From: Solirubrobacter phytolaccae | GTDB taxonomy: Bacteria > Actinomycetota > Thermoleophilia > Solirubrobacterales > Solirubrobacteraceae | Direction: 5' to 3' | DNA length: 64,000 nt | Assembly (NCBI RefSeq): GCF_027587195.1 | Contig: NZ_JAPDDP010000013.1 | Span: forward strand, 1-64,000 | Translations under genes and position numbers: made by a program | In this document: positions 1-64,000 of the stretch, in pieces | Numbering within the stretch: position 1 is the stretch's first letter | Layout of the letters: the number at the start of each line of letters is the position of its first letter | The notes under the pieces: model-generated | Seen by the model: the letters and a program-made list of their open reading frames with translations, nothing else | Told to the model about the DNA's origin: nothing | Database searches by the model: none

Positions 1-484
1 AGTCCGCGCGGTGGGGCGGCGTGCCTGCGGCGGCGGCCGGCGTGTCCGCGGGGCGGGGCGGGGAGGCTTCGCCGGCGCGGCCCTCGCCGCCCGCCGCGAG
101 GAGGTCGTCCAGCCTCGCCGTGATGGCGTCGGCGTCGAGCGCCGCGTTCGCACCCGAGGCGACCGCGATCTGGTTCTCGCCCGCCGCGTCGACCACGATC
201 AGCGCGACCCCGGTCGGCGCGTCCACGCGGGCCAGGCCCGACACGTCGATGCCCTCCGCGCGCAGGGCGGCCTCGGCCTCGTCGCCCATCGCGTCCCGGC
301 CGACGGCGCCGACGAAGCGCACCGAAGCGCCCAGCCGCGCGGCAGCGACGGCCTGGTTGGCGCTCTTGCCGCCGCCGTACGAGGCGAAGGTCCCACCCGC
401 CACGGTCTCGCCGGCCGCGGGCAGGCGCTCGCTGACGACGACGAGGTCGACGTTGATCGAACCGACGACGACGACGTTCGGCAC
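1..484 (-). CDS. rbsK: ribokinase (PfkB family), 3' part cut by window edge
   Basis: This is the N-terminal 161 residues of a PfkB-type sugar kinase that would phosphorylate ribose at O5 with ATP. The start is GTG at 484, six bases after the TetR stop, so the two genes are probably co-transcribed. The translation opens with VVVVGSINVDLVV, then P-GETV, GGKSANQAVAAARLGA and FVGAVGRDAMGDEAE, which are the substrate-binding N-terminal signatures of ribokinase. After about residue 120 the usual hydrophobic strand is replaced by a Gly/Ala/Pro-rich stretch (around AGGEGRAGEASPPRPADTP) that still runs when the window ends. Family membership is secure. Ribose specificity is inferred from similarity only, because the catalytic GAGD motif lies outside the window. 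Confidence 0.85.
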   Translation of the reverse strand, partial: MPNVVVVGSINVDLVVVSERLPAAGETVAGGTFASYGGGKSANQAVAAARLGASVRFVGAVGRDAMGDEAEAALRAEGIDVSGLARVDAPTGVALIVVDAAGENQIAVASGANAALDADAITARLDDLLAAGGEGRAGEASPPRPADTPAAAAGTPPHRAD

Positions 485-489
485 TCGTC

Positions 490-1125
490 TCAGCCTACGG
501 GACCGCGGCGCGCGATCAGCACGCCGATCCCGTCCAGCACGCGATCCAGGCCGGACTGGAAGTTCTCGTCCGGGGACATGTCGTCCTCGAACTGGCCGGC
601 GGCGAGCGCGCGCTGCACGTACGGGAACTCGGAGAGGTCGTGCTGCGGCGGGACGAGCGGCTGTGGCGGCGCGGCGGCGAGCGAGGTCTCCAGCCGCGAC
701 GCCCAGAACACGTAGCCGTTGACGAGCAGCACGAGGTCGGCGCCCTCGCCGTCCTCGAGCCCGGTGCCGTCGAGCACCTCGAGCCCGCGGTTCAGCCACG
801 ACAGCTGCGCGTGCGTGGGCAGCGTGCCGTTGATCGGGATGTCGACGCCCCACGGGTGCGCGCGCAGCATCGCCATGAACGTGTGCGCCCACTGCGAGAG
901 GCCGTCGCGCCAGCCGTCGAACACGAGCTCGGGCGCCGGCCCGAGCGCGCGGTCGAGCATTCGCCACACGAGCTCGTCCTTGCTCGCCACATGGCGGTAG
1001 AGCGACATCGTCGTGAAGCCGCAGCGCTTCGCCACGGTCGCCATCGAGACCGCCGCCAGCCCTTCCGCGTCCGCGATCGCCACCGCCGCCTCGACGACGA
1101 GATCCACGTTCAGCCCTCTTGCCAT
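490..1125 (-). CDS. TetR/AcrR-family repressor with TetR_C-type ligand domain
   Basis: A 211-residue TetR regulator, divergent from the DrrAB-like exporter. The N-terminal helix-turn-helix lies at about residues 20-50 (VAKRCGFTTMSLYRHVASKDEL). The C-terminal helical domain has the DGWRDGLSQWAHTF / HPWGVD pattern common in TetR proteins next to drug-efflux ABC genes. I chose ATG 1125 because the protein then begins MARGLNVDLVVEAA, as in relatives; the longer open frame upstream crosses the exporter gene. No Shine-Dalgarno precedes this ATG. A TACACT -10 element sits 12 nt upstream, inside a palindrome, which suggests a leaderless, self-repressed transcript. It probably represses the 1156-3948 operon and itself. 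The ribokinase gene follows 5 bp downstream. Confidence 0.88.
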   Translation of the reverse strand: MARGLNVDLVVEAAVAIADAEGLAAVSMATVAKRCGFTTMSLYRHVASKDELVWRMLDRALGPAPELVFDGWRDGLSQWAHTFMAMLRAHPWGVDIPINGTLPTHAQLSWLNRGLEVLDGTGLEDGEGADLVLLVNGYVFWASRLETSLAAAPPQPLVPPQHDLSEFPYVQRALAAGQFEDDMSPDENFQSGLDRVLDGIGVLIARRGPVG

Positions 1126-1166
1126 ATGGAAAGTGTATGGCGTACACTCGTGTGTATGGCATACAC
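1119..1166. promoter_or_regulatory. divergent TetR-controlled promoters with two tandem operators
   Basis: Two near-identical palindromes, GTGTATGGCGTACAC (1133-1147) and GTGTATGGCATACAC (1152-1166), lie 19 bp apart centre to centre. On the plus strand TTGCCA (1119-1124), an 18-bp spacer and TACACT (1143-1148) form a good promoter, with predicted initiation at or next to the ATG at 1156. On the minus strand the mirror TACACT (1137-1132) lies 12 nt before the TetR ATG at 1125. The first operator therefore covers both -10 boxes, and the second covers the exporter start codon. Assignment to the adjacent TetR is inferred. Confidence 0.75.
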
Positions 1167-2016
1167 AATTGAGGTGGAGGGCCTGACGAAGGCCTTCGGC
1201 GACACGCGCGTGCTCGAAGGGCTGGACCTGCAGGTCGACGCGGGCGAGGTGTTCGCGCTGCTCGGCCCGAACGGCGCGGGCAAGACGACCACGGTGCGCA
1301 TCCTCACGACGCTGCTTGCGCCCGACGGCGGGACCGCCCGCGTGGCCGGGCACGACGTCGTCAACGACCCGAACGCGGTCCGCGCCGCGATCAGCCTCAC
1401 GGCGCAGGAGGCGGCGGTCGACGGCATCCTGACCGGCGCGGAGAACCTGCGGATGATGGCCCGGCTCCGGGGCGTGAAGCCGGGCGTCGCGGACGAGCTG
1501 CTCGACCGCTTCGACCTCGCCGACGCCGCCGATCGGCGCGTGGACTCCTATAGCGGCGGGATGCGCCGCCGGCTCGATCTGGCGATGAGCCTCGTCGTGC
1601 GCCCGCAGGTGCTGTTCCTCGACGAGCCGACCACCGGGCTGGACCCGCGCAGCCGCCGCGCGGTCTGGGACGCCGTCCAGACGCTCGCGAGCGAAGGCGT
1701 GACCGTGCTCCTGACGACGCAGTACCTCGAGGAGGCGGACCGGCTGGCGCAGCGGATCGCGGTGATCGACGGCGGCCGCGTGATCGCCCAGGGCACGGCG
1801 GCCGAGCTGAAGGCACGCGTCGCGAGTGAGACGCTCGAGATCCACTTCGCCGACAAGCCGGCGCAGCGCGTCCCGGTCAACGCCCCCGACGACGTGCGCC
1901 GCGCGCTCGAGCAGCACCCCGACGCGGAGCGCATCGAGCTCCACCGCCCGTCGCTCGACGACGTCTTCTTCGCCCTCACGGGCGCTTCGAGCGAGATCGC
2001 GGAGCCGGTGCGATGA
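1156..2016 (+). CDS. ABC-2 type exporter ATPase, DrrA-like (daunorubicin-resistance family)
   Basis: A 286-residue ATP-binding subunit that would power export of a hydrophobic drug or lipid with the permease encoded next. Walker A is GPNGAGKTT (about residue 37). The signature motif is SGGMRRRLDLA, Walker B is VLFLDEPTTGLDPRSR, and the H-loop region reads TVLLTTQYLEEAD, with Gln before YLEEAD as in DrrA. A short C-terminal extension ending in SLDDVFFALTG is typical of DrrA-like proteins. ATG 1156 lies inside an operator and no ribosome-binding site precedes it; a TACACT -10 box at 1143 makes a leaderless start likely. It overlaps the permease gene by 4 bp (ATGA). The substrate cannot be read from the sequence. 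Confidence 0.92.
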   Translation: MAYTIEVEGLTKAFGDTRVLEGLDLQVDAGEVFALLGPNGAGKTTTVRILTTLLAPDGGTARVAGHDVVNDPNAVRAAISLTAQEAAVDGILTGAENLRMMARLRGVKPGVADELLDRFDLADAADRRVDSYSGGMRRRLDLAMSLVVRPQVLFLDEPTTGLDPRSRRAVWDAVQTLASEGVTVLLTTQYLEEADRLAQRIAVIDGGRVIAQGTAAELKARVASETLEIHFADKPAQRVPVNAPDDVRRALEQHPDAERIELHRPSLDDVFFALTGASSEIAEPVR

Positions 2017-2750
2017 CCGCGTCGCTCACGTTCGTCGGCCGCAGCCTGCGCCACAGCGTCCGCTCCGTCGACGCGCTGCTGACCGCGATCCTGCTCCCCG
2101 TCGCGATCCTGCTGATGTTCGTCTACGTCTTCGGCGGCGCGATCGACGCCGGCGGACGCTACGTGGACTACGTGGTGCCGGGGATCATCGTCCTGTGCGT
2201 CGGCTTCGGCGCGGCGAGCACCGCGGTCGCCGTCGCGCTGGACATGACCACGGGCGTGATCGACCGCTTCCGCACGCTCCCCATCGCCAGCAGCGCCGTG
2301 CTCACGGGCCACGTCACCGCGTCCGTCGCACGCAACGTCGTCTCGACCAGCCTCGTGATCGGCGTCGCGCTGATCGCCGGCTTCCGGCCCGAGGTCGACC
2401 CGCTGCGCTGGCTGGCCGCCGCCGCGCTTCTGCTCTGCCTGATGACCGCGATCAGCTGGGTCGCGGCCGCCTTCGGGCTCTTCGCCAAGACCGTCGAGGG
2501 CGCCAACGCGATGACGTTCATCGCCGCGTTCGCGCCGTACGTGTCGAGCGGGTTCGTGCCTGCGGACAGCATGCCCGCCGGCCTGAGCTGGATCGCCGAG
2601 CATCAGCCCGTGACGCCGATCGTCGACAGCGTCCGCGCGCTGCTCATGGGCACGCCGGTCGGGAACTCGCTGTGGATCGCGTTCGCCTGGTGCGCGGCCG
2701 GGATCGTGCTCGGGCGCGTCGCTTCCAGCCGACTGTTCCGCCAAAGTTGA
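2013..2750 (+). CDS. ABC-2 type transporter permease, DrrB-like
   Basis: A 245-residue integral membrane protein with about six predicted hydrophobic helices. The first (LLTAILLPVAILLMFVYVFG) is the characteristic opening helix of the ABC-2 membrane domain. The cytoplasmic RFRTLPIASSAVLTGH segment matches the 'DR.R.lPi..sa.l.G' region of DrrB-type permeases. The start overlaps the ATPase stop by 4 bp, implying translational coupling. Two copies with two ATPases would form the exporter. A GTG-started DNA glycosylase gene begins 4 bp after its stop and is probably in the same TetR-controlled transcript. Confidence 0.9.
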   Translation: MTASLTFVGRSLRHSVRSVDALLTAILLPVAILLMFVYVFGGAIDAGGRYVDYVVPGIIVLCVGFGAASTAVAVALDMTTGVIDRFRTLPIASSAVLTGHVTASVARNVVSTSLVIGVALIAGFRPEVDPLRWLAAAALLLCLMTAISWVAAAFGLFAKTVEGANAMTFIAAFAPYVSSGFVPADSMPAGLSWIAEHQPVTPIVDSVRALLMGTPVGNSLWIAFAWCAAGIVLGRVASSRLFRQS

Positions 2751-2754
2751 GGCG

Positions 2755-3948
2755 GTGCTCCGCGCCACACCGCAGGCCGTCCGCCGCCTCGCCATCCGCA
2801 ACCAGCGCCTCGAAGGCCCGGCTCCGCGCCGCAAGCCGACGGCGCAAGACCTGCTCGAGACCGTCCGCGCGCTGCGCTGCCTGCAGCTGGACCCGACCGC
2901 GGTCGTCGCCCGCAACCACCTGCTCGTGCTCTTCAGCCGCCACGGCGCGTTCGACGAGCGCGCGTTCGAGCAGCTCGCCTACGAGGACCGGGCGCTGTTC
3001 GAGTACTGGGCGCACGAGGCGTCGTACGTCCTGAGCGAGGACCTGCCGATCCACCGCTTCGCCATGCACGAGCCCAGGTACCGCGGCCACCGCACGTGGT
3101 GGGACGGCGAGCCCGAGTTCCGTGCGCACATCCTCGAGCGGCTGCGCGAGGAAGGGCCACTGCGGGCGCGCGAGATCGAGGACAAGGCGACCGTGGGCTG
3201 GGAGTCCACGGGGGGCTGGACGAACGGCCGCACGGTCGCGCGGATGCTCGACATGCTGTGGGTCGCGGGGCAGACCGGGATCTCGCGCCGCGACGGCACC
3301 CAGCGCGTGTGGGACCTGATGGAGCGTTGCTGGCCACCGGATGCGCCGCGGGAGGAGCTCGACCCGCTCGAGGTCCAACGCCGCGCGGTCGTGCACGCGA
3401 TCCGCGCCCTCGGCGCCGCGCGCCCACCGCACATCCGCAAGCACTTCACGCGCTTCCGCTACCCAGACCTGCCGATCGTCCTCGCCGAGCTGCACGCCGC
3501 CGGCGTGATCGAGCCGCTGGCCGTCGACGGGCTGGGGGAGGACTGGTGGGTGCTGAGCGAGGACGTCGAGGCGCTCCAGAACGTCGACGACTTCAAGCCC
3601 CGCACCGTGCTCCTGAGCCCGTTCGACAACCTGCTGTGCGACCGCGCGCGGACCGAGGCGCTGTTCGGCTTCCACCACCGGCTCGAGATCTACGTGCCCA
3701 AGCCCAAGCGGCGGTGGGGCTACTTCGTGCTCCCGATCCTCGACGGCGACCGGCTCGTCGGCCGCGCCGATCTGGCGATGGACCGCAAGCGGGGCGTGCT
3801 CGTCGCCCACGCCGTCCACGCGGAGCCGAAGGTGCCGCGCGGCGCGCGGCTCCCCAAGGCGATCCGGCGCGAGCTGGAGCGGCTGGCGGCCTGGCGCGGC
3901 GCCTCCGACGTCGAGGTCCGGAGCACCCCGGACATTTGGCCACTTTGA
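2755..3948 (+). CDS. winged-helix DNA glycosylase of the YcaQ/AlkX (HTH_42) family
   Basis: A 397-residue protein of the HTH_42 family (formerly DUF1006). The E. coli member YcaQ/AlkX and the Streptomyces member AlkZ are glycosylases that unhook bulky or cross-linking N-alkyl lesions. The N-terminal part shows the family pattern (RRLAIRNQRLEG, then LRCLQLDPTAVVARNHLLVLF). It contains Gln44-Leu45-Asp46, which matches the catalytic Q-hydrophobic-D motif described for YcaQ rather than the QxQ of AlkZ. Later family segments are EYWAHEASY, LSPFDNLLCDR and GRADLAMDR. The start is GTG 2755, 4 bp after the permease stop. Placement behind a drug exporter under one TetR promoter suggests a joint resistance function. 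Enzymatic activity is inferred. Confidence 0.85.
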   Translation: MLRATPQAVRRLAIRNQRLEGPAPRRKPTAQDLLETVRALRCLQLDPTAVVARNHLLVLFSRHGAFDERAFEQLAYEDRALFEYWAHEASYVLSEDLPIHRFAMHEPRYRGHRTWWDGEPEFRAHILERLREEGPLRAREIEDKATVGWESTGGWTNGRTVARMLDMLWVAGQTGISRRDGTQRVWDLMERCWPPDAPREELDPLEVQRRAVVHAIRALGAARPPHIRKHFTRFRYPDLPIVLAELHAAGVIEPLAVDGLGEDWWVLSEDVEALQNVDDFKPRTVLLSPFDNLLCDRARTEALFGFHHRLEIYVPKPKRRWGYFVLPILDGDRLVGRADLAMDRKRGVLVAHAVHAEPKVPRGARLPKAIRRELERLAAWRGASDVEVRSTPDIWPL

Positions 3949-4041
3949 CCTGACCTAGACCCCCTTTCTCATCGTCCCCTAATCGAGCGCCGGGATGGTC
4001 GGGCGTCTCACTGGGTTCAGTTCGAGGGGGTCAAGAAAGAC

Positions 4042-6597
4042 ATGGATCGTCGAAGCAGGCGCGCCCTAGGCGTCGCCTTGGTTGCGCTGGGCATCGCCGC
4101 GGCACCGGCGCAGGCTGCGCCGGGAGTCTCGGTGTCATCGCTCAGCTCGCTCAAGGCGGGAGCCACGGCAGGGACGCTGAAGGGCACGGTCGTCAATGAC
4201 ACCGGCGCCGCGAAGAGCGCGGACGTCGCGGTGCGGATCTTCCGCCGTGGCACGAACGCCGCCGTCATCGGTCGCACCTCGGTCAAGGTCGCGGCGCACG
4301 GCAAGGCCGACTACAGCGTGAAGGTGGCGCTGCCGTCGACGCTGGCGAAGGGCAACTACTACCTGGGCGCTTGTACGTCCTACGGCAAGGGCGACGGCTC
4401 GCTCGGCTGCGCGACCGCGCAGGACGAGGTGCTCATCAAGGGCGGCACGCCCGTCCGGCCCGCGCTGGCGCGCGCCGCGCAGGCGCCCGCCGAGTGCTCC
4501 GCCGGCGGCTACTCGCTGCAGCCGGCCGGCTCGCGCCTGTACCCGGAGACGGGCAACACGGGCTACCAGAGCCTCCACACTGACATCAACCTCGTCTACG
4601 ACGCGCCGTCGAACCTGTTCCTCAACGGCACGTACGTGGACCTGCAGCAGAAGGCGACGCAGTGCCTCACGTCGTTCAGCCTCGACTTCGAGCGCACGAA
4701 CGGCGTCACGTCGACCACGGTCCCGGGCCCGAACCTGACGGTCCAGGAGATCACGATCAACGGCGTCCCGGCGACGTACACCTTCAAGCAGCCGACCTAC
4801 CCCGGCAACCCGAAGGGCCTGGACGATCCCGATCCGGCCGCGCACGCCGCGTCGAACTCCAACCCGGTCAGCGCGACCAACCCGAACCCGCCCGCGTGCG
4901 CCCCGACGGGCACGTCCGCGGCGCTCCAGGGCGCGCAGTGCCCCGCGACCAAGCTCGTGATCACGCCGTCCGCGCCGATCCCGGCCGGCACGGACTTCAC
5001 GGTCAAGGTCAAGTACGTCGGCCGCCCCGGCGTCCACGTCGACGGTGACGGCGCGACCGAGGGCTGGTTCCGCAACAACACGCCGGTCGGCGACGGTGGC
5101 TTCATGACGACCGAGCCGGTCGGCTCGATGGCGTGGATGCCGCTCAACAACCACCCGACGGTCAAGCCGACCTACGAGTTCTGGAGCACCACCAACTGGG
5201 ACTCCGCGACCGGCACCGGCCGCACGGCGATCTCCAACGGCCGCCTGATCGGCTTCACCGACAACGCCGCGGACACGAACTTCCCCGGCGGCTCGCGCAC
5301 GTGGCACTGGAAGTCGCCCGAGCCGATCGCGAACTACCTCGTCGAGAACTCGATCGGCAACTACGAGATGACCGAGCAGGTCTCGCCGAGCGGCACCGTC
5401 TACTACATGGCGCAGGCCACGGGTATCACGGCCGCCCGCAAAGAGACCAACCTCGGGATCATGCGCCAGCACGAGAGCATCACGAACTTCCAGATCCCGT
5501 TCAACGGGCCGTTCCCGTTCTCGACCAACGGCGTCGTCATCGGCCTGCCGTCCGTGAGCTTCGCGGAGGAGATGCAGACCAAGATCACGTTCCCGGGCGG
5601 CTCGATCAGCCTGGGCACCTTCCACCACGAGAACATGCACCAGTGGTGGGGCGACAACGTGTCCGAGGACGTCTACGAGCGCACCTTCTTCAAGGAGGGC
5701 TACGCCGACCTGTCCGAGGGCTACAACACGGCGCGCACGGCGGCGACCACGGCGGGCGGCCTCGGCACGCCGGCCGGTGACGCGGCCTTCGAGGCCTCGC
5801 TGGTCACGCGCTTCAACAACACCTACAACTCGACGACCGCGAGCTGGAGCGTCGCGCCGTCGAAGCCGACGAACGCGAACCTCTTCGGCTCGCAGACGTA
5901 CACCCGCTCCGGCCGCGCGTACATCGCGCTGCGGGCGATCATGGGCAAGGCCAACTTCGACAACGCGTCGAAGGAGATCCAGACCACGTTCGGCGGCTCG
6001 TCGATCACGGCCAAGCAGCAGATCGACATCTACAAGAAGTGGATGCCGATCAAGACGCAGGGCTGCCTGAACAAGCTCGACGTCTTCTTCACGCAGTGGT
6101 GGGACACGGCCTACACCGGCTCGCCCGCCGCCGGCAACAAGCCGCAGATCACGGGTCCCGGCCTCGCCGGCCCCGGCTTCTACGACGCCAACGGCGGCTG
6201 CCTGCCGTACGGCACCGACACCACGAGCACGCCCGGCGGGACCGTCGCGGCGACGCTGTCGCTGACGCTCGGCGCGCCCGGCACCTTCGCCCCGTTCATC
6301 CCGGGCGTGGCGAAGACCTACACGGCGACGACCGAGGCGACCGTCATCTCGACGGCCGGCGACGCGACGCTCACGGTGGCCGACAACAGCACGACCGCCC
6401 CGGGCTACCTGGTCAACAACACGTTCGCGCTGCCCAAGCCGCTCGGCGGCCTCGGCGTCATCAAGACGTACACCGGCCCGGTCAGCAACGACAAGGTCAA
6501 CGCCACGTTCACGCAGGAGATCGGCTCGACGGACGCGCTCCGCACGGGCACGTACTCCAAGACGCTCACGTTCACGCTGAGCACGACCAACCCGTAG
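4042..6597 (+). CDS. secreted M1-family (gluzincin) metallopeptidase with C-terminal TFTLSTTNP module
   Basis: An 851-residue exported zinc aminopeptidase-like protein. A signal peptide (MDRRSRRALGVALVALGIAAAPAQA, roughly residues 1-25) is followed by a beta-rich N-terminal region. The catalytic core has HENMH at about residues 529-533, followed exactly 18 residues later by Glu (FFKEGYADLSE), the HEXXH-X18-E zinc site of family M1. The upstream FAEEM corresponds to the GxMEN exopeptidase loop but is divergent, so aminopeptidase rather than other activity is uncertain. The last 125 residues form a separate beta-rich module nearly repeated at the end of the 17654-19855 protein. ATG 4042 is preceded by GAGGGGG about 12 nt upstream. 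A strong hairpin follows the stop. Confidence 0.88.
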   Translation: MDRRSRRALGVALVALGIAAAPAQAAPGVSVSSLSSLKAGATAGTLKGTVVNDTGAAKSADVAVRIFRRGTNAAVIGRTSVKVAAHGKADYSVKVALPSTLAKGNYYLGACTSYGKGDGSLGCATAQDEVLIKGGTPVRPALARAAQAPAECSAGGYSLQPAGSRLYPETGNTGYQSLHTDINLVYDAPSNLFLNGTYVDLQQKATQCLTSFSLDFERTNGVTSTTVPGPNLTVQEITINGVPATYTFKQPTYPGNPKGLDDPDPAAHAASNSNPVSATNPNPPACAPTGTSAALQGAQCPATKLVITPSAPIPAGTDFTVKVKYVGRPGVHVDGDGATEGWFRNNTPVGDGGFMTTEPVGSMAWMPLNNHPTVKPTYEFWSTTNWDSATGTGRTAISNGRLIGFTDNAADTNFPGGSRTWHWKSPEPIANYLVENSIGNYEMTEQVSPSGTVYYMAQATGITAARKETNLGIMRQHESITNFQIPFNGPFPFSTNGVVIGLPSVSFAEEMQTKITFPGGSISLGTFHHENMHQWWGDNVSEDVYERTFFKEGYADLSEGYNTARTAATTAGGLGTPAGDAAFEASLVTRFNNTYNSTTASWSVAPSKPTNANLFGSQTYTRSGRAYIALRAIMGKANFDNASKEIQTTFGGSSITAKQQIDIYKKWMPIKTQGCLNKLDVFFTQWWDTAYTGSPAAGNKPQITGPGLAGPGFYDANGGCLPYGTDTTSTPGGTVAATLSLTLGAPGTFAPFIPGVAKTYTATTEATVISTAGDATLTVADNSTTAPGYLVNNTFALPKPLGGLGVIKTYTGPVSNDKVNATFTQEIGSTDALRTGTYSKTLTFTLSTTNP

Positions 6598-6600
6598 CTC

Positions 6601-6631
6601 CGAACTTAAACGTCCTGGACGTTTAAGTTCG
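6601..6631 (+). terminator. perfect 14-bp hairpin terminator after the M1 peptidase gene
   Basis: CGAACTTAAACGTC (6601-6614), loop CTG, then GACGTTTAAGTTCG (6618-6631) form a perfect 14-bp stem starting 3 bp after the peptidase stop. It is unusually AT-rich for this genome. No long T tract follows, as is common in actinobacteria. A related hairpin with the same CTG loop and TTTAAGTT motif lies at 57653-57671. Confidence 0.8.
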
Positions 6632-6718
6632 CGCGCGCCGCGGTCTCCCACCCGGGAGGCCGCGGCGTTCGTCGTTAAGGGTGTGGTCAGCCGCACTGGA
6701 CAGGCGCTTATGTACGAC

Positions 6719-6740
6719 GTACGTTATGGACGTAACGTAC
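6719..6740. promoter_or_regulatory. operator-like palindrome upstream of small membrane protein genes
   Basis: GTACGTTA (6719-6726), a 6-bp spacer and TAACGTAC (6733-6740) form a perfect 8-bp inverted repeat, 22 nt before the probable ATG at 6762. Its size and symmetry resemble a TetR- or PadR-type operator. No regulator gene is adjacent, so the cognate factor is unknown. Confidence 0.55.
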
Positions 6741-6761
6741 ACCGTACAGAACGAGGCTCGC

Positions 6762-7238
6762 ATGTCCCTGAAGCGCTGGCTCCCGACGTTCCTCGGCTTC
6801 CCGCTGGGTGGTTTGATCGCGATCAACACGGTCGGCTCGGTCACCGGGCCGTTGTCGGGTGCGGCGGCGGGCGTGGTCGCGGGCGCGGCGATCGGGGCCG
6901 CCCAGTGGCTCGCGCTGCGCACGGACACGCGCTGGATCGCCTACACGGCGGCGGCCACCGGCGCGGGCGGCGCGCTCGCCGCGGCACTGGGCGCGGGTCC
7001 GATCGTCACGGGCCTGATCACCGGCGCGACGGTCGGCGCGGCGCAGTCCGCGCTGCTCGAGAGCCGCTCGCGCCCGGCGTGGATCGCAACGAGCTCCGCC
7101 GCTTGGGCGCTCGGCTGGTTCGTGACGTCGAACGTGATCGTGGACCTCGAGCGCGGCTACGCCGTGTTCGGCTCCAGCGGCGCGGTGCTGGCGACGCTGC
7201 TCACCGGCCTCGTCCTGAGGCTGCAGATCGCGCGATGA
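6762..7238 (+). CDS. small Ala/Gly-rich integral membrane protein, unknown function
   Basis: A 158-residue protein made almost entirely of hydrophobic Ala/Gly-rich segments (GAAAGVVAGAAIGAAQWLAL, GAGGALAAALGAGPIVTGL), with about five to six predicted membrane helices and no polar catalytic motif. ATG 6762 is chosen because AACGAGG lies 5 nt upstream. An in-frame ATG at 6726 would add 12 residues but sits inside a palindrome. The stop overlaps the next gene's ATG by 4 bp, so both are likely co-translated. The repeated small-xxx-small pattern is like that of many actinobacterial hypothetical membrane proteins; I do not recognise a named family. Confidence 0.7.
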   Translation: MSLKRWLPTFLGFPLGGLIAINTVGSVTGPLSGAAAGVVAGAAIGAAQWLALRTDTRWIAYTAAATGAGGALAAALGAGPIVTGLITGATVGAAQSALLESRSRPAWIATSSAAWALGWFVTSNVIVDLERGYAVFGSSGAVLATLLTGLVLRLQIAR

Positions 7239-7591
7239 TCGCCGCCGGCGTCTTCCTGGTCGCGGTGCCGATCGCCTTCAACGTCGCGTTCGCCCGCCTG
7301 GCGGCCACGTTCGACTACCCGGACGTGCTCCACCACCCGACGCACGAGGTCCTCGCCAAGTTCACCGCTGGCGGCCGCGCGCTCGTCCTCACCTGGTGGG
7401 CGTTCGCGATGACCGCGCTGCTGATGGTCCCGCTCGTCGTGCTCACGTCCGACGCCTACGACGCGACCGCGCTCACGACCACGGTCGGCGTCCTCGCCGC
7501 CGCCGTCCAACTCCTGGGCCTGATCCGCTGGCCGTTCCTCGTGCCGTACCTCGCGGAGCACGCCGGCGACCCTGCCACCGACATCCACTAG
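7235..7591 (+). CDS. DUF4386-like membrane protein, apparently truncated
   Basis: A 118-residue membrane protein starting at ATG 7235 (4-bp overlap with the preceding stop). It carries the first half of a DUF4386-like sequence: FNVAFARLAATFDYPDVL, HEVLAKFTAGG, LTWWAFAMTALL and LIRWPFLVPYLAEHAGDP. Relatives normally continue for about another 100 residues with further helices; here the frame ends TDIH-stop just after the conserved YLA segment. The next bases are non-coding and rich in inverted repeats, so a deletion or rearrangement may have removed the 3' half. Function is unknown. It could be a pseudogene or a functional short form. Confidence 0.65.
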   Translation: MIAAGVFLVAVPIAFNVAFARLAATFDYPDVLHHPTHEVLAKFTAGGRALVLTWWAFAMTALLMVPLVVLTSDAYDATALTTTVGVLAAAVQLLGLIRWPFLVPYLAEHAGDPATDIH

Positions 7592-7676
7592 CGCCGCGTC
7601 AAGCAACTCGCGCTTCGCGGCGAGCCGTTGACCCGTCGCGGCGGATGTGGGATGAGCAGGTGAGGAGGGTCCCCTC

Positions 7677-7734
7677 GCCACGCGAGCGTTCACTTTTACC
7701 CCCTATGCGGGGAGAAAGTGAACGCTCGCGTGGC
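7677..7734. repeat. 20-bp perfect inverted repeat forming a long hairpin
   Basis: GCCACGCGAGCGTTCACTTT (7677-7696) pairs perfectly with AAAGTGAACGCTCGCGTGGC (7715-7734). The 18-nt interior itself contains CCCC...GGGG and can extend the stem. It lies between a truncated membrane-protein gene and the DedA gene. A terminator, a REP-like element and a miniature-transposon core are all possible. Single copy in this window. Confidence 0.8.
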
Positions 7735-7875
7735 AGGCGGCGGTGCTCGTTTTGCATCGCGGAACGAGCCCTCGCGAATCGCTCGAAGGGAACGCAACGC
7801 GTTCCACAGTCCGGGGAACCCGGCTCATTCGCACTTGGGCGCGGGTGTGCTCGCCGTTTAGCCGCGCGTTCACCA

Positions 7876-7894
7876 ACGCGAGGTACCCTCGCGT
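7876..7894. promoter_or_regulatory. inverted repeat immediately upstream of the DedA start
   Basis: ACGCGAGG (7876-7883), TAC, CCTCGCGT (7887-7894) form a perfect 8-bp stem ending 2 nt before the ATG at 7897. A folded RNA would cover the ribosome-binding region, and as DNA it could be an operator. No Shine-Dalgarno sequence is visible for the DedA gene. Confidence 0.45.
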
Positions 7895-7896
7895 AG

Positions 7897-8589
7897 ATGA
7901 GTGACGACGCGGCGGTCCCGCGCAACGCGCAGCCGTCGCCACTCCCGTGGGAGGGCAAGGCGCAGCCCACGGACAAGTTCCTGATGGGCGCGATCGTGCT
8001 CAGCGGGCTCTATCTGCTGGCGCTGATGCCGCTGACCCCGGGGCTGTTGGCGCATCCGTACGTGCTCGTGCTGCTCAAGGGCTCGATGAGCGGGATGGTC
8101 ACGCTCGGCGGGATGATCCGGATCGGCGAGGCGTCGCTGCCGCTGGTGGTGCTGGTCTCGATCCCCGGGATGATGATGTTCGACTGGCTCTACTGGTGGG
8201 CCGGGCGGCGGTGGGGCCGGCGCGCGATCGACGTGTTCATCGGCAGCCACCCGAAGGCGGAGAAGCGCACGGCGCAGCTGGAGCGGCTGACGAGGCGGTT
8301 CGGCTGGCTCGCGATCATCATCGCCTACTTCCAGCCGGTCCCGAACGTGCTGATCTACGCGGCCGCGGGCTGGACGCGGATGAAGCTGTGGAAGTTCCTG
8401 CTGCTGGACGCGATCGGCTCAGGGTTGTGGATCGCGCTGTGCATCGGGCTGGGCTACGCGATCGGGCAGGAAGCGGTGGACACCGCGAAAGCGATCTCTC
8501 GCTACGGCCTGTACTTGGGCCTCGGGCTGATCGTCGTGGTGTTTGTGCGCCAGTACTACGTCGCCTCGCGCCAGGCGAAGCGACCCTAG
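7897..8589 (+). CDS. DedA/VTT-domain membrane protein
   Basis: A 230-residue DedA-superfamily (SNARE-associated, VTT) protein. The family as a whole is linked to undecaprenyl-phosphate/lipid scrambling and membrane homeostasis. Five to six hydrophobic helices are evident. The conserved core reads GMIRIGEASLPLVVLVSIPGMMMFDWLYWWAGRRWGRR, then RRFGWLAIIIAYFQPVPNVLIYAAAGWTRM, corresponding to the re-entrant loop with the F/E-x-x-P signature (YFQPVPN replaces the classical FxRxxPG). ATG 7897 opens MSDDAAVPRN. The stop overlaps the convergent Hpt gene's stop by 4 bp. Its lipid substrate is unknown. Confidence 0.85.
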   Translation: MSDDAAVPRNAQPSPLPWEGKAQPTDKFLMGAIVLSGLYLLALMPLTPGLLAHPYVLVLLKGSMSGMVTLGGMIRIGEASLPLVVLVSIPGMMMFDWLYWWAGRRWGRRAIDVFIGSHPKAEKRTAQLERLTRRFGWLAIIIAYFQPVPNVLIYAAAGWTRMKLWKFLLLDAIGSGLWIALCIGLGYAIGQEAVDTAKAISRYGLYLGLGLIVVVFVRQYYVASRQAKRP

Positions 8590-8879
8590 TCGGCGTCGAT
8601 CTCGGCGCGCAGGCGCTCGACCGCGGCGCTCACCGCTGCCCGGTCGCCGGCCTCGATGCCGGCCTCGGCGCGGCGTGCCGCGTCGGACGCCTCGGGCCGG
8701 CCGAACGTGCCCAGCGTGCCGACGAGCGTGTGCGCCTGAACCAGCGCCACGCCGCGCTCCGGCTCGCGTAGGTCAGCGGCGACGGCCGCCTCCAGCGCCT
8801 CGACGCGAGCGAGCAACCGGGGGCGCGCGCCCGTCCACAGGGCCGCGATCACGGCTTGCAGCTCTTCCGTTTCCTGCAC
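8586..8879 (-). CDS. Hpt-domain phosphotransfer protein
   Basis: A 97-residue stand-alone histidine phosphotransfer protein. The motif AHTLVGTLGTFG (His50) matches the Hpt consensus AHxLKGxxxxxG, with Val in place of the usual Lys. The flanking sequence is helical (RLLARVEALEAAVAA and DRAAVSAAVERLRAEI), giving the expected four-helix bundle. GTG 8879 is the most plausible start; longer frames are shadows of the histidine kinase. It diverges from the kinase gene across a few bp and converges on DedA with overlapping stops. A relay from the adjacent GAF-PAS kinase or the 10701 receiver through His50 is a reasonable inference, not shown. Confidence 0.75.
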   Translation of the reverse strand: MQETEELQAVIAALWTGARPRLLARVEALEAAVAADLREPERGVALVQAHTLVGTLGTFGRPEASDAARRAEAGIEAGDRAAVSAAVERLRAEIDAD

Positions 8880-8886
8880 GTGATCG

Positions 8887-10704
8887 ATGGTAGGCGGGTA
8901 CCGTGCAAACGTGGCGAACGCAGCAACTTTGGAGTCTGACCGACTCAGCGCTTTGCATGCGCTGAACATTCTCGATACACCATCAGAGGCGCGCTTCGAC
9001 CGGTTGACCCGCATCGCGTCGGCGGCTCTGGACGCGCCGATCGCGACGGTGACCCTCGTCGACGAGCATCGCCAGTGGTTCAAGTCCTGCGTCGGTCTCG
9101 ACGGCCGCGAGGATGACCGCGACGTCTCGTTCTGCTCGGTGGCGATCGAGAAGCCGGAGCCGCTGTTGATCCCGGACACGCTGCTCGACCCGCGGGTCGC
9201 GCACATGCGGGTCGTCACGGACGAGCCGTTCCTGCGCTCCTACGCCGGCATCCCGATCGCCACCGCGACCGGGTTCCGGGTCGGCACCGTGTGCATCGCC
9301 GACACGCGCCCGCGAACGTTCTCCGCTGCTGACGTCGGGTTGCTGGAAGACCTCGCCCGGATTGCCGAGGACGAGCTCAACCACAAGGAGCTGTCGGAGG
9401 CGCTGGCGTCCTGGCGGGAGAGCGAGCAGCGGTTCCGCGCCGTCTTCCACGACTCGACGATCGGCATGACGATGGTCAACGGCGAGGGCCGCCTGGTCGA
9501 GGCCAACCTCGCGTTCGCGGCGATGGTCAACATCCCGCCGGCCGAGCTGCGCGGTATCCCGATCATGACCCTGACGCACCCCGCCGACCGCGACAACGAC
9601 AACATCAAGGAGCTCTTCACCGGCGAGATCGACCGCTACCGGCGCGAGAAGCGCTACGTGCGCCCGGACGGCACCTGGTTCTGGGGCGCGCTGACGGCGT
9701 CGATGCTGCGCGACCGCGAGGGCCGGCCGGACGTCTCGATCGGGATGATCGAGGACATCACCGAGCGCAAGGAGGTCGAGCGCATGAAGGACGAGCTCGT
9801 CTCCATCGTCGGCCACGAGCTGCGCACACCGCTCACCTCGATCCGCGGGTCGCTCGGGCTGCTCGAGGCGGGGATCGCGGGCGAGCTGCCGGCCGAGGCC
9901 GCCGACATGGTCGCGATCGCGCGCCAGAACACGGAGCGGCTGTCCCGGCTCGTCGACGAGACGCTGGACCTCGAGCGGCTGCAGGCCGGCCGCGTCGAGC
10001 TCAACGTGCGGTCGGTGACGCCGCCGGAGCTGCTGCAGAGCACGGCGCAGGTCGTCCAGCGCGTCGCCGACGACGCCGGCATCGAGCTCGTCTGGGAGGC
10101 CCCGGCCGACCTGCAGCTCTTCGTCGACCCCGACCGGATCGTCCAGGCGCTCGTGAACCTGATCGGGAACGCGATCAAGTTCTCTCCCGAAGGCTCGTCC
10201 GTGCGGACGATCGTCAAGGCCCACGGCAGCGAGGCGCTGTTCACGGTCCGCGACCAGGGCCGCGGCATCCCGCTCGACCAGCTCGACGCGATCTTCGAGC
10301 GCTTCCGCCAGGTCGACGCCTCCGACCACCGCGAGAAAGGCGGCACGGGCCTCGGCCTGCCGATCTCCCGCGCGATCATCGAGCAGCACGCCGGGCGGAT
10401 CTGGGCCGAGAGCGTGCCCGGCGAGGGCTCGACGTTCCGCATCACGCTCCCGCTCCCGCTCGCCAAGCCGCCGATCGCCGTCTACGACCGCCGTGCCCCG
10501 CGACGGGAGGAGCTCGCCCGCGCCGCGCGCCGGATCGGGCGCCGGGTGCTCACGTTCTCGGACCCGGAGACGCTCGCGGAGGCCGACGGCTTCGTGCTCG
10601 TGCTCGTGGCCGGCGCGGGCCTCGAGGACGTCGACCCGGGCGTGCCGGTCATCCGCATCGAGGGTGAGGACGTCGACGCCGCGGTGGTCGAGGCGCTCAA
10701 GTGA
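8887..10704 (+). CDS. GAF-PAS sensor histidine kinase with degenerate C-terminal extension
   Basis: A cytoplasmic sensor kinase of about 605 residues. Domain order is GAF (about 15-170; RLTRIASAALDAPIATVTLVDEHRQWFKS, CSVAIE), PAS with PAC (about 175-300), HisKA with His310 (IVGHELRTPLTS), then HATPase_c with N-box NLIGNAIKFSPEG (~424), G1 DQGRGIP (~456) and G2 GGTGLGLPIS. A further 75-residue tail (from about 530) has receiver-like alternating strands and helices but no acidic pocket or phospho-acceptor Asp. No membrane helix was found, so the signal is intracellular, and GAF/PAS point to a ligand or redox cue. GTG 8911 is an alternative start with TACCGT 12 nt upstream. The stop overlaps the receiver gene by 4 bp. 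Confidence 0.9.
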   Translation: MVGGYRANVANAATLESDRLSALHALNILDTPSEARFDRLTRIASAALDAPIATVTLVDEHRQWFKSCVGLDGREDDRDVSFCSVAIEKPEPLLIPDTLLDPRVAHMRVVTDEPFLRSYAGIPIATATGFRVGTVCIADTRPRTFSAADVGLLEDLARIAEDELNHKELSEALASWRESEQRFRAVFHDSTIGMTMVNGEGRLVEANLAFAAMVNIPPAELRGIPIMTLTHPADRDNDNIKELFTGEIDRYRREKRYVRPDGTWFWGALTASMLRDREGRPDVSIGMIEDITERKEVERMKDELVSIVGHELRTPLTSIRGSLGLLEAGIAGELPAEAADMVAIARQNTERLSRLVDETLDLERLQAGRVELNVRSVTPPELLQSTAQVVQRVADDAGIELVWEAPADLQLFVDPDRIVQALVNLIGNAIKFSPEGSSVRTIVKAHGSEALFTVRDQGRGIPLDQLDAIFERFRQVDASDHREKGGTGLGLPISRAIIEQHAGRIWAESVPGEGSTFRITLPLPLAKPPIAVYDRRAPRREELARAARRIGRRVLTFSDPETLAEADGFVLVLVAGAGLEDVDPGVPVIRIEGEDVDAAVVEALK

Positions 10705-11063
10705 GCGCGGGCCGGCTGCTGCTCGTCGACGACGAGCCCGACATCCGGATGATCGCGACGATGGCGCTGGAGCGCGTGGGCGGCTGGACCGTCACCGCCG
10801 CGGCTTCGGCGGGCGAGGCGATCGCGGCGGTGCGGGCGGACCTGCCCGACGTGGTCCTCCTGGACGTGATGATGCCCGACACGGACGGCCCGGCCACGCT
10901 CGCGCAGCTGCGGCCGCTGCTCGGCGACGGCGTCCCGGTGATCTTCCTCACAGCGAGGGGAGAGACCGACCATCTGCTCGCGCTCGGCGCGGCCGGCGTG
11001 ATCGCGAAGCCGTTCGACCCGATCGCGCTCCCCGGCGCGGTCGCGGCGATCACGGCGCGCTGA
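10701..11063 (+). CDS. single-domain response regulator (receiver only)
   Basis: A 120-residue CheY-like receiver. The acidic pair Asp10/Asp11 lies in LLLVDDEPD, the phospho-acceptor is Asp55 in VVLLDVMMPD, Thr84 is in IFLTARG and Lys103 in IAKPFDP. No output domain is present. GTG 10701 overlaps the kinase stop (GTGA), so it is almost certainly the partner of that kinase. The nearby Hpt protein could pass its phosphate on. Its last 14 bp overlap the 3' end of the convergent fumarylacetoacetase gene. Output is presumably by protein-protein interaction. Confidence 0.92.
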   Translation: MSAGRLLLVDDEPDIRMIATMALERVGGWTVTAAASAGEAIAAVRADLPDVVLLDVMMPDTDGPATLAQLRPLLGDGVPVIFLTARGETDHLLALGAAGVIAKPFDPIALPGAVAAITAR

Positions 11064-12105
11064 CGATCGTCCCGCGCACGGCGCCGAGCTCGATCGTGCC
11101 GGCGCGGCCGCGGAGCGTGACCGTGTCGCCGTCGTCCAGGAACGGCGCGCCCGACTCGAGCAGGCAGCCGTGCGTGCCCGGCTCGGACCCGCTGATCGTG
11201 CCGGAGGCAAACAGGTCGCCGGGCCGGACGGTCGCGCCGTTGACGGTCGCGTGGGCGAGCTGCTGCGGGAACGTCCAGTACAGGTGGCGCGCGTTGCCGT
11301 GCGTGATCGTCTCGCCGTTGCGGTCGACCTCGAGCGCGATGTCCAGCGCCCAGTCGCCGGTGGTGCGCAGGTACGCGTCCGGCTCGGGCTCCTGCTCGCG
11401 CGCGGGCACGAGGTACGGCTCCAAGGCGGCGAGCGGCGTGATCCAGGCGGACACGGACGTCGCGAACGACTTCCCCAGGAAGGGTCCCAGGGGGCGGTAC
11501 TCGAAGCGCTGCAGGTCTCGCGCGCTCCAGTCGTTGACGAGCACGAAGCCGAAGACGTGCTCGCGGACGTCACCCGCCGCGATCGGGGAGCCGAGCTGCC
11601 GGCCCGGGCCGGTGACGAAGCCCAGCTCGAGCTCGAAGTCGAGCTCCTGCGTCGGCCCGTAGCTCGGCCGCAGCCCGTGCGGGCGGACGATCTCGGTGCC
11701 GCTGACGACGATCGACCCGGCGCGGCCGTGGTAGCCGATCGGCAGCGACCGCCACGCGGCCGGCAGCGGGTTCGGGTCGTCGGGGCGGAACCGGCGCGAC
11801 ACGTTCGTGGCGTGCTCGATCGACGAGTAGAAGTCCACGTAGTCGCCGACCGCGACCGGCAGCTCGGGCTCGTAGAGCGCGTCGAGCTCGACCGTGCCCG
11901 CCTCGAGCACGCGCGTGACCTTCTCGCGCACGTCCTCCCAGACCGGGCGGCCGAGCGCGAGGAACTGGTTCAGGGACGCGTGGTCGAACACGGGCGGCAG
12001 CCCGGGCACCCGGCTCAGGTCCAGCATGTGGTCCTCGTAGCGGACGACGCAGTGCCCGTCGACGACGCCGTAGGGCAGATGGTCGAGCCCGAAGCCGCTG
12101 CTCAC
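11050..12105 (-). CDS. fahA: fumarylacetoacetase (tyrosine catabolism)
   Basis: A 351-residue fumarylacetoacetate hydrolase (EC 3.7.1.2), the last step of the homogentisate pathway, cleaving fumarylacetoacetate to fumarate and acetoacetate. The active-site pattern of the animal enzyme is intact: YVDFYSSIEHATN gives the metal-ligand Asp and catalytic His, QELDFELELG gives the two metal-ligand Glu residues, VNDWSARDLQ gives the metal Asp, and GPFLGKSFATSVS gives the Lys. It is shorter than mammalian FAH (about 420) but typical for actinobacteria. GTG 12105 overlaps the GNAT gene's stop by 4 bp. No other homogentisate-pathway gene is in the window. Confidence 0.93.
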   Translation of the reverse strand: MSSGFGLDHLPYGVVDGHCVVRYEDHMLDLSRVPGLPPVFDHASLNQFLALGRPVWEDVREKVTRVLEAGTVELDALYEPELPVAVGDYVDFYSSIEHATNVSRRFRPDDPNPLPAAWRSLPIGYHGRAGSIVVSGTEIVRPHGLRPSYGPTQELDFELELGFVTGPGRQLGSPIAAGDVREHVFGFVLVNDWSARDLQRFEYRPLGPFLGKSFATSVSAWITPLAALEPYLVPAREQEPEPDAYLRTTGDWALDIALEVDRNGETITHGNARHLYWTFPQQLAHATVNGATVRPGDLFASGTISGSEPGTHGCLLESGAPFLDDGDTVTLRGRAGTIELGAVRGTIVSAP

Positions 12106-12746
12106 AGCTCCACCTCGATCTCGATCACGGCGCCGTCGCGGCGGATCACCGTCACCTCGCCGAGCTGCTGGAAGAGCCTGAGCATCACGTCATTGTCGGC
12201 GAACAGCGAAGCGGTGAAGCGACGGATGCCGTTCGCGGCGGCCCGCGCCCGTAGCTGCTTGAGCAACTTGCCGCCCAGGCCGCGCCGTTGCCACGCGTCC
12301 ACGACCGTCACCGCGGCCTCGGCGACGTGCGGGCGCTCGCGCTCACGCACGTAGCGCGCGACGCCCACGCCCTCGCGGGTGACGCCGTCCAGCGCGCCGA
12401 CGGCCTCGTGGTCGACGTGGTCGATCTCGGTGAAGAAGGTCAGCTCGTGCACGTTCAGCGCCGGGCGCGGCTGCAGGAAACGCCGGCGCACCGACTCGCC
12501 GGACAGGTGCTTCCAACCCGCGACGAAGAGCGGCTTGTCCGCGGGCTGGACGGTGCGGATGAGGACCTCGGAGCCGTCGCTCAGGCTCACCAGGTCGGCG
12601 GTGTCGTCGCGCGTGAGGCCGCGCTGGTAGGCGGCCGCGGCGGCTTCGGCCTCCTCCTCGGTGTCGTGGCGCGAGACCGGCGCGGCTTCCCCGCGCAGGC
12701 GGACGAAGTACCCGCCGGCAGGGCTCGGCTCGACATAGCAGCGCAC
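12102..12746 (-). CDS. GNAT-family N-acetyltransferase with short N-terminal domain
   Basis: A 214-residue protein. Residues 1-48 (MRCYVEPSPAGGYFVRL, HDTEEEAEAAAAAYQRG) look like a small beta-beta-alpha domain resembling DUF2188-type modules. Residues about 55-214 form a GNAT fold with the acetyl-CoA pyrophosphate loop WQRRGLGGKLL (R/Q-x-x-G-x-G/A). The GNAT part resembles the domain found in bacterial protein lysine acetyltransferases (VLIRTVQPADKPLF). The start is GTG 12746, and the stop overlaps the fahA start by 4 bp. Coupling with fumarylacetoacetase may be accidental, or reflect regulation of catabolic enzymes by acetylation. The substrate is unknown. Confidence 0.85.
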   Translation of the reverse strand: MRCYVEPSPAGGYFVRLRGEAAPVSRHDTEEEAEAAAAAYQRGLTRDDTADLVSLSDGSEVLIRTVQPADKPLFVAGWKHLSGESVRRRFLQPRPALNVHELTFFTEIDHVDHEAVGALDGVTREGVGVARYVRERERPHVAEAAVTVVDAWQRRGLGGKLLKQLRARAAANGIRRFTASLFADNDVMLRLFQQLGEVTVIRRDGAVIEIEVEL

Positions 12747-12813
12747 GGCCTAGCAGGGTAGGACCGGGGCGCAGAGTGCCCGAAGGGCCGCCCGTCCACC
12801 CGTCCAGACGGAC

Positions 12814-12843
12814 TTGACAGCGGCAGCCTTCGCGGGAGACGAT
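12814..12843 (+). promoter_or_regulatory. putative sigma-A type promoter for the secreted FecR-like protein
   Basis: TTGACA at 12814-12819 is a perfect -35 hexamer. After an 18-bp spacer, GACGAT at 12838-12843 is a weak -10. Initiation would fall near 12850, just before the in-frame TTG at 12853. This argues against using the upstream TTG at 12814, which is part of the -35 box, as the start codon. Confidence 0.45.
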
Positions 12844-12852
12844 CGGGTTGGT

Positions 12853-14241
12853 TTGGTCACACAGGGCGGCATTCGGATCTTGGTCACAGCCGCCCTCGCG
12901 GGCGTCGCTGCGCTGTGCGCACCCTCCGGGGCGAGCGCGCAGATCGATGGCAACCCACTGAACGTCATGGCGGACGGCTTGGGGGCGATCCAGGTCCGCC
13001 AGGACGGCGTTGCCGCGGGGCTCTTCTACAACCCGGACGAGAACCCGGCGCACGCGGGGCTGGAGATCAAGGAGGGCGCGAGCTACTACCCGCTCGAGGT
13101 CGGCTTCGACACGACGCCGGGCCGCACCGCCGTCGTCGCGCCGACGCTCTCCGACCAGGGCGCGACCAAGTCGATCGCCAGCGCCTACACGGTCGGCCCG
13201 AACCTGCGCGTGACCGAGGTCATCACCTACACCGACGGCGTTCCGCAGGTGAACGTCCGCTACGGGATCGAGAACGTGTCCGCCGCGCCGACCTCGCTGC
13301 GCGCCGGCGCGCTCGCCGACCTCTACGTCGGCAGCAACGACAGCGGCAACGGCGCGATCGCCTCGACCGCCCCGCGCTTCGTCGGCGGCCGCGACGAGAC
13401 GAGCGGCCTGGTCTACGGCCTGCAGGAGGTCACGCCCTGGCGCGCCTTCCAGGAGGGTGACTTCGAGGCCGTCTTCGCCAACTTCGGCGCCAACGGGCTC
13501 CTGAACACGGTGGACTCCGCGGCGCCCGACAACGGCGTCGGCGTCGAGTTCGCGGTCGACAACCTGCAGCCCGGCGAGCGGCGCGACCTCGACGTGCGCT
13601 GGCTGCTCGCCGCGCCCGCTCCGCCCGGCACGGTCACGCCGACCGCGCTGGACGGCAACGGCAACCCGGGCGCCGTCGCGCCGGTCATCGAGCAGCTCCC
13701 GCCGCCCGTCACCGGCAAGACCGTCAACGTCAGCGTCCGCAAGGGCCGCATCTTCATCAAGATCCCGCCCTCGAAGAAGTTCGTCGAGCTCAAGGGCGCG
13801 ATGCAGATCCCGGTCGGCGCGACGATCGACGCCACGAAGGGCCGCGTGAACCTCGTCTCCACGACCGGCAAGGGCACCGAGACCCAGCTCGCCTGGTTCT
13901 ACGACGGCATCTTCAAGATCGGCCAGACGACCGGCGCCAAGCCGATCACCGACCTCGCGCTCGCCGAGACGCTGGCCAAGTGCCCGAAGGCGAAGGCCAA
14001 GAAGGCGACCGCGTCGGCCAAGAAGAAGAAGACCCGCAAGCTCTGGGGCGAGGGCAAAGGGGCGTTCCGCACCTCGGGCAACTACAGCTCGGCGACCGTG
14101 CGCGGCACGAAATGGCTCGTGACCGATCGCTGCGACGGCACGCTCACGCAGGTCAAGCAGGGCTCGGTGCTGGTGCGCGACTTCAAGCGCAAGAAGAACG
14201 TCCTCGTCCGGGCCGGGAAGAAGTACCTGGCGAAGCGCTAG
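12853..14241 (+). CDS. secreted protein with C-terminal FecR-like domain
   Basis: An exported protein of about 462 residues with a signal peptide (ILVTAALAGVAALCAPSGASA, cleaved before QIDGNPLN). The N-terminal two thirds are beta-rich (DGLGAIQVRQDGVAAGLFY; VTEVITYTDGVPQVNVRYGIEN), suggesting a sandwich domain. A Lys-rich linker (KAKAKKATASAKKKKTRK) precedes a final domain, GAFRTSGNYSSATVRGTKWLV, then DRCDGTLTQVKQGSVLVRDF. This pattern resembles FecR-type domains that are abundant in secreted proteins of Thermoleophilia. The start is uncertain: TTG 12814 is also open, but it coincides with a -35 box. The stop overlaps the DUF3307 GTG by one base. The role is unknown; peptidoglycan or cell-surface binding is plausible. 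Confidence 0.75.
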   Translation: MVTQGGIRILVTAALAGVAALCAPSGASAQIDGNPLNVMADGLGAIQVRQDGVAAGLFYNPDENPAHAGLEIKEGASYYPLEVGFDTTPGRTAVVAPTLSDQGATKSIASAYTVGPNLRVTEVITYTDGVPQVNVRYGIENVSAAPTSLRAGALADLYVGSNDSGNGAIASTAPRFVGGRDETSGLVYGLQEVTPWRAFQEGDFEAVFANFGANGLLNTVDSAAPDNGVGVEFAVDNLQPGERRDLDVRWLLAAPAPPGTVTPTALDGNGNPGAVAPVIEQLPPPVTGKTVNVSVRKGRIFIKIPPSKKFVELKGAMQIPVGATIDATKGRVNLVSTTGKGTETQLAWFYDGIFKIGQTTGAKPITDLALAETLAKCPKAKAKKATASAKKKKTRKLWGEGKGAFRTSGNYSSATVRGTKWLVTDRCDGTLTQVKQGSVLVRDFKRKKNVLVRAGKKYLAKR

Positions 14242-14636
14242 TGACCTGGGTCTCCGTCCTCGCGGCCTTCCTCGTCGCCCACATGGTGGGTGACTACCTC
14301 CTCCAGACGGACTGGCAGGCGACGCACAAACGCGGCGGCCTGGGCCCCGATCCGGTCGCCCGGCGCGCGCTGCTCACCCACGTCAGCACCTACACGCTGG
14401 CCTTCCTGCCGGCGCTGATCTGGATCGGCTCCGAGCTCGAGCCCGTGTGGGCGATCGTCGCCGGCATCCTGATCTTCCTCCCGCACCTGCTGATCGACGA
14501 CGGGCGGGTCGTCCGCCTGTACCTCGTGCGCGTCAAACGCGCCGACGTCATGAACTTCGGGGTCGCGCAGTCCGTCGACCAGTCGTTCCACGTGCTCTCG
14601 CTGTTCCTCGTCGCGCTGCTGGTGGGCTCGGCATGA
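14241..14636 (+). CDS. DUF3307 integral membrane protein
   Basis: A 131-residue membrane protein of the DUF3307 family. The N-terminal signature is AHMVGDYLLQTDWQATHK, followed by HVSTYTLAFLPALIW and the acidic motif HLLIDDGRVVRLYL; the C-terminal helix contains SVDQSFHVLSLFLVALL. Conserved His/Asp residues (H14, D18, D24, H84-LLIDD region) lie at membrane boundaries and could bind metal, which is speculative. GTG 14241 shares its first base with the preceding stop, and the stop overlaps the cyclase ATG by 4 bp. It is therefore in an operon with the CHASE2 cyclase. Function is not known. Confidence 0.85.
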   Translation: MTWVSVLAAFLVAHMVGDYLLQTDWQATHKRGGLGPDPVARRALLTHVSTYTLAFLPALIWIGSELEPVWAIVAGILIFLPHLLIDDGRVVRLYLVRVKRADVMNFGVAQSVDQSFHVLSLFLVALLVGSA

Positions 14637-17542
14637 CCACGCGCAGCCCGCGGCGGCGGCTCCTGCTGCTCTTGGCGGCGGCGCTGCTCGCCGTGGTGGT
14701 GGGTGCCTTCTTCCAGCTCACGGGCGCGCTGGGCGGAGTCGAGCGCGCCGGCTACGACGCCCGCTTCGACGTACGGGGCGACCGGGACGCACCCGACGAC
14801 GTGGTGGTCATCGGCATCGACGAGCGCACCGTCCAGGGCGACGACTGGCCGATCGGCCGCGACCGGTACGCGAAGGCCATCGAGGAGCTGTCGCGGGCCG
14901 GCGCCGGCGTGATCGTGATGGACGTGCAGATCACGGAGGCGAGTGACGACCCCGAGGCGGACAGCGCGCTCATCTCGGCGGTCAAGGCCGCCGGGCGGCC
15001 CGTGGTGATGGCCACGACCGAGACCGACGGGAACGGCAAGACGGCGATCTTCGGCGGCGGCAAGGAGCTCATCGACTCCCGGGCGATCCCGGCGAGCTCG
15101 CTGATGCAGCCGGACGACGACGGCGTGTTCCGGAAGATCACCGCCGAGGTCGGCAAGCTGCAGACGGTGATGGTCGCGGCGGCGAGCCGCAAGCTCGGCC
15201 GTCCGATCGTGGTGCCGGGCGGCGAGGACGGCGCGCTGGTCGACTTCTCCGGGCCGCAGGACACCTTCGACCACGTCAGCCTGGCCGCGGTCGAGGCCGG
15301 CGCGTTCGACCCGGCCGCCGTGCGCGGGAAGGTCGCCGTGATCGGTGTGACCGACACGTTCGCCAACACACTCGGCGATGTGCACGCGACCCCCGTCGAC
15401 GAGGCGCTGCCTGGGGCGGAGATCCAGGCCGCCACGATCACGACGGCGCTCACGGGCTTCCCGCTGCGCGACGCGCCCGTCTGGACCGTCTGGCTCGCGA
15501 TCGTCCTGCTGGCGGTGGCCGCGCCGCTGACGGCCGCGCGCTGGGGGCCGTTCTTCGGCGTGGTGGCGGGGCTGCTCGCGCTCGCGCTGTACGCCGTCGT
15601 GGCGCAGATCGCGTTCAACCGCGGCGACGTGCTCCTGCTGGTCCCTCCGGGCGCCGCCGGCATCACCGCGATGGCCGCGACCGCCGCCCTCGTGCAGGGC
15701 ACTCGCCCAGTGTGGGTCGACCGGTTCCTGGACCGCGTCAGCCCGTCACGGGGCGGGAACCGTCGCACCCATCGTCTCCGCGCGCTGCTGCTGTTGAGCG
15801 CCGCGTTCCTGACCGTGACGATTCCGCTGCTGATGGAAGCGACCGGCGTGCTCAAGCGGCTCGAGCTGAGCACCGTGGACACGCGTTTCAGCGTGCGCGG
15901 CACCACCGGCCCGCCGCCCGACGTCGTGCTGGTCGGCTTCGACGACGTGACGTTCAACGATCTGCAGGAGCAGTGGCCGCTCGATCGCAAGCATCACGCC
16001 GAGGCGATCACCCAGCTCAAGCAGGCGGGCGCCAAGGTGATCGCCTACGACGTCCAGTTCACGGAGCCGAGCGACAACGAGGAGTCCGACGACAAGCTCT
16101 ACCTCGCCGTGCAGGAGGCGGGCAACGTCGTCCTGTCGACCACGGAGGTCGGTGTCGGCGGGACCACGTCGATCTTCGGTGGTGGGGAGGCGTTGAAAGA
16201 GAGCCGCGCCACGCCCGGGAGTACGAACTACGCGGCCGACGCCGACGGGCGCCTGCGGCGGATGGCGTACACGCTCGACGGGCTCGAGACCTTCCCGCTC
16301 GCCGCGGTCCGGCGCGCCACGGGCCGCGCGCCGGTCCTGCCGCCCGGTGACAGCGCGTGGGTCAACTTCCCCGGCGGCACCGACACGGTGCGCCAGCTGA
16401 GCTTCAGCGACGTCCTGGCAGGCCGTTTCCCGGCCTCGGCGGTGCGTGGGAAGATCGTCGTCGTCGGCTCGACCGCGACGTCGCTGCAGGACTTCCACCG
16501 CACGGCCACCTCGGGCGACGCCCTTATGCCGGGCGCCGAGCTCCAGGCCGACTCGATCCAGACCGTGCTCGACGGCTTCCCGCTGCGGCCGGCGCCGACG
16601 TGGCTCAACGTGCTGTTCGTGATCGTGCTCGGCGCGCTCGCCCCGCTCGCGGCGCTCCGGCTGCGCGTCTCACTTGCGGTCGGGGCCGGGCTGCTCGCGC
16701 TCGCGGCCTTCGTCGTCGCCGCCCAGGTGGCGTTCGAGAACGGCACGATCTACACCGTCGTGTACCCGATCCTCGCCGCCGGCGCCGGGCTGCTGGCGAC
16801 GGGCGCGATCCACGGCGTGACCGTGGCCTTCGAGCGCGAGCAGGCGCGCGACGCGTTCGCACGGTTCGTCCCGGAAGCGGTGGTGGACCAGGTGCTCGCC
16901 GACGCCGACGGCGTGCGCCTCGGTGGCGTGCGCGGCGAGGCCACGGTCATGTTCAGCGACCTGCGCGGCTTCACGAGCTTCAGCGAGACGCTCGAGCCGG
17001 AGCGCGTCATCGAGTCGCTCAACAAGTACCTGACCGAGATGAGCGAGGCGATCCTCGACCACGGCGGCACGCTCGTGGCCTACATGGGCGACGGGATCAT
17101 GGCCGTGTTCGGCGCGCCGCTCAAGCAGGAGGACCACGCCGACCGGGCGCTGGAGGCGGCGCGGGACATGCTCGGCCGGATGGACGGCTTCAACGGCTGG
17201 CTGCGCGAGCAGGGGCTGCACGACGGCTTCAAGATGGGCATCGGCCTGAACTCCGGCGCGGTGATGTCGGGCAACGTGGGCTCCGAGCGCCGACTGGAGT
17301 ACACGGCGCTCGGCGACACGACGAACACCGCGGCGCGGCTGGAGGGCATGACCAAGGGCACGCCGCACCAGCTCTACATCTCCGACACCACCAAGCAGGC
17401 GCTGACGCGGCCGGTCGACGACATCGTCGAGGTGGGGGAGGCCGAGGTCCGGGGGCGCAAGGCGAAGGTCAAGCTGTGGTCGCTGCGCGACGGAGACGCT
17501 CCTGCACCTCTCACGGAACCCTCACAACGCGTAGAGGCCTAA
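14633..17542 (+). CDS. class III adenylate/guanylate cyclase with two tandem CHASE2 sensor domains
   Basis: A 969-residue membrane cyclase. Helix 1 (RRRLLLLLAAALLAVVVGAFF) leads into a CHASE2 domain (about 30-285; GYDARFDVRG, DVVVIGIDERT, GVIVMDVQITE, GKVAVIGVT, PGAEIQA). A three-helix block follows. A second CHASE2 (about 420-660; TVDTRFSVRG, DVVLVGFDDVT, KVIAYDVQFTE, GKIVVVGST, PGAELQADS) and another three helices come next. The cytoplasmic catalytic domain starts near 755. Metal-binding Asp residues lie in VMFSDLRGFTSF and YMGDGIMAVFG, and transition-state residues in ALGDTTNTAARLEG. The two CHASE2 copies align with each other, indicating internal duplication; ordinary CHASE2 cyclases carry one. 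The product (cAMP or cGMP) cannot be decided. Translationally coupled to DUF3307. Confidence 0.93.
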   Translation: MTTRSPRRRLLLLLAAALLAVVVGAFFQLTGALGGVERAGYDARFDVRGDRDAPDDVVVIGIDERTVQGDDWPIGRDRYAKAIEELSRAGAGVIVMDVQITEASDDPEADSALISAVKAAGRPVVMATTETDGNGKTAIFGGGKELIDSRAIPASSLMQPDDDGVFRKITAEVGKLQTVMVAAASRKLGRPIVVPGGEDGALVDFSGPQDTFDHVSLAAVEAGAFDPAAVRGKVAVIGVTDTFANTLGDVHATPVDEALPGAEIQAATITTALTGFPLRDAPVWTVWLAIVLLAVAAPLTAARWGPFFGVVAGLLALALYAVVAQIAFNRGDVLLLVPPGAAGITAMAATAALVQGTRPVWVDRFLDRVSPSRGGNRRTHRLRALLLLSAAFLTVTIPLLMEATGVLKRLELSTVDTRFSVRGTTGPPPDVVLVGFDDVTFNDLQEQWPLDRKHHAEAITQLKQAGAKVIAYDVQFTEPSDNEESDDKLYLAVQEAGNVVLSTTEVGVGGTTSIFGGGEALKESRATPGSTNYAADADGRLRRMAYTLDGLETFPLAAVRRATGRAPVLPPGDSAWVNFPGGTDTVRQLSFSDVLAGRFPASAVRGKIVVVGSTATSLQDFHRTATSGDALMPGAELQADSIQTVLDGFPLRPAPTWLNVLFVIVLGALAPLAALRLRVSLAVGAGLLALAAFVVAAQVAFENGTIYTVVYPILAAGAGLLATGAIHGVTVAFEREQARDAFARFVPEAVVDQVLADADGVRLGGVRGEATVMFSDLRGFTSFSETLEPERVIESLNKYLTEMSEAILDHGGTLVAYMGDGIMAVFGAPLKQEDHADRALEAARDMLGRMDGFNGWLREQGLHDGFKMGIGLNSGAVMSGNVGSERRLEYTALGDTTNTAARLEGMTKGTPHQLYISDTTKQALTRPVDDIVEVGEAEVRGRKAKVKLWSLRDGDAPAPLTEPSQRVEA

Positions 17543-17653
17543 ACGCTTGGCTGATTGACGGGCCGTACGCGGTCTGGGACATTCGCTGGAGGGTCGCTTC
17601 ACGGGTCAAGGTCTGGTTACTCGCGGAGCGAAATTCGGAGGGTAAAGGAGACC

Positions 17654-19855
17654 ATGCGAGTTCACGCTCGCGTGGCGGCCGTTGTCGCAGCCGCCATCGC
17701 CATCGCGGCCCCGGGCATCGCCCAGGCGGCCGAGCTACCACGTGGACCGGTGACCGCGCAGACGGTCGCCGCCGCGCAAGCCGAAGCCACCGCCGCCGCC
17801 ACCGCGGCCACGGAGGCCGCGCGCGTCGCGGCCGAAGCCGGGGTCGCGCTCGACGCCGCCAAGGCCGCCGCCACCACCGCGGCCGCCACCGCCGCGCAGA
17901 CGCCGACCCCCGAGAACATCGCGGCCGCCGCCGCCGCGTCCGCCGCGCAGGCGACGGCGCAGCAGAACTTCGACGCCAAGACCGCGGCGTCCACGAAGGC
18001 CGCCGCCGACTCGACCGCCGCCGCCGCGAACGCGTCGCGCGAGACCGCGTCGCTGGCCAAGGTCGACAAGGGCACCTCCACCGAGGGCACGCCGCTCGCC
18101 GACGACACCGTGCTGCCGCCCGTCGAGAAGAGCGACAACGTCGCCTTCGTCGGCCACGCCCGCGGCCCGGTCGCCGTCAATGGCAGCTGCCCGGCGTACA
18201 ACCCGACCAAGTGCCCGGCGTTCTCGGCGCTGAACTTCCTGCACTACGAGAACCTCGGCTACGACATCCTCGTCGCCAACGGCACGCCCGGCCTGGGCGT
18301 GTGGTCGCTCAAGGACCCCGAGCACCCGCAGTACATCGCCTCGATCTCCGCGGCCCAGATCGGCGCGAAGACGGGCGAGACGCTCACCCAGTTCTGGGAG
18401 GGCGAGAACATGACGGTCGACAGCCGGCGCAAGATCGCCTACCTGTCGAAGGACTCGGGCAAGAAGGGCATCGCGATCGTCGACCTCAAGGACCCGTGGC
18501 ATCCGGTCCTGGTCGGCTTCCAGCCCACGCAGCTCGGCCACACCGCCACGTGCCTGAACGATTGCCGCTTCATCTGGCAGGTCGGCTCCGGCGTGTCGCA
18601 GCGGCGCTCCGCGGTCGCGGTCACCGACATCCGCGACATCGAGCACCCGTTCACCTACTCCAACGTGTTCGAGGCGGCCGTCCGCCGCACGAGCTCGACC
18701 TCCGGCTCGACCCACTCGGTCGACGTCGACTTCGACGGCGTGGCCTGGGTCTCCGGCTCCGGCGGCGCGCGCGGCTGGTGGACCGAGGGCCTGCACAAGG
18801 ACACGGCCACGGGCGCGATGCGCTACGCGACCCCGTACGACCCGCTGCCGTACGGCGGTGGCTCGGTGGCCGGCAACACCGGCCTGTTCATGCACAACGC
18901 GTACCACGTGCCGCAGGCGCTCGGCGACCAGGCCGCGGGCGACGTGATGCTGATCACGAACGAGAACAACACGACGAACTGCGCCACCGCCGGCAAGTTC
19001 ATCATCGCCTCGCTCAAGGGCACGCGCGACGTCGAGGACAACCTGCCGGCCGGGGCGACCACCACCCCGGCGCTGATGCCGCTGCTCGCGTCCTACACGA
19101 CGCTGGGCAAGCCGGGCGAGTTCATCGACTCGCGCCGCGCGATCGGCGACTGCTCCGCCCACTGGTTCACGGTCAAGGGCAACATCGTCGCGCTCGGCAA
19201 CTACGAGCAGGGCACGCGCTTCATCGACATCAGCGACCCGCGCAAGCCCGAGCAGGTCGGCTACTTCCGCGTCCCGGCGCGCGCCGCCAGCGGCTCGGAC
19301 CCTGCCGTCATCTCGTCCAACACCGCGTCGGCGATCTGGCACGGCAAGTACGTCTACGTGTCCGACTACGCGCGTGGCATCGACGTCGTCAAGTTCAGCG
19401 CGCCGAAGGGCACGACGCAGCCCAAGACGTGCTGGAACTCGTGCGCCGACAACCAGACGATGGGCGACTGGGCGGACACGACCGGCAGCGCGGGCGGCTC
19501 GGTGTCGGCCACGCTGGCGCTCACGCTCGGCACGCCCGCCTCGTTCGGCGCGTTCGTCCCGGGTGTCGCTCGGGAGTACACGGCCACGACGAAGGCGACG
19601 GTCATCTCGACCGCCGGCGACGCGACGCTGACCGCGGCCGACACGAGCAGCACCGCCAACGGCCACCTGGTCAACGGGGCGTTCACGCTCCCGCAGCCGC
19701 TGCAGGGCCTCGGGGTCGTCAAGACCTACAGTGGCCCGGTGAGCAACGACGAGGCCACCGTGACGTTCAAGCAGGCGATCGGCGCGGGCGACGCGCTGCG
19801 GACCGGTTCCTACTCGAAGACGCTGACGTTCACGCTGTCGACGACGAATCCGTAG
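17654..19855 (+). CDS. secreted LVIVD-repeat protein with Ala-rich coiled coil and C-terminal TFTLSTTNP module
   Basis: A 733-residue exported protein. AAAGGAG lies 3 nt before ATG 17654, and the signal peptide ends near IAQAAELP. Residues about 35-125 are an Ala-rich helix with heptad-like spacing (EAARVAAEAGVALDAAKAAA). Residues about 140-600 contain LVIVD-type repeats (GVWSLKDPEHPQYIASI, IAIVDLKDPWHPVLVGF, VAVTDIRDIEHPF, FIDISDPRKPEQVGYF), which form a beta-propeller in related proteins. The last 125 residues are a near copy of the end of the M1 peptidase (VISTAGDATLT, LGVVKTYSGPVSNDE, SKTLTFTLSTTNP). The following periplasmic binding protein gene starts 8 bp after its stop. The function is unknown, presumably extracellular or surface-attached. 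Confidence 0.8.
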   Translation: MRVHARVAAVVAAAIAIAAPGIAQAAELPRGPVTAQTVAAAQAEATAAATAATEAARVAAEAGVALDAAKAAATTAAATAAQTPTPENIAAAAAASAAQATAQQNFDAKTAASTKAAADSTAAAANASRETASLAKVDKGTSTEGTPLADDTVLPPVEKSDNVAFVGHARGPVAVNGSCPAYNPTKCPAFSALNFLHYENLGYDILVANGTPGLGVWSLKDPEHPQYIASISAAQIGAKTGETLTQFWEGENMTVDSRRKIAYLSKDSGKKGIAIVDLKDPWHPVLVGFQPTQLGHTATCLNDCRFIWQVGSGVSQRRSAVAVTDIRDIEHPFTYSNVFEAAVRRTSSTSGSTHSVDVDFDGVAWVSGSGGARGWWTEGLHKDTATGAMRYATPYDPLPYGGGSVAGNTGLFMHNAYHVPQALGDQAAGDVMLITNENNTTNCATAGKFIIASLKGTRDVEDNLPAGATTTPALMPLLASYTTLGKPGEFIDSRRAIGDCSAHWFTVKGNIVALGNYEQGTRFIDISDPRKPEQVGYFRVPARAASGSDPAVISSNTASAIWHGKYVYVSDYARGIDVVKFSAPKGTTQPKTCWNSCADNQTMGDWADTTGSAGGSVSATLALTLGTPASFGAFVPGVAREYTATTKATVISTAGDATLTAADTSSTANGHLVNGAFTLPQPLQGLGVVKTYSGPVSNDEATVTFKQAIGAGDALRTGSYSKTLTFTLSTTNP

Positions 19856-19862
19856 GAGCCGT

Positions 19863-21032
19863 GTGAGGAAGTCGATGTACCGCCTCGGGGGCGCCGGCCT
19901 GGCCGGCGCCCTCGCGGCGCTTGTAGTGGGGTGCGGCGGTGGCGGCTCGTCACCCGCCGCGCCTGCGCGCACGGTCCCGCCGGGCGGCGGGTTCAAGCCG
20001 GGCAACGTGACGTTCGGCGTGCTCGCGCCGCTCGAGACCGCGCGCGGCCAGGAGGTGCGGCAGGGCGCTGAGCTCGCGGCCGCGGACCTCGACGTGCGCG
20101 GCGGCGTGCTCGGCCAGCGCGTGAAGATCGTGGCGGAGGACGACGGCTGCACGGCCGGCGGGGGCGAGGCCGCGGCGCTCAAGCTCCGCGCGGTCGCCGC
20201 GGGTGTCGTGGGTGGTGTGTGCGAGGACGCGGCGAAGGCCGCGGCGCGCGCGATGGACGGCGTGCCGCTGCTGATCACGTCGGCGAACGCGCCGGGCGTC
20301 GTGTCCGCGAAGCGCACGCCGACCGCGTACCTGACGAACGGCACGCCGTACCAGTCGGCGCTGGCGGCGGTGCACTGGCTCGCCTACTCGCGGGCGCAGA
20401 AGCTCGCGGTGCTGACCGACGACGACCGCGCCTCGGCGGCGCTGGGCAAGGAGGTCCTCGGCCTCTCCGCGCCCGTGCCCAAGCCGGTGTCTGAGCAGGT
20501 CGTCGAGGACGTCGACGTGTCCGTGAAGGCAACGCTCGCGGCCAAGCCCGACACCGTGTACTGGGCCGGCGCGCCCGCACGCGGGGGCGAGCTGCTGGCG
20601 GCGCTTCGGGACGCCGGCTTCGACGGCACGTTCGTGGCAAGCGCGGCGTCGGAGAGCCCGGAGTTCATCGCCGCGGCGGGCGCGGCGGCGGACGGCGCGT
20701 ACGTGATCGCGCCCGCGAGCCCGCAGAACCTGCCCGAGGCCGCGGACTTCACGGCGCGCTTCAAGGCGAAGTTCGGGCGCGAGCCCGGGTCCGACGCGCT
20801 GCAGGCCTACGAGGGCGTGCGGGCGCTGGCGCAGGCCGTGACCCAGAGCGGGAAGGTCGAGCCGGAGCGCAACGCGACCGAGCTGACGCAGCTGGACCCG
20901 AGCTTCGAGACGCTCCTCGGCGGCGAGCTGGCGTTCGCCTCCGACCACACGGTCAAGTACGACAACAACCTCGTCCTGCGGGTGGACGGCACCGCGTTCG
21001 TGGTCGAGAACACGCTGCGGTCGGACGGATGA
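19863..21032 (+). CDS. ABC-type branched-chain amino acid-like substrate-binding lipoprotein
   Basis: A 389-residue periplasmic binding protein of the Peripla_BP_6/LivJ type. The lipobox LVVGC lies at residues 20-24 and is followed by a Gly-rich linker. Family segments include FGVLAPLETARGQEVRQGAELAAADLDVRGGVLGQRVKIVAEDD, KLAVLTDDD, and FKAKFGREPGSDALQAYEGVRALAQA. GTG 19863 (AGGAG upstream) and ATG 19875 (GAGGA upstream) are both plausible starts. There are no permease or ATPase genes nearby, so it may act as a sensor or share a remote transporter. Its stop overlaps the next lipoprotein gene by 4 bp, linking it to the copper genes. The ligand is not predictable. Confidence 0.85.
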   Translation: MRKSMYRLGGAGLAGALAALVVGCGGGGSSPAAPARTVPPGGGFKPGNVTFGVLAPLETARGQEVRQGAELAAADLDVRGGVLGQRVKIVAEDDGCTAGGGEAAALKLRAVAAGVVGGVCEDAAKAAARAMDGVPLLITSANAPGVVSAKRTPTAYLTNGTPYQSALAAVHWLAYSRAQKLAVLTDDDRASAALGKEVLGLSAPVPKPVSEQVVEDVDVSVKATLAAKPDTVYWAGAPARGGELLAALRDAGFDGTFVASAASESPEFIAAAGAAADGAYVIAPASPQNLPEAADFTARFKAKFGREPGSDALQAYEGVRALAQAVTQSGKVEPERNATELTQLDPSFETLLGGELAFASDHTVKYDNNLVLRVDGTAFVVENTLRSDG

Positions 21033-21730
21033 AGCGGCTTCTCGTCCTGTGCGTCCTGGCGTTGGTGGGGTGCGGCGCCGACGGGCCGTCGAGCTACACC
21101 GCCAAGGACGTCAAGGCCGCCTACTACAAGGCGAGCGACGCGGGCGACGCCGCCTCCGTCCTGGAGAACTACTGGGTCGACGACGAGTACCACTCGCACG
21201 CGAACTACGTCCCGCGCGAGGCGCTCGAGGTCTGCCCGCTGATGCAGCGCGCGAACGCGCCCGTGCGCGTGGAGAACATCATCAAGCCCAAGGCGGCCGA
21301 GCCCGTCAGCGAGTTCGTCGTCGGGCCGGTGGACGAGACCGACATCCGCACGCCATCGGTCACGCAGGGCGCGCTGCTGTTCGGCACGAGCGCGATCGCC
21401 ACCGACGGCATGAAGGCCGTCGGCGCGGCCATGAGCAAGTGCCCGCCGAGCTACGAGGTGCGCGGCGGGCCGTCGCCGATCCTCGGCACCTACGCCGTGA
21501 GTGCCCGGCCGCTCGAGACGGACGACGGCTGGACGGGCGTGCTCCAGCAGATCGCGCACACCAACCCGAACGACGACGTCTATTACGAGGACGCCGCGCA
21601 CATCGTCGTCCAACGCGCGAACGTGATCCTCTACCTGGACGTGACCCACCGCAAGATCATCGGCGAGCGCTCCGACGCGCCCGCGCACGCCGAGGCCGTG
21701 CTGCGGACGGTGCTCAAGCGGCTCGCATGA
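21029..21730 (+). CDS. lipoprotein of unknown function upstream of copCD
   Basis: A 233-residue lipoprotein. The signal MKRLLVLCVLALVGC ends in a lipobox with Cys15. The mature part begins GADGPSSYTAKDVKAAYYKASDAG and contains an acidic/aromatic/His stretch (ENYWVDDEYHSHANYVP) and two more Cys residues (about 72 and 136). No recognised domain is visible. It overlaps both neighbours by 4 bp, so it belongs to the operon running into CopCD and YcnI. A role in metal handling is possible because of the DDEYHSH cluster, but this is inference. Confidence 0.75.
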   Translation: MKRLLVLCVLALVGCGADGPSSYTAKDVKAAYYKASDAGDAASVLENYWVDDEYHSHANYVPREALEVCPLMQRANAPVRVENIIKPKAAEPVSEFVVGPVDETDIRTPSVTQGALLFGTSAIATDGMKAVGAAMSKCPPSYEVRGGPSPILGTYAVSARPLETDDGWTGVLQQIAHTNPNDDVYYEDAAHIVVQRANVILYLDVTHRKIIGERSDAPAHAEAVLRTVLKRLA

Positions 21731-23289
21731 CGCGCGCCGACCCGGCACGCGCGCGCCTCGCCCCGACGCGGCTGGTGGCCGCCGCCCTCGCGGCGCTGCT
21801 CGCGTTGCTCGCGCTGGCGCCGGCCGCGGGCGCGCACGCCACGATCGTCCGCACGACCCCGTCCGACCGCGCCGTCGTCGGCTCCGCCCCGCGCACGGTG
21901 CAGATCCGCTGGAGCGAGGCGGTCGACCTCGGCCCGGACTCCGTGCGCCTGCTCGACGCGACCGGCGAGGAGCTCGACACGCCCAAGGCCACCCACGCGG
22001 GCGGCGACGCCGCGACCGCCGTGCTCCGCCTGCCCGCGGGCCTGAAGGACGGCACCTACGTGGTCACCTGGCGCGTGACCTCGGCCGACTCGCACCCGGT
22101 CGCCGGCGCGTTCTCGTTCTCGATCGGCGAGCCGAGCGCGGTGGTCGTCTCGACCGAGCCGGGCGCGACGAGCCCGGCGGTGAAGGTCGCCGACGGCATC
22201 GCACGCGGCGTCGCCTTCCTCGGCTTCGCCCTCGCGATCGGCGGCGCGGCCGTGCTTCTGCTCCTCGGGGGCGAGCGCCGCGGCGTGCGCTGGGTGTGGC
22301 GCGGGGCGGCGCTGCTGGCGGGAGCGACGGTCGTCCTGCTGCTCCTGCAGGGCCCGTACGCGACGGGCGGCTCGCTGCTCGACCCGTCGCTGCTGTGGTT
22401 CTCGCTCAAGACGCGCTTCGGCGAGGCGCTGGTCGCGCGCCTGCTGTTGACGGCGGGGTTCGTGGTCCTGGTCACGCGTCCTCAGGTGACCGCCGCTTCG
22501 GTGTGCGCGGTCGGGCTCACGCTCACGTGGACGCTCGCCGACCACTCGCGGACCGGCGTGCAGCCCTGGCTCGGCGTGCCCGCGGCCAGCCTGCACCTGC
22601 TGGCGATGGGGCTGTGGCTCGGCGGGCTCGTCGCGCTGCTCGCCCGCGACACGCCGCGGCCGGTCCTCGCGCGCTTCTCGCCGCTCGCGCTCGGCTGCTT
22701 CGCCGTGCTCGGCGTCACGGGCGTCTATCTCGCGTGGCGTCAGTCCGGGACGCCAGCCGCGCTGCCCGCGACGGGGTTCGGGCGGCTGCTCCTCGTCAAG
22801 ACCGGGCTCGTGCTCGTGATCGTCGCCTTCGCCGCGCTCACGCGGCGCGCGCTCGCCCGCGCCGGTGACCTGCGGCGCACCGTCCTTGCCGAGGCGGCGC
22901 TCGGGCTCGTCGTGCTCGGCGTCACCTCCGCGCTCGTCAACGCGGCGCCCGCGCGCGTGGCCTACGTCGACCCCGTCGACGTCACCGTCCCCGGCCTCGA
23001 CGGCGGCAAGGTGCAGGTGCGCGTCACACCCGCCAAGCAGGGCCAGAACGTCGCCGACCTCTACCTGGTCTCGCCGACCGGCCGCCTCACCATCCCGCCG
23101 GAGGTCACCGCTCGGCTGCGCGGCCCGGACGGGGACAGCCTGCCGGTCGAGCTCGGGTCGGCCGAGCCCGGGCACTACGTCGCCACGGCCTTGACCATCC
23201 CCGAGCCCGGCGACTGGACGCTGCGGATCAACGTCCGCACGTCCGAGATCGACGAGCGGACGATCGACGTCCCGGTGCGGATCCGATGA
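21727..23289 (+). CDS. CopC-CopD fusion copper-uptake protein (YcnJ-like)
   Basis: A 520-residue fusion for copper import. After a signal sequence ending PAAGA, the mature protein starts HATIVRTTPSDRAVV, placing His at position 1 as in CopC copper sites. The CopC domain ends with SADSHPVAGAFSFSIG, whose Asp-x-His completes the Cu(II) site. From about residue 155 onward is the CopD membrane domain with eight or so helices and conserved His residues (ADHSRTG, LHLLAMGLWLGGL). A soluble C-terminal beta domain (about 410-520; VDVTVPGLDGGKVQVRVTP, GDWTLRINVRTSE) resembles the YtkA-like tail of YcnJ proteins. ATGA overlaps occur at both ends. It is followed by ycnI, matching the Bacillus ycnJI copper pair. 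Confidence 0.92.
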   Translation: MTRADPARARLAPTRLVAAALAALLALLALAPAAGAHATIVRTTPSDRAVVGSAPRTVQIRWSEAVDLGPDSVRLLDATGEELDTPKATHAGGDAATAVLRLPAGLKDGTYVVTWRVTSADSHPVAGAFSFSIGEPSAVVVSTEPGATSPAVKVADGIARGVAFLGFALAIGGAAVLLLLGGERRGVRWVWRGAALLAGATVVLLLLQGPYATGGSLLDPSLLWFSLKTRFGEALVARLLLTAGFVVLVTRPQVTAASVCAVGLTLTWTLADHSRTGVQPWLGVPAASLHLLAMGLWLGGLVALLARDTPRPVLARFSPLALGCFAVLGVTGVYLAWRQSGTPAALPATGFGRLLLVKTGLVLVIVAFAALTRRALARAGDLRRTVLAEAALGLVVLGVTSALVNAAPARVAYVDPVDVTVPGLDGGKVQVRVTPAKQGQNVADLYLVSPTGRLTIPPEVTARLRGPDGDSLPVELGSAEPGHYVATALTIPEPGDWTLRINVRTSEIDERTIDVPVRIR

Positions 23290-23846
23290 GGCTGCTCGCG
23301 GCCATCCTGCTGAGCCTCGTGCTCGCCGCGCCGGCCTCCGCGCACGTCGAGGTGCGACCCACGGTCGCGCGGCCCGGGGACACCGTCGAGCTGACGTTCA
23401 AGGTGCCCAACGAGCGCGCGGACGCGGCGACCACCGGCCTGGAGCTGTTCCTGCCGCCGGGCGTCCCGGCGAAGGTCGCGCCCCACCCCGGCTGGACGAG
23501 CACGGACCGCGGCGGCGGCGACATCGCCTTCGCGCCGGACACGCCCGCGCAGGCGATCGGCCCCGGCCGCGCCCAGGAGTTCAAGGTCACACTCGGCCCG
23601 CTCCCCAAGGCCGATCGGATCGTCTTCAAGGCGCTGCAGACCTACGCCGACGGCGAGGTCGTCCGCTGGATCCAGGCCACGGGCCCCGACGACGAGCGCC
23701 CGGCCGCGATCCTCGACCTGTCCGGCAACGGCGCCCCCGAAGGCGACGAGAACGGAGCCTGGCCGCTCTACCTCGGCGGCGTGCTGGGGTTGCTGATCGT
23801 GATCGTCGGAGTCGCGGTAACGCGGAGGCGTCGTAGCGTCATGTAA
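23286..23846 (+). CDS. YcnI/DUF1775 copper-binding protein
   Basis: A 186-residue exported membrane-anchored protein. The signal peptide ends APASA and the mature chain starts HVEVRPTVARPGDTVELTFKVPNE, the DUF1775 signature. In characterized YcnI proteins the N-terminal His and a nearby Glu form a 'monohistidine brace' for Cu(II); both residue types are present here (His and Glu at mature positions 1 and 3). The VVRWIQ Trp region also fits. The C-terminal helix (YLGGVLGLLIVIVGVAV) ends in a stop-transfer RRRR. It overlaps the copCD stop by 4 bp. It probably acts as a copper chaperone for CopCD at the outer face of the membrane. Confidence 0.92.
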   Translation: MRLLAAILLSLVLAAPASAHVEVRPTVARPGDTVELTFKVPNERADAATTGLELFLPPGVPAKVAPHPGWTSTDRGGGDIAFAPDTPAQAIGPGRAQEFKVTLGPLPKADRIVFKALQTYADGEVVRWIQATGPDDERPAAILDLSGNGAPEGDENGAWPLYLGGVLGLLIVIVGVAVTRRRRSVM

Positions 23847-23854
23847 CCCCCGAG

Positions 23855-24391
23855 ATGCGAAGTGATGCCGCGCTGATCGCCGCCGCACGCACCGACTCCG
23901 GTGCGTTCCGCGAGCTCTATGACCGTTACGCCGAGCGGGTGCTGAGCTACCACCGGCGCCGCTCGGGCGACGAGGACGCCGCCCACGAGTTGACCGCCGA
24001 GACGTTCGCGCAGGCCTGGCTCGTCCGCGCGCGCTTCCGCGACGAGTGCGGCGGGACCGCCGGCCCGTGGCTGTTCGGGATCGCCCGCAACGTGCTGCTG
24101 CACTCCGTCCGCCGGCAGGCGCTCGAGCACAGCGCTCGCGAACGGCTCGGGATGCGGGTCGAGACCTCCGCGGCCGCGCCCGAGGAGGCGTGGCTCGACG
24201 GGCTCGACGAGGCGCTCGACGCGCTCCCCGACAACCAGCGCGAGGCGATCCGCCTGCGCATCGAGGACGACCTCGACTACGAGCAGGTCGCCGCGAACCT
24301 CGGCACGACGCCCGCCGCCGCGCGCGTGCGCGTGCACCGCGGCCTGGCCGCCCTGCGTACCCGACTCGCAGCTTCCAAGGAGACACGATGA
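23855..24391 (+). CDS. ECF-type RNA polymerase sigma factor
   Basis: A 178-residue ECF sigma factor with region 2 (AFRELYDRYAERVLSYHRRRSGDEDAAHELTAETFAQAWLVRARF; the DAAHELTAETF stretch binds core and the -10) and region 4 (LDALPDNQREAIRLRIEDDLDYEQVAANLGTTPAAARVRVHRGL, an HTH for the -35). The start is ATG 23855, 8 bp after ycnI, and the stop overlaps the next gene by 4 bp (ATGA). The next gene's single-helix protein is the likely cognate anti-sigma factor or effector. Because it follows copCD-ycnI closely, it could sense envelope copper stress. Confidence 0.93.
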   Translation: MRSDAALIAAARTDSGAFRELYDRYAERVLSYHRRRSGDEDAAHELTAETFAQAWLVRARFRDECGGTAGPWLFGIARNVLLHSVRRQALEHSARERLGMRVETSAAAPEEAWLDGLDEALDALPDNQREAIRLRIEDDLDYEQVAANLGTTPAAARVRVHRGLAALRTRLAASKETR

Positions 24392-24855
24392 CCGACCGCC
24401 TCAGCGCCATCGGCGACGACCTCGAGCGGGCCACGGGCCGTGACCTGCGCACCCACCAGCGCCGCCGGCGGCGCACGATCACGGGCGCGGTCGCGATCGC
24501 CCTGCTCGTCCCCGGCGCGGCCGTCGCCGGCAGCCTGCTGACCACGGAGGAGGTCGCGCGGTCGATGCCCGCCGGCACGAAGTTCCTCGCCGGCACGACG
24601 CCGGAGTGCACCACGGTTACGGACGGCGTCGAGTACCACTGCACGATCAAGGGCGACTTCAAGGCCGAGGTCGAGGACCTCAAGGGCACGGTGGAGCCGA
24701 CCGTCGACGCGACCAAGCACGTCAACGGCGGCTGTCGCTCGCTGCGCTCCGACGGGCGCGAATGGCGCTGCTACATCGGCGAGGCAGCGGTCGAGCAGCA
24801 GATCATCGGCCCGGACTTCCTCGGCGCCTACGCGCCGTCGCCCGGAGTGGGTTGA
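24388..24855 (+). CDS. single-pass membrane protein, candidate anti-sigma factor/effector of the ECF sigma
   Basis: A 155-residue protein with a 35-residue cytoplasmic N terminus (MTDRLSAIGDDLERATGRDLRTHQRRRRR), one membrane helix (TITGAVAIALLVPGAAVAGSLL) and an extracytoplasmic domain with four Cys residues (TPECTTVTDGVEYHC; GGCRSLRSDGREWRC), probably two disulfides. There is no HxxxCxxC zinc anti-sigma motif, so it is not a ZAS-type protein. The ATGA overlap with the sigma gene supports a functional pair. The Cys-rich outer domain could be a metal or redox sensor. Confidence 0.72.
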   Translation: MTDRLSAIGDDLERATGRDLRTHQRRRRRTITGAVAIALLVPGAAVAGSLLTTEEVARSMPAGTKFLAGTTPECTTVTDGVEYHCTIKGDFKAEVEDLKGTVEPTVDATKHVNGGCRSLRSDGREWRCYIGEAAVEQQIIGPDFLGAYAPSPGVG

Positions 24856-24871
24856 GGTTTCAGGCCGCGCG

Positions 24872-24885
24872 TTAGGGATACCTAA
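24872..24885. promoter_or_regulatory. DtxR/IdeR-like iron box
   Basis: TTAGGGATACCTAA is an inverted repeat TTAGG-N4-CCTAA. It matches 12 of 14 positions of the right-hand part (TTAGGCTAACCTAA) of the DtxR/IdeR consensus, but the left-most TTAGG half of the full 19-bp box is absent. It lies between the anti-sigma gene and the ferric-siderophore importer. Fe(II)-dependent repression of the importer operon is therefore inferred. Confidence 0.6.
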
Positions 24886-24953
24886 TACGCGGTCTGCCGT
24901 TCCTCCTGACCACACGTCCCGCCCGCGTCGCCGGGCTGCTCGGTGCGCTCGTC

Positions 24954-25907
24954 GTGCTCGCGTTCAGCGTGCTGGCGTCGCTTGCCATCGGCTCGAAGTC
25001 CGTGCCCTTCGCGGAGGTGATCCGGGCGTTCACGGCCTACGACGGCAGCGACGCGCACGCGATCGTCCGCGACCTGCGGGTCCCGCGCACCGAGGTCGGG
25101 CTGCTCGTCGGCGCGGCGCTCGGCGCGGCCGGCGCGCTGATGCAGGGCGCGACCCGCAACGCGCTCGCCGAGCCCGGCATCCTCGGGATCAACGCGGGCG
25201 CGTCGTTCGCGGTCGTGCTCGCGATCTCGGTCCTGAACGTCGGCTCCACGCCGGCGTACACCGGCTTCGCGTTGGCCGGCGCGGCCATCGTCGCCATCGC
25301 CGTGTTCGCGCTCGGCGCGACGACCCGCAAGGGCCCAGCAGGTGTGACGCTCGCGCTGGCGGGAAGCGTGATGGCCGCGCTGCTGATTGCGCTCACAAGT
25401 GCGGTGCTCGTCTTCGACGCGCGCACGCTCGACGAGTTCCGCTTCTGGATCGTCGGCTCGATCGGCGGCCGTGACGGCAGCGTCGCGCTGACCGTGCTGC
25501 CGGTGATCGCGGCCGGCCTCGTGATCGCGTTCGCCGCCGGGCACTCGCTGAACACGCTCGCGCTCGGGGACGAGGTGGCGCGCTCGCTCGGCCAGCACGT
25601 CGGGCGCACGCGGGCGGCGGTGAGCCTGGGGTTCGTGCTGCTCGCGGGCGGCGCGGTGGCGGCCGCGGGACCGGTCGCGTTCGTCGGGCTCGCCGTGCCG
25701 CACGTCGCTCGCATCCTCGCCGGCCCCGACTACCGCTGGATCGTGCCCTACAGCGTCCTGCTCGGCGCGGTGCTGCTGCTGGCCGCGGACGTGGTCGGCC
25801 GCGTGCTCGTGCGCCCGGCGGAGATGGGCGTCGGGATCGTCACGGTGCTCGTGGGCGCGCCGTTCTTCGTCTGGCTCGTGCGTCGTCCGAAGCTGGTCGC
25901 GCTGTGA
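24954..25907 (+). CDS. ferric-siderophore ABC transporter permease (FecCD family), first subunit
   Basis: A FecCD/BtuC-type permease for iron-siderophore import. Typical segments: LRVPRTEVGLLVGAALGAAGALMQGATRNALAEPGILGINAGAS (R-PR...GAALA.aG...Q...rNPLA.P..LG...GA), SIGGRDGS, LGDEVARSLGQHVGRTR and GPVAFVGLAVPHVARIL (the coupling-loop region). GTG 24954 is the first standard start in frame, but it would leave the first helix with only about 14 residues. The open frame extends upstream (RVAGLLGALVVL precedes it) to non-standard CTG codons at 24906 and 24894. The true start is therefore probably upstream, close to the iron box. The stop overlaps the second permease by 4 bp. Confidence 0.88.
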   Translation: MLAFSVLASLAIGSKSVPFAEVIRAFTAYDGSDAHAIVRDLRVPRTEVGLLVGAALGAAGALMQGATRNALAEPGILGINAGASFAVVLAISVLNVGSTPAYTGFALAGAAIVAIAVFALGATTRKGPAGVTLALAGSVMAALLIALTSAVLVFDARTLDEFRFWIVGSIGGRDGSVALTVLPVIAAGLVIAFAAGHSLNTLALGDEVARSLGQHVGRTRAAVSLGFVLLAGGAVAAAGPVAFVGLAVPHVARILAGPDYRWIVPYSVLLGAVLLLAADVVGRVLVRPAEMGVGIVTVLVGAPFFVWLVRRPKLVAL

Positions 25908-26914
25908 GCCAGCGCATCACGGTCCGCGCCGGCGGCGTGTCGCTGCGCTTCCACGCCCGCTCGGCGGCGGTCACCACCGCGCTCTTCGTCGCCATGCTCG
26001 CCGGGCTGGTCGCGAGCGTCGCGGTCGGCGAGTTCGCGATCCCGCCCGCCGACGTCGTCAACACGCTCGTCGGCGCGGGCGACCAGGCCACGAACTTCGT
26101 CGTCCTCGATCTGCGCCTGCCGCGCGCGCTCACCGGCCTGCTCGTCGGCGCGGCGCTCGGCGTGGCGGGCGCGATCTTCCAGGACGTCACGCGCAACCCG
26201 CTGGCCTCGCCGGACGTCGTCGGGATCGCGAGCGGCGGGTCCCTGGCGGCGGTCGCGCTGATCGTCTTCACGGAGGTCGAGGCCGTGCCGCTCGCCGCGC
26301 TCGCCGGGTCGCTCACGGCCGGCGCGCTGCTCTACGTGCTCGCGTGGCGGGGCGGCGTCCAGGGCTTCCGGCTCGTGCTCGTCGGCATCGGCGTCGCCGC
26401 GTTCGCCAACGCGGGCATCTCCTACGTGCTCACGCGCGGCCGGATCTTCGAGGTCGAGACGGCGTACGTGTGGCTCGTCGGGTCGCTCAACGGGCGCAGC
26501 TGGGACCAGGTGTGGCCGCTCGCGGTCGGCGTCGGCGTGCTGGTGCCAGTGATCCTCGCGCTCTCGCGCCGGGTCGCCGTGCTCGGCCTGGGCGACGACG
26601 TCGCGCGCAGCCTCGGCGTGGGGGTGGAGCGCTCGCGCCTGCTCCTGCTCGGCGCCGCGGTCCTGCTCACGGGCCTCGCGGTCTCCGCCGCCGGCATGGT
26701 CAGCTTCGTCGCGTTCGTCGCGCCGCACATCGCGCGCCGGCTCACGCGCAGCACCTCCATGCTGGCCGCGGCGGGCTGCGGCGCCGTGCTCGTCCTCAGC
26801 GCCGACCTGATCGGCCGCACGCTCTCCCCGCCGACGGAGATCCCGGTCGGGATCCTCACGTCGATCATCGCCGCCCCGTACTTCCTGCTGCTCCTCCGGA
26901 GGGCCCGCGCATGA
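25904..26914 (+). CDS. ferric-siderophore ABC transporter permease (FecCD family), second subunit
   Basis: A 336-residue partner permease. Family motifs are LRLPRALTGLLVGAALGVAGAIFQDVTRNPLASPDVVGIASGGS, WLVGSLNGRSWDQV, LGLGDDVARSLGVGVERSR and GMVSFVAFVAPHIARRL; ten hydrophobic helices are evident. GTG 25904 overlaps the first permease stop (GTGA) and its own stop overlaps the ATPase ATG. The two permeases would form the FepDG-like heterodimer. The extended N-terminal sequence (MSQRITVRAGGVSLRFHAR) is typical of FepG-type subunits in actinobacteria. Confidence 0.93.
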   Translation: MSQRITVRAGGVSLRFHARSAAVTTALFVAMLAGLVASVAVGEFAIPPADVVNTLVGAGDQATNFVVLDLRLPRALTGLLVGAALGVAGAIFQDVTRNPLASPDVVGIASGGSLAAVALIVFTEVEAVPLAALAGSLTAGALLYVLAWRGGVQGFRLVLVGIGVAAFANAGISYVLTRGRIFEVETAYVWLVGSLNGRSWDQVWPLAVGVGVLVPVILALSRRVAVLGLGDDVARSLGVGVERSRLLLLGAAVLLTGLAVSAAGMVSFVAFVAPHIARRLTRSTSMLAAAGCGAVLVLSADLIGRTLSPPTEIPVGILTSIIAAPYFLLLLRRARA

Positions 26915-27714
26915 GCTCACTCGAGGCCCGCGACCTGCGCGTCGGCTACGGCGGCCCGGACGTCGTCGCCGGGCTGGACCTCGTGATCCGCCCCGAGCAG
27001 ATCACGGCGATCGTCGGCGCCAACGGCTGCGGCAAGTCGACGCTGCTGCGCGCGCTCGCGCGGCTGATCACGCCGACCGGCGGGTCCGTCCTGCTCGACG
27101 GGCAGGAGATCCGCACGCTGTCGTCCAAGGCCGTCGCGAAGCGGCTCGGCCTGCTCCCGCAGTCGCCGACGGCGCCCGAGAACCTGACGGTGGAGGACCT
27201 GGTCGCGCGCGGCCGCTATCCGCACCAGGGCCTGTTCCGCCAGTGGTCGCCGACGGACGAGCAGGCCGTCGAGGAGGCGCTCGCCGCGACCGCGACGACC
27301 GACCTGCGGGCCCGCCCGCTCGACGAGCTCTCCGGCGGCCAGCGCCAGCGTGCCTGGATCGCGATGGCGCTCGCCCAGCAGACCGAGCTGCTGCTGCTCG
27401 ACGAGCCGACCACCTACCTCGACCTCGCCCACCAGATCGACGTGCTCGACCTGCTCGACGGCCTCGTCGCCGAGCGCGGTCGCACCGTCGTGATGGTCCT
27501 GCACGACATCAACCAGGCCTGCCGCTACGCGGACCAGCTCGTCGCCGTGCGCGACGGCCGCGTGCACGCCGCGGGCGCGCCGGGCGAGATCGTCGACGAC
27601 CGCTTCATCGGAGACGTCTTCGGGCTCGAGGCCCGCGTCGTCGAGGACCCCGTGACCGGCACCCCGTTGTGCCTTCCGATCGCCCAGCGAAGGAGTACGA
27701 GATGCGCATCCTGA
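26911..27714 (+). CDS. ferric-siderophore ABC transporter ATPase (FepC-like)
   Basis: A 267-residue ATPase energising the FecCD permeases. Walker A is GANGCGKST, the Q-loop lies in LGLLPQSPTAPENLTVEDLVARGRYPH (the FepC/FhuC-specific RGR.PH segment), the signature is ELSGGQRQRAW, Walker B is LLLLDEPTTYLDL, and the H-loop is MVLHDINQACRYAD. The DEPTTYLD/H sequence is diagnostic of iron-siderophore ATPases. It overlaps the permease gene by 4 bp and the downstream binding-protein gene by 13 bp. Confidence 0.95.
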   Translation: MSSLEARDLRVGYGGPDVVAGLDLVIRPEQITAIVGANGCGKSTLLRALARLITPTGGSVLLDGQEIRTLSSKAVAKRLGLLPQSPTAPENLTVEDLVARGRYPHQGLFRQWSPTDEQAVEEALAATATTDLRARPLDELSGGQRQRAWIAMALAQQTELLLLDEPTTYLDLAHQIDVLDLLDGLVAERGRTVVMVLHDINQACRYADQLVAVRDGRVHAAGAPGEIVDDRFIGDVFGLEARVVEDPVTGTPLCLPIAQRRSTRCAS

Positions 27715-28685
27715 TACCCGTCCTACTGGCGAGCCTTGTGCTCGTTGGCTGCGGCAGCGACGAAGCGACCTCCGGGTCCGCGTCCGCGCCGAGGAGCACC
27801 GTCACCCACAAGTTCGGCAAGACCGAGGTCCCCGCGGACCCGAAGCGGGTCGTGACCGTCGGCTACACGGACCAGGACGCGATCCTCGCGCTCGGCGTCA
27901 CGCCGGTCGCGGTCGGCGAGTTCGGCGGCGGCTACGAGTGGCGCACGCGCCCGTGGGCCCAGGCCGCGCTCAAGGGGGCGGAGCCGGAGGTCGTCACCGA
28001 CCAGCAGATCAACTTCGAGGCGGTCGCCGCCCAGCGCCCGGACCTGATCATCGGCATCAACGCCGGCCTCAAGCAGGCCGACTACGACAAGCTCAGCCGG
28101 ATCGCGCCGACCGTCGCCCAGTCCGGCGACTACATCAACTTCGGCATGCCGTGGGACGAGCAGACGCTGCTCGTCGGCCAGGCGCTCGGACGCGAGGAGA
28201 AAGCCAAGGAGGTCGTCGCCGACGTGCAGGCCCAGCTCGACGCGTTCAAGGCCAAGCACGCGGACTTCGCCGGCAAGACGGCGATCATGGCCTACGGCGG
28301 GCCGGACGGCTACGGCGCCTACGCCACCGGCGACACGCGCTCGCGCTTCCTCTCCGACATCGGCTTCACCACCCCCAAGGAGGTCGACAAGCTCGCCGGC
28401 GACCAGTTCTACGCCCAGTTCAGCCAGGAGCAGTTCCGGCTCATGGACCAGGACGTGGTCGTCATGTACGGCGCCCAGAAGGACATCCTCGCCAACCCGG
28501 TCTTCAAGCGCCTGGACGCCGTCAAGGAGGACCGCGTGATCTACCTCGACCTCAAGGACCAGATGGCGGGCGCGCTGGGCTTCGCGAGCGCGCTGAGCCT
28601 GCCGTGGATGCTCGCGAACACCGAGGCGCAGTTCACGGCCGCGGCGGACGGCAAGACCGAGACCAAGGTCACCCAGCCCGAGTGA
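27702..28685 (+). CDS. iron-siderophore substrate-binding lipoprotein (FepB/FecB family)
   Basis: A 327-residue lipoprotein with lipobox LVLVGC (residues 12-17) and a Ser/Ala linker. The fold signatures are THKFGKTEVPADPKRVVTVGYTDQDAILALGVTPVAV, AAQRPDLIIGINAG and IMAYGGPDGYGAYATGDTRSRFL, as in Peripla_BP_2 proteins. ATG 27702 is preceded by GAAGGAG at 6 nt and overlaps the ATPase end by 13 bp, in another frame. It would capture ferric siderophore at the cell surface and feed the preceding importer. No siderophore synthesis gene is in the window, so xenosiderophore use is possible. Confidence 0.92.
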   Translation: MRILIPVLLASLVLVGCGSDEATSGSASAPRSTVTHKFGKTEVPADPKRVVTVGYTDQDAILALGVTPVAVGEFGGGYEWRTRPWAQAALKGAEPEVVTDQQINFEAVAAQRPDLIIGINAGLKQADYDKLSRIAPTVAQSGDYINFGMPWDEQTLLVGQALGREEKAKEVVADVQAQLDAFKAKHADFAGKTAIMAYGGPDGYGAYATGDTRSRFLSDIGFTTPKEVDKLAGDQFYAQFSQEQFRLMDQDVVVMYGAQKDILANPVFKRLDAVKEDRVIYLDLKDQMAGALGFASALSLPWMLANTEAQFTAAADGKTETKVTQPE

Positions 28686-28767
28686 CGTGCCGCACATCCA
28701 CGTATCTGCGGGCCCCCGCCGGTGGTCAGAAGCTCTGTATGCCCAGGCCATCCCATTCCACGCACAC

Positions 28768-28848
28768 ATCACGGACCGCGCTGCTTATTAGCCCGTGATC
28801 TAGACGGCGGAGGTTCGCGCTCACCAGCCCACTTCCGAGGTCCGTGAT
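28768..28848. repeat. 10-bp inverted repeat in the 3' intergenic region
   Basis: ATCACGGACC (28768-28777) and GGTCCGTGAT (28839-28848) are perfect reverse complements 61 nt apart, with a third partial copy (CCCGTGATC) at about 28792. They sit in the 175-bp, relatively AT-rich gap between two convergent genes. No gene was found in the gap. This may act in termination or be a chance pairing. Confidence 0.4.
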
Positions 28849-28860
28849 CGCGCCCCCAAC

Positions 28861-30339
28861 TCAGCGCCCGCGCCCGCCGCGTCTCGTCGGCCGGCGCGGG
28901 CGCTCGATGTTCAACGCCTTCAACGCCCCCATGTGGATGACCCAGCGTCGCGTCGGGATCGGGATCGCGTGGCGGTTGCGGTACTTGAACGTGTAGTGCG
29001 GCGCCCCGGAGTGCTGCTCCTCGATCATCCCGAGCCCGCCGCACTCGAAGAGCGTGCGCACGAGCGCCGGCAGGTCGATCGGCGGGAAGCCCAGCAGCTC
29101 CAGCTGCGCGTGGAGCTCGTCGAGGCTGAAGCGGTCGCGTTCGAGGCTGGTGAGCAGCGCCACGACGCTGTCGATCTGGGTCGGCTCGGCGTACCCGTGC
29201 AGCTCGTCGCGCAGCTCCGGCAGGAAGTAGCGCGTCGAGTAGGTGCGCAGGCCGCTGCGGATCTCGCGCTCCGTGACGGGTCCGTCGTGCTCGACGAACC
29301 CCTGGATGGCGCGCATTAGCTGCAGCACGTCGCGCGGCGTGTGGCGCGTGTGGTCGAGCAGGTAGCGGACCGCCGGGCGGCCGTCGACCATGCGAGGGAG
29401 GAGCTCCTGGAAGACGTCGACCTCGCGGCCGAGCGACACGCTCGCACGCAGGTTCACGAGCGTGTGCAGCCGGCTGCCGGCGGGGTCGCGCGGGTCGTGG
29501 TACCAGTCGAGCTCGACCGAGCTGTCCTGGCGGATCTTGTTCTTGTTCGCGCCCGGCAGCCGGTCGAAGATGTCCGTCCGGCAGAGCACGACGAACTTCG
29601 CCGGGCAGCCCGCCACGCGCAGCTCGCCGTTGAGGCGTGAGACCTCGGTGATCAGTGCCGCGATCGCCTGGAACTGCAGCTCGCGCGTGGTCAGCACGTC
29701 GTCGAGCCCGTCCACGAACACGACGTGCGTGCTGTCGGTCCGGAAGCTCTTCACCGCGGCGCGCAGGACGGCGACCATCTGCGAGAGCTGGAGGTCCTGG
29801 CCCTCGTACACGCGCTCCTCGTTGACCTCGAGGAACTTCGGGATGCCGGCTTTGAAGCCGCGCTTGGAGGAGCGGCTGACGAGCTGGTTGAGCTGCGGCA
29901 CCGGCATCAGGTCCAGCTCGCGCAGCCCCGTGACGGCCTTCGTGTACGGCCGTTGCGCCTCCAGACGGGCGCTCTCGTCCGCCTCGAAGGACTGGATCAA
30001 CAGCAGCAGCAGGCTCCACGCCCACGCGGCCGGGTAGCGCGACTGGAAGTCGCCGGAGACGCCCGCGAACGTCTTGAAGTCCGTGTAGGAGAACTCCTCG
30101 AGCGTCGCCGCCGTGACGAACAGCTGCGGGTCGCGTTCGGCGAGCAGCTTGGCGCGCTCGACGATCGCCGTCTTCCCGCAGCCTTTGTAGCCCAGGAACA
30201 GGAACGGCGACCCGCGCAGCGCGCTGTCCATCACCCGCGCGTCGTCGAGGAAGCCGTCGATCAGCAGGTCCGGCTCTTCCGAGCCTTCCTTGTGGGCGTC
30301 GGCATAGCCGAACTGGATGGAGGCGAAGCTCGCCGCCAT
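28861..30339 (-). CDS. P-loop ATPase of the Sll1717 type
   Basis: A 492-residue soluble ATPase. It opens FASIQFGYADAHKEG, EEPDLLIDGFLDD, then FLFLGYKGCGKTA (Walker A near residue 50-58), which I recognise as the Sll1717-family pattern. Walker B is VVFVDGLDDV, followed by VVLCRTDIFDRLPG. The later part is helical with a winged-helix-like end (RDRFSLDELHAQLELLGF, ALVRTLFECGGLGMIEE, YTFKYRNRHAI). I chose ATG 30339 because homology begins there; the longer open frame is antisense to the next gene. Members of such KAP/STAND-like ATPase groups are often of unknown role. Isolated position and P-loop plus wHTH make signalling or phage defence possible, which is only a guess. Confidence 0.78.
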   Translation of the reverse strand: MAASFASIQFGYADAHKEGSEEPDLLIDGFLDDARVMDSALRGSPFLFLGYKGCGKTAIVERAKLLAERDPQLFVTAATLEEFSYTDFKTFAGVSGDFQSRYPAAWAWSLLLLLIQSFEADESARLEAQRPYTKAVTGLRELDLMPVPQLNQLVSRSSKRGFKAGIPKFLEVNEERVYEGQDLQLSQMVAVLRAAVKSFRTDSTHVVFVDGLDDVLTTRELQFQAIAALITEVSRLNGELRVAGCPAKFVVLCRTDIFDRLPGANKNKIRQDSSVELDWYHDPRDPAGSRLHTLVNLRASVSLGREVDVFQELLPRMVDGRPAVRYLLDHTRHTPRDVLQLMRAIQGFVEHDGPVTEREIRSGLRTYSTRYFLPELRDELHGYAEPTQIDSVVALLTSLERDRFSLDELHAQLELLGFPPIDLPALVRTLFECGGLGMIEEQHSGAPHYTFKYRNRHAIPIPTRRWVIHMGALKALNIERPRRPTRRGGRGR

Positions 30340-30436
30340 GTCCGCGAGCCTACCGGGGTTAAACGTCTGTTCAAAGGACGCGGGAGCCGGACGAATACCC
30401 AGGGAGCCGTTGCTTTTCTGACTCTGGAGTTCCCTC

Positions 30437-33400
30437 TTGCGCCCCACCCGCCTCGTGCTTGCAGCGTCGACGCTGCTCGCGTTCGCGTTACCAGCCGCCG
30501 CCGCGAAGGCCGCGGCGCCGCTCTGCTCGCCCGTCAACTGCGCGACCGCCACCGATTCGTCGCGGACGGTCGTCCTGAAGCCGAAGACCAAGGCGAAGAA
30601 GACGACGTCGCTGCGCGTCTCGGTCAAGTTCGCGCCCAAGGGCAGCAAGCCGAAGGTCACGGTCACCGGGCCCGGCGGCTTCAAGCGCAAGCTGTCGGCC
30701 ACCAAGACCTACCGCAACGTCAAGCCGGGCCGCTACGTGATCACGGCCGAGCCGATCAAGGGCGCGGACCTGACGACGTTCGCGACCTACCGCAAGACCG
30801 TCGCGAAGGTGCGCAAGCACGCGGTCGCGTGGGTCGGTGTGCGCTACCGCCAGCAGGTGGACTCGGGCACGCTCGTCGCGCAGCCTTCGGCGGTCACCGC
30901 CGTCAGCGGTGATCCCAACGGGACGCGCACGGTCACCGTGCGGGATCCGCAGGGCCTGATCAAGGTCGGCTCCGTGCTGACCGCGGGCGTCGGCCCGCAG
31001 ACCCCGGGCGGCATGCTCGTCGAGGTCAAGTCGGTCACGCGCCAGGGCGACCTCGCGATCACGCAGGCCGACCCCGCGCCGCTGACCGCGATCGGCCCGC
31101 AGGCCGAGATCATCTCCCAGCCGCAGCTGAAGATGACCGCGGAGGACTTCAGCCGCGTCGCGAACGCGGACCCGAGCAACGACCCGGGCGCGTTCAAGCA
31201 GGGCTCGGCCCTGAAGAAGCTGCCGGACGGGCTGCGCTCCTTCAACGCCAAGAAGGAGGGCGCGGACAAGCCGTTCAAGTGCTCCAGCAAGGCGGGCGCC
31301 AAGCTCACCGGCGACGTCTCCTTCGACGCCGGCACGTCGGTCGGCGTGGCCTGGGGCGGCTGGCTGCACCCGGGCACGATCACCGCGCACGTGGGCGTCA
31401 AGCTCAACCAGGCCGCCAGCCTCAAGGTCGAGGTCTACGGCGAGGCCAAGTGCGAGCTCGAGCTCGAGCTGCTCCCGGAGGACTACCGCTTCACGCCGTG
31501 GTCGTTCACCGTCGGCCCGGTGCCGGTCGTGATCGTCCCCAAGCTCAACTTCCTCGTCAACGGCGAGGCGTCGATCGCCGCCAGCACGTCGATCGAGGTC
31601 GACCAGTCGCTGAGCACGTCGTTCGGCCTGGCCTACGACGGTGACAACTTCGGCCCGTACGGCGAGGCCAAGGCCGAGTTCAAGACCAAGTACTACGAGC
31701 CCGCCGGCTCGATGAACCTGAAGGCGTCGGTCGGCCCGCGGCTCGCGTTCGACTTCTATGACGTCGCCGGCCCGTACCTGACCGCCGGCATCTTCATGCA
31801 GCTCAAGGCCGACACGGACAAGAGCCCGTGGTGGCGCCTCTCCAGCGGCCTGCAGGCCGGCGGCGGGCTCCGCTTCAAGGTCTGGAAGTTCGGCTTCGAC
31901 TACAACAAGCCCGACATCTGGTCCAAGGACTGGACGGTCGCGCAGTCCAAGACGCAGGCCCCGATCGCGCTCGACGGCGCGGCGTTCCCGGCTGGCGACA
32001 ACGGCACGGCCTACAAGGCGCAGGTCAAGCTCACGCGCGGCAAGGGCACGGGCTACTACGTGACCGACGGCGCGCTCCCCGCGGGCCTGGTGCTCAACCG
32101 CACGACGGGTGCGATCACCGGCACGCCGACCGCGTACGGCACGGACAAGTTCCAGATCAGCGTCGTCGACGGCGAGGGCAAGGTCGCGCGCAAGGACTAC
32201 GCGATCACGATCCGCACGCCGGCGATCGCGCTGACCACGACCGCGCTCGAGAACGCGCAGTCGGGCTCGACCTACCGCGTCGCCTTCGCGGCGACCGGCT
32301 CGATCGCGCCGTACACGTGGAAGCTCACGGGCGCGCTCCCCGAGGGCCTGACGTTCGACGCCGGCCAGCTGCTCGGCACCCCGACCAAGACCGGGGCGTT
32401 CCCGATCACCGTCTCGGTGACCGGCGCCGACGGGAAGGTCGCCCGCCGCGACTTCAAGCTGACGGTGCTCGCGCCGCCGCTCGTGATCGACACCGCCGCC
32501 ACGCTCACCGACGGCATGGAGGGCGTGCTCTACGACCAGACGCTCGCCGCCACCGGTGGCGAGGGCACGTACACGTGGTCGGTCGCGACCGGCACGCTCC
32601 CCGTGGGCGTCACGCTCGACGCCGCCACCGGCAAGCTCACGGGCCGCCCGACGGCCCAGGGCGACGCCGCGTTCACGGTCAAGGTCGCCGACACCACCGG
32701 CCACAGCGCCACCAAGGCCGTCACGCTGAAGGTCCACCCGCCCGGGATGGTCGTCAGCACGCCCACGTTCCCGACCGTGCTGCAGGGCGATCCGTTCAGC
32801 TCGACGCTGAACGTGATCGGCGGCGCCGGCCCGTACGCGTGGGCCGTGACCACCGGCGCGCTGCCGACCGGCCTCACGCTCGATCCCGCCACCGGCGCGA
32901 TCACGGGCAACGCCAACGCCGGCGGCGACACGACCTTCACGGTCACCGTCACCGACTCGACCAACGCGCAGACGACGAAGGAGCTGACGATCACCGTCAC
33001 GCCGGAGCCGTCGGGCACGCCGGTGAACCTGCAGGCGATCGACTGCTGGTCGACGACGGGCTGCATGGCCGTCGGCTTCCAGAACACGTGGCTGTACAAC
33101 GGCACGACGTGGACCAAGTCCGCTGACGTGCAGTTCTACAACCCGACGAGCCTGAGCTGCTTCAGCGCGACCCGCTGCGTCATGACCACGGGCGGCGACG
33201 CCTTCACGTGGAACGGCACGGCCTGGACCGACGTCGACCGCCCGGCCGTCTCGCACGGCGGCACGCGCACGGCCGTCCAGGGCTCCAGCTGCTATTCGGC
33301 CACGGTCTGCGAGGTGTACGGCGACGAGGAGATCGGCGGCGACGACACCGGCTATTCGTGGCAGCTGACCAACGGCAGCTGGGGCCGCTCCATCCGCATG

Positions 33401-33883
33401 CCGGAGGACAGCTACTACGACATCGACTGCCTGAGCGCCTCGTTCTGCACCGCGGTGCAGGCGTTCGACGGCCTGTCGGTGTTCAACGGCTCCACCTGGT
33501 CGGCGCTGCAGAACACGGGCCTCTACAACACCCGCGTCAGCTGCAACTCGACCACGTCCTGCCTGATCGTCGGCGGCCAGAACGACAGCACGGTCAAGTG
33601 GACGGGCTCGCTCGCCGCGCCGGTCAGCTCCGGCGCCGGCAGCGTGAGCTACGCGGCCGACTGCGTCGTCGGCGGCACGACCTGCGCCGCGGCCTGGCGC
33701 AGCGGTGTCATCGGCGCCTGGAACGGCACCAGCTGGGTCAAGTCCGCGCCGGTGTCCGGCCTGGTCATCAACGACATCGCCTGCCCGGCGAACAACCAGT
33801 GCATCGCGGTCGGCAACAGCGCCCGCTACTACGTCTGGGACGGCACGTCCTGGGCGCGCAAGGTGGGCTTCGCCTACAACTGA
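30437..33883 (+). CDS. large secreted protein with four putative Ig (He_PIG) domains and seven Cys-pair propeller-like repeats
   Basis: A 1148-residue exported protein. TTG 30437 has GGAG 7 nt upstream, and the signal peptide ends near AAAKAAA. Residues about 30-130 are basic and beta-rich, and 150-500 are beta-rich without a recognised domain. About 510-860 hold four repeats of the putative-Ig pattern (GALPAGLVLNRTTGAITGTPT; GALPEGLTFDAGQLLGTPT; GTLPVGVTLDAATGKLTGRPT; GALPTGLTLDPATGAITGN). About 870-1148 contain seven repeats with a C-x5-C (one C-x6-C) pair and a WNGTxW-like strand (CWSTTGC, CFSATRC, CYSATVC, CLSASFC, CNSTTSC, CVVGGTTC, CPANNQC), suggesting a seven-bladed propeller. Function is unknown, presumably adhesion or carbohydrate binding at the surface. 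Confidence 0.85.
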   Translation: MRPTRLVLAASTLLAFALPAAAAKAAAPLCSPVNCATATDSSRTVVLKPKTKAKKTTSLRVSVKFAPKGSKPKVTVTGPGGFKRKLSATKTYRNVKPGRYVITAEPIKGADLTTFATYRKTVAKVRKHAVAWVGVRYRQQVDSGTLVAQPSAVTAVSGDPNGTRTVTVRDPQGLIKVGSVLTAGVGPQTPGGMLVEVKSVTRQGDLAITQADPAPLTAIGPQAEIISQPQLKMTAEDFSRVANADPSNDPGAFKQGSALKKLPDGLRSFNAKKEGADKPFKCSSKAGAKLTGDVSFDAGTSVGVAWGGWLHPGTITAHVGVKLNQAASLKVEVYGEAKCELELELLPEDYRFTPWSFTVGPVPVVIVPKLNFLVNGEASIAASTSIEVDQSLSTSFGLAYDGDNFGPYGEAKAEFKTKYYEPAGSMNLKASVGPRLAFDFYDVAGPYLTAGIFMQLKADTDKSPWWRLSSGLQAGGGLRFKVWKFGFDYNKPDIWSKDWTVAQSKTQAPIALDGAAFPAGDNGTAYKAQVKLTRGKGTGYYVTDGALPAGLVLNRTTGAITGTPTAYGTDKFQISVVDGEGKVARKDYAITIRTPAIALTTTALENAQSGSTYRVAFAATGSIAPYTWKLTGALPEGLTFDAGQLLGTPTKTGAFPITVSVTGADGKVARRDFKLTVLAPPLVIDTAATLTDGMEGVLYDQTLAATGGEGTYTWSVATGTLPVGVTLDAATGKLTGRPTAQGDAAFTVKVADTTGHSATKAVTLKVHPPGMVVSTPTFPTVLQGDPFSSTLNVIGGAGPYAWAVTTGALPTGLTLDPATGAITGNANAGGDTTFTVTVTDSTNAQTTKELTITVTPEPSGTPVNLQAIDCWSTTGCMAVGFQNTWLYNGTTWTKSADVQFYNPTSLSCFSATRCVMTTGGDAFTWNGTAWTDVDRPAVSHGGTRTAVQGSSCYSATVCEVYGDEEIGGDDTGYSWQLTNGSWGRSIRMPEDSYYDIDCLSASFCTAVQAFDGLSVFNGSTWSALQNTGLYNTRVSCNSTTSCLIVGGQNDSTVKWTGSLAAPVSSGAGSVSYAADCVVGGTTCAAAWRSGVIGAWNGTSWVKSAPVSGLVINDIACPANNQCIAVGNSARYYVWDGTSWARKVGFAYN

Positions 33884-33886
33884 CCC

Positions 33887-36298
33887 TCACCGACGGGGCG
33901 GGTTCGCGCGGATCACCGGCGCGAACCCGCCCTGCTCGGCGTCGTGCAGCTGAGCGACGCGGGCAGCGGCGCGCCGGGCGTCGTCCTCCCGGCCCGTCGC
34001 CGTGAAGGCCTCGGCCGCGCGCGCGGCGCACTCGGCGGCGTAGCGGGCCGCGCCGATCGCGACCAGCTCGTCGGCGCAGGCGGACAACGCGGGGCCGTCG
34101 GCGGCCTCGGCGTGGGCGAGATAGGCGGCGGCGAAGCGGCCGTCGCACTCGGCGCACACCGCTCGCAACGGCTCGACGACCCGCGCGGCGGGCGCACCGG
34201 CGCGCAGCGCCTCGTAGTACAGCTGCGCGGCGTACACGGGCAGCGAGGTGCGCTCGGCCTCGGCCAGCAGCCGCGCCTGGGCTGCCGCCGCGTCACCGGC
34301 GGCCAGCTCGGCCCACGCCTCGCCGCGCACGGTGTACACGAGGTCGGTGTCCAGCGGCTCGAGCTTCATCGTCGCCCGGCAGGCGCTCAGCGACGACTCC
34401 ACCCGCTCATCGTCGCCGGTGAAGAAGCCGACGCCGACGCGCAGCGCGTGCGCGGAGGCCAGCGAGCCGAACGGGTCCTGGCGCTCGAGGTGCACGACCG
34501 CCTCGGCCAGCCAGCGGTCGGCTTCGTGGTAGCGGCCGGCGAGCAGCGCGATCGCGCCGAGCGCGACCGCGGCGATCCCCGCGCCGGCGTGCTCGTCCGC
34601 CCGGATGCTCGCGGCGAGCGCCTGCGCCATGAAGTTGGCGGTCGTGTCCAGGCCCCAGCCGGACTCGAGCCCGATCACGCAGGACATGATCATCGCCGCC
34701 TCGTCGATCTCGTCGCGCAGCGGGAGCGCCGGTCGCAGCGCGCCGATCCGCTCGTGCGCCTCCTGCACGCGACCGCCGTAGAAGCAGTTGGTCGCGTGCA
34801 CCAGCTCCATCCGGCGGCGCGCCGCACCCTCCAGGCTCGGGTCCGCGAGCGCCTGTGACGAGGACTCGATCGCGGCGCGGTAACCGGTCGTCGCCGCCAC
34901 CAGCCGGACGCGCAGCGGGGCGATCTGGCTGCGCCAGGCCGGGTCGTCGGGCCACCACTCGCGGGCGCGCAGGAGCAGCTCGGCCCCGGCTTCGGCCTGG
35001 CGCAGGCCCCACAGCAGCCCGACCGCGCGCTGCTGGAGGTAACGGAGGGCCAGCAGCTGCGAGGTGATCGTCCCCTCGAGCGCGGCGAGCACCACCTCGG
35101 CCTCCTCGTGGCGCTGACGGACCGAGTGGGCGCGCGCGAGCAGCAGCGTGGCCTCGACGCCGTCGACGTCCTGCACCAGCCGGGCACAGAGGTCGGGGTC
35201 GCCGGCCTCGAGCGCGGCCTGCGCGGCCTCGAGCGCCAGCGCCGGGGCGACCGGCTGGTCGGCGTCGAGCAGCCAGCGCGCGACGAGCAGGGCGTCGGCG
35301 GACGATCGGTCGGGCCGGGCGCGGACGGTGGCGGCGAGCCGCACGCGGGCGTCCATCGCGCGCACGCTGGAGAGCGACGCGCGCACGACGTCGCCGTACA
35401 GCGGGTGCTCGAGGCGCACGTCGGCGTCGGCGATCCGGACGAACCCGCGCGCGGCCACGCGGTCGGCCGCGGAGGCGCCCGCGAGCGTGACGATCTCGGT
35501 CCGCCGCAGCGGCTCGCCGAGCGCCAGCAGCTCGATCACGTGCCGCTCGGCGGGCTCGAGCTCGGCGAGGCGGTCACCGATCAGGTCCGACAGCGAGGCG
35601 CTCGGCGGCGGTTGGCGCGTGAGCCGCCAGAGGCCGCCGGCGTCCTCGAACGCGCCGCCGGCGATCGCGCCGGTGACGAGCTCGCGGAGATAGAGCACGT
35701 TCCCGCGCGTGCGCTCGTACGCCCACCGCTGCACGCGCTGCTCGACCGGACCGTCCAGGAGCGCCTCGACCAGCGCGGCGGCGTCGCGCTCGCTCAGCTC
35801 ACGCAGCTCCAGCGGCTCGGCGCCCGCGTCGTCCATCAGGGCGCGCACGGCGTCCGGGCACGGCTCCCCGACGCGCACGGTGGCGACCAGGAAGACGAGC
35901 CCGCTCGAGACGAGATGCAGGACGAGCGTGGCCGAGGTGGGGTCGAGCCGCTGCGCGTCGTCGACGCCGAGCACGATCGGCCGTCCGTCGGCGCGCTCGC
36001 GCAGCGCCTCGGCGCAGAGGCGCATCAGCTCGACCGGGTCCTCGGACCTGGCGTCCGCCGGCAGCAGGCCGGCGCAGGCGGCGAGCGGGACCGTGGCGGC
36101 ACTGCGCGTGGCCTGGACCCACGGCGCCAGCGCGCCCGTGTCCGCGGCGGCGGCGACGGCCTCGCGCGCGAGCCGCGACTTGCCGACCCCGGCCGGGCCG
36201 ACGATGACCACGCCGGGTGCGCGGCGTGCATGCAGCGCGGCGATCCGCTCGAGCTCGGCGTCACGGCCGACGAGCGGCCGGTTGACGTCGTTGGCCAC
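33887..36298 (-). CDS. LuxR/LAL-type STAND ATPase lacking the C-terminal HTH
   Basis: An 803-residue protein with an AAA/NB-ARC-like module: PLVGRDAELERI, Walker A IVGPAGVGKSRLA (about 34-42), Walker B PIVLGVDDAQRLDP, LVATVR sensor, then YERTRGNVLYLRELV and the winged-helix region. A long helical TPR-like tail follows (about 330-790). In LAL regulators the tail is followed by a LuxR HTH of about 65 residues. Here the protein stops at QLHDAEQGGFAPVIRANPPRR, exactly where that domain would begin, and the hairpin terminator lies in its last codons. GTG 36298 starts it, 25 bp after the DyP gene, probably the same operon. It may signal through protein contacts or a missing partner. Confidence 0.85.
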   Translation of the reverse strand: MANDVNRPLVGRDAELERIAALHARRAPGVVIVGPAGVGKSRLAREAVAAAADTGALAPWVQATRSAATVPLAACAGLLPADARSEDPVELMRLCAEALRERADGRPIVLGVDDAQRLDPTSATLVLHLVSSGLVFLVATVRVGEPCPDAVRALMDDAGAEPLELRELSERDAAALVEALLDGPVEQRVQRWAYERTRGNVLYLRELVTGAIAGGAFEDAGGLWRLTRQPPPSASLSDLIGDRLAELEPAERHVIELLALGEPLRRTEIVTLAGASAADRVAARGFVRIADADVRLEHPLYGDVVRASLSSVRAMDARVRLAATVRARPDRSSADALLVARWLLDADQPVAPALALEAAQAALEAGDPDLCARLVQDVDGVEATLLLARAHSVRQRHEEAEVVLAALEGTITSQLLALRYLQQRAVGLLWGLRQAEAGAELLLRAREWWPDDPAWRSQIAPLRVRLVAATTGYRAAIESSSQALADPSLEGAARRRMELVHATNCFYGGRVQEAHERIGALRPALPLRDEIDEAAMIMSCVIGLESGWGLDTTANFMAQALAASIRADEHAGAGIAAVALGAIALLAGRYHEADRWLAEAVVHLERQDPFGSLASAHALRVGVGFFTGDDERVESSLSACRATMKLEPLDTDLVYTVRGEAWAELAAGDAAAAQARLLAEAERTSLPVYAAQLYYEALRAGAPAARVVEPLRAVCAECDGRFAAAYLAHAEAADGPALSACADELVAIGAARYAAECAARAAEAFTATGREDDARRAAARVAQLHDAEQGGFAPVIRANPPRR
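33896..33932. terminator. perfect 14-bp hairpin between convergent genes
   Basis: GGGCGGGTTCGCGC (33896-33909), 9-nt loop, GCGCGAACCCGCCC (33919-33932). It begins 13 bp after the secreted-protein stop and lies inside the last codons of the convergent LAL-type gene. It probably acts as a bidirectional terminator, though no T tract follows. Confidence 0.75.
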
Positions 36299-36323
36299 GG
36301 CGGCGCAGCCTATCCGTGCCGCG

Positions 36324-37715
36324 TCAGGCGGGGCGCTCGGCCAGCGTGCGCAGGGCCGTCATCGACGGCTGGAACAGGTACTCGCCGCCGCGCAGGGTGA
36401 CGAAGCGCGGCTGCGGCTTGAGGAAGTGGGGCGGGTGGCCCTGGATGGTCATCTTGCCCTCGGTGCCGTGGGGCTCGCCGACCAGGAAGTCCTTGTCGCG
36501 GCCGAGCCCGAACGGGTCGCCGTCGTCGATCCAGAGCGCCTGGATCGTCTCGAACTGGCGCCAGATGTCGGCCTGGAAGCAGACGAAGACGAGGCCGCGG
36601 TCCACGCCGTCGTCCTCGGTGGCGCCCGGCGCCAGCGGCTTGCCGTAGGCGCGGCCGCGGCGGACGATCCGGTGGCGGTTCGTGAGCCGGCCGTCGAAGA
36701 AGCCGGGCGCCTCGCGCGGGTTCGCGCGGCGCACGTGGGCGCCGAGCGGGCACTTCAGGCCGTCGGGGTCGTCGGCGTAGCCGAAGTCGTTGATCCGGTG
36801 TTGGTCGGAGGAGACCGAGGCGTCGGGGGAGTCGGGGGAGAGCGCGAGCGGCGTGCCGTCGGGCCAGCGGCCGACGATCTTGGCCGCGAGCTTGCGGGCA
36901 CCGCCCGGGTAGCGTTCCCCCTCGGCGGCGGTGTAGCGGCGGAACGCGGCGGCGTCCATCGCGAGCTTGCGGTAGACGACGAACGTGCCGTTGCGGTCGA
37001 ACGGGGCGACCGGCGCTCTCGGCAGCGTGCCGTCCTCGTCCTCGTAGCCGAGCAGGACCTCGCCCGTGGCGAGCTCACGCCAGCCCCCGGCGCCGTCGGG
37101 CTGGCCGTCGCCGGGGCGGGGCTCGACGCCGGCGCCGCGCACCGCGGGCTGGGCGATGCCATCGAAGAAGCCGAAGTGGTCGCGGCCGCCGGGCAGCGCC
37201 TCGGCCCGCTGGAGGTGCGCGAGCGTGACCGCGTTCTGGTCTGAGTCCTCGCCGATGATCTTCGCCAGCGCCGCGGTCAGGTGCTCCCAGTCGATCGCGT
37301 AGACGGTCACCAGGACGTGCGCGGCATCGCTGCCGAGGCCGTCCTCCCACGCGTCCGGCGCGCTCGGGCCGCGGTCGCCGAGATGGTCGGCGCGGGCGGC
37401 CATGCCGTCGCGGAACGCGTCCGGGAACGAGGCGAGCACGGCTTCGCTCAGCCCGAGCACCCGCAGGCCCGCGAACGTGAAGGCGACGTTCATCACCGTG
37501 GCCGGCGTGCCGCTGCGCCACGGCTCCGCGGTCGCGACCTGCGGCAGCATCCGGCGCATCAGCGCGCGGGCCGCGTCGACATCGACGATCCGCAGGAACA
37601 GGTACGCGGCGGCAGGATGCGTGTAGCCGCGCAGGACATTGCCCTGGATGTCGCTGAGGTCGATCTGCGAGGCGCGCGGCTCACGCCGGGGCACGTTGGG
37701 CGGGCGGCCGAGCAT
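36324..37715 (-). CDS. DyP-type heme peroxidase
   Basis: A 463-residue dye-decolorizing peroxidase. The catalytic GxxDG motif is GFFDG at about 182-186 (Asp185), the proximal heme His is in CPLGAHVRRANPR (~327), and the distal Arg is in NRHRIVRRG (~349-352). The terminal region FKPQPRFVTLRGGEYLFQPS fits the family (seen as FLKPQPRFVTL). There is no Tat or Sec signal, so it is cytoplasmic or encapsulated; no encapsulin gene or encapsulin-targeting tail is evident. It is similar to the longer DyP subgroup (about 450 residues). It belongs to a tightly spaced minus-strand operon with two homologous small proteins, a nitroreductase-like protein and a hydrolase. The substrate is unknown. Confidence 0.92.
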   Translation of the reverse strand: MLGRPPNVPRREPRASQIDLSDIQGNVLRGYTHPAAAYLFLRIVDVDAARALMRRMLPQVATAEPWRSGTPATVMNVAFTFAGLRVLGLSEAVLASFPDAFRDGMAARADHLGDRGPSAPDAWEDGLGSDAAHVLVTVYAIDWEHLTAALAKIIGEDSDQNAVTLAHLQRAEALPGGRDHFGFFDGIAQPAVRGAGVEPRPGDGQPDGAGGWRELATGEVLLGYEDEDGTLPRAPVAPFDRNGTFVVYRKLAMDAAAFRRYTAAEGERYPGGARKLAAKIVGRWPDGTPLALSPDSPDASVSSDQHRINDFGYADDPDGLKCPLGAHVRRANPREAPGFFDGRLTNRHRIVRRGRAYGKPLAPGATEDDGVDRGLVFVCFQADIWRQFETIQALWIDDGDPFGLGRDKDFLVGEPHGTEGKMTIQGHPPHFLKPQPRFVTLRGGEYLFQPSMTALRTLAERPA

Positions 37716-37717
37716 GC

Positions 37718-38272
37718 TCAGAACCGCTCCTTGAACCGCGCCTGCAGCTCCGCCGCGGACAGCCCCTGCGCCTCGACCGCGAAGTCGATCACACGCTCGC
37801 GCACCGCCAGCGCCTCACGCACCTCGACCACGCTCGCGTCCGGCATCGCCGACCGGAACAGCCCGGCCGGAGCCTGGATCGAGCGCACGAACGCGCGGAA
37901 CGCGCGCCGGTCCACGCGCCCCGGATAGCCCGCGCAGAGGCCCCACCACTCGTCGCACTCGGGCACCTCGGCGCACAGCCGGTCCAGGTACGGCTCCAGG
38001 TCGCCGTCAATCGTGCTCGTGAACACCAGGTGCGTGTGCCGGAGCGTGTCCGTCTTGCGCTGCTTCGGGCCCTGGTGCACGAGCGCGCGGAACAGCTGCA
38101 CGCGCGCGATGTGCAGCGTGTCGATGCGCGCGAACGGGCTGTCCGCGCCGATCGGCAGCGCCTCCAGGTAGGCCTCGAGCTCGTCCTCGCGGCCGTCCAG
38201 CACACGCGCGAACGTGGTCAGCGCGTAGGCGCTGCCGACCCGGTGGCCGCGATCAGAGATGCGCCTGCGCAT
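37718..38272 (-). CDS. small protein upstream of DyP, homologous to its neighbour; function unknown
   Basis: A 184-residue protein. Core segments are ALTTFARVLDGREDELEAYLEALP, SPFARIDTLHIARVQLF, THLVFTSTIDGDLEPYLDRLCAEVP, CDEWWGLCAGYPG and ALAVRERVIDFAV. The pattern suggests a ferredoxin-like (dimeric alpha-beta barrel) fold. The segments FTSTIDGDLEPYLD and ALAVRERV align with FESNFDGPWQHYID and ALAVKERF of the adjacent 38253-38783 protein, so the two are paralogs. The start at 38272 overlaps that gene by 20 bp, and the DyP gene starts 2 bp after its stop. It may be a heme- or substrate-binding partner of the peroxidase (inference). Confidence 0.72.
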   Translation of the reverse strand: MRRRISDRGHRVGSAYALTTFARVLDGREDELEAYLEALPIGADSPFARIDTLHIARVQLFRALVHQGPKQRKTDTLRHTHLVFTSTIDGDLEPYLDRLCAEVPECDEWWGLCAGYPGRVDRRAFRAFVRSIQAPAGLFRSAMPDASVVEVREALAVRERVIDFAVEAQGLSAAELQARFKERF

Positions 38273-38783
38273 CCGTCAGGAACCGCTCCCATGCGGCCTT
38301 GAACTCGTCCGGCGGCAGGGATGGGTCCAGCGCGTCGAAGCGCTCCTTGACGGCCAGCGCGTTGTTGACCATCCGCGTCGACTCGTCCGCGTGCGCGCAG
38401 TAGTAGGTGCCGCCGTCCATCGAGTTCATCGCGATCCACGCCTTCAGCGGCTCCGCGGGCGGCGGCGCCGGGAAACCGGGGCCGCGTCCCCAGGTGACGC
38501 GGATGTCCAGCGGGATCACGTACGCGAACGCGTCGATGTAGTGCTGCCAGGGCCCGTCGAAGTTGCTCTCGAAGTACAGGTACTCGTAGTTGAGCTGCTC
38601 GTCGTCGAGCCCCGGCACGATCGTCCAGCGGACGAACTTGATGAAGTTGAACTGCAGGATGTGGCGCGCCATGAACGGCAGATGCCGGGTGAGTGGCAGG
38701 CCGATGCGCAGGAACCACACCCACTGCGGCCGGATGGGCGTGAAGAGCGTCAGGCCGGTCATCCGGCCGTGGACGTTGCCCAT
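38253..38783 (-). CDS. small protein with FESNFDG motif, paralog of the next gene; function unknown
   Basis: A 176-residue protein. After a hydrophobic, Trp-rich N terminus (FTPIRPQWVWFLRIGLPLTRHLPFMARHILQF) comes LNYEYLYFESNFDGPWQHYIDAFAYVIPLDIRVTWGRGPGFP. It ends with YYCAHADESTRMVNNALAVKERFDAL. The FESNFDG...YID and ALAVKER segments are shared with the downstream neighbour. It starts 3 bp after the nitroreductase-like gene's stop. No catalytic motif is recognised; conserved His and Trp residues could contact heme or lipid. Operon context ties it to DyP and the lipid-type hydrolase. Confidence 0.72.
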   Translation of the reverse strand: MGNVHGRMTGLTLFTPIRPQWVWFLRIGLPLTRHLPFMARHILQFNFIKFVRWTIVPGLDDEQLNYEYLYFESNFDGPWQHYIDAFAYVIPLDIRVTWGRGPGFPAPPPAEPLKAWIAMNSMDGGTYYCAHADESTRMVNNALAVKERFDALDPSLPPDEFKAAWERFLTDAQAHL

Positions 38784-38786
38784 CGC

Positions 38787-40238
38787 CTACCGGTTCCAGA
38801 TCTCCTTGCCCTCGGCCTGCCGCTTGACGTGCCGGGGGTTCGCGTACTGCTCGTAGTACTCGATCTCCAGGTGCGAGCACTGGAGCCAGATGCCGGGCAG
38901 GTGGAACGGGTCCGTGTGCGCGGGGAACCGGCCGTAGGTCTCCACCAGGTAGCGGCAGATCTCCTTCGTGTACTCGATCGCCTCCGCCGGCGGGTGGCCC
39001 GCCGCCTTCATGTAGGTCTCGGCGGTCGCCTTGTCCTTGTAGGACTGGGCGAACACGTCGGCGTTCGTGTACGTGCCCTCGGCGCCGAACTTCTCCTCGA
39101 GCACCTGGTCCACGGCCGCGTCCATGTCGCGGACGTAGGGCGGGCACAGGCCTTCGAGCACGCCGTCGATGCCGACGTACGCGGGCTGGGACGCGGGCAC
39201 CGGCGGCCAGCGCTTGAAGCGGCTGTCGAACGTCTTGCCGGCGTGCTCGCGGAAGCCGAGGCCGAGGATGCCCTTGGCGGGGTCGCGCTGCCAGACGTGC
39301 GGGATCATCGGCGCGCCGTGCACCCACGCGCCCAGGCGCAGCGCCTCGGCCGTGAGCATCAGGTTCTGGAACAGGAAGTGCGCCTCGTAGTCGGTGCGCA
39401 CGGTCGTGATCGAACCCAGCGGCGCGGGCACGTCGACCGACGAGTAACCGCCACGGGCCTGCTTGAGGCCGCCGATCGGCTGGTACGGGATCGGGTCCAC
39501 GAGGCCGAGCTTGGCCGCGGCCCAGCCCGCCCACTCCATGACGTTCTTCGGGCGGAACGGCTGCCAGTCGTCGATGAACAGCGGCGCCTTGCCCTTGGGC
39601 TCGCTCAGGAGGATCAGCAGCACGTTGATGTACTGGCGCGTGTTGTCGACCACCGGCAGGAACTGCGTCGTGCCGGGCGCGTTGGTCATCTGGCCGTTCC
39701 AGCCCAGGAAGTACGGCCACTGCTTGTCCGGCATCGAGAAGCGCCCGTCGTAGACCTTGCGCTTGACGGCGGCCGCGAACGAGAGCCAGTCGTCCTCCGT
39801 GCGGTCCTCCCAGCGCGGCGGGATCTCCTTGAAGAGGTCCAGCGCCTTCTGGCCGCGGGGGCGCTCGATCAGGAACACGCCCTCGTCGTTGGTCATGAAG
39901 AACGACGTGGCCTGCGCGTTGTCGGCGCTCGACGCCGCGCGGCCGGCGACCTCGAGGAACATCGTCCCGAGCTCGGGCGAGCCGTCCGTCTTCTTGGTCG
40001 GCCCGTCGTGCATCACCGCCCCGGTGACGCTCGTGGAGGCGATCAGGATCGCTTCCTCCAGCGGCCTCAGCGCCGACGGCGCGTTGGCGCTCGTGTACGG
40101 CTGCGCGCCGTGCTCGAGCGACGTGCCCTGCGCGACGCGGCGCGTGCGCCGGTCCTGGATCGCCTGCGCGAACGGGTAGGAGAAGAAGTCGTCGAGACCG
40201 GCGTGGCCGGTCTTCGGCTGGTCCTCGGTGGCGCTCAT
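38787..40238 (-). CDS. nitroreductase-like protein of unknown function
   Basis: A 483-residue protein without a signal peptide. RRTRRVAQGTSL, LRPLEEAILIASTSVTG near the start and HFLFQNLMLTAEALRLGAWVHG in the middle resemble the FMN-contact and dimer helices of nitroreductases (R-S-R / L..iL.aA ... qNl.LaAealGLG). The protein is twice the usual nitroreductase length. The remainder (GTMFLEVAGRAASS, NDEGVFLIERPRG, LCPPYVRDMDAAVDQVLEEKFGAEG, HTDPFHLPGIWLQCSHLEIEYYEQY) matches nothing I know. It is sandwiched without gaps between a hydrolase gene and the FESNFDG gene. An FMN- or other redox-enzyme role is a weak inference. Confidence 0.6.
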   Translation of the reverse strand: MSATEDQPKTGHAGLDDFFSYPFAQAIQDRRTRRVAQGTSLEHGAQPYTSANAPSALRPLEEAILIASTSVTGAVMHDGPTKKTDGSPELGTMFLEVAGRAASSADNAQATSFFMTNDEGVFLIERPRGQKALDLFKEIPPRWEDRTEDDWLSFAAAVKRKVYDGRFSMPDKQWPYFLGWNGQMTNAPGTTQFLPVVDNTRQYINVLLILLSEPKGKAPLFIDDWQPFRPKNVMEWAGWAAAKLGLVDPIPYQPIGGLKQARGGYSSVDVPAPLGSITTVRTDYEAHFLFQNLMLTAEALRLGAWVHGAPMIPHVWQRDPAKGILGLGFREHAGKTFDSRFKRWPPVPASQPAYVGIDGVLEGLCPPYVRDMDAAVDQVLEEKFGAEGTYTNADVFAQSYKDKATAETYMKAAGHPPAEAIEYTKEICRYLVETYGRFPAHTDPFHLPGIWLQCSHLEIEYYEQYANPRHVKRQAEGKEIWNR

Positions 40239-41243
40239 CTAGTTGTGCTTCTCCAGCTCGGCAAGGGCGGTCGGCCACACGTCGCGCTCGGCGTTCGAGC
40301 CCAGCCACAGATCCAGGTGCGCGTAGTCCTTGATCACGTCGTGGGAGTAGAGGCTGTTGCCGTGGGCCTTGCGAAGCGTGTCATACGAGCGCTCCAAGCC
40401 CTTCGGGACGAACATCTTGTTGTGCTCGCCGGTGATGAAGTTGATCGGGACCTTGAAGTTCTCGAGGTTCGCCCAGTAGGCGTCCTTGCCGCCCGCGTCG
40501 CGCGCCTCTGAGGCGCGGATCATCAGCGAGATGTGCTCGAAGAACGTCAGGTTGCCGCCGCCGAAGAAGCCCGGCACGGCCGTCTCCATCGTCGGGCGGT
40601 TGATGTTCTCGTAGTCGTAGACGTCGCCGTAGATGAAGTAGATCCGGCGCGCGATCGGCGTGTTGTAGATGTGCTTGAACGGCACGACCCGCATCAGGGC
40701 CTCGATCGCCTTGCCGTCCCAGCGCTTCGGGTCGTACTCGACGTCGAGGAACTTGACCCCGAGCGACTTGAGCAGCGTCGCCATCCGCACCCAGGCGCGA
40801 GCCTGGTTGCCGGGCGTCGGGATCGGGTTGCCGGCGAGGCTGGAGAAGGTCGCACTGCGGACACCTTCCATCCCGGAGCCCATCGCCATGAACAGCGAGA
40901 GGCCGCCGACGCAGTGCCCGAAGACCTGCACGGTGTCCTGCCCGGTCTGCTCACGCACGGTCTGCACCGCCGCGGGCCAGTCACGCGTGGCGATGTCGTC
41001 GACGGTGAACTGCGTGCGGCTGGCCGGCAGCTCCGGGCTGGCCCGGTAGTCCAGCAGCCAGACGTCGTAGCCGTGCTCGCCCAGGTACTGGACCCAGTTC
41101 TTGGGCACGGTGTCGATGGCGAACGCGCTGGCGGCGTTGCCGTAGCCCGGCGCCATGACGATCGGGCCCTTGGTGCCGAACTGGTGGCGGGTCAGACGAA
41201 TCTCGGTGCCGTCTGAAGTGGGAACGGAATGTGTCTCGGTCAA
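40239..41243 (-). CDS. alpha/beta hydrolase with PhaC-like Cys nucleophile
   Basis: A 334-residue alpha/beta hydrolase. The elbow motif is FGHCVGG with Cys111 where most hydrolases have Ser; polyhydroxyalkanoate synthases and the hydrolase domain attached to actinobacterial cholesterol-oxidase-like GMC proteins share this Cys. Other segments are VMAPGYGNAASAFA (oxyanion region), WLLDYRASPELPAS, INFITGEHNKMFVPKG and DYAHLDLWLG (catalytic His). The start is TTG 41243. It is the first gene of the minus-strand operon and diverges from the MMPL gene. With the GMC enzyme and accessory gene at 54-56 kb it may act on an oxidised sterol or other lipid. Confidence 0.82.
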   Translation of the reverse strand: MTETHSVPTSDGTEIRLTRHQFGTKGPIVMAPGYGNAASAFAIDTVPKNWVQYLGEHGYDVWLLDYRASPELPASRTQFTVDDIATRDWPAAVQTVREQTGQDTVQVFGHCVGGLSLFMAMGSGMEGVRSATFSSLAGNPIPTPGNQARAWVRMATLLKSLGVKFLDVEYDPKRWDGKAIEALMRVVPFKHIYNTPIARRIYFIYGDVYDYENINRPTMETAVPGFFGGGNLTFFEHISLMIRASEARDAGGKDAYWANLENFKVPINFITGEHNKMFVPKGLERSYDTLRKAHGNSLYSHDVIKDYAHLDLWLGSNAERDVWPTALAELEKHN

Positions 41244-41330
41244 GTGTCTGCGTGTTCTATCCGCGCTCGGCAGCCGAATGCAAGGGCCGAACGGTCAGGG
41301 AGGTATTCACACACGGACGCTCAGACCGGT

Positions 41331-41336
41331 TAGAAC
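41331..41336 (+). promoter_or_regulatory. -10 element of a probable leaderless MMPL transcript
   Basis: TAGAAC (41331-41336) fits the actinobacterial TANNNT class loosely and lies 12 nt before ATG 41343. No Shine-Dalgarno sequence precedes the ATG. The MQAAMDRL start is conserved in the 48538 paralog (MQTAMNRL), which supports this start codon and hence a leaderless message. Confidence 0.4.
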
Positions 41337-41342
41337 CTTCCC

Positions 41343-43529
41343 ATGCAAGCTGCCATGGACCGGCTCGAGCGCCTCATCGCTCGCCACCGACGCCTCGTCC
41401 TGATCGTCTGGCTGGCCATCGTCGTCGTCTCCGTACCGTTCGCCGGACGGCAGACGGAGAACCTCACCGGCGGCGGGTTCGAGAGCAAGGGCTCGGGCTC
41501 GCAGCTCGTCTCCGAGGCCTCGGAGCGAGACTTCGGGCGGCCGGGCGAGTCGCTCGCGGTGGTCTTCGACAACCGCGACGGTGACGCCGCCAAGCTCGCC
41601 GCGGCGGTCGACCGCGTCGAGCGCGACGGGTTCAAGGACGTCGAGGCGGTGCGCCTGGAGCCGCAGGCCGCCGAGGCCGCGCGCGCCTCGACCGAGCCGG
41701 TCGTGATCATGCCGCTCGTCGTCGAGGGCGACCGCGACGAGGCCGTGGACGCCGCAACGGTGATGCGCGAGAACCTGCACGCGGGCGAGGCGGGCGACGA
41801 CCTCCCGGTCCACCTGGTCGGGCAGAGCGCGCTGTGGGCGGGCATCCAGGAGCTCTCGAAGGAGGACCTCGAGCAGGCGGAGCTCTTCGGGCTGCCGATC
41901 GTGCTGATCATCCTGCTGATCGTCTTCGGCTCGCTCGCCGCCGCGGCGCTCCCGCTCGCGCTGGGCGTCGCCTCGGTGGTCGTCACCGGCGCGATCATCT
42001 TCTTCCTCTCGCAGGTCTACGGCATGTCGACCTTCGTGACCAACATGGCCTCGATGCTCGGCATCGGCGTGGCGGTGGACTACTCGCTGTTCATCCTCGC
42101 CCGCTACCGGGAGGAGCTCGCGGAAGGGCACTCGGCCGACGACGCGCGCGCGGTGGCGCTGCGCACGTCGGGCATGGCGGTCGCGTTCAGCGGCGTGACC
42201 GTGATCGTCGCGCTCGCCGGCCTGTTCCTGATCGACGCGACCGTCGTGCGCTCGATGGCGGTCGGCGCGATCGTGGTCGTCGGCATCGCCGTCCTGGCCG
42301 CGGTGACGCTGCTGCCGGCGCTGATCGCGGCGCTCGGGCACCGCGTGAGCGAGCCGGGGAAGGTCATTGGCAAGCTGCGCCGCAAGCGCGCGCCCAAGCC
42401 GGGCCCGGGGTTCTGGGAGCGCTGGACGGCGATGCTGATGCGCCGGCCACTGCCGTTCGCGCTCGCCGCGACCGCGATCATGCTCGCGATCGCCTCGCCC
42501 GCGCTGGTGATGAAGGAGAACACCGCGGCGATCGCGATGTTCCCGAAGGACTTCGAGACCCGCGTCGGCTTCGATCTCGCAGCGGGGCAGCTCGGTGGGC
42601 CGGGCGCGCTCGGGCAGGTCGAGCTGCTCGCGGACTTCCGCGGGCCCGCGGACCAGGCGGCGCTTGGGCCGTTCGTCGACGAGCTCAAGGAGCTCCCCAA
42701 CGTGCAAGCGGTCGCCGACCCGGTGCTCTCCAAGGACGGGACGAAGGCGCTGATCCTGATCACGCCCCAGCTCTCGCCTGAGAACGAAGCGACGGTCCTG
42801 CTCGTGAAACGCCTCCGCGGCCTGCTGCCGCCGACCGGCGGTGAGCTGCACGTCGGCGGGCCGACGGCGCAGAACCTCGACGACACCGCGGTCATCTCCG
42901 GCTCGCTGTGGAAGGTCGCGCTGTTCGTGGTGGTGCTGAGCTTCCTCGTGCTGCTCGTCGTGCTGCGCAGCGTGGTGCTGCCGATCAAGGCCGTGCTGAT
43001 GAACGCGCTCTCGGTCGCCGCGTCCTACGGCGTGCTGGTCATGGTCTTCCAGTGGGGCTGGTTCGACTCCGTGACCGGCTTCGAGTCGCTCGGCTACGTG
43101 CAGGCGATCACGCCGGCGCTCCTACTGGCGGTGGTCTTCGGCCTGAGCATGGATTATGAGGTCTTCATGCTCTCGCGGATCAAGGAGCGCTACCACGCGA
43201 CCGGGGACACGCAGCAGGCGGTGTCCCAGGGGCTGGCGGCGAGCGCGAAGACGATCTCGTCGGCGGCGCTGATCATGGTCGCCGTGTTCGCGATCTTCGC
43301 CGGCACGGGCGTGCCGCAGGTCAAGGAGATCGGGGTCGGGTTGGCGGTGGCGATCGCGCTGGACGCGACGATCGTGCGGCTGGTCCTCGTGCCTACGACG
43401 ATGCAGTTGATGGGCGACAAGAACTGGTGGATCCCGCAGTGGCTGGACCGGATCCTGCCGGACATGGACTTCGAGTCCTCCGAGCCTTCCCCCAAGCAGA
43501 CGACGGAAGAGGTGGTTTCGACCGCATGA
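41343..43529 (+). CDS. MMPL-family (RND superfamily) lipid exporter, copy 1
   Basis: A 728-residue transporter with the MMPL architecture: helix 1 (RRLVLIVWLAIVVVSVPFA), a periplasmic loop, helices 2-6 including GIGVAVDYSLFILARYREE (the proton-relay Asp/Tyr motif of helix 4) and FSGVTVIVALAGLFLI. A second loop is followed by the second half with FGLSMDYEVFMLSRIKERY. MmpL proteins export cell-envelope lipids in mycobacteria. It lacks the large C-terminal domain of MmpL3. The SDR gene overlaps its end by 4 bp. It is about the same length as, and clearly paralogous to, the protein at 48538. Confidence 0.93.
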   Translation: MQAAMDRLERLIARHRRLVLIVWLAIVVVSVPFAGRQTENLTGGGFESKGSGSQLVSEASERDFGRPGESLAVVFDNRDGDAAKLAAAVDRVERDGFKDVEAVRLEPQAAEAARASTEPVVIMPLVVEGDRDEAVDAATVMRENLHAGEAGDDLPVHLVGQSALWAGIQELSKEDLEQAELFGLPIVLIILLIVFGSLAAAALPLALGVASVVVTGAIIFFLSQVYGMSTFVTNMASMLGIGVAVDYSLFILARYREELAEGHSADDARAVALRTSGMAVAFSGVTVIVALAGLFLIDATVVRSMAVGAIVVVGIAVLAAVTLLPALIAALGHRVSEPGKVIGKLRRKRAPKPGPGFWERWTAMLMRRPLPFALAATAIMLAIASPALVMKENTAAIAMFPKDFETRVGFDLAAGQLGGPGALGQVELLADFRGPADQAALGPFVDELKELPNVQAVADPVLSKDGTKALILITPQLSPENEATVLLVKRLRGLLPPTGGELHVGGPTAQNLDDTAVISGSLWKVALFVVVLSFLVLLVVLRSVVLPIKAVLMNALSVAASYGVLVMVFQWGWFDSVTGFESLGYVQAITPALLLAVVFGLSMDYEVFMLSRIKERYHATGDTQQAVSQGLAASAKTISSAALIMVAVFAIFAGTGVPQVKEIGVGLAVAIALDATIVRLVLVPTTMQLMGDKNWWIPQWLDRILPDMDFESSEPSPKQTTEEVVSTA

Positions 43530-44350
43530 CCAAGACCGTGCTGATCACTGGCTGCTCATCGGGCATCGGGCGAGCGACGGCCGAGGTGCTGGCCGCGAAC
43601 GACTTCGAGGTCTACGCCACCGCGCGCCGGACCGAGTCGATCGCCGACCTCGAGGCGAAGGGCTGCAAGACGCTGGCGCTGGACGTCACGAGCGAGGAGT
43701 CGATGGTCGCGGCGGTCGAGGCGATCCCGCAGGGCATCGACGCGCTCGTCAACAACGCGGGCATCCAGGAGGTCGGCGCGATCGAGAGCGTGCCGATGGA
43801 CCGCGTGCGCGGGCTGTTCGAGACCAACGTCTTCGGCCCGATCCGCCTGACGCAGCTCGTGCTGCCGCAGATGCGCGAGCGCGGCGCGGGGACGATCCTC
43901 ACGGTCGGCTCGATGAACGGCAAGTTCACCTGGCCGGGCACCGGCTACTACTGCGGGACCAAGCACGCGCTGGAGGCGATCAGCGACGCGCTGCGCTATG
44001 AGACGCGCCCGTTCGGCGTCCGGACCGTGCTCGTCGAGCCGGGCTTCGTGAAGACGCCGCTGGGCAAGACCGCGGTCGGGCGCCGGATCCAGGAGGCCGG
44101 GCCCTACACCACGTTCAACGACGAGGTGGCCGAGGTCACGTCGAGCTACACCACGGGCGCGCTGGGGATGCTGGCGTGCAGCGCCGAGGCCGTCGGGGAG
44201 ACGATCCTGAAGGCGCTCACGTCGGACCGGCCGCGGGCCCGCTACCGGGTCGCGCCGTCGGCCGGGCTCTTCATGACGCTGCGCAAGGTCCTGCCGGACG
44301 CGGGCTTCGACGCCCTCCTGCGCTCACAGATGCCCAAGCCCAAGCCCTAA
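43526..44350 (+). CDS. short-chain dehydrogenase/reductase (classical SDR)
   Basis: A 274-residue NAD(P)-dependent oxidoreductase. The cofactor motif TGCSSGIG starts at about residue 8; NNAG is present in LVNNAGIQEVGAIE, the catalytic Ser lies in VGSMNGKF, and Tyr-x3-Lys is YYCGTKHALEAIS. ATR/R residues after strand 2 (YATARRTES) favour NADP(H). A retained C-terminal extension (RYRVAPSAGLFMTLRKVLP) resembles lipid-acting SDRs. It overlaps the MMPL gene by 4 bp (ATGA), so it is likely to modify the lipid carried by that transporter. It converges on the following hydrolase gene with no gap. Confidence 0.92.
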   Translation: MTKTVLITGCSSGIGRATAEVLAANDFEVYATARRTESIADLEAKGCKTLALDVTSEESMVAAVEAIPQGIDALVNNAGIQEVGAIESVPMDRVRGLFETNVFGPIRLTQLVLPQMRERGAGTILTVGSMNGKFTWPGTGYYCGTKHALEAISDALRYETRPFGVRTVLVEPGFVKTPLGKTAVGRRIQEAGPYTTFNDEVAEVTSSYTTGALGMLACSAEAVGETILKALTSDRPRARYRVAPSAGLFMTLRKVLPDAGFDALLRSQMPKPKP

Positions 44351-45226
44351 TCAGAGGTTGCGCTTGAAGAAGTCGACGATCTCCTCCGTCTCGGCGGACA
44401 CGTAGCGGTAGCCGTCGTAGCGGCCGCTGGAGGGGTAGTGCACGACCGGCCCGTCGAGGGTCGGCGTGCCCTCCGCGAAGCCCAGGACGTCGACCATCGT
44501 GCCCCAGCGGTCGCCGGTGCCCTGGACGTACTTGACGATCGTGGAGCCCAGCCGTTTGGCCGGCTCGCCCGGGTCCTGCACGCTCGGCGGCGGCGTCCTG
44601 GTCGCCCGGTAGATCAGCTCGATCGGGGCGACGATCAACGGCCCGAAGACGCCGAACTGGTCCAGCGCGAAGTTGTTGTTGAACGTCGTCACCTTGGCCG
44701 GCTGCACGGCCAGGATGGCCTTGATCGGCTGGCACTCGGGCGCGCCGTAGAGCGCGATCGTGCCGCCCATCGAGATGCCGATCGAGCCGATCCGCTCACC
44801 GTCGACGTCGGCCCGCGTGCGCAGGTAGTTGACCGCGCCCACGAAGTCGTTCTTCTCCAGCGGCCCGAACGACACGAGGCCCTTGCCCTTCTGGCTCTCG
44901 CCGTGGCGGCGGACGTCATAGAGCAGGACGCTGTAGCCCGCGTCGTGCAGCGCCTTCGTGGCGGGCAGGAAGTCCACGTCGCGGTCGTCGAGCGGCGCCT
45001 TGCCGGCGACGTTGCCGAGCCGGTTCCACATCCAGCCGTGCACGAACACGATCGCGGGCTTGGGCCCTTCCCCCTCGGCGGGGACGAACCAGCCCTTGAT
45101 GCCGACGCCGTCGGAGGCCGGGAACGCGATCGGCTCGTAGGCCAGCCCCACCTCGGCGGGCGTACGCGAAACCGGCTCGCGGCGGGAGAAGAGCATCAGC
45201 TGCGTCAGTTTCAACAGGCGCTTCAT
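44351..45226 (-). CDS. alpha/beta hydrolase, paralog 1 of a pair
   Basis: A 291-residue hydrolase with a hydrophobic N terminus (MKRLLKLTQLMLFSRREP) that may attach it to the membrane. The core has FVHGWMWNRLGNVAGKAPL (oxyanion), LLYDVRRHGES and IGISMGGTIALYG (nucleophile Ser), with the catalytic Asp/His region near VQGTGDRWG and DGYRYVS. ATG 45226 is preferred; an upstream in-frame start at 45262 is weaker. It shares most of its sequence features with the hydrolase at 52476-53390, including HGWxWNRLGNV and the closing GRYxGYRYV. Both lie next to MMPL modules. An acyl ester or lipid precursor is the presumed substrate. Confidence 0.85.
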   Translation of the reverse strand: MKRLLKLTQLMLFSRREPVSRTPAEVGLAYEPIAFPASDGVGIKGWFVPAEGEGPKPAIVFVHGWMWNRLGNVAGKAPLDDRDVDFLPATKALHDAGYSVLLYDVRRHGESQKGKGLVSFGPLEKNDFVGAVNYLRTRADVDGERIGSIGISMGGTIALYGAPECQPIKAILAVQPAKVTTFNNNFALDQFGVFGPLIVAPIELIYRATRTPPPSVQDPGEPAKRLGSTIVKYVQGTGDRWGTMVDVLGFAEGTPTLDGPVVHYPSSGRYDGYRYVSAETEEIVDFFKRNL

Positions 45227-45283
45227 ACGTGCGACCCAACCACGTTCAGCGCCGCTTGCCAACCCTCGCGAGGGTGGATCGCG

Positions 45284-46313
45284 TCATCCGTTCGGTCCGC
45301 CGGTGAGCAGATAGGCCTGCTCGCCGTCGATCACCACGGTCGCGGACTCGAGCTCGGCCGGCGAGGACAGCGCGGCACGCTTCTCGAGCTGTGCGAGCTG
45401 CTCCACTTCGACCCGCCCGTGCCCGGGCGCCTTGGTCGTAGAGCTGGCGGCGGATGCCGTCGGTGACGGCCTCGGTCAGCGCTTCGGTGTCTTCGGCGTA
45501 GTGCACGAACGCGGTGAGCCGTTTGGCCTCGCTCTCGTACGGCAGCCGGAGCACGGTCGCGGCGCAGCGGGCGGCGACGGCCGCCGCGCGGTCAGCCAGG
45601 GCAAGGTCCGGCTGTGTGGTAGCCGGATCGGCGTCGGCATCGAGCAGCCGGGTGGCGTTGTCCAGCGACTCGAGGGCGATCTTCTTGGCCCGAGCGTGCG
45701 CGGCCATGGCGCTCTGGCGGTCGTTGGCGCTCATCTCCTCGCCGGCTGCGACGTGCCGCTCGACCAGCGCGAGGTCATCGACGATCGTCGCGAGCTCGGC
45801 CCGCCGGTCCGCGAGCTCGCGCTCCCTGAGGTCGTCGACCCCGGCTTCGAGCTGGCCGAGCTTGCCGCTGATCTCCACGAGGTAGTGCTGCTGGGTGGCG
45901 ATCGCCATCGCCTGCCAGGCGACGGCGGCGCCGGCGGCGCCCGCCTTCGCCACCTGCGCGCCCTTGCGCGGGTCGGGCAGGTCGCTGATGCCGATGTCCG
46001 TGACCTTGCGACCGCTCGTGGCGTCGCGCACGGTGGCCAGCGTGCGACCGTCCTTGGTCTCGAAGAGCTTGTACTTGCCGGAGGCGAGCCCGCGGCGGAC
46101 CTCGTCCGACGGATTCAGCTGGACGACCCATTCCGGGTTCTTGCCGCGCAGCCACCGCACGGCGTCCTTGGGGGCGGACAGCTTCGCCAGCTCGCGCAGG
46201 CCTTCGGCGGCGCCGGGCGGGAGCAGCGTGCCGTGCCGGCGCGCGTGGACGAGCTGGGCCGAGCTCGCCCGCTCCGGCGTCGCGACGAGCTCCGTCGACA
46301 GGTCGTCACTCAC
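45284..46313 (-). CDS. coiled-coil protein of unknown function, interrupted by a frameshift
   Basis: GTG 46313 (VSDDLSTELVATPERASS) opens a frame with LLPPGAAEGLRELAKL, KYKLFETKDGRTLATVRDATSGRKVTDIG, a short hydrophobic AGAAGAAVAWQAMAIATQ and a long helical region (LGQLEAGVDDLRERELADRRAELATIVDDLALVERHV). After RRQLYD (about 45440) the frame becomes Arg/Ala-rich and runs to 45246. A +1 shift restores a normal tail, GRVEVEQLAQLEKRAAL ... VVIDGEQAYLLTGGPNG, stopping at 45284. The sequence therefore has one extra base near 45415-45435 in a G/C run: a true mutation, programmed shift or sequencing error. Homology to a known family is not recognised. It diverges from the thiolase gene. Confidence 0.6.
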
Positions 46314-46325
46314 GGATCTGGACGT

Positions 46326-46331
46326 TACTGT
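46326..46331 (+). promoter_or_regulatory. -10 element for the thiolase gene
   Basis: TACTGT (46326-46331) fits TANNNT and starts 13 nt before GTG 46339. The gap between the divergent starts (46313 and 46339) is only 25 bp, leaving no room for a leader with a ribosome-binding site, so a leaderless transcript is likely. Confidence 0.4.
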
Positions 46332-46338
46332 CCGTGGC

Positions 46339-47457
46339 GTGGAGCCAGTCGTGATCGCTGCCGGAGCACGCTCGCCGATCGGCAAGTTCAATGGCGCGCT
46401 GGCGAGGGTGGACGCCGTGGAGCTCGGTGCGCACGCCGTCCGGGCGGCGCTGGAGCGGACCGACCTGGAGCCCGACTACATCGCGGTCGGCAACGTCCTG
46501 CAGGCCGCGAACGGGCAGAACCCGGGGCGGCGGGCCGCGCTGGCCGGCGGCGTCGGGCGGACCGTGCCCGGGATCACGCTCAATGACGTGTGCCTGGCGA
46601 GCATGAGCGCGGTGGCGATGGCCGCGGCGATGATCCGCGCGGGGGAGGCGACCACGGTGCTCGCCGGCGGGTTCGACTCGATGACGCGCGCGCCGCACGC
46701 CCTCCATCTGCGTCCCGGGACGAAGATGGGCGACACACCGATGACCGACGTGATGGTCCACGACGGGCTGTACTGCTCGATCGCCGACGAAGGCATGGGC
46801 GGCATGTCCGACGCGGAGAACGCGCGGCTCGGGGTCACCCGTCAGGCGCAGGACCGGCTCGCGGCCGCTTCGCACGCGCGGGCGCTCGCCGGCCGCGACC
46901 GGCTGGCCGAGGAGATCGTGCCGATCGCGGGCCTGACGCACGACGAGGGCGTGCGCGAGACCAGCTACGAGACGCTCGCGGCGCTCAGGCCCGCGTTCAC
47001 CGCCGACGGCACGATCACCGCCGGCAACGCCTCGCAGGTCTCCGACGGGGCGGCGGCCGCGGTCATCACCACGGCGGACCGGGCGAGCGACCCGCTGGCC
47101 GAGATCGTCGGTCGCGCGGTCGTCGCCGGCCCGGACTCGACGCTGCACCTGCGCCCCGCCGAGGCCTCGCGCCTGCTCCTCGACCGCCACGGCCTCACGC
47201 CCGCCGACGTCGACCTGTGGGAGATCAACGAGGCCTTCGCCGGCGTCGTCATCGCCTCCGCGGACGCGCTGGAGCTCGACCTCGAGCGCGTGAACGTCAA
47301 CGGCGGCGCGGTCGCGATCGGCCACCCGCTCGCGGGCTCCGGCCTGCGCCTCGTGCTCACGCTCGCCTACGAGCTGCGCCGGCGCGGGGGAGGCGTCGGC
47401 GTCGCCACGCTGTGCGGCGGCGGTGGCCAGGGCGAAGCGATCCTGCTGCGCGCGTGA
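46339..47457 (+). CDS. thiolase (acetyl-CoA C-acetyltransferase family)
   Basis: A 372-residue thiolase for condensation or cleavage of acyl-CoA. The nucleophile Cys85 is in NDVCLASMSA; the His motif is GGAVAIGHPLAGSG and the second Cys is in CGGGGQGEAI. NEAFAG is also conserved. The start is GTG 46339 (VEPVVIAAGARSPIGKF), with only a -10 box upstream. The NDVCLASMSA sequence differs from the common NrvCaSGl of biosynthetic thiolases. It overlaps the flavin monooxygenase gene by 4 bp. Beta-oxidation or degradation of a lipid side chain would fit the neighbourhood. Confidence 0.93.
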   Translation: MEPVVIAAGARSPIGKFNGALARVDAVELGAHAVRAALERTDLEPDYIAVGNVLQAANGQNPGRRAALAGGVGRTVPGITLNDVCLASMSAVAMAAAMIRAGEATTVLAGGFDSMTRAPHALHLRPGTKMGDTPMTDVMVHDGLYCSIADEGMGGMSDAENARLGVTRQAQDRLAAASHARALAGRDRLAEEIVPIAGLTHDEGVRETSYETLAALRPAFTADGTITAGNASQVSDGAAAAVITTADRASDPLAEIVGRAVVAGPDSTLHLRPAEASRLLLDRHGLTPADVDLWEINEAFAGVVIASADALELDLERVNVNGGAVAIGHPLAGSGLRLVLTLAYELRRRGGGVGVATLCGGGGQGEAILLRA

Positions 47458-48458
47458 GCGACGTCGCCGTCATCGGGGCGGGGCCGTACGGGCTCGCGAC
47501 CGCGAAGGCGCTGCGCGACCGCGGGCTCTCCGTGCGCGTGTACGGCAAGCCGATGGGCTTCTGGCGCGACCACATGCCCGACGGGATGCTGCTGCGCAGC
47601 GGCCCCGACTGGCACATGGACCCCGCGGGCGAGCTGACGTTCCGCGCGTTCTGCGCTGACCCGCCGGACCCGATCCCGCTCCCGCTGTTCCTCGACTACG
47701 CGCGGTGGTTCCAGGCGCAGGCCGGGATCGAGGTGATCGAGGAGGAGCTGCACGCGCTCCCCGATGCGCGCTTCGTGGTCGCCGCGCCCGGCGTCGGGTA
47801 CTTCCAGCACCGGCCGGAGTGGGCGACGGACGAGGTCCACACCGTCGACTACGTGGACTTCGCCGACGCGTCCGGCGCGGAGTACCTGATCGTCGGCGGA
47901 CGCCAGTCGGCGTACGAGACCGCCGCGCTCCTCCTCGAGCACGGCGCCGCACGCGTGGACCTCGTGCACCGGCACGCGCCGCCGCGGTTCGCCGAGGCGA
48001 GCTGGGACTTCGTCGACCAGCACGTGCAGGCCACGCTCGACACGCCCGGCTACTGGCGCCGGCTGCCGGAGGCCGGCCGTGAGGCGATCGCCCGCCGCTT
48101 CTGGGAGGTCGGGCGGCTCACGCTCGAGCCGTGGCTCGCCCCGCGGGTCGTGGACGCGCACGTCCACATCGGCGAGGCGCACATGTCCGCGGACGGACAC
48201 GTGGCACTCAGCGACGGAACGCGGCTGCGCCCGGACCGGATCGTGCTCGCGACGGGCTACAAGGCCGACCTGAGCCGCGTCCCGTACCTGCCGCCGCTCG
48301 CCACACCCGCGCTCGACGAGCACATGCAGTCCGTCGCCCGGCCGGGCCTGTATCTGCCCGGTTTCACGGCGACTGCCGACTTTGGACCGTTTTTCGGCTT
48401 TGTGAGGGGCGCTCCGGCCGCCGCCACGCTCATCGCTCGGGCGATATCGAAACATTGA
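47454..48458 (+). CDS. flavin-dependent monooxygenase (FMO/N-hydroxylase-like)
   Basis: A 334-residue FAD enzyme. GAGPYGLATAKAL is the N-terminal FAD GxGxxG motif; LIVGGRQSAYETAALLLEHGA corresponds to the NADPH-binding segment, with GGRQSA replacing GxGxxA/G; and VLATGYKADLSRVPYL is the ATG motif. FMO-like FWRDHMPDGMLLRSG follows strand 2. GTG 47454 overlaps the thiolase stop. It lacks the FxGxxxHxxxF BVMO fingerprint, so Baeyer-Villiger activity is not supported. Oxidation of a lipid, sterol or amine is possible. Confidence 0.85.
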   Translation: MSDVAVIGAGPYGLATAKALRDRGLSVRVYGKPMGFWRDHMPDGMLLRSGPDWHMDPAGELTFRAFCADPPDPIPLPLFLDYARWFQAQAGIEVIEEELHALPDARFVVAAPGVGYFQHRPEWATDEVHTVDYVDFADASGAEYLIVGGRQSAYETAALLLEHGAARVDLVHRHAPPRFAEASWDFVDQHVQATLDTPGYWRRLPEAGREAIARRFWEVGRLTLEPWLAPRVVDAHVHIGEAHMSADGHVALSDGTRLRPDRIVLATGYKADLSRVPYLPPLATPALDEHMQSVARPGLYLPGFTATADFGPFFGFVRGAPAAATLIARAISKH

Positions 48459-48469
48459 GCAGTCAGTAG

Positions 48470-48498
48470 TTTACGGACGAAGGGGTCCGCTTTAGGCT
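48470..48498 (+). promoter_or_regulatory. putative promoter of the second MMPL operon
   Basis: TTTACG (48470-48475), exactly 17 bp, then TAGGCT (48493-48498). Initiation near 48505 leaves a 33-nt leader that carries AAGGGG 5 nt before ATG 48538. This makes it a conventional promoter, unlike several leaderless neighbours. Confidence 0.55.
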
Positions 48499-48537
48499 CG
48501 CGCCTCTCTCTCGCTCGATCGCTCACAAGGGGCACGG

Positions 48538-50754
48538 ATGCAAACGGCAATGAATCGACTCTCGGCGTTCGTGCGCGTGCGCCGAAAACTCGTCCTGTTC
48601 GGATGGCTCGCGCTGATCGTCGCGTCCGTCCCGTTCGCGAGCCAGCAGACCAAGCACCTGACCAGCGGCGGCTTCGAGGTCCCGGGCAGCGGCTCGCAGA
48701 TCGTCGACGAAGACATCGCCCGCTTCGAAGGGCAGCAGGGGAACGGGCTGGCCATCGTCCTCGAGAGCAAGGGCGGCACCGCCGAGCAGATGGGGGCCGC
48801 GGTCTCCTGGGTGACGCAGATCGCGACGGGCATCGAGCACTCTGGCATCACCCCCGAGGCCGTCCAGGCGGCTGACAAGGCCGCGGCGACGCAGCCGGTG
48901 GTCGTCATCCCGCTCATCGCCGAAGGCGTCAACGACGACATCCTCGCCGCCGCCAAGGAGTACCGCGAGGAGCTCGAGGTCGGCGCGCCCGTGGACGGCG
49001 TTCAGCGCTACGTCGTCGGCCAGCAGGCGCTGTGGGCCGGCATGCAGGAGCTCCAGAAGGAGGACCTCGAGAAGGCTGAGACCTCCGGCTTCCCCGCGAT
49101 CCTGATCGTGCTGCTCGCCGTCTTCGGCACCGTGCTGGCGGCGCTGCTGCCCGCCGGGCTCGCCGTCGCCGCCGTGCTCGTCACCGGCGCGATCATCTAC
49201 CTGCTCAGCCTCGCGATCACGATGTCGGTGTTCGTCACGAACATCACCTCGATGCTCGGCATCGGCGTGGCCGTCGACTACAGCCTGTTCGTCCTCAGCC
49301 GCTATCGCGAGGAGCTGCACGCCGGCAAGGACCGCGCCGCCGCGCTGGACACCGCGATGCGGACCTCCGGCGCGACCGTCGTCTTCTCCGGCGTGACCGT
49401 CATCGTCAGCCTCGCCGGCCTGTTCCTCCTGAACTCGACCGCGATGCGCTCGCTCGCGATCGGCGCGATCACCGTGGTCGCGATCTCGATCGCCGGCGCC
49501 GTCACGCTGCTGCCCGCGCTGATCAGCTGGGCCGGCCCGCGCGTCGAGGGCCGCGGCAAGATCGTCAGCTTCACCGGCGGCCTGTACCGCCGCGTGCGCC
49601 CGCTGAAGGCCAAGCCGCCCGGCACGCCGACGTTCTGGGAGCGCTGGACGACCGCCGTGATGAAGCGCTCGGCGCTGAGCGCGATCCTCGCCGCCGCCGT
49701 CCTGCTCGCGCTCGCGATCCCCGCGCTCTCGCTCGACTTCGGCAACGGCGCGCTGCGCCAGTTCCCCGAGGGCCACGAGACCCGCGTCGGCTTCGAGCTC
49801 GCCGCGACCCAGATCCCGGCCGGTGAGAGCGCGCCGCTGCAGATCGTCGTCGACGCCGGCGGCCCGATCGGCCCCGAGCAGGCCAAGCTCGACGCCTACG
49901 CCGCGCAGCTCAAGGACACGGACGGCGTCACCCGCGTCGAGGGCCCGATCCTCTCCACGGACGGCGAGGCCGCGCTGATCAAGGTCGTGCCGACCGAGGA
50001 CCCGGAGGCCGACTCGACCAACGCGCTGATCAAGACGCTGCGCGAGGAGGGCGGGCGCGCGTCCGGGGCGAGCACGATCGGCACGCTCAACGTCGGCGGC
50101 TACAGCGGCCAGCAGGTGGACTTCACGGCGCTGGTCTCCGAGAACCTCTGGAAGATCTTCCTGTTCGTGATGATCTGCAGCTACCTCGTGCTGCTGGTCG
50201 TCCTGCGCAGCGTGATCCTGCCGCTGAAGGCGGTGCTGATGAACCTGCTGACGATCGGCGCCGCGTACGGCGTGCTCGTCATGTTCTTCCAGTACGGCTG
50301 GTTCGACTGGACCGGCTACGAGGCCCGGGGCTACATCAACGTCGTCTCGCCACCGCTGCTGCTGGCGATCGTCTTCGGGCTCAGCATGGACTACGAGGTC
50401 TTCCTGCTGTCCCGGATCCGTGAGCGCTACCTCGCGACGGGCGACAACCGCCGCTCGGTCGCCGAGGGCCTGCAGGGCAGCGCGAAGGTGATCACGAGCG
50501 CCGCGGTGATCATGGTCGTCGTCTTCGCGATCTTCGCGACGACCGGCGTGCCGCAGATCAAGGAGATCGGCCTGGGCCTCGCCGTGGCCATCGCCCTCGA
50601 CGCCACGCTCGTCCGGCTCGTGCTGGTGCCGGCGACGATGGAGCTGATGGGCGACTGGAACTGGTGGGTGCCCAAGTGGCTGGACCGGCGCCTGCCCAAC
50701 GCCGACTTCGAGTCCGACACCATCGACGAGGAGCTCGCCCATGCCCACGCGTGA
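48538..50754 (+). CDS. MMPL-family (RND superfamily) lipid exporter, copy 2
   Basis: A 738-residue paralog of the 41343 protein with identical design: MQTAMNRLSAFVRVRRKLVLFGWLALI, GIGVAVDYSLFVLSRYREEL (proton relay Asp), FSGVTVIVSLAGLFLL, FGLSMDYEVFLLSRIRERY. The periplasmic domains differ more, suggesting different cargo. A good promoter and AAGGGG precede ATG 48538. It shares 14 bp with the SnoaL-like gene, starting an operon with a polytopic membrane protein. Copies 1 and 2 each have a member of one hydrolase pair in their vicinity, implying a duplicated export module. Confidence 0.93.
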   Translation: MQTAMNRLSAFVRVRRKLVLFGWLALIVASVPFASQQTKHLTSGGFEVPGSGSQIVDEDIARFEGQQGNGLAIVLESKGGTAEQMGAAVSWVTQIATGIEHSGITPEAVQAADKAAATQPVVVIPLIAEGVNDDILAAAKEYREELEVGAPVDGVQRYVVGQQALWAGMQELQKEDLEKAETSGFPAILIVLLAVFGTVLAALLPAGLAVAAVLVTGAIIYLLSLAITMSVFVTNITSMLGIGVAVDYSLFVLSRYREELHAGKDRAAALDTAMRTSGATVVFSGVTVIVSLAGLFLLNSTAMRSLAIGAITVVAISIAGAVTLLPALISWAGPRVEGRGKIVSFTGGLYRRVRPLKAKPPGTPTFWERWTTAVMKRSALSAILAAAVLLALAIPALSLDFGNGALRQFPEGHETRVGFELAATQIPAGESAPLQIVVDAGGPIGPEQAKLDAYAAQLKDTDGVTRVEGPILSTDGEAALIKVVPTEDPEADSTNALIKTLREEGGRASGASTIGTLNVGGYSGQQVDFTALVSENLWKIFLFVMICSYLVLLVVLRSVILPLKAVLMNLLTIGAAYGVLVMFFQYGWFDWTGYEARGYINVVSPPLLLAIVFGLSMDYEVFLLSRIRERYLATGDNRRSVAEGLQGSAKVITSAAVIMVVVFAIFATTGVPQIKEIGLGLAVAIALDATLVRLVLVPATMELMGDWNWWVPKWLDRRLPNADFESDTIDEELAHAHA

Positions 50755-51286
50755 GGTCGAGCAGCGCGCGTTCCTGGAGACCTACTGGCGCTGCCTGATG
50801 GTGGAGCACGACTGGGAGACGTTCGCGTCGATCGTGCATCCGGACTGCGTCGTGCACTACCCCGGCAACCACTTCCTGTCCGGCGATCACGTCGGGCGCG
50901 AGGCGGTCGTACGTCTGTATCAGAACCTCACCAAGCTCGGCCCGGCCACGGGCGCGTTCATCGGTGAGCTGCACGACACTGTCCATTCGGACTCGCATTG
51001 CTGTGCCCTGGTCAAGTACAAGATCGTCGTGGGACCGGGCATGGAGATCGAAGGCGACGCGGTGGGTGTCTTCCACCTCCAGGACGGTCAGATGACGGAG
51101 TACTGGCTTTTGGAGCGCGACCAGAAGATGATCAACGACATCTTCAACATGGGTGGCAAGGCGCTTCTCGCGGGCGGCGCGAAGACGAACATGGCGTTGG
51201 GGGCGGGAACGCACCCGCTGGCCCTGGCCCGGACGTTGCGCCGAGTCGCCCGCATCAAGCGCGGAAAGAACAAGAGGATGCTCTGA
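50741..51286 (+). CDS. SnoaL-like (NTF2-fold) protein
   Basis: A 181-residue protein with an NTF2-like fold in residues 1-130: REVEQRAFLETYWRCLMVEHDWETFASIVHPDCVVHYPG, GREAVVRLYQNL, VFHLQDGQMTEYWLLERDQ. SnoaL/SnoaL-2 relatives act as cyclases, isomerases or steroid delta-isomerases. There is no conserved catalytic Asp/Tyr pattern of a ketosteroid isomerase that I can confirm. A basic C-terminal tail (ALARTLRRVARIKRGKNKRM) is unusual. ATG 50741 overlaps the MMPL gene end by 14 bp, and the stop overlaps the next start (TGATG). Export-coupled lipid modification is a reasonable guess. Confidence 0.82.
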   Translation: MPTREVEQRAFLETYWRCLMVEHDWETFASIVHPDCVVHYPGNHFLSGDHVGREAVVRLYQNLTKLGPATGAFIGELHDTVHSDSHCCALVKYKIVVGPGMEIEGDAVGVFHLQDGQMTEYWLLERDQKMINDIFNMGGKALLAGGAKTNMALGAGTHPLALARTLRRVARIKRGKNKRML

Positions 51287-52479
51287 TGGCAGCAGGCCTG
51301 ACCCAGATGGCGCGCAGTGCCCCGGCGGCGGCGCGCGGTGAGCGACCCGTCACGACGTACAAGGAAGACCTGATCACGGCCGCGCTGACGATCTGGCCGA
51401 TCACGGCCATGTTCTTCGACGGCCGCGGCCACAACAACGAGACGGGCCAGGAGTCGTTCTTCTCGCTCGCCCACCTGTTCCTGTACGCGGGGATGACGGC
51501 GGTGGGCCTCTGGGTCGGCCTGCTCGTCACGCGCTACCAGCTCGCGGCCGGCGCGGACCCCCGCAAGTCGCTGATCCCCGACCTGAAGGCGATCCCGGTC
51601 GGCTACGGCGTGGCCATCCTCGGCCTGCTCACGCTCGCCCTGGGCGGCCCGACCGACTTCATCTGGCACTCGGCGTACGGGTTCGAGGTCGGCGTGGACG
51701 CGATCTACTCACCGCCCCACCTGCTGCTGTTCTTCGGCGGCCTGCTGGTCTCCTCGACCGGCATCCGCTCGATGTGGGCCAAGCAGGACGTCGTCCTGGA
51801 CTTCAAGGGCTTCGCGCCCGTGCTGCTGAGCACGACGCTGTTCATCGGCGTCTCCGGCTTCATCACGATGTACCTGTCGGCGTTCATGACCAACGTCACG
51901 CCGACGAGCGACTTCGTGGCCGACTACCAGGACAAGTCGCGCTTCCTGGACGACTTCAACGACCAGTCGCAGTCGCTGAACGCGGGCCTGACGGGCTACG
52001 GCGACGGGCAGTGGCCGTACTACTACTACTCCGCCAGCCACGGCATCGCGTCGATGATCATCACGACGCTGATCCTGCTCGGCCCGGCGCTGCTGCTCCT
52101 GCGCCGCTGGCGCGTGCCGTTCGGCGCCTTCACGCTGATCTTCACGGGCTACGGGCTGCTCGCGAGCATCATGACCGAGTACCGCGACTGGCCGCTGATC
52201 CTGCCGCTCTTCCTCACGGGCCTGGCGATCGACCTCGTCCAGCGCCGCTCGGGCGAGGAACGCCTGACGCTGGGCGGGATCCGCACGGCCGGCCCGATCG
52301 CGGCGGCCGTGCTGTGGATCTCCTACTACGCCACGCTGGCGGTCCACAAGGGCATCGGCTGGGAGCCGACGCTGTGGGTGGGTGCGCTGATGGTGGGCGT
52401 GCTGGCGGGCTTCGGCGTCGCCTTCCTGATCGCGCCGCCGTCCTACGGCCCGCGCCTCGTCGACGCCTCCGACGGCTAG
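51286..52479 (+). CDS. polytopic membrane protein with conserved His residues, unknown function
   Basis: A 397-residue protein with about nine hydrophobic helices and no signal peptide. Intramembrane or loop motifs include FFDGRGHNNETG, FFSLAHLFLYAG, DFIWHSAYGFE, YSPPHLLLFFGG and YYYYSASHGIASM; the repeated His in or next to helices (AHLF, IWHS, PPHL, ASHG) suggests metal or heme binding. I recognise no named family. It is translationally coupled to the SnoaL-like gene and its stop overlaps the convergent hydrolase stop by 4 bp. It probably belongs to the MMPL copy-2 module. Confidence 0.75.
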   Translation: MAAGLTQMARSAPAAARGERPVTTYKEDLITAALTIWPITAMFFDGRGHNNETGQESFFSLAHLFLYAGMTAVGLWVGLLVTRYQLAAGADPRKSLIPDLKAIPVGYGVAILGLLTLALGGPTDFIWHSAYGFEVGVDAIYSPPHLLLFFGGLLVSSTGIRSMWAKQDVVLDFKGFAPVLLSTTLFIGVSGFITMYLSAFMTNVTPTSDFVADYQDKSRFLDDFNDQSQSLNAGLTGYGDGQWPYYYYSASHGIASMIITTLILLGPALLLLRRWRVPFGAFTLIFTGYGLLASIMTEYRDWPLILPLFLTGLAIDLVQRRSGEERLTLGGIRTAGPIAAAVLWISYYATLAVHKGIGWEPTLWVGALMVGVLAGFGVAFLIAPPSYGPRLVDASDG

Positions 52480-53390
52480 AGGTTCGACACGAAGAACCCC
52501 GCTACGTCAGCGACTTCCTCGTTGACGTAGCGGTACCCCTCGTAGCGCCCGCCGGACGCGTAGTGGATCACGCCGAGCGAGCTCGGCGTGACCGCGGACA
52601 TCGCCTCCACGTCGGCCATCTCGCCCCACTGGTCACCCGTGCCCTGCACGTACTGGACGACCGTGGCGCCGAGCCGGCGCGCCGGGACGCTCGGGTCGTG
52701 GTCCTTGAGGAGCGGCGCGCGCAGCAGCCGGTAGATCGGGTCGACGGGCTTGAGCATCGCCGGGCCCATCCGCCCGAACGTGTCGAGCGCGAAGTTGCGG
52801 TTGAAGTGCGGGACGATCGCGGGCTGGATCGCGAGGATCGCCTTCACGGGCTGGTCCTCCGGCGTGCCGTAGAGCGCCGTGTTGGCGCCCATCGAGCAGC
52901 CGAGCGCACCGATCCGGGCGGGGTCGACGTCCCCCCGCGAGCGCAGGTAGGCGAGCGCGCCGCGGTAGTCGAGCGCCTCGTTGGGCCCGTAGGTCACGGG
53001 TACCTTGCGCGCGCTCTCACCGTGGTTGCGCAGGTCGAACAGCAGCACGTGGTAGCCCGCGGCGTGCAGCGCCCGGGTGGCCGGCAGGAACTCGACGTCC
53101 TTGTCGGCGAGCGGCACCTGCCCGCCGACGTTGCCCAGCCGGTTCCACAACCAGCCGTGGATGAACACGACCACGGGTCCGGGCGCTGACAAACCGCTCG
53201 GGATGAACCAGCCCCGTAGATCGAGCCCGTCGACGGAGGTGAAGCGCACGTCCTCGTACTCCAGGCCGACCGCGGCGGGCGTCGTGTGCAGCGGCGCACG
53301 CCGCCCGGCGAGCATCAGCTTGGTGAGGATCATCGGCTTCAGCGGGCCCGCGGAAGCGGCACCGCGGGGGCGCGTGGCGGTGGTCGTCAA
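52476..53390 (-). CDS. alpha/beta hydrolase, paralog 2 of a pair
   Basis: A 304-residue hydrolase homologous to 44351-45226: FIHGWLWNRLGNVGGQVPL, LLFDLRNHGES, GALGCSMGANTALYG (nucleophile Ser in GCSMG), VQYVQGTGDQWG and GRYEGYRYVNEE. The N terminus MTTTATRPRGAASAGPLKPMILTKLMLAGRR carries a hydrophobic anchor. It converges on the MMPL copy-2 operon with a 4-bp stop overlap, whereas paralog 1 converges on the MMPL copy-1/SDR pair. The equivalent placement beside two MMPL genes is strong evidence that hydrolase and transporter act on related substrates. Confidence 0.85.
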   Translation of the reverse strand: MTTTATRPRGAASAGPLKPMILTKLMLAGRRAPLHTTPAAVGLEYEDVRFTSVDGLDLRGWFIPSGLSAPGPVVVFIHGWLWNRLGNVGGQVPLADKDVEFLPATRALHAAGYHVLLFDLRNHGESARKVPVTYGPNEALDYRGALAYLRSRGDVDPARIGALGCSMGANTALYGTPEDQPVKAILAIQPAIVPHFNRNFALDTFGRMGPAMLKPVDPIYRLLRAPLLKDHDPSVPARRLGATVVQYVQGTGDQWGEMADVEAMSAVTPSSLGVIHYASGGRYEGYRYVNEEVADVAGFFVSNL

Positions 53391-53409
53391 TGTGCGTTCC
53401 CTCGCGTCG

Positions 53410-54147
53410 CTAGATGCCGATGCCCGGCACGCCGCCGGAGCTCATCTGCAGGTCGTCCCAGGCCTTCGCGGCGAGCTCCCAGTCGGACTCGGAGTCCTGC
53501 GTCTCCGGGTTGCGCAGCATCCGGATCAGGTACGCCGTGGCGGACAGCAGCGCGATCGCGGCGAAGGCGATCTGCACGCTGAGCACGCCCTCCTCGGTCC
53601 AGTACACGTCGTCGAGCTCGAGCAGCAGCGCGGACTCGTCGAGCACGAGCGCGACGCCCACGCCGAACGGGAACGCGAGGTACTTGTCCAGCTGCTCGCC
53701 CTTGGTGCCGATGGCGACGCCGCCGGCGGCGAGCGCGAGGATGCCGCCCGGCAGGAAGTGGTGGATGTGGCGGTCGCCGACCACGACGTCCTTGATCGGC
53801 CCGAAGCCGCCCTTCTCGCGGATCGTCCACGTGATGCCACGCGTGATGCCGAACGCGACCGTGAACGAGGCGAGCATGTTGAACAGCGCGTTCTCGCGCG
53901 TCCGGGAGACCGCGTAGCCCTCGCGCAGGATCATCACGGCCTCGATCGGCTTCGCGCGCCGCTCGTCCTCGGAGTGGATCTGGCGCGAGCGCGGCAGCGT
54001 GCCGAGCTTCCACACGCGCGCGATCTCCGCGCCGAACACGGTGATCACCGCGCCGCCCGCGAGCACGCCGAGCACGTGCGTACGCCCGCTCGATTTGGTC
54101 CTGGCCGCTTCCGCGGCCTGGAGCCGCTTAGCCTTGCGCGGCGACAC
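53410..54147 (-). CDS. actinobacterial membrane protein with HIHHFLPG and DVYW motifs, unknown function
   Basis: A 245-residue integral membrane protein with four to five helices. Distinctive motifs are DRHIHHFLPGGILALAAG and FGVGVALVLDESALLLELDDVYWTEEGVLSVQ; I have seen this HxHHxxxG plus DExALxLxxDVYWxxEG pattern in uncharacterised actinobacterial membrane proteins. The clustered His and acidic residues could bind metal. The gene's start overlaps the end of the accessory gene downstream of the GMC gene by 20 bp, so they share a transcript. The function is unknown. Confidence 0.78.
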   Translation of the reverse strand: MSPRKAKRLQAAEAARTKSSGRTHVLGVLAGGAVITVFGAEIARVWKLGTLPRSRQIHSEDERRAKPIEAVMILREGYAVSRTRENALFNMLASFTVAFGITRGITWTIREKGGFGPIKDVVVGDRHIHHFLPGGILALAAGGVAIGTKGEQLDKYLAFPFGVGVALVLDESALLLELDDVYWTEEGVLSVQIAFAAIALLSATAYLIRMLRNPETQDSESDWELAAKAWDDLQMSSGGVPGIGI

Positions 54148-54763
54148 GCTTCTTAGACCCCCTGCGTAGGTACACCTGGGCGAGCTGCTGGACGAAGATC
54201 ACCCCGAACTTGACGAGCGCGCCGAGCTGCGCGCCGACGCCCTGCCCTGAGGACCGGAACGTCGTGAGCTGCTTGGCGAAGTCGCGGATGCGAATGATGA
54301 TGATCCCGGAGCCGACGACCTCCGCGCCCTGGTCCTCGCCCTCCGCGACGTGCCCGCGCAACACGCGGGTGAAGAGCGTGGTCGTGTCCTTCCACAGGTC
54401 GAAGCCCGCGTCATTCTCGACCACCTTGTGGCCGATCATCGTCAGCGGGTGCCCGACGCCGTCGTAGAAGTGCAGCCGGTAGAGCATCTGCTTGACGCCC
54501 GGCTCCTGGTCCACGAACAGGTTGAAGAACCCGGCGACGACCGGCAGCTGGCCGCCGAGCGCGTCGCAGTGCACGTAGCCGCGGGCGGCGGCGGGGCGCA
54601 GCGGGTCCTTGCTGAAGGCCTCGATGTCAGCCACCTCGATCGTGAGGTGGAACATGAAGCCGGCCGACCCCTCGCGATCCGGCTGCGCGCCGCGCGCGTA
54701 GTCGGTCTCGCCGAACGTGACGTGGCCGAGCATCTCCTCGGTGAAGCGAACGGTTGCGCTCAT
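54128..54763 (-). CDS. accessory protein of a GMC oxidoreductase (domain otherwise fused to cholesterol-oxidase-like enzymes)
   Basis: A 211-residue protein beginning VRFTEEMLGHVTFGETDYARGAQ, with FMFHLTIEVADIEAFSKDP, RGYVHCDALGG, YRLHFYDGVGHPLTMIGHKVVEND and WKDTTTLFTRVL. From memory, this pattern follows the GMC domain in large fused actinobacterial cholesterol-oxidase-like proteins, between the oxidase and an alpha/beta hydrolase domain. Here it is encoded as an independent gene, its ATG at 54763 overlapping the GMC stop by 4 bp. The fold is not known to me. It is probably a lipid-binding or assembly partner of the oxidase. Confidence 0.75.
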   Translation of the reverse strand: MSATVRFTEEMLGHVTFGETDYARGAQPDREGSAGFMFHLTIEVADIEAFSKDPLRPAAARGYVHCDALGGQLPVVAGFFNLFVDQEPGVKQMLYRLHFYDGVGHPLTMIGHKVVENDAGFDLWKDTTTLFTRVLRGHVAEGEDQGAEVVGSGIIIIRIRDFAKQLTTFRSSGQGVGAQLGALVKFGVIFVQQLAQVYLRRGSKKRVAAQG

Positions 54764-56457
54764 CTGGCCGCCGCCTCCGCGGCTTTTCGGTCGGGATCGA
54801 TGATCTGGTCGGCGAAGCGATCCGCCAACGCCGCGATCGTGAAGCTCGGGTTGGGTCCCGTCGGGCCCGGCATGACCGAGCCGTCGGCGATGTGCAGCCC
54901 GGGCTGCCCGAACACATTGCCATACGCGTCGACCACGCCCTCCTCGCGCGTGCGCCCCATCGGCGCGCCGCCGAGCGGGTGGACGGTGATCACGCGTTTG
55001 AGGAACCAGATCGGGTTGTCGGCGAAGCGTCCGCCGAGCACGCCCGCCATGTCCCGCGAGACCGTGCGAACTCGCGAGAAGTAGTCCTCGGACGCCTTCC
55101 GGTTCCAGTCCAGGTCCAGGCGGCCGTTCTTGAGGTACATGCGCCCGTCCGGGATGTCGCGGCCCATCGAGAGCAGCGGCAGGCCGCCGGACGACAGCTC
55201 GCTCGGCAGCATCAGGTCGGCGATGTGGGCGGTGACGTCGGTGTCCGGCGAGCCCTTGATCCAGTTCTTGACCAGGTGCGTCGCGCCCTCGCGCCAGCGC
55301 CACAGCTGGATCGGAGCCGAGAGGATGTGCAGGATCCACGCCAGGTGCTGTGGGTAGCCCGCGTCCTGCAGGTAGAAGCCGCGGCCCTCGCCGCCGTCCT
55401 CCGCGCCCGGGATCCGCGCGGTCGTCGTGATGACCGGGCCGTAGCTGGGGTCCACGATCCGCGGCTCGCGCTTGCCGTCGGTGACCTTGCTCGTGTTGAG
55501 GATGAGCGTCAGCAGATCGCCGTTGCCGCAGAAGCGGGAGCCGATCTTCTTGCTCAGGCCGGGGAGGGCGGACCGGTTGCGCAGCAGCAGGTTGGTCGTG
55601 CCGAGCGTGCCCGCGGACAGGATCAGGTGGTCGCAGGTGAGCGTGACCGTCGGCGGCGCCTCGGGGGCGCCCGCGTCCAGGTCCGCGTAGTGGACCGTGT
55701 AGCCGCCGCCCTCGCGCGGCTCGAAGCGGCGCACGTCCGCGAGCGTGCGGATCTCCGCGCCCTGGTGCTTGGCGTGCGTGAGGTAGTTGTAATCCAGGGT
55801 GTTCTTGGACCCGAAGTTGCACCCGACGTCGCACTCGCCCGTCATCTGACAGGTGGTGCGCGTACGGCCGTGAAGATTCGGGATCTTCTCCACGATCGCC
55901 TCGCCCGGCACGGGCGGGCGGCCCTCGTTGGCGAAGGTGACGGCGAGCTTCGGGTGGAAGTGCTCGAGCCCGAGCTCGGTCGCCGCCTCCTTGAAGGCGA
56001 TCGTCTTCGGCGTGGACGCGTACGGCTCATGCTCGACCGGGAAGCGCTGGAGCCCGATCATCTCCTCGACGCGGTCGTAGTGCGGGTCGAGCGACGCGCG
56101 GTCGACGGGCCAGTACTCGTAGCCGCCGTCGTTGAGGTCCTCGTGCACGAACCAGCGCTCGTCCTTGCGGATGAAGACGTTCGCGTAGATCAGCGAGCCG
56201 CCGCCGAGCCCGGACGACACGAGCGCGTCGATGCCCTTGAACGACCAGTAGTGGTACATGCCCGTCAGGCCGCGCGGCGGGTCCCAGAAGCTCTCGCGGG
56301 CGCGGTAGGGGCTGCGGGTGAACGAGCCCGGCGGGTACGGCCGTCCGCGCTCGAGAATCAGGACGCGCTTGCCCGCCTCGGCCAGCCGGTAGGCGGTCAC
56401 CGACCCGCCGAATCCGGAGCCGACGACGATCGCGTCGAAATGCGTATCAAGACTCAA
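54760..56457 (-). CDS. GMC-family FAD oxidoreductase, cholesterol-oxidase-like
   Basis: A 565-residue flavoenzyme. The dinucleotide motif VVGSGFGGSVTAYRLAEAGKRVLILERG is at residues 11-38. GLGGGSLIYANVFIR and CDHLILSAGTLGTTNLLLRN match the GMC oxidoreductase family. Near the C terminus are KRVITVHPLGGAPMG (active-site His/Gly loop) and LHIADGSVMPGPTGPNPSFTIAALADRFAD. The TVHPLGG and PNPS...DR patterns are those of cholesterol oxidase/steroid GMC enzymes. No signal peptide or Tat motif is evident. A 4-bp overlap links it to the accessory gene. Sterol oxidation is the leading but unproven hypothesis. Confidence 0.88.
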   Translation of the reverse strand: MSLDTHFDAIVVGSGFGGSVTAYRLAEAGKRVLILERGRPYPPGSFTRSPYRARESFWDPPRGLTGMYHYWSFKGIDALVSSGLGGGSLIYANVFIRKDERWFVHEDLNDGGYEYWPVDRASLDPHYDRVEEMIGLQRFPVEHEPYASTPKTIAFKEAATELGLEHFHPKLAVTFANEGRPPVPGEAIVEKIPNLHGRTRTTCQMTGECDVGCNFGSKNTLDYNYLTHAKHQGAEIRTLADVRRFEPREGGGYTVHYADLDAGAPEAPPTVTLTCDHLILSAGTLGTTNLLLRNRSALPGLSKKIGSRFCGNGDLLTLILNTSKVTDGKREPRIVDPSYGPVITTTARIPGAEDGGEGRGFYLQDAGYPQHLAWILHILSAPIQLWRWREGATHLVKNWIKGSPDTDVTAHIADLMLPSELSSGGLPLLSMGRDIPDGRMYLKNGRLDLDWNRKASEDYFSRVRTVSRDMAGVLGGRFADNPIWFLKRVITVHPLGGAPMGRTREEGVVDAYGNVFGQPGLHIADGSVMPGPTGPNPSFTIAALADRFADQIIDPDRKAAEAAAR

Positions 56458-56542
56458 TGTGGTCCAACGCTAACCGTCGCTGGGATTGGGAAGCAAGTAC
56501 CGCTCGTCCAGGCGTGGCCGGATAGGCTCCCGGCCGGGCACC

Positions 56543-57649
56543 ATGACGACCGGCCAGGACCAGACCCAGACCCTCTATGACGCCGCCGCTCGCACCCGGG
56601 CCGCGGTGACCGATCAGCGCTTCGCGGCGGACGTCGACGAGGCGATCGAGTACTTCGGGCCCGACATCGCGTCGCACGTCGGCCGCTACGACACGGGCGA
56701 GCTGTTCGTGCCGCTGCAGGTGTGGCTCGGCAAGTGGGAGCCGGGCGCCTCGCTGGTCCTGCAGGATCGCGTCGTCCTGGTCTGGGGGCGGACCGAGGTC
56801 CAGCACCAGATCATCCCGCGCAAGCGCCCGGGCGGCGTGGCCGAGGTCGACGTGCAGGTCGATGCGGTGACGCTCTGGATCGACTGCGACAACCCCCTGA
56901 ACGTGCGCGTCCGCCGCTACGCCGGCACGATGGACGTGCCGGCGACCTACGCCGACACGCTCCGGCCCGAGAAGCTCGACATGGTCGCGACGGCCGAGCT
57001 GCCGCCGGAGCTGGAGCAGTGCCCGCACTGCTTCGGCGAGATCACGAAGGGCACCGAGATCTGCCCGCACTGCGGCAAGTACCTCGGCGAGCACAAGCGC
57101 TCGAAGAAGTGGCTGATCCTCCTGCTGCTCGCGCTGCTGCTCCTGCTGCTCCTGATCGGCGCGTTCCTGCTGTTGCGCGGCGACGACGAGGATCCGGCGA
57201 AGCCCAAGCCGACGCCGACCGCCACCGCGGAGGCCAGTGCCGAGCCGACGCAGGACCCGTTCCGCCGCATCTCCGGGCCGGGCTGGGAGGGCCGCGCGCC
57301 GCGCGCCTTCGAGATCAGCAAGGTCGAGCGCCAGAGCGGCGGGAAGCTGCTCGTGCGCACGCTCCGCGGCGACGACGGCCTCGTGATCCGGATCTTCCAC
57401 ACGCCCGAGGAGGACGCGAATCCGGGCACGTTCCAGGTCGGCGACCTGAAGCCGCTGGAGTCCAGCGCCAAGGAGTCCAACCTCGCGATCGTCGAGAACT
57501 ACGGCATCCCGGAGTGCGAGACGCGCCGCTGCGGCGACCTGCTGCTCAACGACCCCGCCTGGGGCGGCCTCGCGATCACGGTCAACGCGACCAAGGGCGA
57601 GCGGCTCGACGCGGCGAAGGCGATCGCCGAGTCGATAAAGCAGCGCTAA
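56543..57649 (+). CDS. zinc-ribbon membrane protein, unknown function
   Basis: A 368-residue protein. The N-terminal 170 residues (AVTDQRFAADVDEAIEYFGP, VRVRRYAGTMDVPATYADTLRPE) form an alpha/beta region. A zinc ribbon (CPHCFGEITKGTEICPHCG) precedes one transmembrane helix (WLILLLLALLLLLLLIGAFLLL). A Pro/Thr linker leads to an extracytoplasmic domain of about 130 residues (PGWEGRAPRAFEISKVERQSG; NYGIPECETRRCGDLLLN with two Cys). This cytoplasmic-sensor/outer-domain layout is common among actinobacterial envelope proteins, often near Ser/Thr kinases as here. It converges on the kinase gene at 57679 with a shared terminator. Confidence 0.75.
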   Translation: MTTGQDQTQTLYDAAARTRAAVTDQRFAADVDEAIEYFGPDIASHVGRYDTGELFVPLQVWLGKWEPGASLVLQDRVVLVWGRTEVQHQIIPRKRPGGVAEVDVQVDAVTLWIDCDNPLNVRVRRYAGTMDVPATYADTLRPEKLDMVATAELPPELEQCPHCFGEITKGTEICPHCGKYLGEHKRSKKWLILLLLALLLLLLLIGAFLLLRGDDEDPAKPKPTPTATAEASAEPTQDPFRRISGPGWEGRAPRAFEISKVERQSGGKLLVRTLRGDDGLVIRIFHTPEEDANPGTFQVGDLKPLESSAKESNLAIVENYGIPECETRRCGDLLLNDPAWGGLAITVNATKGERLDAAKAIAESIKQR

Positions 57650-57652
57650 AGA

Positions 57653-57671
57653 CCGGCTAAAGGCCCTGGGC
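57653..57671. terminator. hairpin between convergent genes
   Basis: An 8-bp stem, TAAAGGCC, with CTG loop and GGCCTTTA, followed by AGTT. It lies between the zinc-ribbon gene stop and the convergent kinase stop, so could terminate both. It resembles the hairpin at 6601-6631 in its CTG loop and TTTAAGTT tail. Confidence 0.6.
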
Positions 57672-57678
57672 CTTTAAG

Positions 57679-59010
57679 TTAGGCGAGCAGCGTGCGGCCG
57701 CCGCTTGATGAGAGCGGGAACGTGTCCAGGTCGAGCGCGACGACGGCCAGGTCGGCGAACAGCGCCACCTTGCCGAGGTCCTCACGCAGGTACGGGCCGC
57801 CGTCGCGGCGGTCCAGCACGGAGAGCACGCCGATCGTCTTGCCCTCGCGCACGAGCGGCGCGACGACCATCGTGTACGGCACGTAGCCCGTCCCGGCGGC
57901 GACCTGGCGGGCGAAGCGCGGGTCCTTGCGGCACTCGGGCACGAACACGCCGTCCCCGCTCGCGACGACCGCGCCCGCGATGCCCACGCCCGGCGGGAGC
58001 CGCATGCCGACGACCTCGGACGCGCCCGCGCCCCACGCCGCCTCGTAGACGAGCTCGCCGTTCGACGGGTCGGTGAGGGCGATCGAGCAGGCGGCGGCCT
58101 CGAACATGCCGGCCGCGGTGCGGACGATCGCCTCCATGACGCGGCGGCGCGTGGTCGGCCGGCCGAGCGACTGCGCGAGCGAGTGGCCACGCTCGCCGGT
58201 CAGCGGCACACCGATCGCGTCGGCGAACGCCACGGCGGTCGCGATCCGCTGCTCCGGGAGCATCTCGAGGCCGCCGGCGAGGGCGGTCTGGAGCTCCGGC
58301 GGCAGGTCCGGGGCGAGCTTGTCGAGCTTGAGGACGTCGCCGTAGCGCGGCGGGGCGCCGATCAGCAAGGTCCAGAGGGTCGCGGCGAGGCTGAAGATGT
58401 CGCTCGCGGCGCTGACCGTGCCGCCCGCGAAGACCTCCGGCGCCATGTAGCGCGGGGTGCCGACGGCGATCGTGCCCTGGTCCTCTTCACTGCCGAGCGC
58501 GCGGGCGACGCCGAAGTCCACGAGGATCACGCCGTCCTCGCCGTGGATCATGTTCTGCGGCTTCACGTCCCGGTGCACGATCTGCTGGGAGTGCACGTAC
58601 GAGAGCGCCTCGCAGCCGTGGCGGACGTACTCGACGGCGTCGCCGATCGTCAGGCCCGGGTTGCCGCTGCGCTTGAGCACGGCGCCGAGATCCACGCCGT
58701 GGACGAGGTCCATGACGATGTACAGGCCCTGCTCGTCGCTGGAGTGGTCGAGCACCTTGACCACGCGCGGGTGGCTCAGGCTCGCGAGCAGCCGCGCCTC
58801 GATCTCGAAGCGGGCCGCGTGCCGCACGTCCAACAGGCGCTTGACCGCGACGTCGGTGCCGGTCTCCCGGTCGATGGCACGGTAAACCGCGCCCATCGCC
58901 CCACTGGAGATGGGTGCCACGATCTCATAGCGCCCGTTGAGCGCCTCGCCCCCGACGGCTGTTGCCTGCTGGTCCGGTCGGGTCAGTCGATCACGTCCCT
59001 CACCGCTCAC
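57679..59010 (-). CDS. cytosolic Hanks-type Ser/Thr kinase with C-terminal GAF domain
   Basis: A 443-residue kinase. The kinase domain covers about 28-270: glycine loop SSGAMGAVY (first Gly replaced by Ser), AVKRLL with the catalytic Lys, HRDVKPQN, VDFGVARAL (DFG) and YMAPEVF. A GAF domain occupies about 280-430 (RRVMEAIVRTAAGMFEAAACSIALTD, GVGIAGAVVASGD, VVAPLVREGKTIGVLSVLDR). It has no transmembrane segment or PASTA domain, so it likely senses an intracellular ligand. It forms a pair with the overlapping kinase gene upstream (ATGA at 59007-59010). Confidence 0.92.
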   Translation of the reverse strand: MSGEGRDRLTRPDQQATAVGGEALNGRYEIVAPISSGAMGAVYRAIDRETGTDVAVKRLLDVRHAARFEIEARLLASLSHPRVVKVLDHSSDEQGLYIVMDLVHGVDLGAVLKRSGNPGLTIGDAVEYVRHGCEALSYVHSQQIVHRDVKPQNMIHGEDGVILVDFGVARALGSEEDQGTIAVGTPRYMAPEVFAGGTVSAASDIFSLAATLWTLLIGAPPRYGDVLKLDKLAPDLPPELQTALAGGLEMLPEQRIATAVAFADAIGVPLTGERGHSLAQSLGRPTTRRRVMEAIVRTAAGMFEAAACSIALTDPSNGELVYEAAWGAGASEVVGMRLPPGVGIAGAVVASGDGVFVPECRKDPRFARQVAAGTGYVPYTMVVAPLVREGKTIGVLSVLDRRDGGPYLREDLGKVALFADLAVVALDLDTFPLSSSGGRTLLA

Positions 59011-59846
59011 GCCGCCTCGGCCAGGCAGGCGGGAGCCGGTCGGCCCAGCGCGCTCAGCATGTCTATGACCAGCGCGCCCGCGGACGCCGGCCGCCCTTCG
59101 GGGTCCTTGGCCATCCCGGCGGCGAGCACGTCGTCGAGCGCCCGCGGAAGCTCGGGGCGACGTTCGGACACGCTCGGGGGCGGCTCCACGATATGGGCGT
59201 ACATGGTGGCGGCGTCAGTGTCGCGCACGTAGGGGACGGTACCGGTCAGCGTCTCGCAGGCGAGACAGGCCAGTCCGTATATGTCCGTCGCGGCGCCTAC
59301 GCGCTCGCCGTCCAGGAGCTCCGGAGCCATGTAGTCGATGGTGCCCAGAACCTGCCCCGGGAGCGTCAACTGGCTGCCCTCATGGTCGCGCGCGAGGCCG
59401 AAGTCGCCCAGGTAGACCTCGGGACCCGGGTCGATCAGCACATTGGCGGGCTTGACGTCGCGGTGGACGACCCCGATCGCGTGCGCGGCGTCCAGGGCGG
59501 TGGCGAGCGAAGTGAGGATCTTCATGGCGTCGTCCACGGAGATCGGGCCGGCGAGGATGAGGTTGCGCAGCGTGCTCGAGACGAGCCGGCTGGCCATGTA
59601 GAGCTCGCCGTCGACTTCGCCCATCCCGTGGATGGGGAGGACGTGCGGATGGTTGAGCTGGGCCAACAGCTCGGCCTCGCGCCGGAAGCGCGCACGGTAC
59701 ACGGGGTCGACGCCGACGTCATCACGCAGCACCTTCAACGCGACTGCGCGTCCCGTGATGCGGTCGATCGCAAGATAAACGACGCCCATGCGCCCCACCC
59801 CGACGATCCCCTCGATCCTGTAGTCACCGAGCTCTGGCTTGTCCAT
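59007..59846 (-). CDS. minimal cytosolic Hanks-type Ser/Thr kinase
   Basis: A 279-residue kinase consisting of little more than the catalytic domain: IVGVGRMGVVYLA, ALKVLRDD (Lys), HRDVKPANVLI, LGDFGLAR, TIDYMAPELL, and DPEGRPASA near the end. I chose ATG 59846 (MDKPELGDYRIEG); an upstream in-frame start adds a poorly conserved leader. It overlaps the GAF-kinase gene by 4 bp and diverges from the third kinase gene. No sensor or membrane domain is present, so it may act downstream of or with the other kinase. Confidence 0.9.
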   Translation of the reverse strand: MDKPELGDYRIEGIVGVGRMGVVYLAIDRITGRAVALKVLRDDVGVDPVYRARFRREAELLAQLNHPHVLPIHGMGEVDGELYMASRLVSSTLRNLILAGPISVDDAMKILTSLATALDAAHAIGVVHRDVKPANVLIDPGPEVYLGDFGLARDHEGSQLTLPGQVLGTIDYMAPELLDGERVGAATDIYGLACLACETLTGTVPYVRDTDAATMYAHIVEPPPSVSERRPELPRALDDVLAAGMAKDPEGRPASAGALVIDMLSALGRPAPACLAEAA

Positions 59847-59959
59847 AGCGAGATCGAGGTCTAGTGTCCCGGCTTGACCAGTGAGGCGCAAGGGGCGGCT
59901 GTCCGGAAGTGCGGGTAACAACGCTGGACTGCTGGTCGAGCCGATAGTCTGCCGCGCGT

Positions 59960-60787
59960 ATGCCTGAGATCGCACTCGAGCCCAGGCCGGGCGATTCCGT
60001 CGGTCCCTACCGGATCACACGGACCATCGGGCGCGGCCGTATGGGCATCGTCTTTGAAGGGGTCGCCGAAGGCGGCACCCCCGTCGCGGTCAAAGTCGTG
60101 ACCACCGAGCTCTCCCAGGACGAGGTCTTCGTCCGGCGCTTCCAGCGTGAGGTCGCCGCGGCGCAGAAGATCACGCACCCGCACGTGGTCCCGGTGCTGG
60201 ACGCCGGCGAGGCGGGCGGCCTGCCCTACCTCGTCCAGGAGCTGATCCCCGGCGGGTCGCTGCACGAGCGGATCGAGTCCTCGGGCCCGCTGGACCTCGC
60301 GACGACGGTGCGCCTGCTGACCGGCCCCGCCGAGGGCATCGACGCGCTGCACGGCTCCGGCCTCGTGCACCGGGACATCAAGCCCGCGAACATCCTGCTC
60401 GACGGCGACCGCGCGTACGTGACGGATTTCGGCCTGGCCAAGGACTCGCAGGCGTCGAACCTCACGCGCCCGGGCCAGGCGCTCGGCTCGCTCGACTATA
60501 TGGCGCCGGAGCAGATCCGCGGCGAGGACGTCAGCGCCGCGACGGACATCTACGCGCTCGGCTGCGTCATCCACGAGTGCCTGAGCGGCACGCCGCCGTT
60601 CGGCGGTCGCCCGTCGATGCGCGTGCTCTTCGCCCACCTGCAGGAGGCGCCGCCGGATCTCGCCGAGGTCGGCATCGACGCCACCACGGCGAAGGCGATC
60701 AACCGGGCCCTCGAGAAGGAGCCGGAAGATCGCCCCGCCAGCGCTGCGGGCTACATCAAGGCGGTCGCCAAGGCCGCCGGCATTTAG
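59960..60787 (+). CDS. minimal Hanks-type Ser/Thr kinase
   Basis: A 275-residue kinase: IGRGRMGIVFEG (GxGxxG loop), AVKVV (Lys), HRDIKPANILL, VTDFGLAKDS, SLDYMAPEQIRG and PEDRPASA. No additional domains were found. ATG 59960 follows a TAGTCT -10-like element at 59945. It is paralogous to the divergent kinase at 59007-59846 (both have the RMG glycine loop and APA-type helix order), which implies local duplication. It converges with the lipase-like gene 0-1 bp apart. Confidence 0.92.
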   Translation: MPEIALEPRPGDSVGPYRITRTIGRGRMGIVFEGVAEGGTPVAVKVVTTELSQDEVFVRRFQREVAAAQKITHPHVVPVLDAGEAGGLPYLVQELIPGGSLHERIESSGPLDLATTVRLLTGPAEGIDALHGSGLVHRDIKPANILLDGDRAYVTDFGLAKDSQASNLTRPGQALGSLDYMAPEQIRGEDVSAATDIYALGCVIHECLSGTPPFGGRPSMRVLFAHLQEAPPDLAEVGIDATTAKAINRALEKEPEDRPASAAGYIKAVAKAAGI

Positions 60788-61960
60788 CTAGCCCAGCCGC
60801 TTCTTCACGAACGCCGTCGCGTCCTTGGCGGACTTGCTGTCGAGGACCACGCCCGCGTGGTCGAGCCCGTTGTAGGTCTTGTAGGTCACATCCGCGCCGT
60901 TGGCCTTGAGCTTGGGCACGAGCTGGTTGGTGAACAGCGGGATGACGGTGCCGTCCGCGTTGCCCTGCTCGATCTGCACGGGCGCGCGGAGCTTGAGCGT
61001 CTCCGGGTCGTTCGCGTTGAGCGCGGCGACCACCGCGGTGAGGTCCGCGCCGGGCTTGAACAGCTCGGACGGGGCGAGGCCGCCGAAGGAGGCCGCCTCG
61101 GTCAGGTCGCCGAGGCAGACCTGGTCGACCTGCGGGAACAGCGCCCGGGCGCGGTCGGAGAGCAGGGTCGGAGCGCCCAGCGCCGGCTTCTCGACGTCGA
61201 TGCCGCGCACGATCATCGCCGCGAGACCGCTGAGCGGGCCGGGGTTGGACAGCGCGCTGAGCAGTCCGGCCTGCTCGCCGAGGTGGCTGGCCGGCGCGAG
61301 TGCGAGCGTGCCGCGCACCTGCAGCTCCGGCGTCCACTTGCCCGCGAGCGAGCCGGCCCACAGCGCGGCGTGCCCGCCCTGCGAGTGGCCGGCGATCAGC
61401 ACCTTCTTGCCGAGCGTGCGGTCCAGCTTGCGCGCGCCGCGGACCATGTCGAGCACCGCGCGACCCTCGGAGACGCCGATCAGGTACGGGTGGGTCGTCG
61501 GCGTGCCGAGGCCCTCGTAGTCGGTGCGCACGACCGCGTAGCCCGCCTTCAGCCAGCCGTTGAGCAGCTTCTGGTCGTACTGCGCGGGCATGCCGATCTT
61601 CGACGGCGCGCACGCGTCGGCGATGCCGATCGTCCCGTGCGCCCAGGTCACGATCGGCCAGCCGCCCTTCGGCGCCTTGCCCTTCGGGACGTGGACCGTG
61701 CCGGAGATGGCCGTGTCGTGGTTCGTCGTGTCGTGGCCCAGATAGAGCAGCAGGCGGTTGCTCTTCGCGCTCGTGAGCTTGGCCTTGCCGGTGAGGGAGC
61801 GAACCCAGATCGGCGTGCCGTGCGTGCCCTTGGGCATCGCCTCCGGCGGGGTGTAGAAGGCGTCCCCGGCGGGACCCTTCTTGACGTCGGCGGCCTGAGC
61901 GGGAGCGGCGAGGAGCAGTGCCGCAACGAGCCCGGCGAAGAGCGTGTTACGCATGGTCAC
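60788..61960 (-). CDS. secreted alpha/beta hydrolase (secretory lipase-like)
   Basis: A 390-residue exported hydrolase. The signal peptide MRNTLFAGLVAALLLAAPAQA precedes ADVKKGP. Core motifs are IVTWAHGTIGIADACAPSKIG, VVRTDYEGLGTPTTHPYLIGVSEGRAVLDMVRG, AGHSQGGHAALWAG (Ser nucleophile), APVQIEQGNADGTVIPLFTNQL (Asp) and GLDHAGVVLDS (His). This pattern matches secretory lipases/triacylglycerol esterases that use GHSQGG. GTG 61960 overlaps the upstream gene's stop; ATG 61954 is equally possible. It probably releases fatty acids from lipids outside the cell. Confidence 0.85.
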   Translation of the reverse strand: MTMRNTLFAGLVAALLLAAPAQAADVKKGPAGDAFYTPPEAMPKGTHGTPIWVRSLTGKAKLTSAKSNRLLLYLGHDTTNHDTAISGTVHVPKGKAPKGGWPIVTWAHGTIGIADACAPSKIGMPAQYDQKLLNGWLKAGYAVVRTDYEGLGTPTTHPYLIGVSEGRAVLDMVRGARKLDRTLGKKVLIAGHSQGGHAALWAGSLAGKWTPELQVRGTLALAPASHLGEQAGLLSALSNPGPLSGLAAMIVRGIDVEKPALGAPTLLSDRARALFPQVDQVCLGDLTEAASFGGLAPSELFKPGADLTAVVAALNANDPETLKLRAPVQIEQGNADGTVIPLFTNQLVPKLKANGADVTYKTYNGLDHAGVVLDSKSAKDATAFVKKRLG

Positions 61961-62622
61961 AGCACGTTAACCGGGCCGGAGCCCGGGAGTAGCGCTTGCA
62001 CGGCGTCCGCCGCGGGTGTTGGTCCGTCGAACAGCTCGAACTCGGCCCGGATCGCGTTGTCGGCGAGCAGCACGTGGTAGAGGACGAGCGCGACGTTGTC
62101 GCGGCTGACGGGGTCGCGCCGCCCCGAGCCGGTCGACAGGTCGACCGTGCCGCTGCCGGGCTCGTCCGTGAGCACGCCGGGCTTGACGATCGTCCAGCTG
62201 AGCCCGCTCGTGCGCAGCGCGTCGTCCGCCGCGCCCTTCGCCTCCAGGTACTCCCGCATCGGTCCGGCGTGCACGGCGTCCTGGATGCCGATCGAGGACA
62301 CGATGACGAAGCGGTCGACGCCGGTCGCCTGCGCCGCCTCGATGCACTTGACGGCCGCGCCGTAGTCGACGGTCTGCTTGCGCTCCGGCCCGCTCCCGGG
62401 CCCGGCGCCGGCGGCGAACACGATCGCGTTGGCGCCGCCGATGTGCGGGACCAGGTCGTCGTGCTCGAGGTCGCACAGCACGGGATGCGCGCCGTCGGCC
62501 TCCAGGTCGGCGACGTGGTCGGGGTTGCGGATCAGGCCACGGGCGTTGTGGCCGTGGGCGGCGAGGATTCTGAGGAGCCGTCGGGCAATTTGTCCGTGGC
62601 CTCCGGCGACGAGGACGTCCAT
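61957..62622 (-). CDS. NAD(P)-binding SDR-like protein (atypical SDR, NmrA/YwnB-like)
   Basis: A 221-residue Rossmann-fold protein with AGGHGQIARRLLRILAAHGHNARGLIRNPDH (GxxGxxG-type motif with GG.G), DLEHDDL, ANAIVFAAGAG, FVIVSSIG (the SS.G strand), YLEAKGAADDALRTSGLSWTIVKPGVLTDEP. These are the atypical SDR5 signatures; the Tyr-x3-Lys is present as YLEAK. ATG 62622 is chosen (MDVLVAGGHG). The start overlaps the EamA gene by 91 bp. Function is probably an oxidoreductase or redox sensor; the substrate is unknown. Confidence 0.85.
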   Translation of the reverse strand: MDVLVAGGHGQIARRLLRILAAHGHNARGLIRNPDHVADLEADGAHPVLCDLEHDDLVPHIGGANAIVFAAGAGPGSGPERKQTVDYGAAVKCIEAAQATGVDRFVIVSSIGIQDAVHAGPMREYLEAKGAADDALRTSGLSWTIVKPGVLTDEPGSGTVDLSTGSGRRDPVSRDNVALVLYHVLLADNAIRAEFELFDGPTPAADAVQALLPGSGPVNVL

Positions 62623-63494
62623 GGGGTTCGCCGTACCCAGGTGACGGCCGCAAGCACCACGACGCCGCCGAGGATCTGCGTCACCGAGAGCGACTGATCC
62701 AGCCAGATCCAGGCCATGATCGACGCCAGCACGGGCTCGAGCGTGGCCACGACGGCGACGTTGGCCGCGGGCAGATGGCGCAGCGCGGACACGAGCAGCA
62801 GGAACGGGACGAGCGTGCCGATCACCGCGACGCCGAGCGCCAGCGCCACGTTCCGGCTCGAGTCCAGCAGCTCCCACGGGAACGACCAGGCCGGCTGCAC
62901 GATCAGCCAGAACAGCGTCGCGAAGCCGAACCCGTAGCTGAGCGTGGTGAACGCGTCGTAGCGACGGCCGGCCTGCTGGGAGGACGTGAGGTAGATCGCG
63001 AGCGTGACCGCGCCGGCGAGCGCGGCGAGCACCCCGATCCCGTCCAGGTTGTCGGTGCCCGCGGGCGCGTCCACGACCAGCGCGCAGCCGGCGATCGACA
63101 GCGCGACCGCGCCCCAGAGCGCCTTCGGCGGGTGGATCCGGTGCACGGCGCTCGCCCAGATCAGCAGCAGCGCGGGCGCGAGGTACTGGATCACGAGCGC
63201 CACCCCGATGTCCATCCGCGAGATCGCGAGGTAGTAGCTCGCGTGCACCAGCGCGATGCCCGCGATCCCGAGCCAGGCCAGCGGCAGGATGTCCCTGCGC
63301 TCGATCTTCAGACGACGGGGTGAAAACGCCGCGAGCGCTCCGATCAGCAGTAGGGCAGAGACCGCCGAGCGGAACTCCGAGAGCCGTGTCGCGGACATCC
63401 CGTCATCGAGCAGATACCGCGACAGGACGCCATTGAGCGCCGAGCACGTGGCCGACAGGACGGTCAGCAGGTAGCCGAGGCGGGCGTTGGGCAC
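62532..63494 (-). CDS. EamA/DMT-family transporter
   Basis: A 320-residue drug/metabolite transporter with ten helices in two EamA halves: GYLLTVLSATCSALNGVLSRYLLDDG, FRSAVSALLLIG and ISRMDIGVALVIQYLAPALLLIWA in the first, then LALGVAVIGTLVPFLLLVSALRHLPAANVAVVATLEPVLASIMAWIWL in the second. GTG 63494 (MPNARLGYLL) is chosen as the start. The last 30 residues are hydrophilic (TSSSPEATDKLPDG) and are encoded within the 91-bp overlap with the next gene, in a different frame. It is probably an exporter of amino acids or metabolites. Confidence 0.9.
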   Translation of the reverse strand: MPNARLGYLLTVLSATCSALNGVLSRYLLDDGMSATRLSEFRSAVSALLLIGALAAFSPRRLKIERRDILPLAWLGIAGIALVHASYYLAISRMDIGVALVIQYLAPALLLIWASAVHRIHPPKALWGAVALSIAGCALVVDAPAGTDNLDGIGVLAALAGAVTLAIYLTSSQQAGRRYDAFTTLSYGFGFATLFWLIVQPAWSFPWELLDSSRNVALALGVAVIGTLVPFLLLVSALRHLPAANVAVVATLEPVLASIMAWIWLDQSLSVTQILGGVVVLAAVTWVRRTPWTSSSPEATDKLPDGSSESSPPTATTPVA

Positions 63495-63534
63495 CGCGGC
63501 ATTGTGGCGAGGTGTCCTGCTATCACCGGACAGA

Positions 63535-64000
63535 GTGAGCGACCAGGTGAGCGTGCTCGACGTCGATCCCGGGCTGGCGGAGCTCGTGCCGGCGGACCAG
63601 CGCCAGCAGGCGCGCCAGGCCACCGGGGCCACGATGCTGCGGTTCGGCACGGGCCCGTGGCGCGAGCCGGAGGCGGAGAACACCGAACGCGCCAGGGGCG
63701 GCTACGGGATGCTCGTCGTGGACGGGCTGCTGCTGCGCCGTGTGGGCGTCGGCGGCCGGCACGCCGCCGAGCTGCTCGGTCCGGGGGACCTGCTGCGGCC
63801 GTGGCAGTACGACGCGGAGACGACCGTCGACGCCGAGTGGACCTGGCGGGTGGTCGCGCCGACGCGGATCGCCGTGCTCGACCAGCGCTGGACGACGCGC
63901 GCCGCCCTCTGGCCGCAGCTCGGAGCCGAGCTCGCGGGCCGCGCGATGTCGCGCGCCGTGCGCCTGGTCACGTCGATGGCGATCTCCCAGCAGCCCAAGC
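63535..64000 (+). CDS. Crp/Fnr-type transcription regulator, 3' part cut by window edge
   Basis: GTG 63535 opens a frame that stays open to the window end (155 codons): MSDQVSVLDVDPGLAELVPAD. GYGMLVVDGLLLRRVGVGGRHAAELLGPGDLLRPW follows, a cyclic-nucleotide-binding-domain beta-roll with the LGPGDLL phosphate-binding-cassette-like segment. A long helix with AMSRAVRLVTSMAISQQPK leads towards the expected HTH outside the window. The usual phosphate-cassette Arg/Ser pattern of cAMP binding is not evident, so the ligand is uncertain. It diverges from the EamA gene across 40 bp and may control it. Confidence 0.75.
   Translation, partial: MSDQVSVLDVDPGLAELVPADQRQQARQATGATMLRFGTGPWREPEAENTERARGGYGMLVVDGLLLRRVGVGGRHAAELLGPGDLLRPWQYDAETTVDAEWTWRVVAPTRIAVLDQRWTTRAALWPQLGAELAGRAMSRAVRLVTSMAISQQPK

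What the first reader, a model, noticed from the sequence alone, without database searches (positions are those of the whole stretch)
36324..41243. Undescribed DyP-peroxidase operon with a pair of homologous FxSxxDG proteins
In a gapless minus-strand operon, a DyP peroxidase follows two small proteins that align with each other (FESNFDGPWQHYID / FTSTIDGDLEPYLD; ALAVKER / ALAVRER), a double-length nitroreductase-like protein and a Cys-nucleophile hydrolase. I know of no named system with this set. A substrate-channelling oxidation pathway with heterodimeric small proteins is a possible reading.
Basis: partly seen in the sequence, partly recalled or inferred. Interest (0 to 1): 0.7.

Follow-up and report, generated by a model that had tools for sequence, protein, structure and literature searches.

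The report
Peroxidase operon with undescribed partner proteins
Two small sister proteins encoded beside a DyP heme peroxidase in a soil actinobacterium belong to an unnamed family that sits next to, or is fused to, such peroxidases in at least six bacterial phyla, often with fatty-acid or hydroperoxide-type heme enzymes, so they are probably the missing working partner of a much-studied enzyme whose natural role is unknown.

Summary
Confirmed: five gapless minus-strand genes, ABH-NTR-S1-S2-DyP (window 41243 to 36324), in a Solirubrobacter genome. S1 and S2 are full-length homologues (hhalign 99.9%, E 5e-34) without any Pfam or NCBIfam model. The five-gene order recurs in four other Solirubrobacter species. 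The wider finding is the S family. S1-S2-DyP is recognisable in order in 22 of 23 loci found with S1 (in L048 S2 is partly masked by N), and recurs in a paralogous operon of the same genome, in Acidobacteriota and Gemmatimonadota. One S, two S or fused S lie beside DyP in Deinococcus, cyanobacteria, proteobacteria and other actinobacteria: 15 of 15 S places in 396 actinobacterial genomes, 34 of 36 plasmid records. Natural fusions exist: S-TM-S, S-TM-S-DyP, P450-S-TM-S-DyP. D. radiodurans DrDyP (PDB 8RE2/8RE3), inactive at neutral pH with unknown substrate, has an S gene directly upstream. A third partner varies: P450 lacking the I-helix acid, mini-catalase, or (window) NTR plus a Cys-nucleophile hydrolase; fatty-acid genes recur nearby. 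Best reading: S dimers dock class V DyP to a fatty-acyl (hydro)peroxide pathway. A complex is likely; the substrate is inferred; 'nitroreductase' is unproven. No description found in the papers searched.

The parts
36324..37715 (-). DyP-type heme peroxidase, 463 aa, class V/C-like; GxxDG, proximal His and RRG motifs present
   Evidence: Pfam DyP_N and Dyp_perox_C, TIGR01413 above cut-off, closest solved structure 8RE3/8RE2; D185, G186, H327, R352, R353 invariant in 22 relatives
37718..38272 (-). S2, 184 aa, FxSxxDG-family protein, paralogue of S1
   Evidence: no Pfam or NCBIfam match; profile homologous to S1; next to DyP in related loci
38253..38783 (-). S1, 176 aa, FxSxxDG-family protein; AlphaFold model ferredoxin-like (beta-alpha-beta-beta-alpha, pLDDT 70)
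   Evidence: Foldseek top hits mostly dimeric alpha+beta barrels but E 0.2 or worse
38787..40238 (-). 483-aa 'NTR' protein of an unnamed family; possible flavoprotein (nitroreductase-like), unproven
   Evidence: no Pfam match; relatives in the same class, Rhizobium, Nonomuraea and Haladaptatus; weak flavin-reductase profile hits
40239..41243 (-). alpha/beta hydrolase, 334 aa, Cys in the nucleophile elbow (GHCVGG)
   Evidence: Abhydrolase_1 E 1.8e-9; weak similarity to gastric lipase and PHA synthase; Cys and C-terminal His conserved

Best explanation
S1 and S2 are the two halves of a heterodimeric ferredoxin-like (dimeric alpha+beta barrel type) protein that is a dedicated partner of class V DyP peroxidases. 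It docks DyP, at or near the membrane, to a second enzyme so that a reactive fatty-acyl peroxide or aldehyde passes between active sites. In most relatives that second enzyme is a P450 without the canonical I-helix acid, or a catalase-related mini-catalase; in the window it is the NTR protein, with the Cys hydrolase freeing or trapping the acyl group. Shown by sequence: homology of S1 and S2, near-obligate neighbourhood with DyP, natural fusions, membrane hairpins in the fusions, intact heme residues of DyP. Inferred: physical complex in the window (about 0.85), fatty-acyl hydroperoxide substrate (about 0.45), NTR as flavin-dependent oxidoreductase (about 0.3). S may also switch DyP from a resting low-spin state to the active state (about 0.3).
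For: S1-S2-DyP recognisable in order in 22 of 23 genome-contig loci; in L048, S1 and DyP are clear and S2 only in part because bases are masked N. Also in the own-genome paralogue (L036), Granulicella and Gemmatimonadota. In 396 Actinomycetota genomes all 15 S places in 11 genomes have DyP alongside; conversely 13 of 18 DyP loci found at E<=1e-40 have S next to them, including all 11 with E<=1e-110. On plasmids 34 of 36 S records have DyP within about 1.1 kb. Cyanobacterial and Bradyrhizobium small 'hypotheticals' before DyP are S too (E 1e-21 to 5e-11). Fusions: S-TM-S (495 and 504 aa), S-TM-S-DyP (976 aa), P450-S-TM-S-DyP (1423, 1443, 1620 aa). P450 gene directly after DyP in 10 loci, homologous to the fused P450 domains, heme Cys kept, I-helix acid replaced. 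Mini-catalases keep distal His and RxxxY; the same family is the N-domain of catalase-animal-peroxidase fusions beside NTR homologues, an arrangement like the cyanobacterial catalase-heme dioxygenase fusion acting on linoleate (PMC11719350). Oleate hydratase, 3-hydroxyacyl-CoA dehydrogenase, thioesterase and patatin genes flank S-DyP. NTR present in 6 of 6 genomes of the window clade and 0 of 6 other trio genomes.
Against: No enzyme or binding data. The AlphaFold model of S1 is moderate and its fold matches are not significant; the NTR model failed. No complex was modelled. No lipoxygenase, dioxygenase, P450 or catalase gene lies in the window operon itself. Several S-DyP loci show no fatty-acid genes (Streptomyces, Nostoc, Gloeothece near TOMM genes). 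The S1/S2/DyP distance correlation (r 0.93) is expected for any co-inherited genes. Some DyPs of the same group lack a detectable S (5 of 18 loci, at least one at a contig end).
Confidence: 0.5

Rival explanations
1. Peroxide-stress module: S is an activator or chaperone of a general-purpose DyP that, with mini-catalase, removes H2O2 and damaged products; no dedicated fatty-acid pathway.
For: DRA0145 (DrDyP) and DRA0146 (catalase) are both raised after UVC/vacuum exposure of D. radiodurans (PMC5731708); DRA0146 is counted as a third, weaker catalase (PMC7143949); katG and Fur genes lie near the Granulicella trio.
Against: Does not explain fusion with acid-less P450s, the oleate hydratase, patatin and thioesterase neighbours, or the NTR/ABH pair; DrDyP is inactive at neutral pH.
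Confidence: 0.2
2. Secondary-metabolite tailoring: S-DyP with P450 or NTR oxidises a specialised natural product, S being a substrate-binding or cyclase-like subunit (dimeric alpha+beta barrel proteins include polyketide cyclases and monooxygenases).
For: Foldseek neighbours include TcmI cyclase and antibiotic biosynthesis monooxygenases; the Gloeothece locus lies by TOMM genes; MFS exporters follow some trios (L051:11927-13378).
Against: No PKS, NRPS or RiPP core gene was seen near most loci; the core is conserved over several phyla, unusual for one metabolite.
Confidence: 0.15
3. Aromatic or lignin-type oxidation, as commonly assumed for DyPs, with S as an electron-donor docking protein.
For: DyP family activity on dyes and lignin models (PMC10820274 introduction).
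Against: No Tat-like signal is apparent at the DyP N-terminus (MLGRPPNVPRREPRASQ; not tested with a predictor); no aromatic catabolism genes in the loci examined.
Confidence: 0.08

Closest known systems
Class V (C-type) DyP peroxidases, especially Deinococcus radiodurans DrDyP (PDB 8RE2, 8RE3)
   Same: Same enzyme family (window DyP vs 8RE3 E 3e-82); DrDyP also has an S gene directly upstream, 1 nt apart (the encoded DyP matches 8RE3 over its whole length).
   Different: DrDyP has one S and a mini-catalase; the window has two S genes plus NTR and ABH. A word search of the DrDyP paper finds no mention of neighbours or partners.
Cyanobacterial catalase-heme dioxygenase fusion acting on linoleate, and catalase-related allene oxide synthase / hydroperoxide lyase
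   Same: Mini-catalases of S-DyP loci belong to one family with the N-domain of catalase-animal-peroxidase fusions that neighbour NTR homologues; short catalase fold with distal His and RxxxY kept.
   Different: The window operon itself has no catalase or dioxygenase gene; the link is through homologous operons only.
Encapsulin-DyP systems
   Same: A DyP with a dedicated partner protein.
   Different: S is no capsid protein; no encapsulin gene was seen in the loci examined (not searched for specifically).
Dimeric alpha+beta barrel proteins (ABM, Dabb, IsdG type)
   Same: Predicted ferredoxin-like fold of S1; top structural hits are mostly of this group.
   Different: No significant structural E-value (best 0.22), no Pfam match, no sequence similarity found.

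Membership tests
DyP-type peroxidase, class V/C | DyP N and C domains above Pfam cut-off | tested here: met
   PF21105 52.1 (cut-off 27.5), PF20628 29.4 (cut-off 20)
DyP-type peroxidase, class V/C | distal GxxDG Asp, proximal His, conserved Arg | tested here: met
   invariant D185, G186, H327, R352, R353 in 22 sequences
DyP-type peroxidase, class V/C | heme binding and peroxidase activity | not testable with these tools
   needs protein
Nitroreductase family (PF00881) | match to family model | tested here: not met
   none in the window protein; 1 of 24 relatives at E 0.0034
Nitroreductase family (PF00881) | FMN-binding nitroreductase fold | tested here: inconclusive
   AlphaFold pLDDT 36; profile hits to flavin reductases E 0.07-0.45
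Dimeric alpha+beta barrel superfamily (for S1/S2) | ferredoxin-like fold forming a shared barrel | tested here: inconclusive
   model fits but pLDDT 70 and Foldseek E 0.2 or worse; no Pfam model
Class I/III PHA synthase (for ABH) | family model score and G-x-C-x-G box | tested here: not met
   Cys box present, but TIGR01838 34 bits against cut-off 622
Oxylipin (fatty-acid hydroperoxide) pathway | dioxygenase or lipoxygenase plus hydroperoxide-converting P450 or catalase-related enzyme in one operon | tested here: not met
   absent from the window; P450s or mini-catalases present in homologous loci, a dioxygenase-type gene only beside NTR homologues in Rhizobium and Nonomuraea
Oxylipin (fatty-acid hydroperoxide) pathway | activity on a fatty-acid hydroperoxide | not testable with these tools
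   needs assay
Known anti-phage defence systems (PADLOC) | match to defence models | tested here: not met
   none

The most novel reading that the evidence does not exclude
The S family is the general, so far unrecognised subunit of class V DyP peroxidases: without it the enzyme rests in the inactive low-spin form seen for DrDyP, and with it the enzyme works in bacterial oxylipin-like chemistry, handing fatty-acyl peroxides to a P450, mini-catalase or flavoprotein in one membrane-bound assembly. The natural role of this DyP class would then not be dye or lignin oxidation.
Probability: 0.3. Interest if true: 0.88.

Novelty: new variant of a known kind. Interest (0 to 1): 0.72.

Why it matters
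DyP peroxidases are widely studied, yet their natural substrates and partners are open questions; the DrDyP structure paper says so explicitly and asks what could trigger activation. A family of small proteins that is next to or fused with these enzymes in at least six phyla, has no Pfam or NCBIfam entry, and keeps company with P450s, mini-catalases and fatty-acid genes makes the question directly testable: co-express DrDyP with the gene just upstream of it and measure again.

Tried and rejected
Defence system: no PADLOC match. Phage origin of the unnamed proteins: no PHROG match. S as a sequence fragment of DyP itself: S1 and DyP profiles do not match (probability 0.4%). Iron-uptake EfeB: model far below cut-off. 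S1 as a transmembrane protein: maximum 17-residue hydropathy about 1.5, not membrane grade; only the fused forms have TM hairpins between the two S domains. Structure of NTR: failed with six close sequences. Promoter/terminator scan: nothing above chance. Text searches aimed at DyP partners, DyP operons, DyP-P450 fusions and DyP with oleate hydratase or fatty-acid hydroperoxides gave no paper that, by title and start of abstract, describes S-DyP; most subscription journals are not held. One early S1 alignment (A3) held an out-of-frame row and was replaced by A8. P450 hits listed for L042, L043, L047, L049, L059, L062 and L064 are frame or overlap artefacts of a long query and were not counted. 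The 195-aa protein beside NTR in Rhizobium phaseoli was considered as an S relative and dropped: it is a hydrophobic protein without the motif.

Full report
Observation. The window lies on contig C44 of a 7.7-Mb genome whose closest S1 matches are Solirubrobacter species (91% identity to S. taibaiensis). Five minus-strand ORFs follow each other without gaps from 41243 to 36324. Upstream, a divergent MMPL transporter starts at 41343. Downstream, an AAA_16 ATPase/regulator-like ORF (36298-33887) begins 25 nt after DyP; the next ORFs after DyP in related Solirubrobacter loci did not cluster with it, so I do not count it as part.

The core is S1-S2-DyP. A scan of 84,980 genomes with the S1 profile gave 23 loci. 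In 22 of them S1, S2 and DyP are all recognisable in that order on one strand; in L048 S1 and DyP are clear and S2 is visible only in its C-terminal part because the assembly has a run of masked bases there. L043 and L047 are near-identical entries, and the DyP of L054 is split over two frames. The loci come from Solirubrobacterales, Parafrankia, Nocardioides and Propionicimonas MAGs, Patulibacter and Gemmatimonadaceae. The same trio stands on a Granulicella plasmid and as a diverged paralogue in the window's own genome, followed there by a mini-catalase gene (L036).

S1 and S2 are homologues. hhalign aligns 180 columns at 99.9%, E 5.4e-34. In a 52-row tree all S1 form one clade (100/99) that includes Acidobacteriota, Gemmatimonadota and Actinomycetota; S2 sequences lie outside it. 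The duplication is therefore older than the spread of the trio, as expected for two non-interchangeable halves of one assembly. The S1 model is ferredoxin-like with moderate confidence (pLDDT 70); its best structural neighbours are mostly dimeric alpha+beta barrels but none is significant (best E 0.22).

The S family is wider than the trio. A Gemmatimonadota genome carries S fused to S through a hydrophobic hairpin, next to DyP (L075). Searching plasmids with that protein found S domains in Rhizobium, Sulfitobacter, Skermanella, Novosphingobium, Sphingomonas, Roseomonas and Deinococcus. Domain scans show P450-S-TM-S-DyP in Pararhizobium (1423 aa), Novosphingobium (1443 aa) and Sulfitobacter (1620 aa), S-TM-S-DyP in R. 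leguminosarum (976 aa), and S-TM-S / DyP / P450 as three genes in Skermanella. The outer S domain is weak in the Sulfitobacter and Novosphingobium proteins (domain E 0.03-0.05).

Association is not chance. In 396 sampled Actinomycetota genomes, S occurs in 11 and all 15 places have a DyP ORF in the same 1.8-3.6 kb locus. Starting instead from DyP, 13 of 18 loci found at E<=1e-40 have S next to them, including all 11 at E<=1e-110. Comparing the two plasmid tables, 34 of 36 records with S have DyP within about 1.1 kb on the same strand; in the other two it is about 7 kb away. Small genes before DyP in Nostoc, Gloeothece and Bradyrhizobium, annotated hypothetical, match the general S profile at E 1e-21, 4e-17 and 5e-11.

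D. radiodurans. The DyP at NZ_OV024759.1 23031-24404 is the crystallised DrDyP. An S gene ends 1 nt before it and a catalase-family gene follows. The structure paper reports that DrDyP is low-spin and inactive at physiological pH and asks what the substrate and the activating event are (PMC10820274); a word search of it finds no mention of neighbours, catalase or partners. DRA0145 and DRA0146 were both raised after UVC/vacuum exposure (PMC5731708).

The third partner varies. A P450 gene follows DyP in 10 loci (L050-L058 and L060). These P450s resemble the fused P450 domains (E down to 1e-43 for Pararhizobium), keep the heme Cys, and carry Pro or another residue in place of the usual I-helix acid (GWIPT, GFGPT, GFVPT), as might be expected of a peroxide-using enzyme; this is an inference. 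Mini-catalases stand beside S-DyP in Deinococcus, Sphingomonas, Roseomonas, Sphingobium, Rhodococcus and Acinetobacter, in the window genome's paralogue, and within about 2.5 kb in two Gemmatimonadaceae; all 11 aligned catalase domains keep a distal His and an RxxxY motif. In the window clade the place is taken by NTR and ABH: NTR is found in 6 of 6 other genomes of that clade and in none of 6 other trio genomes. In the Propionicimonas MAG they face the trio across a pyridine-nucleotide oxidoreductase, and in the Nocardioides MAG they are on another contig.

Link to fatty acids. Roseomonas and Sphingobium plasmids carry oleate hydratase, 3-hydroxyacyl-CoA dehydrogenase, acyl-CoA thioesterase and TetR divergent from catalase-S-DyP; Sphingomonas has thioesterase and patatin after DyP; Deinococcus and Acinetobacter have 3-hydroxyacyl-CoA dehydrogenase. 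NTR homologues in Rhizobium phaseoli, R. jaguaris and Nonomuraea sit next to a catalase-animal-peroxidase fusion, and its catalase part belongs to the same family as the S-DyP mini-catalases. [quoted passage not shown] Several S-DyP loci show no such genes (Streptomyces, Nostoc, Gloeothece), so the substrate remains inferred.

Mechanism proposed. S dimers (S1:S2 here) hold DyP against the second enzyme, membrane-anchored when fused. DyP and the partner act one after the other on a fatty-acyl peroxide; in the window the hydrolase would supply or release the acyl chain and NTR would reduce or oxidise the product. Confidence falls from complex (0.85) to substrate (0.45) to the role of NTR (0.3).

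Limits. No complex was modelled, NTR structure prediction failed, the plasmid counts include near-identical records, genome samples were limited, and the paper library excludes most subscription journals. Absence of a description is therefore absence in what I searched.

Noticed in passing
L036 (G000:C95:8000-22000), 3189-6758 minus: Own-genome paralogue S1-S2-DyP followed directly by a mini-catalase gene; a LuxR-type regulator-like ORF lies upstream of it (L002:2512-3468).
   Followed up: partly
L046, 3-842 minus and 496-1908 plus: Ca. Solirubrobacter pratensis has an additional S1-like ORF, cut by the locus edge, beside an unrelated P450; the same organism also holds an S1-S2-DyP-P450 locus (L055).
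   Followed up: no
L048, 10323-11612 plus: Pyridine nucleotide-disulphide oxidoreductase between DyP and the convergent NTR-ABH pair in a Propionicimonas MAG; a possible electron donor.
   Followed up: no
L086 4737-7854, L106 4872-7989: Catalase-like-S-DyP with a divergent oleate hydratase cassette is about 95-98% identical (S and DyP proteins) between plasmids of different genera, near transposase genes, so it appears to be spreading on mobile DNA.
   Followed up: partly
L102 6523-7536, L107 7176-8216: Streptomyces and Nostoc S-DyP loci share a further unnamed gene of about 340 aa (YWTWSYPWE / YVSWSYPAE motif) next to DyP.
   Followed up: no
L104 5992-8718: Bradyrhizobium CB82 plasmid has two S genes of the single-S type before DyP, an independent-looking duplication.
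   Followed up: no
L060: Record titled Bifidobacterium breve MAG carries a Solirubrobacterales-like S1-S2-DyP-P450 locus; probably mis-binned or mislabelled.
   Followed up: no
window 33887-36298 minus: AAA_16 ATPase (partial AbsR2-like match, no HTH domain reported) starts 25 nt after DyP.
   Followed up: partly
window 41343-43529 and 48538-50754 plus: Two MMPL-family transporters within 10 kb, the first divergent from the operon.
   Followed up: no
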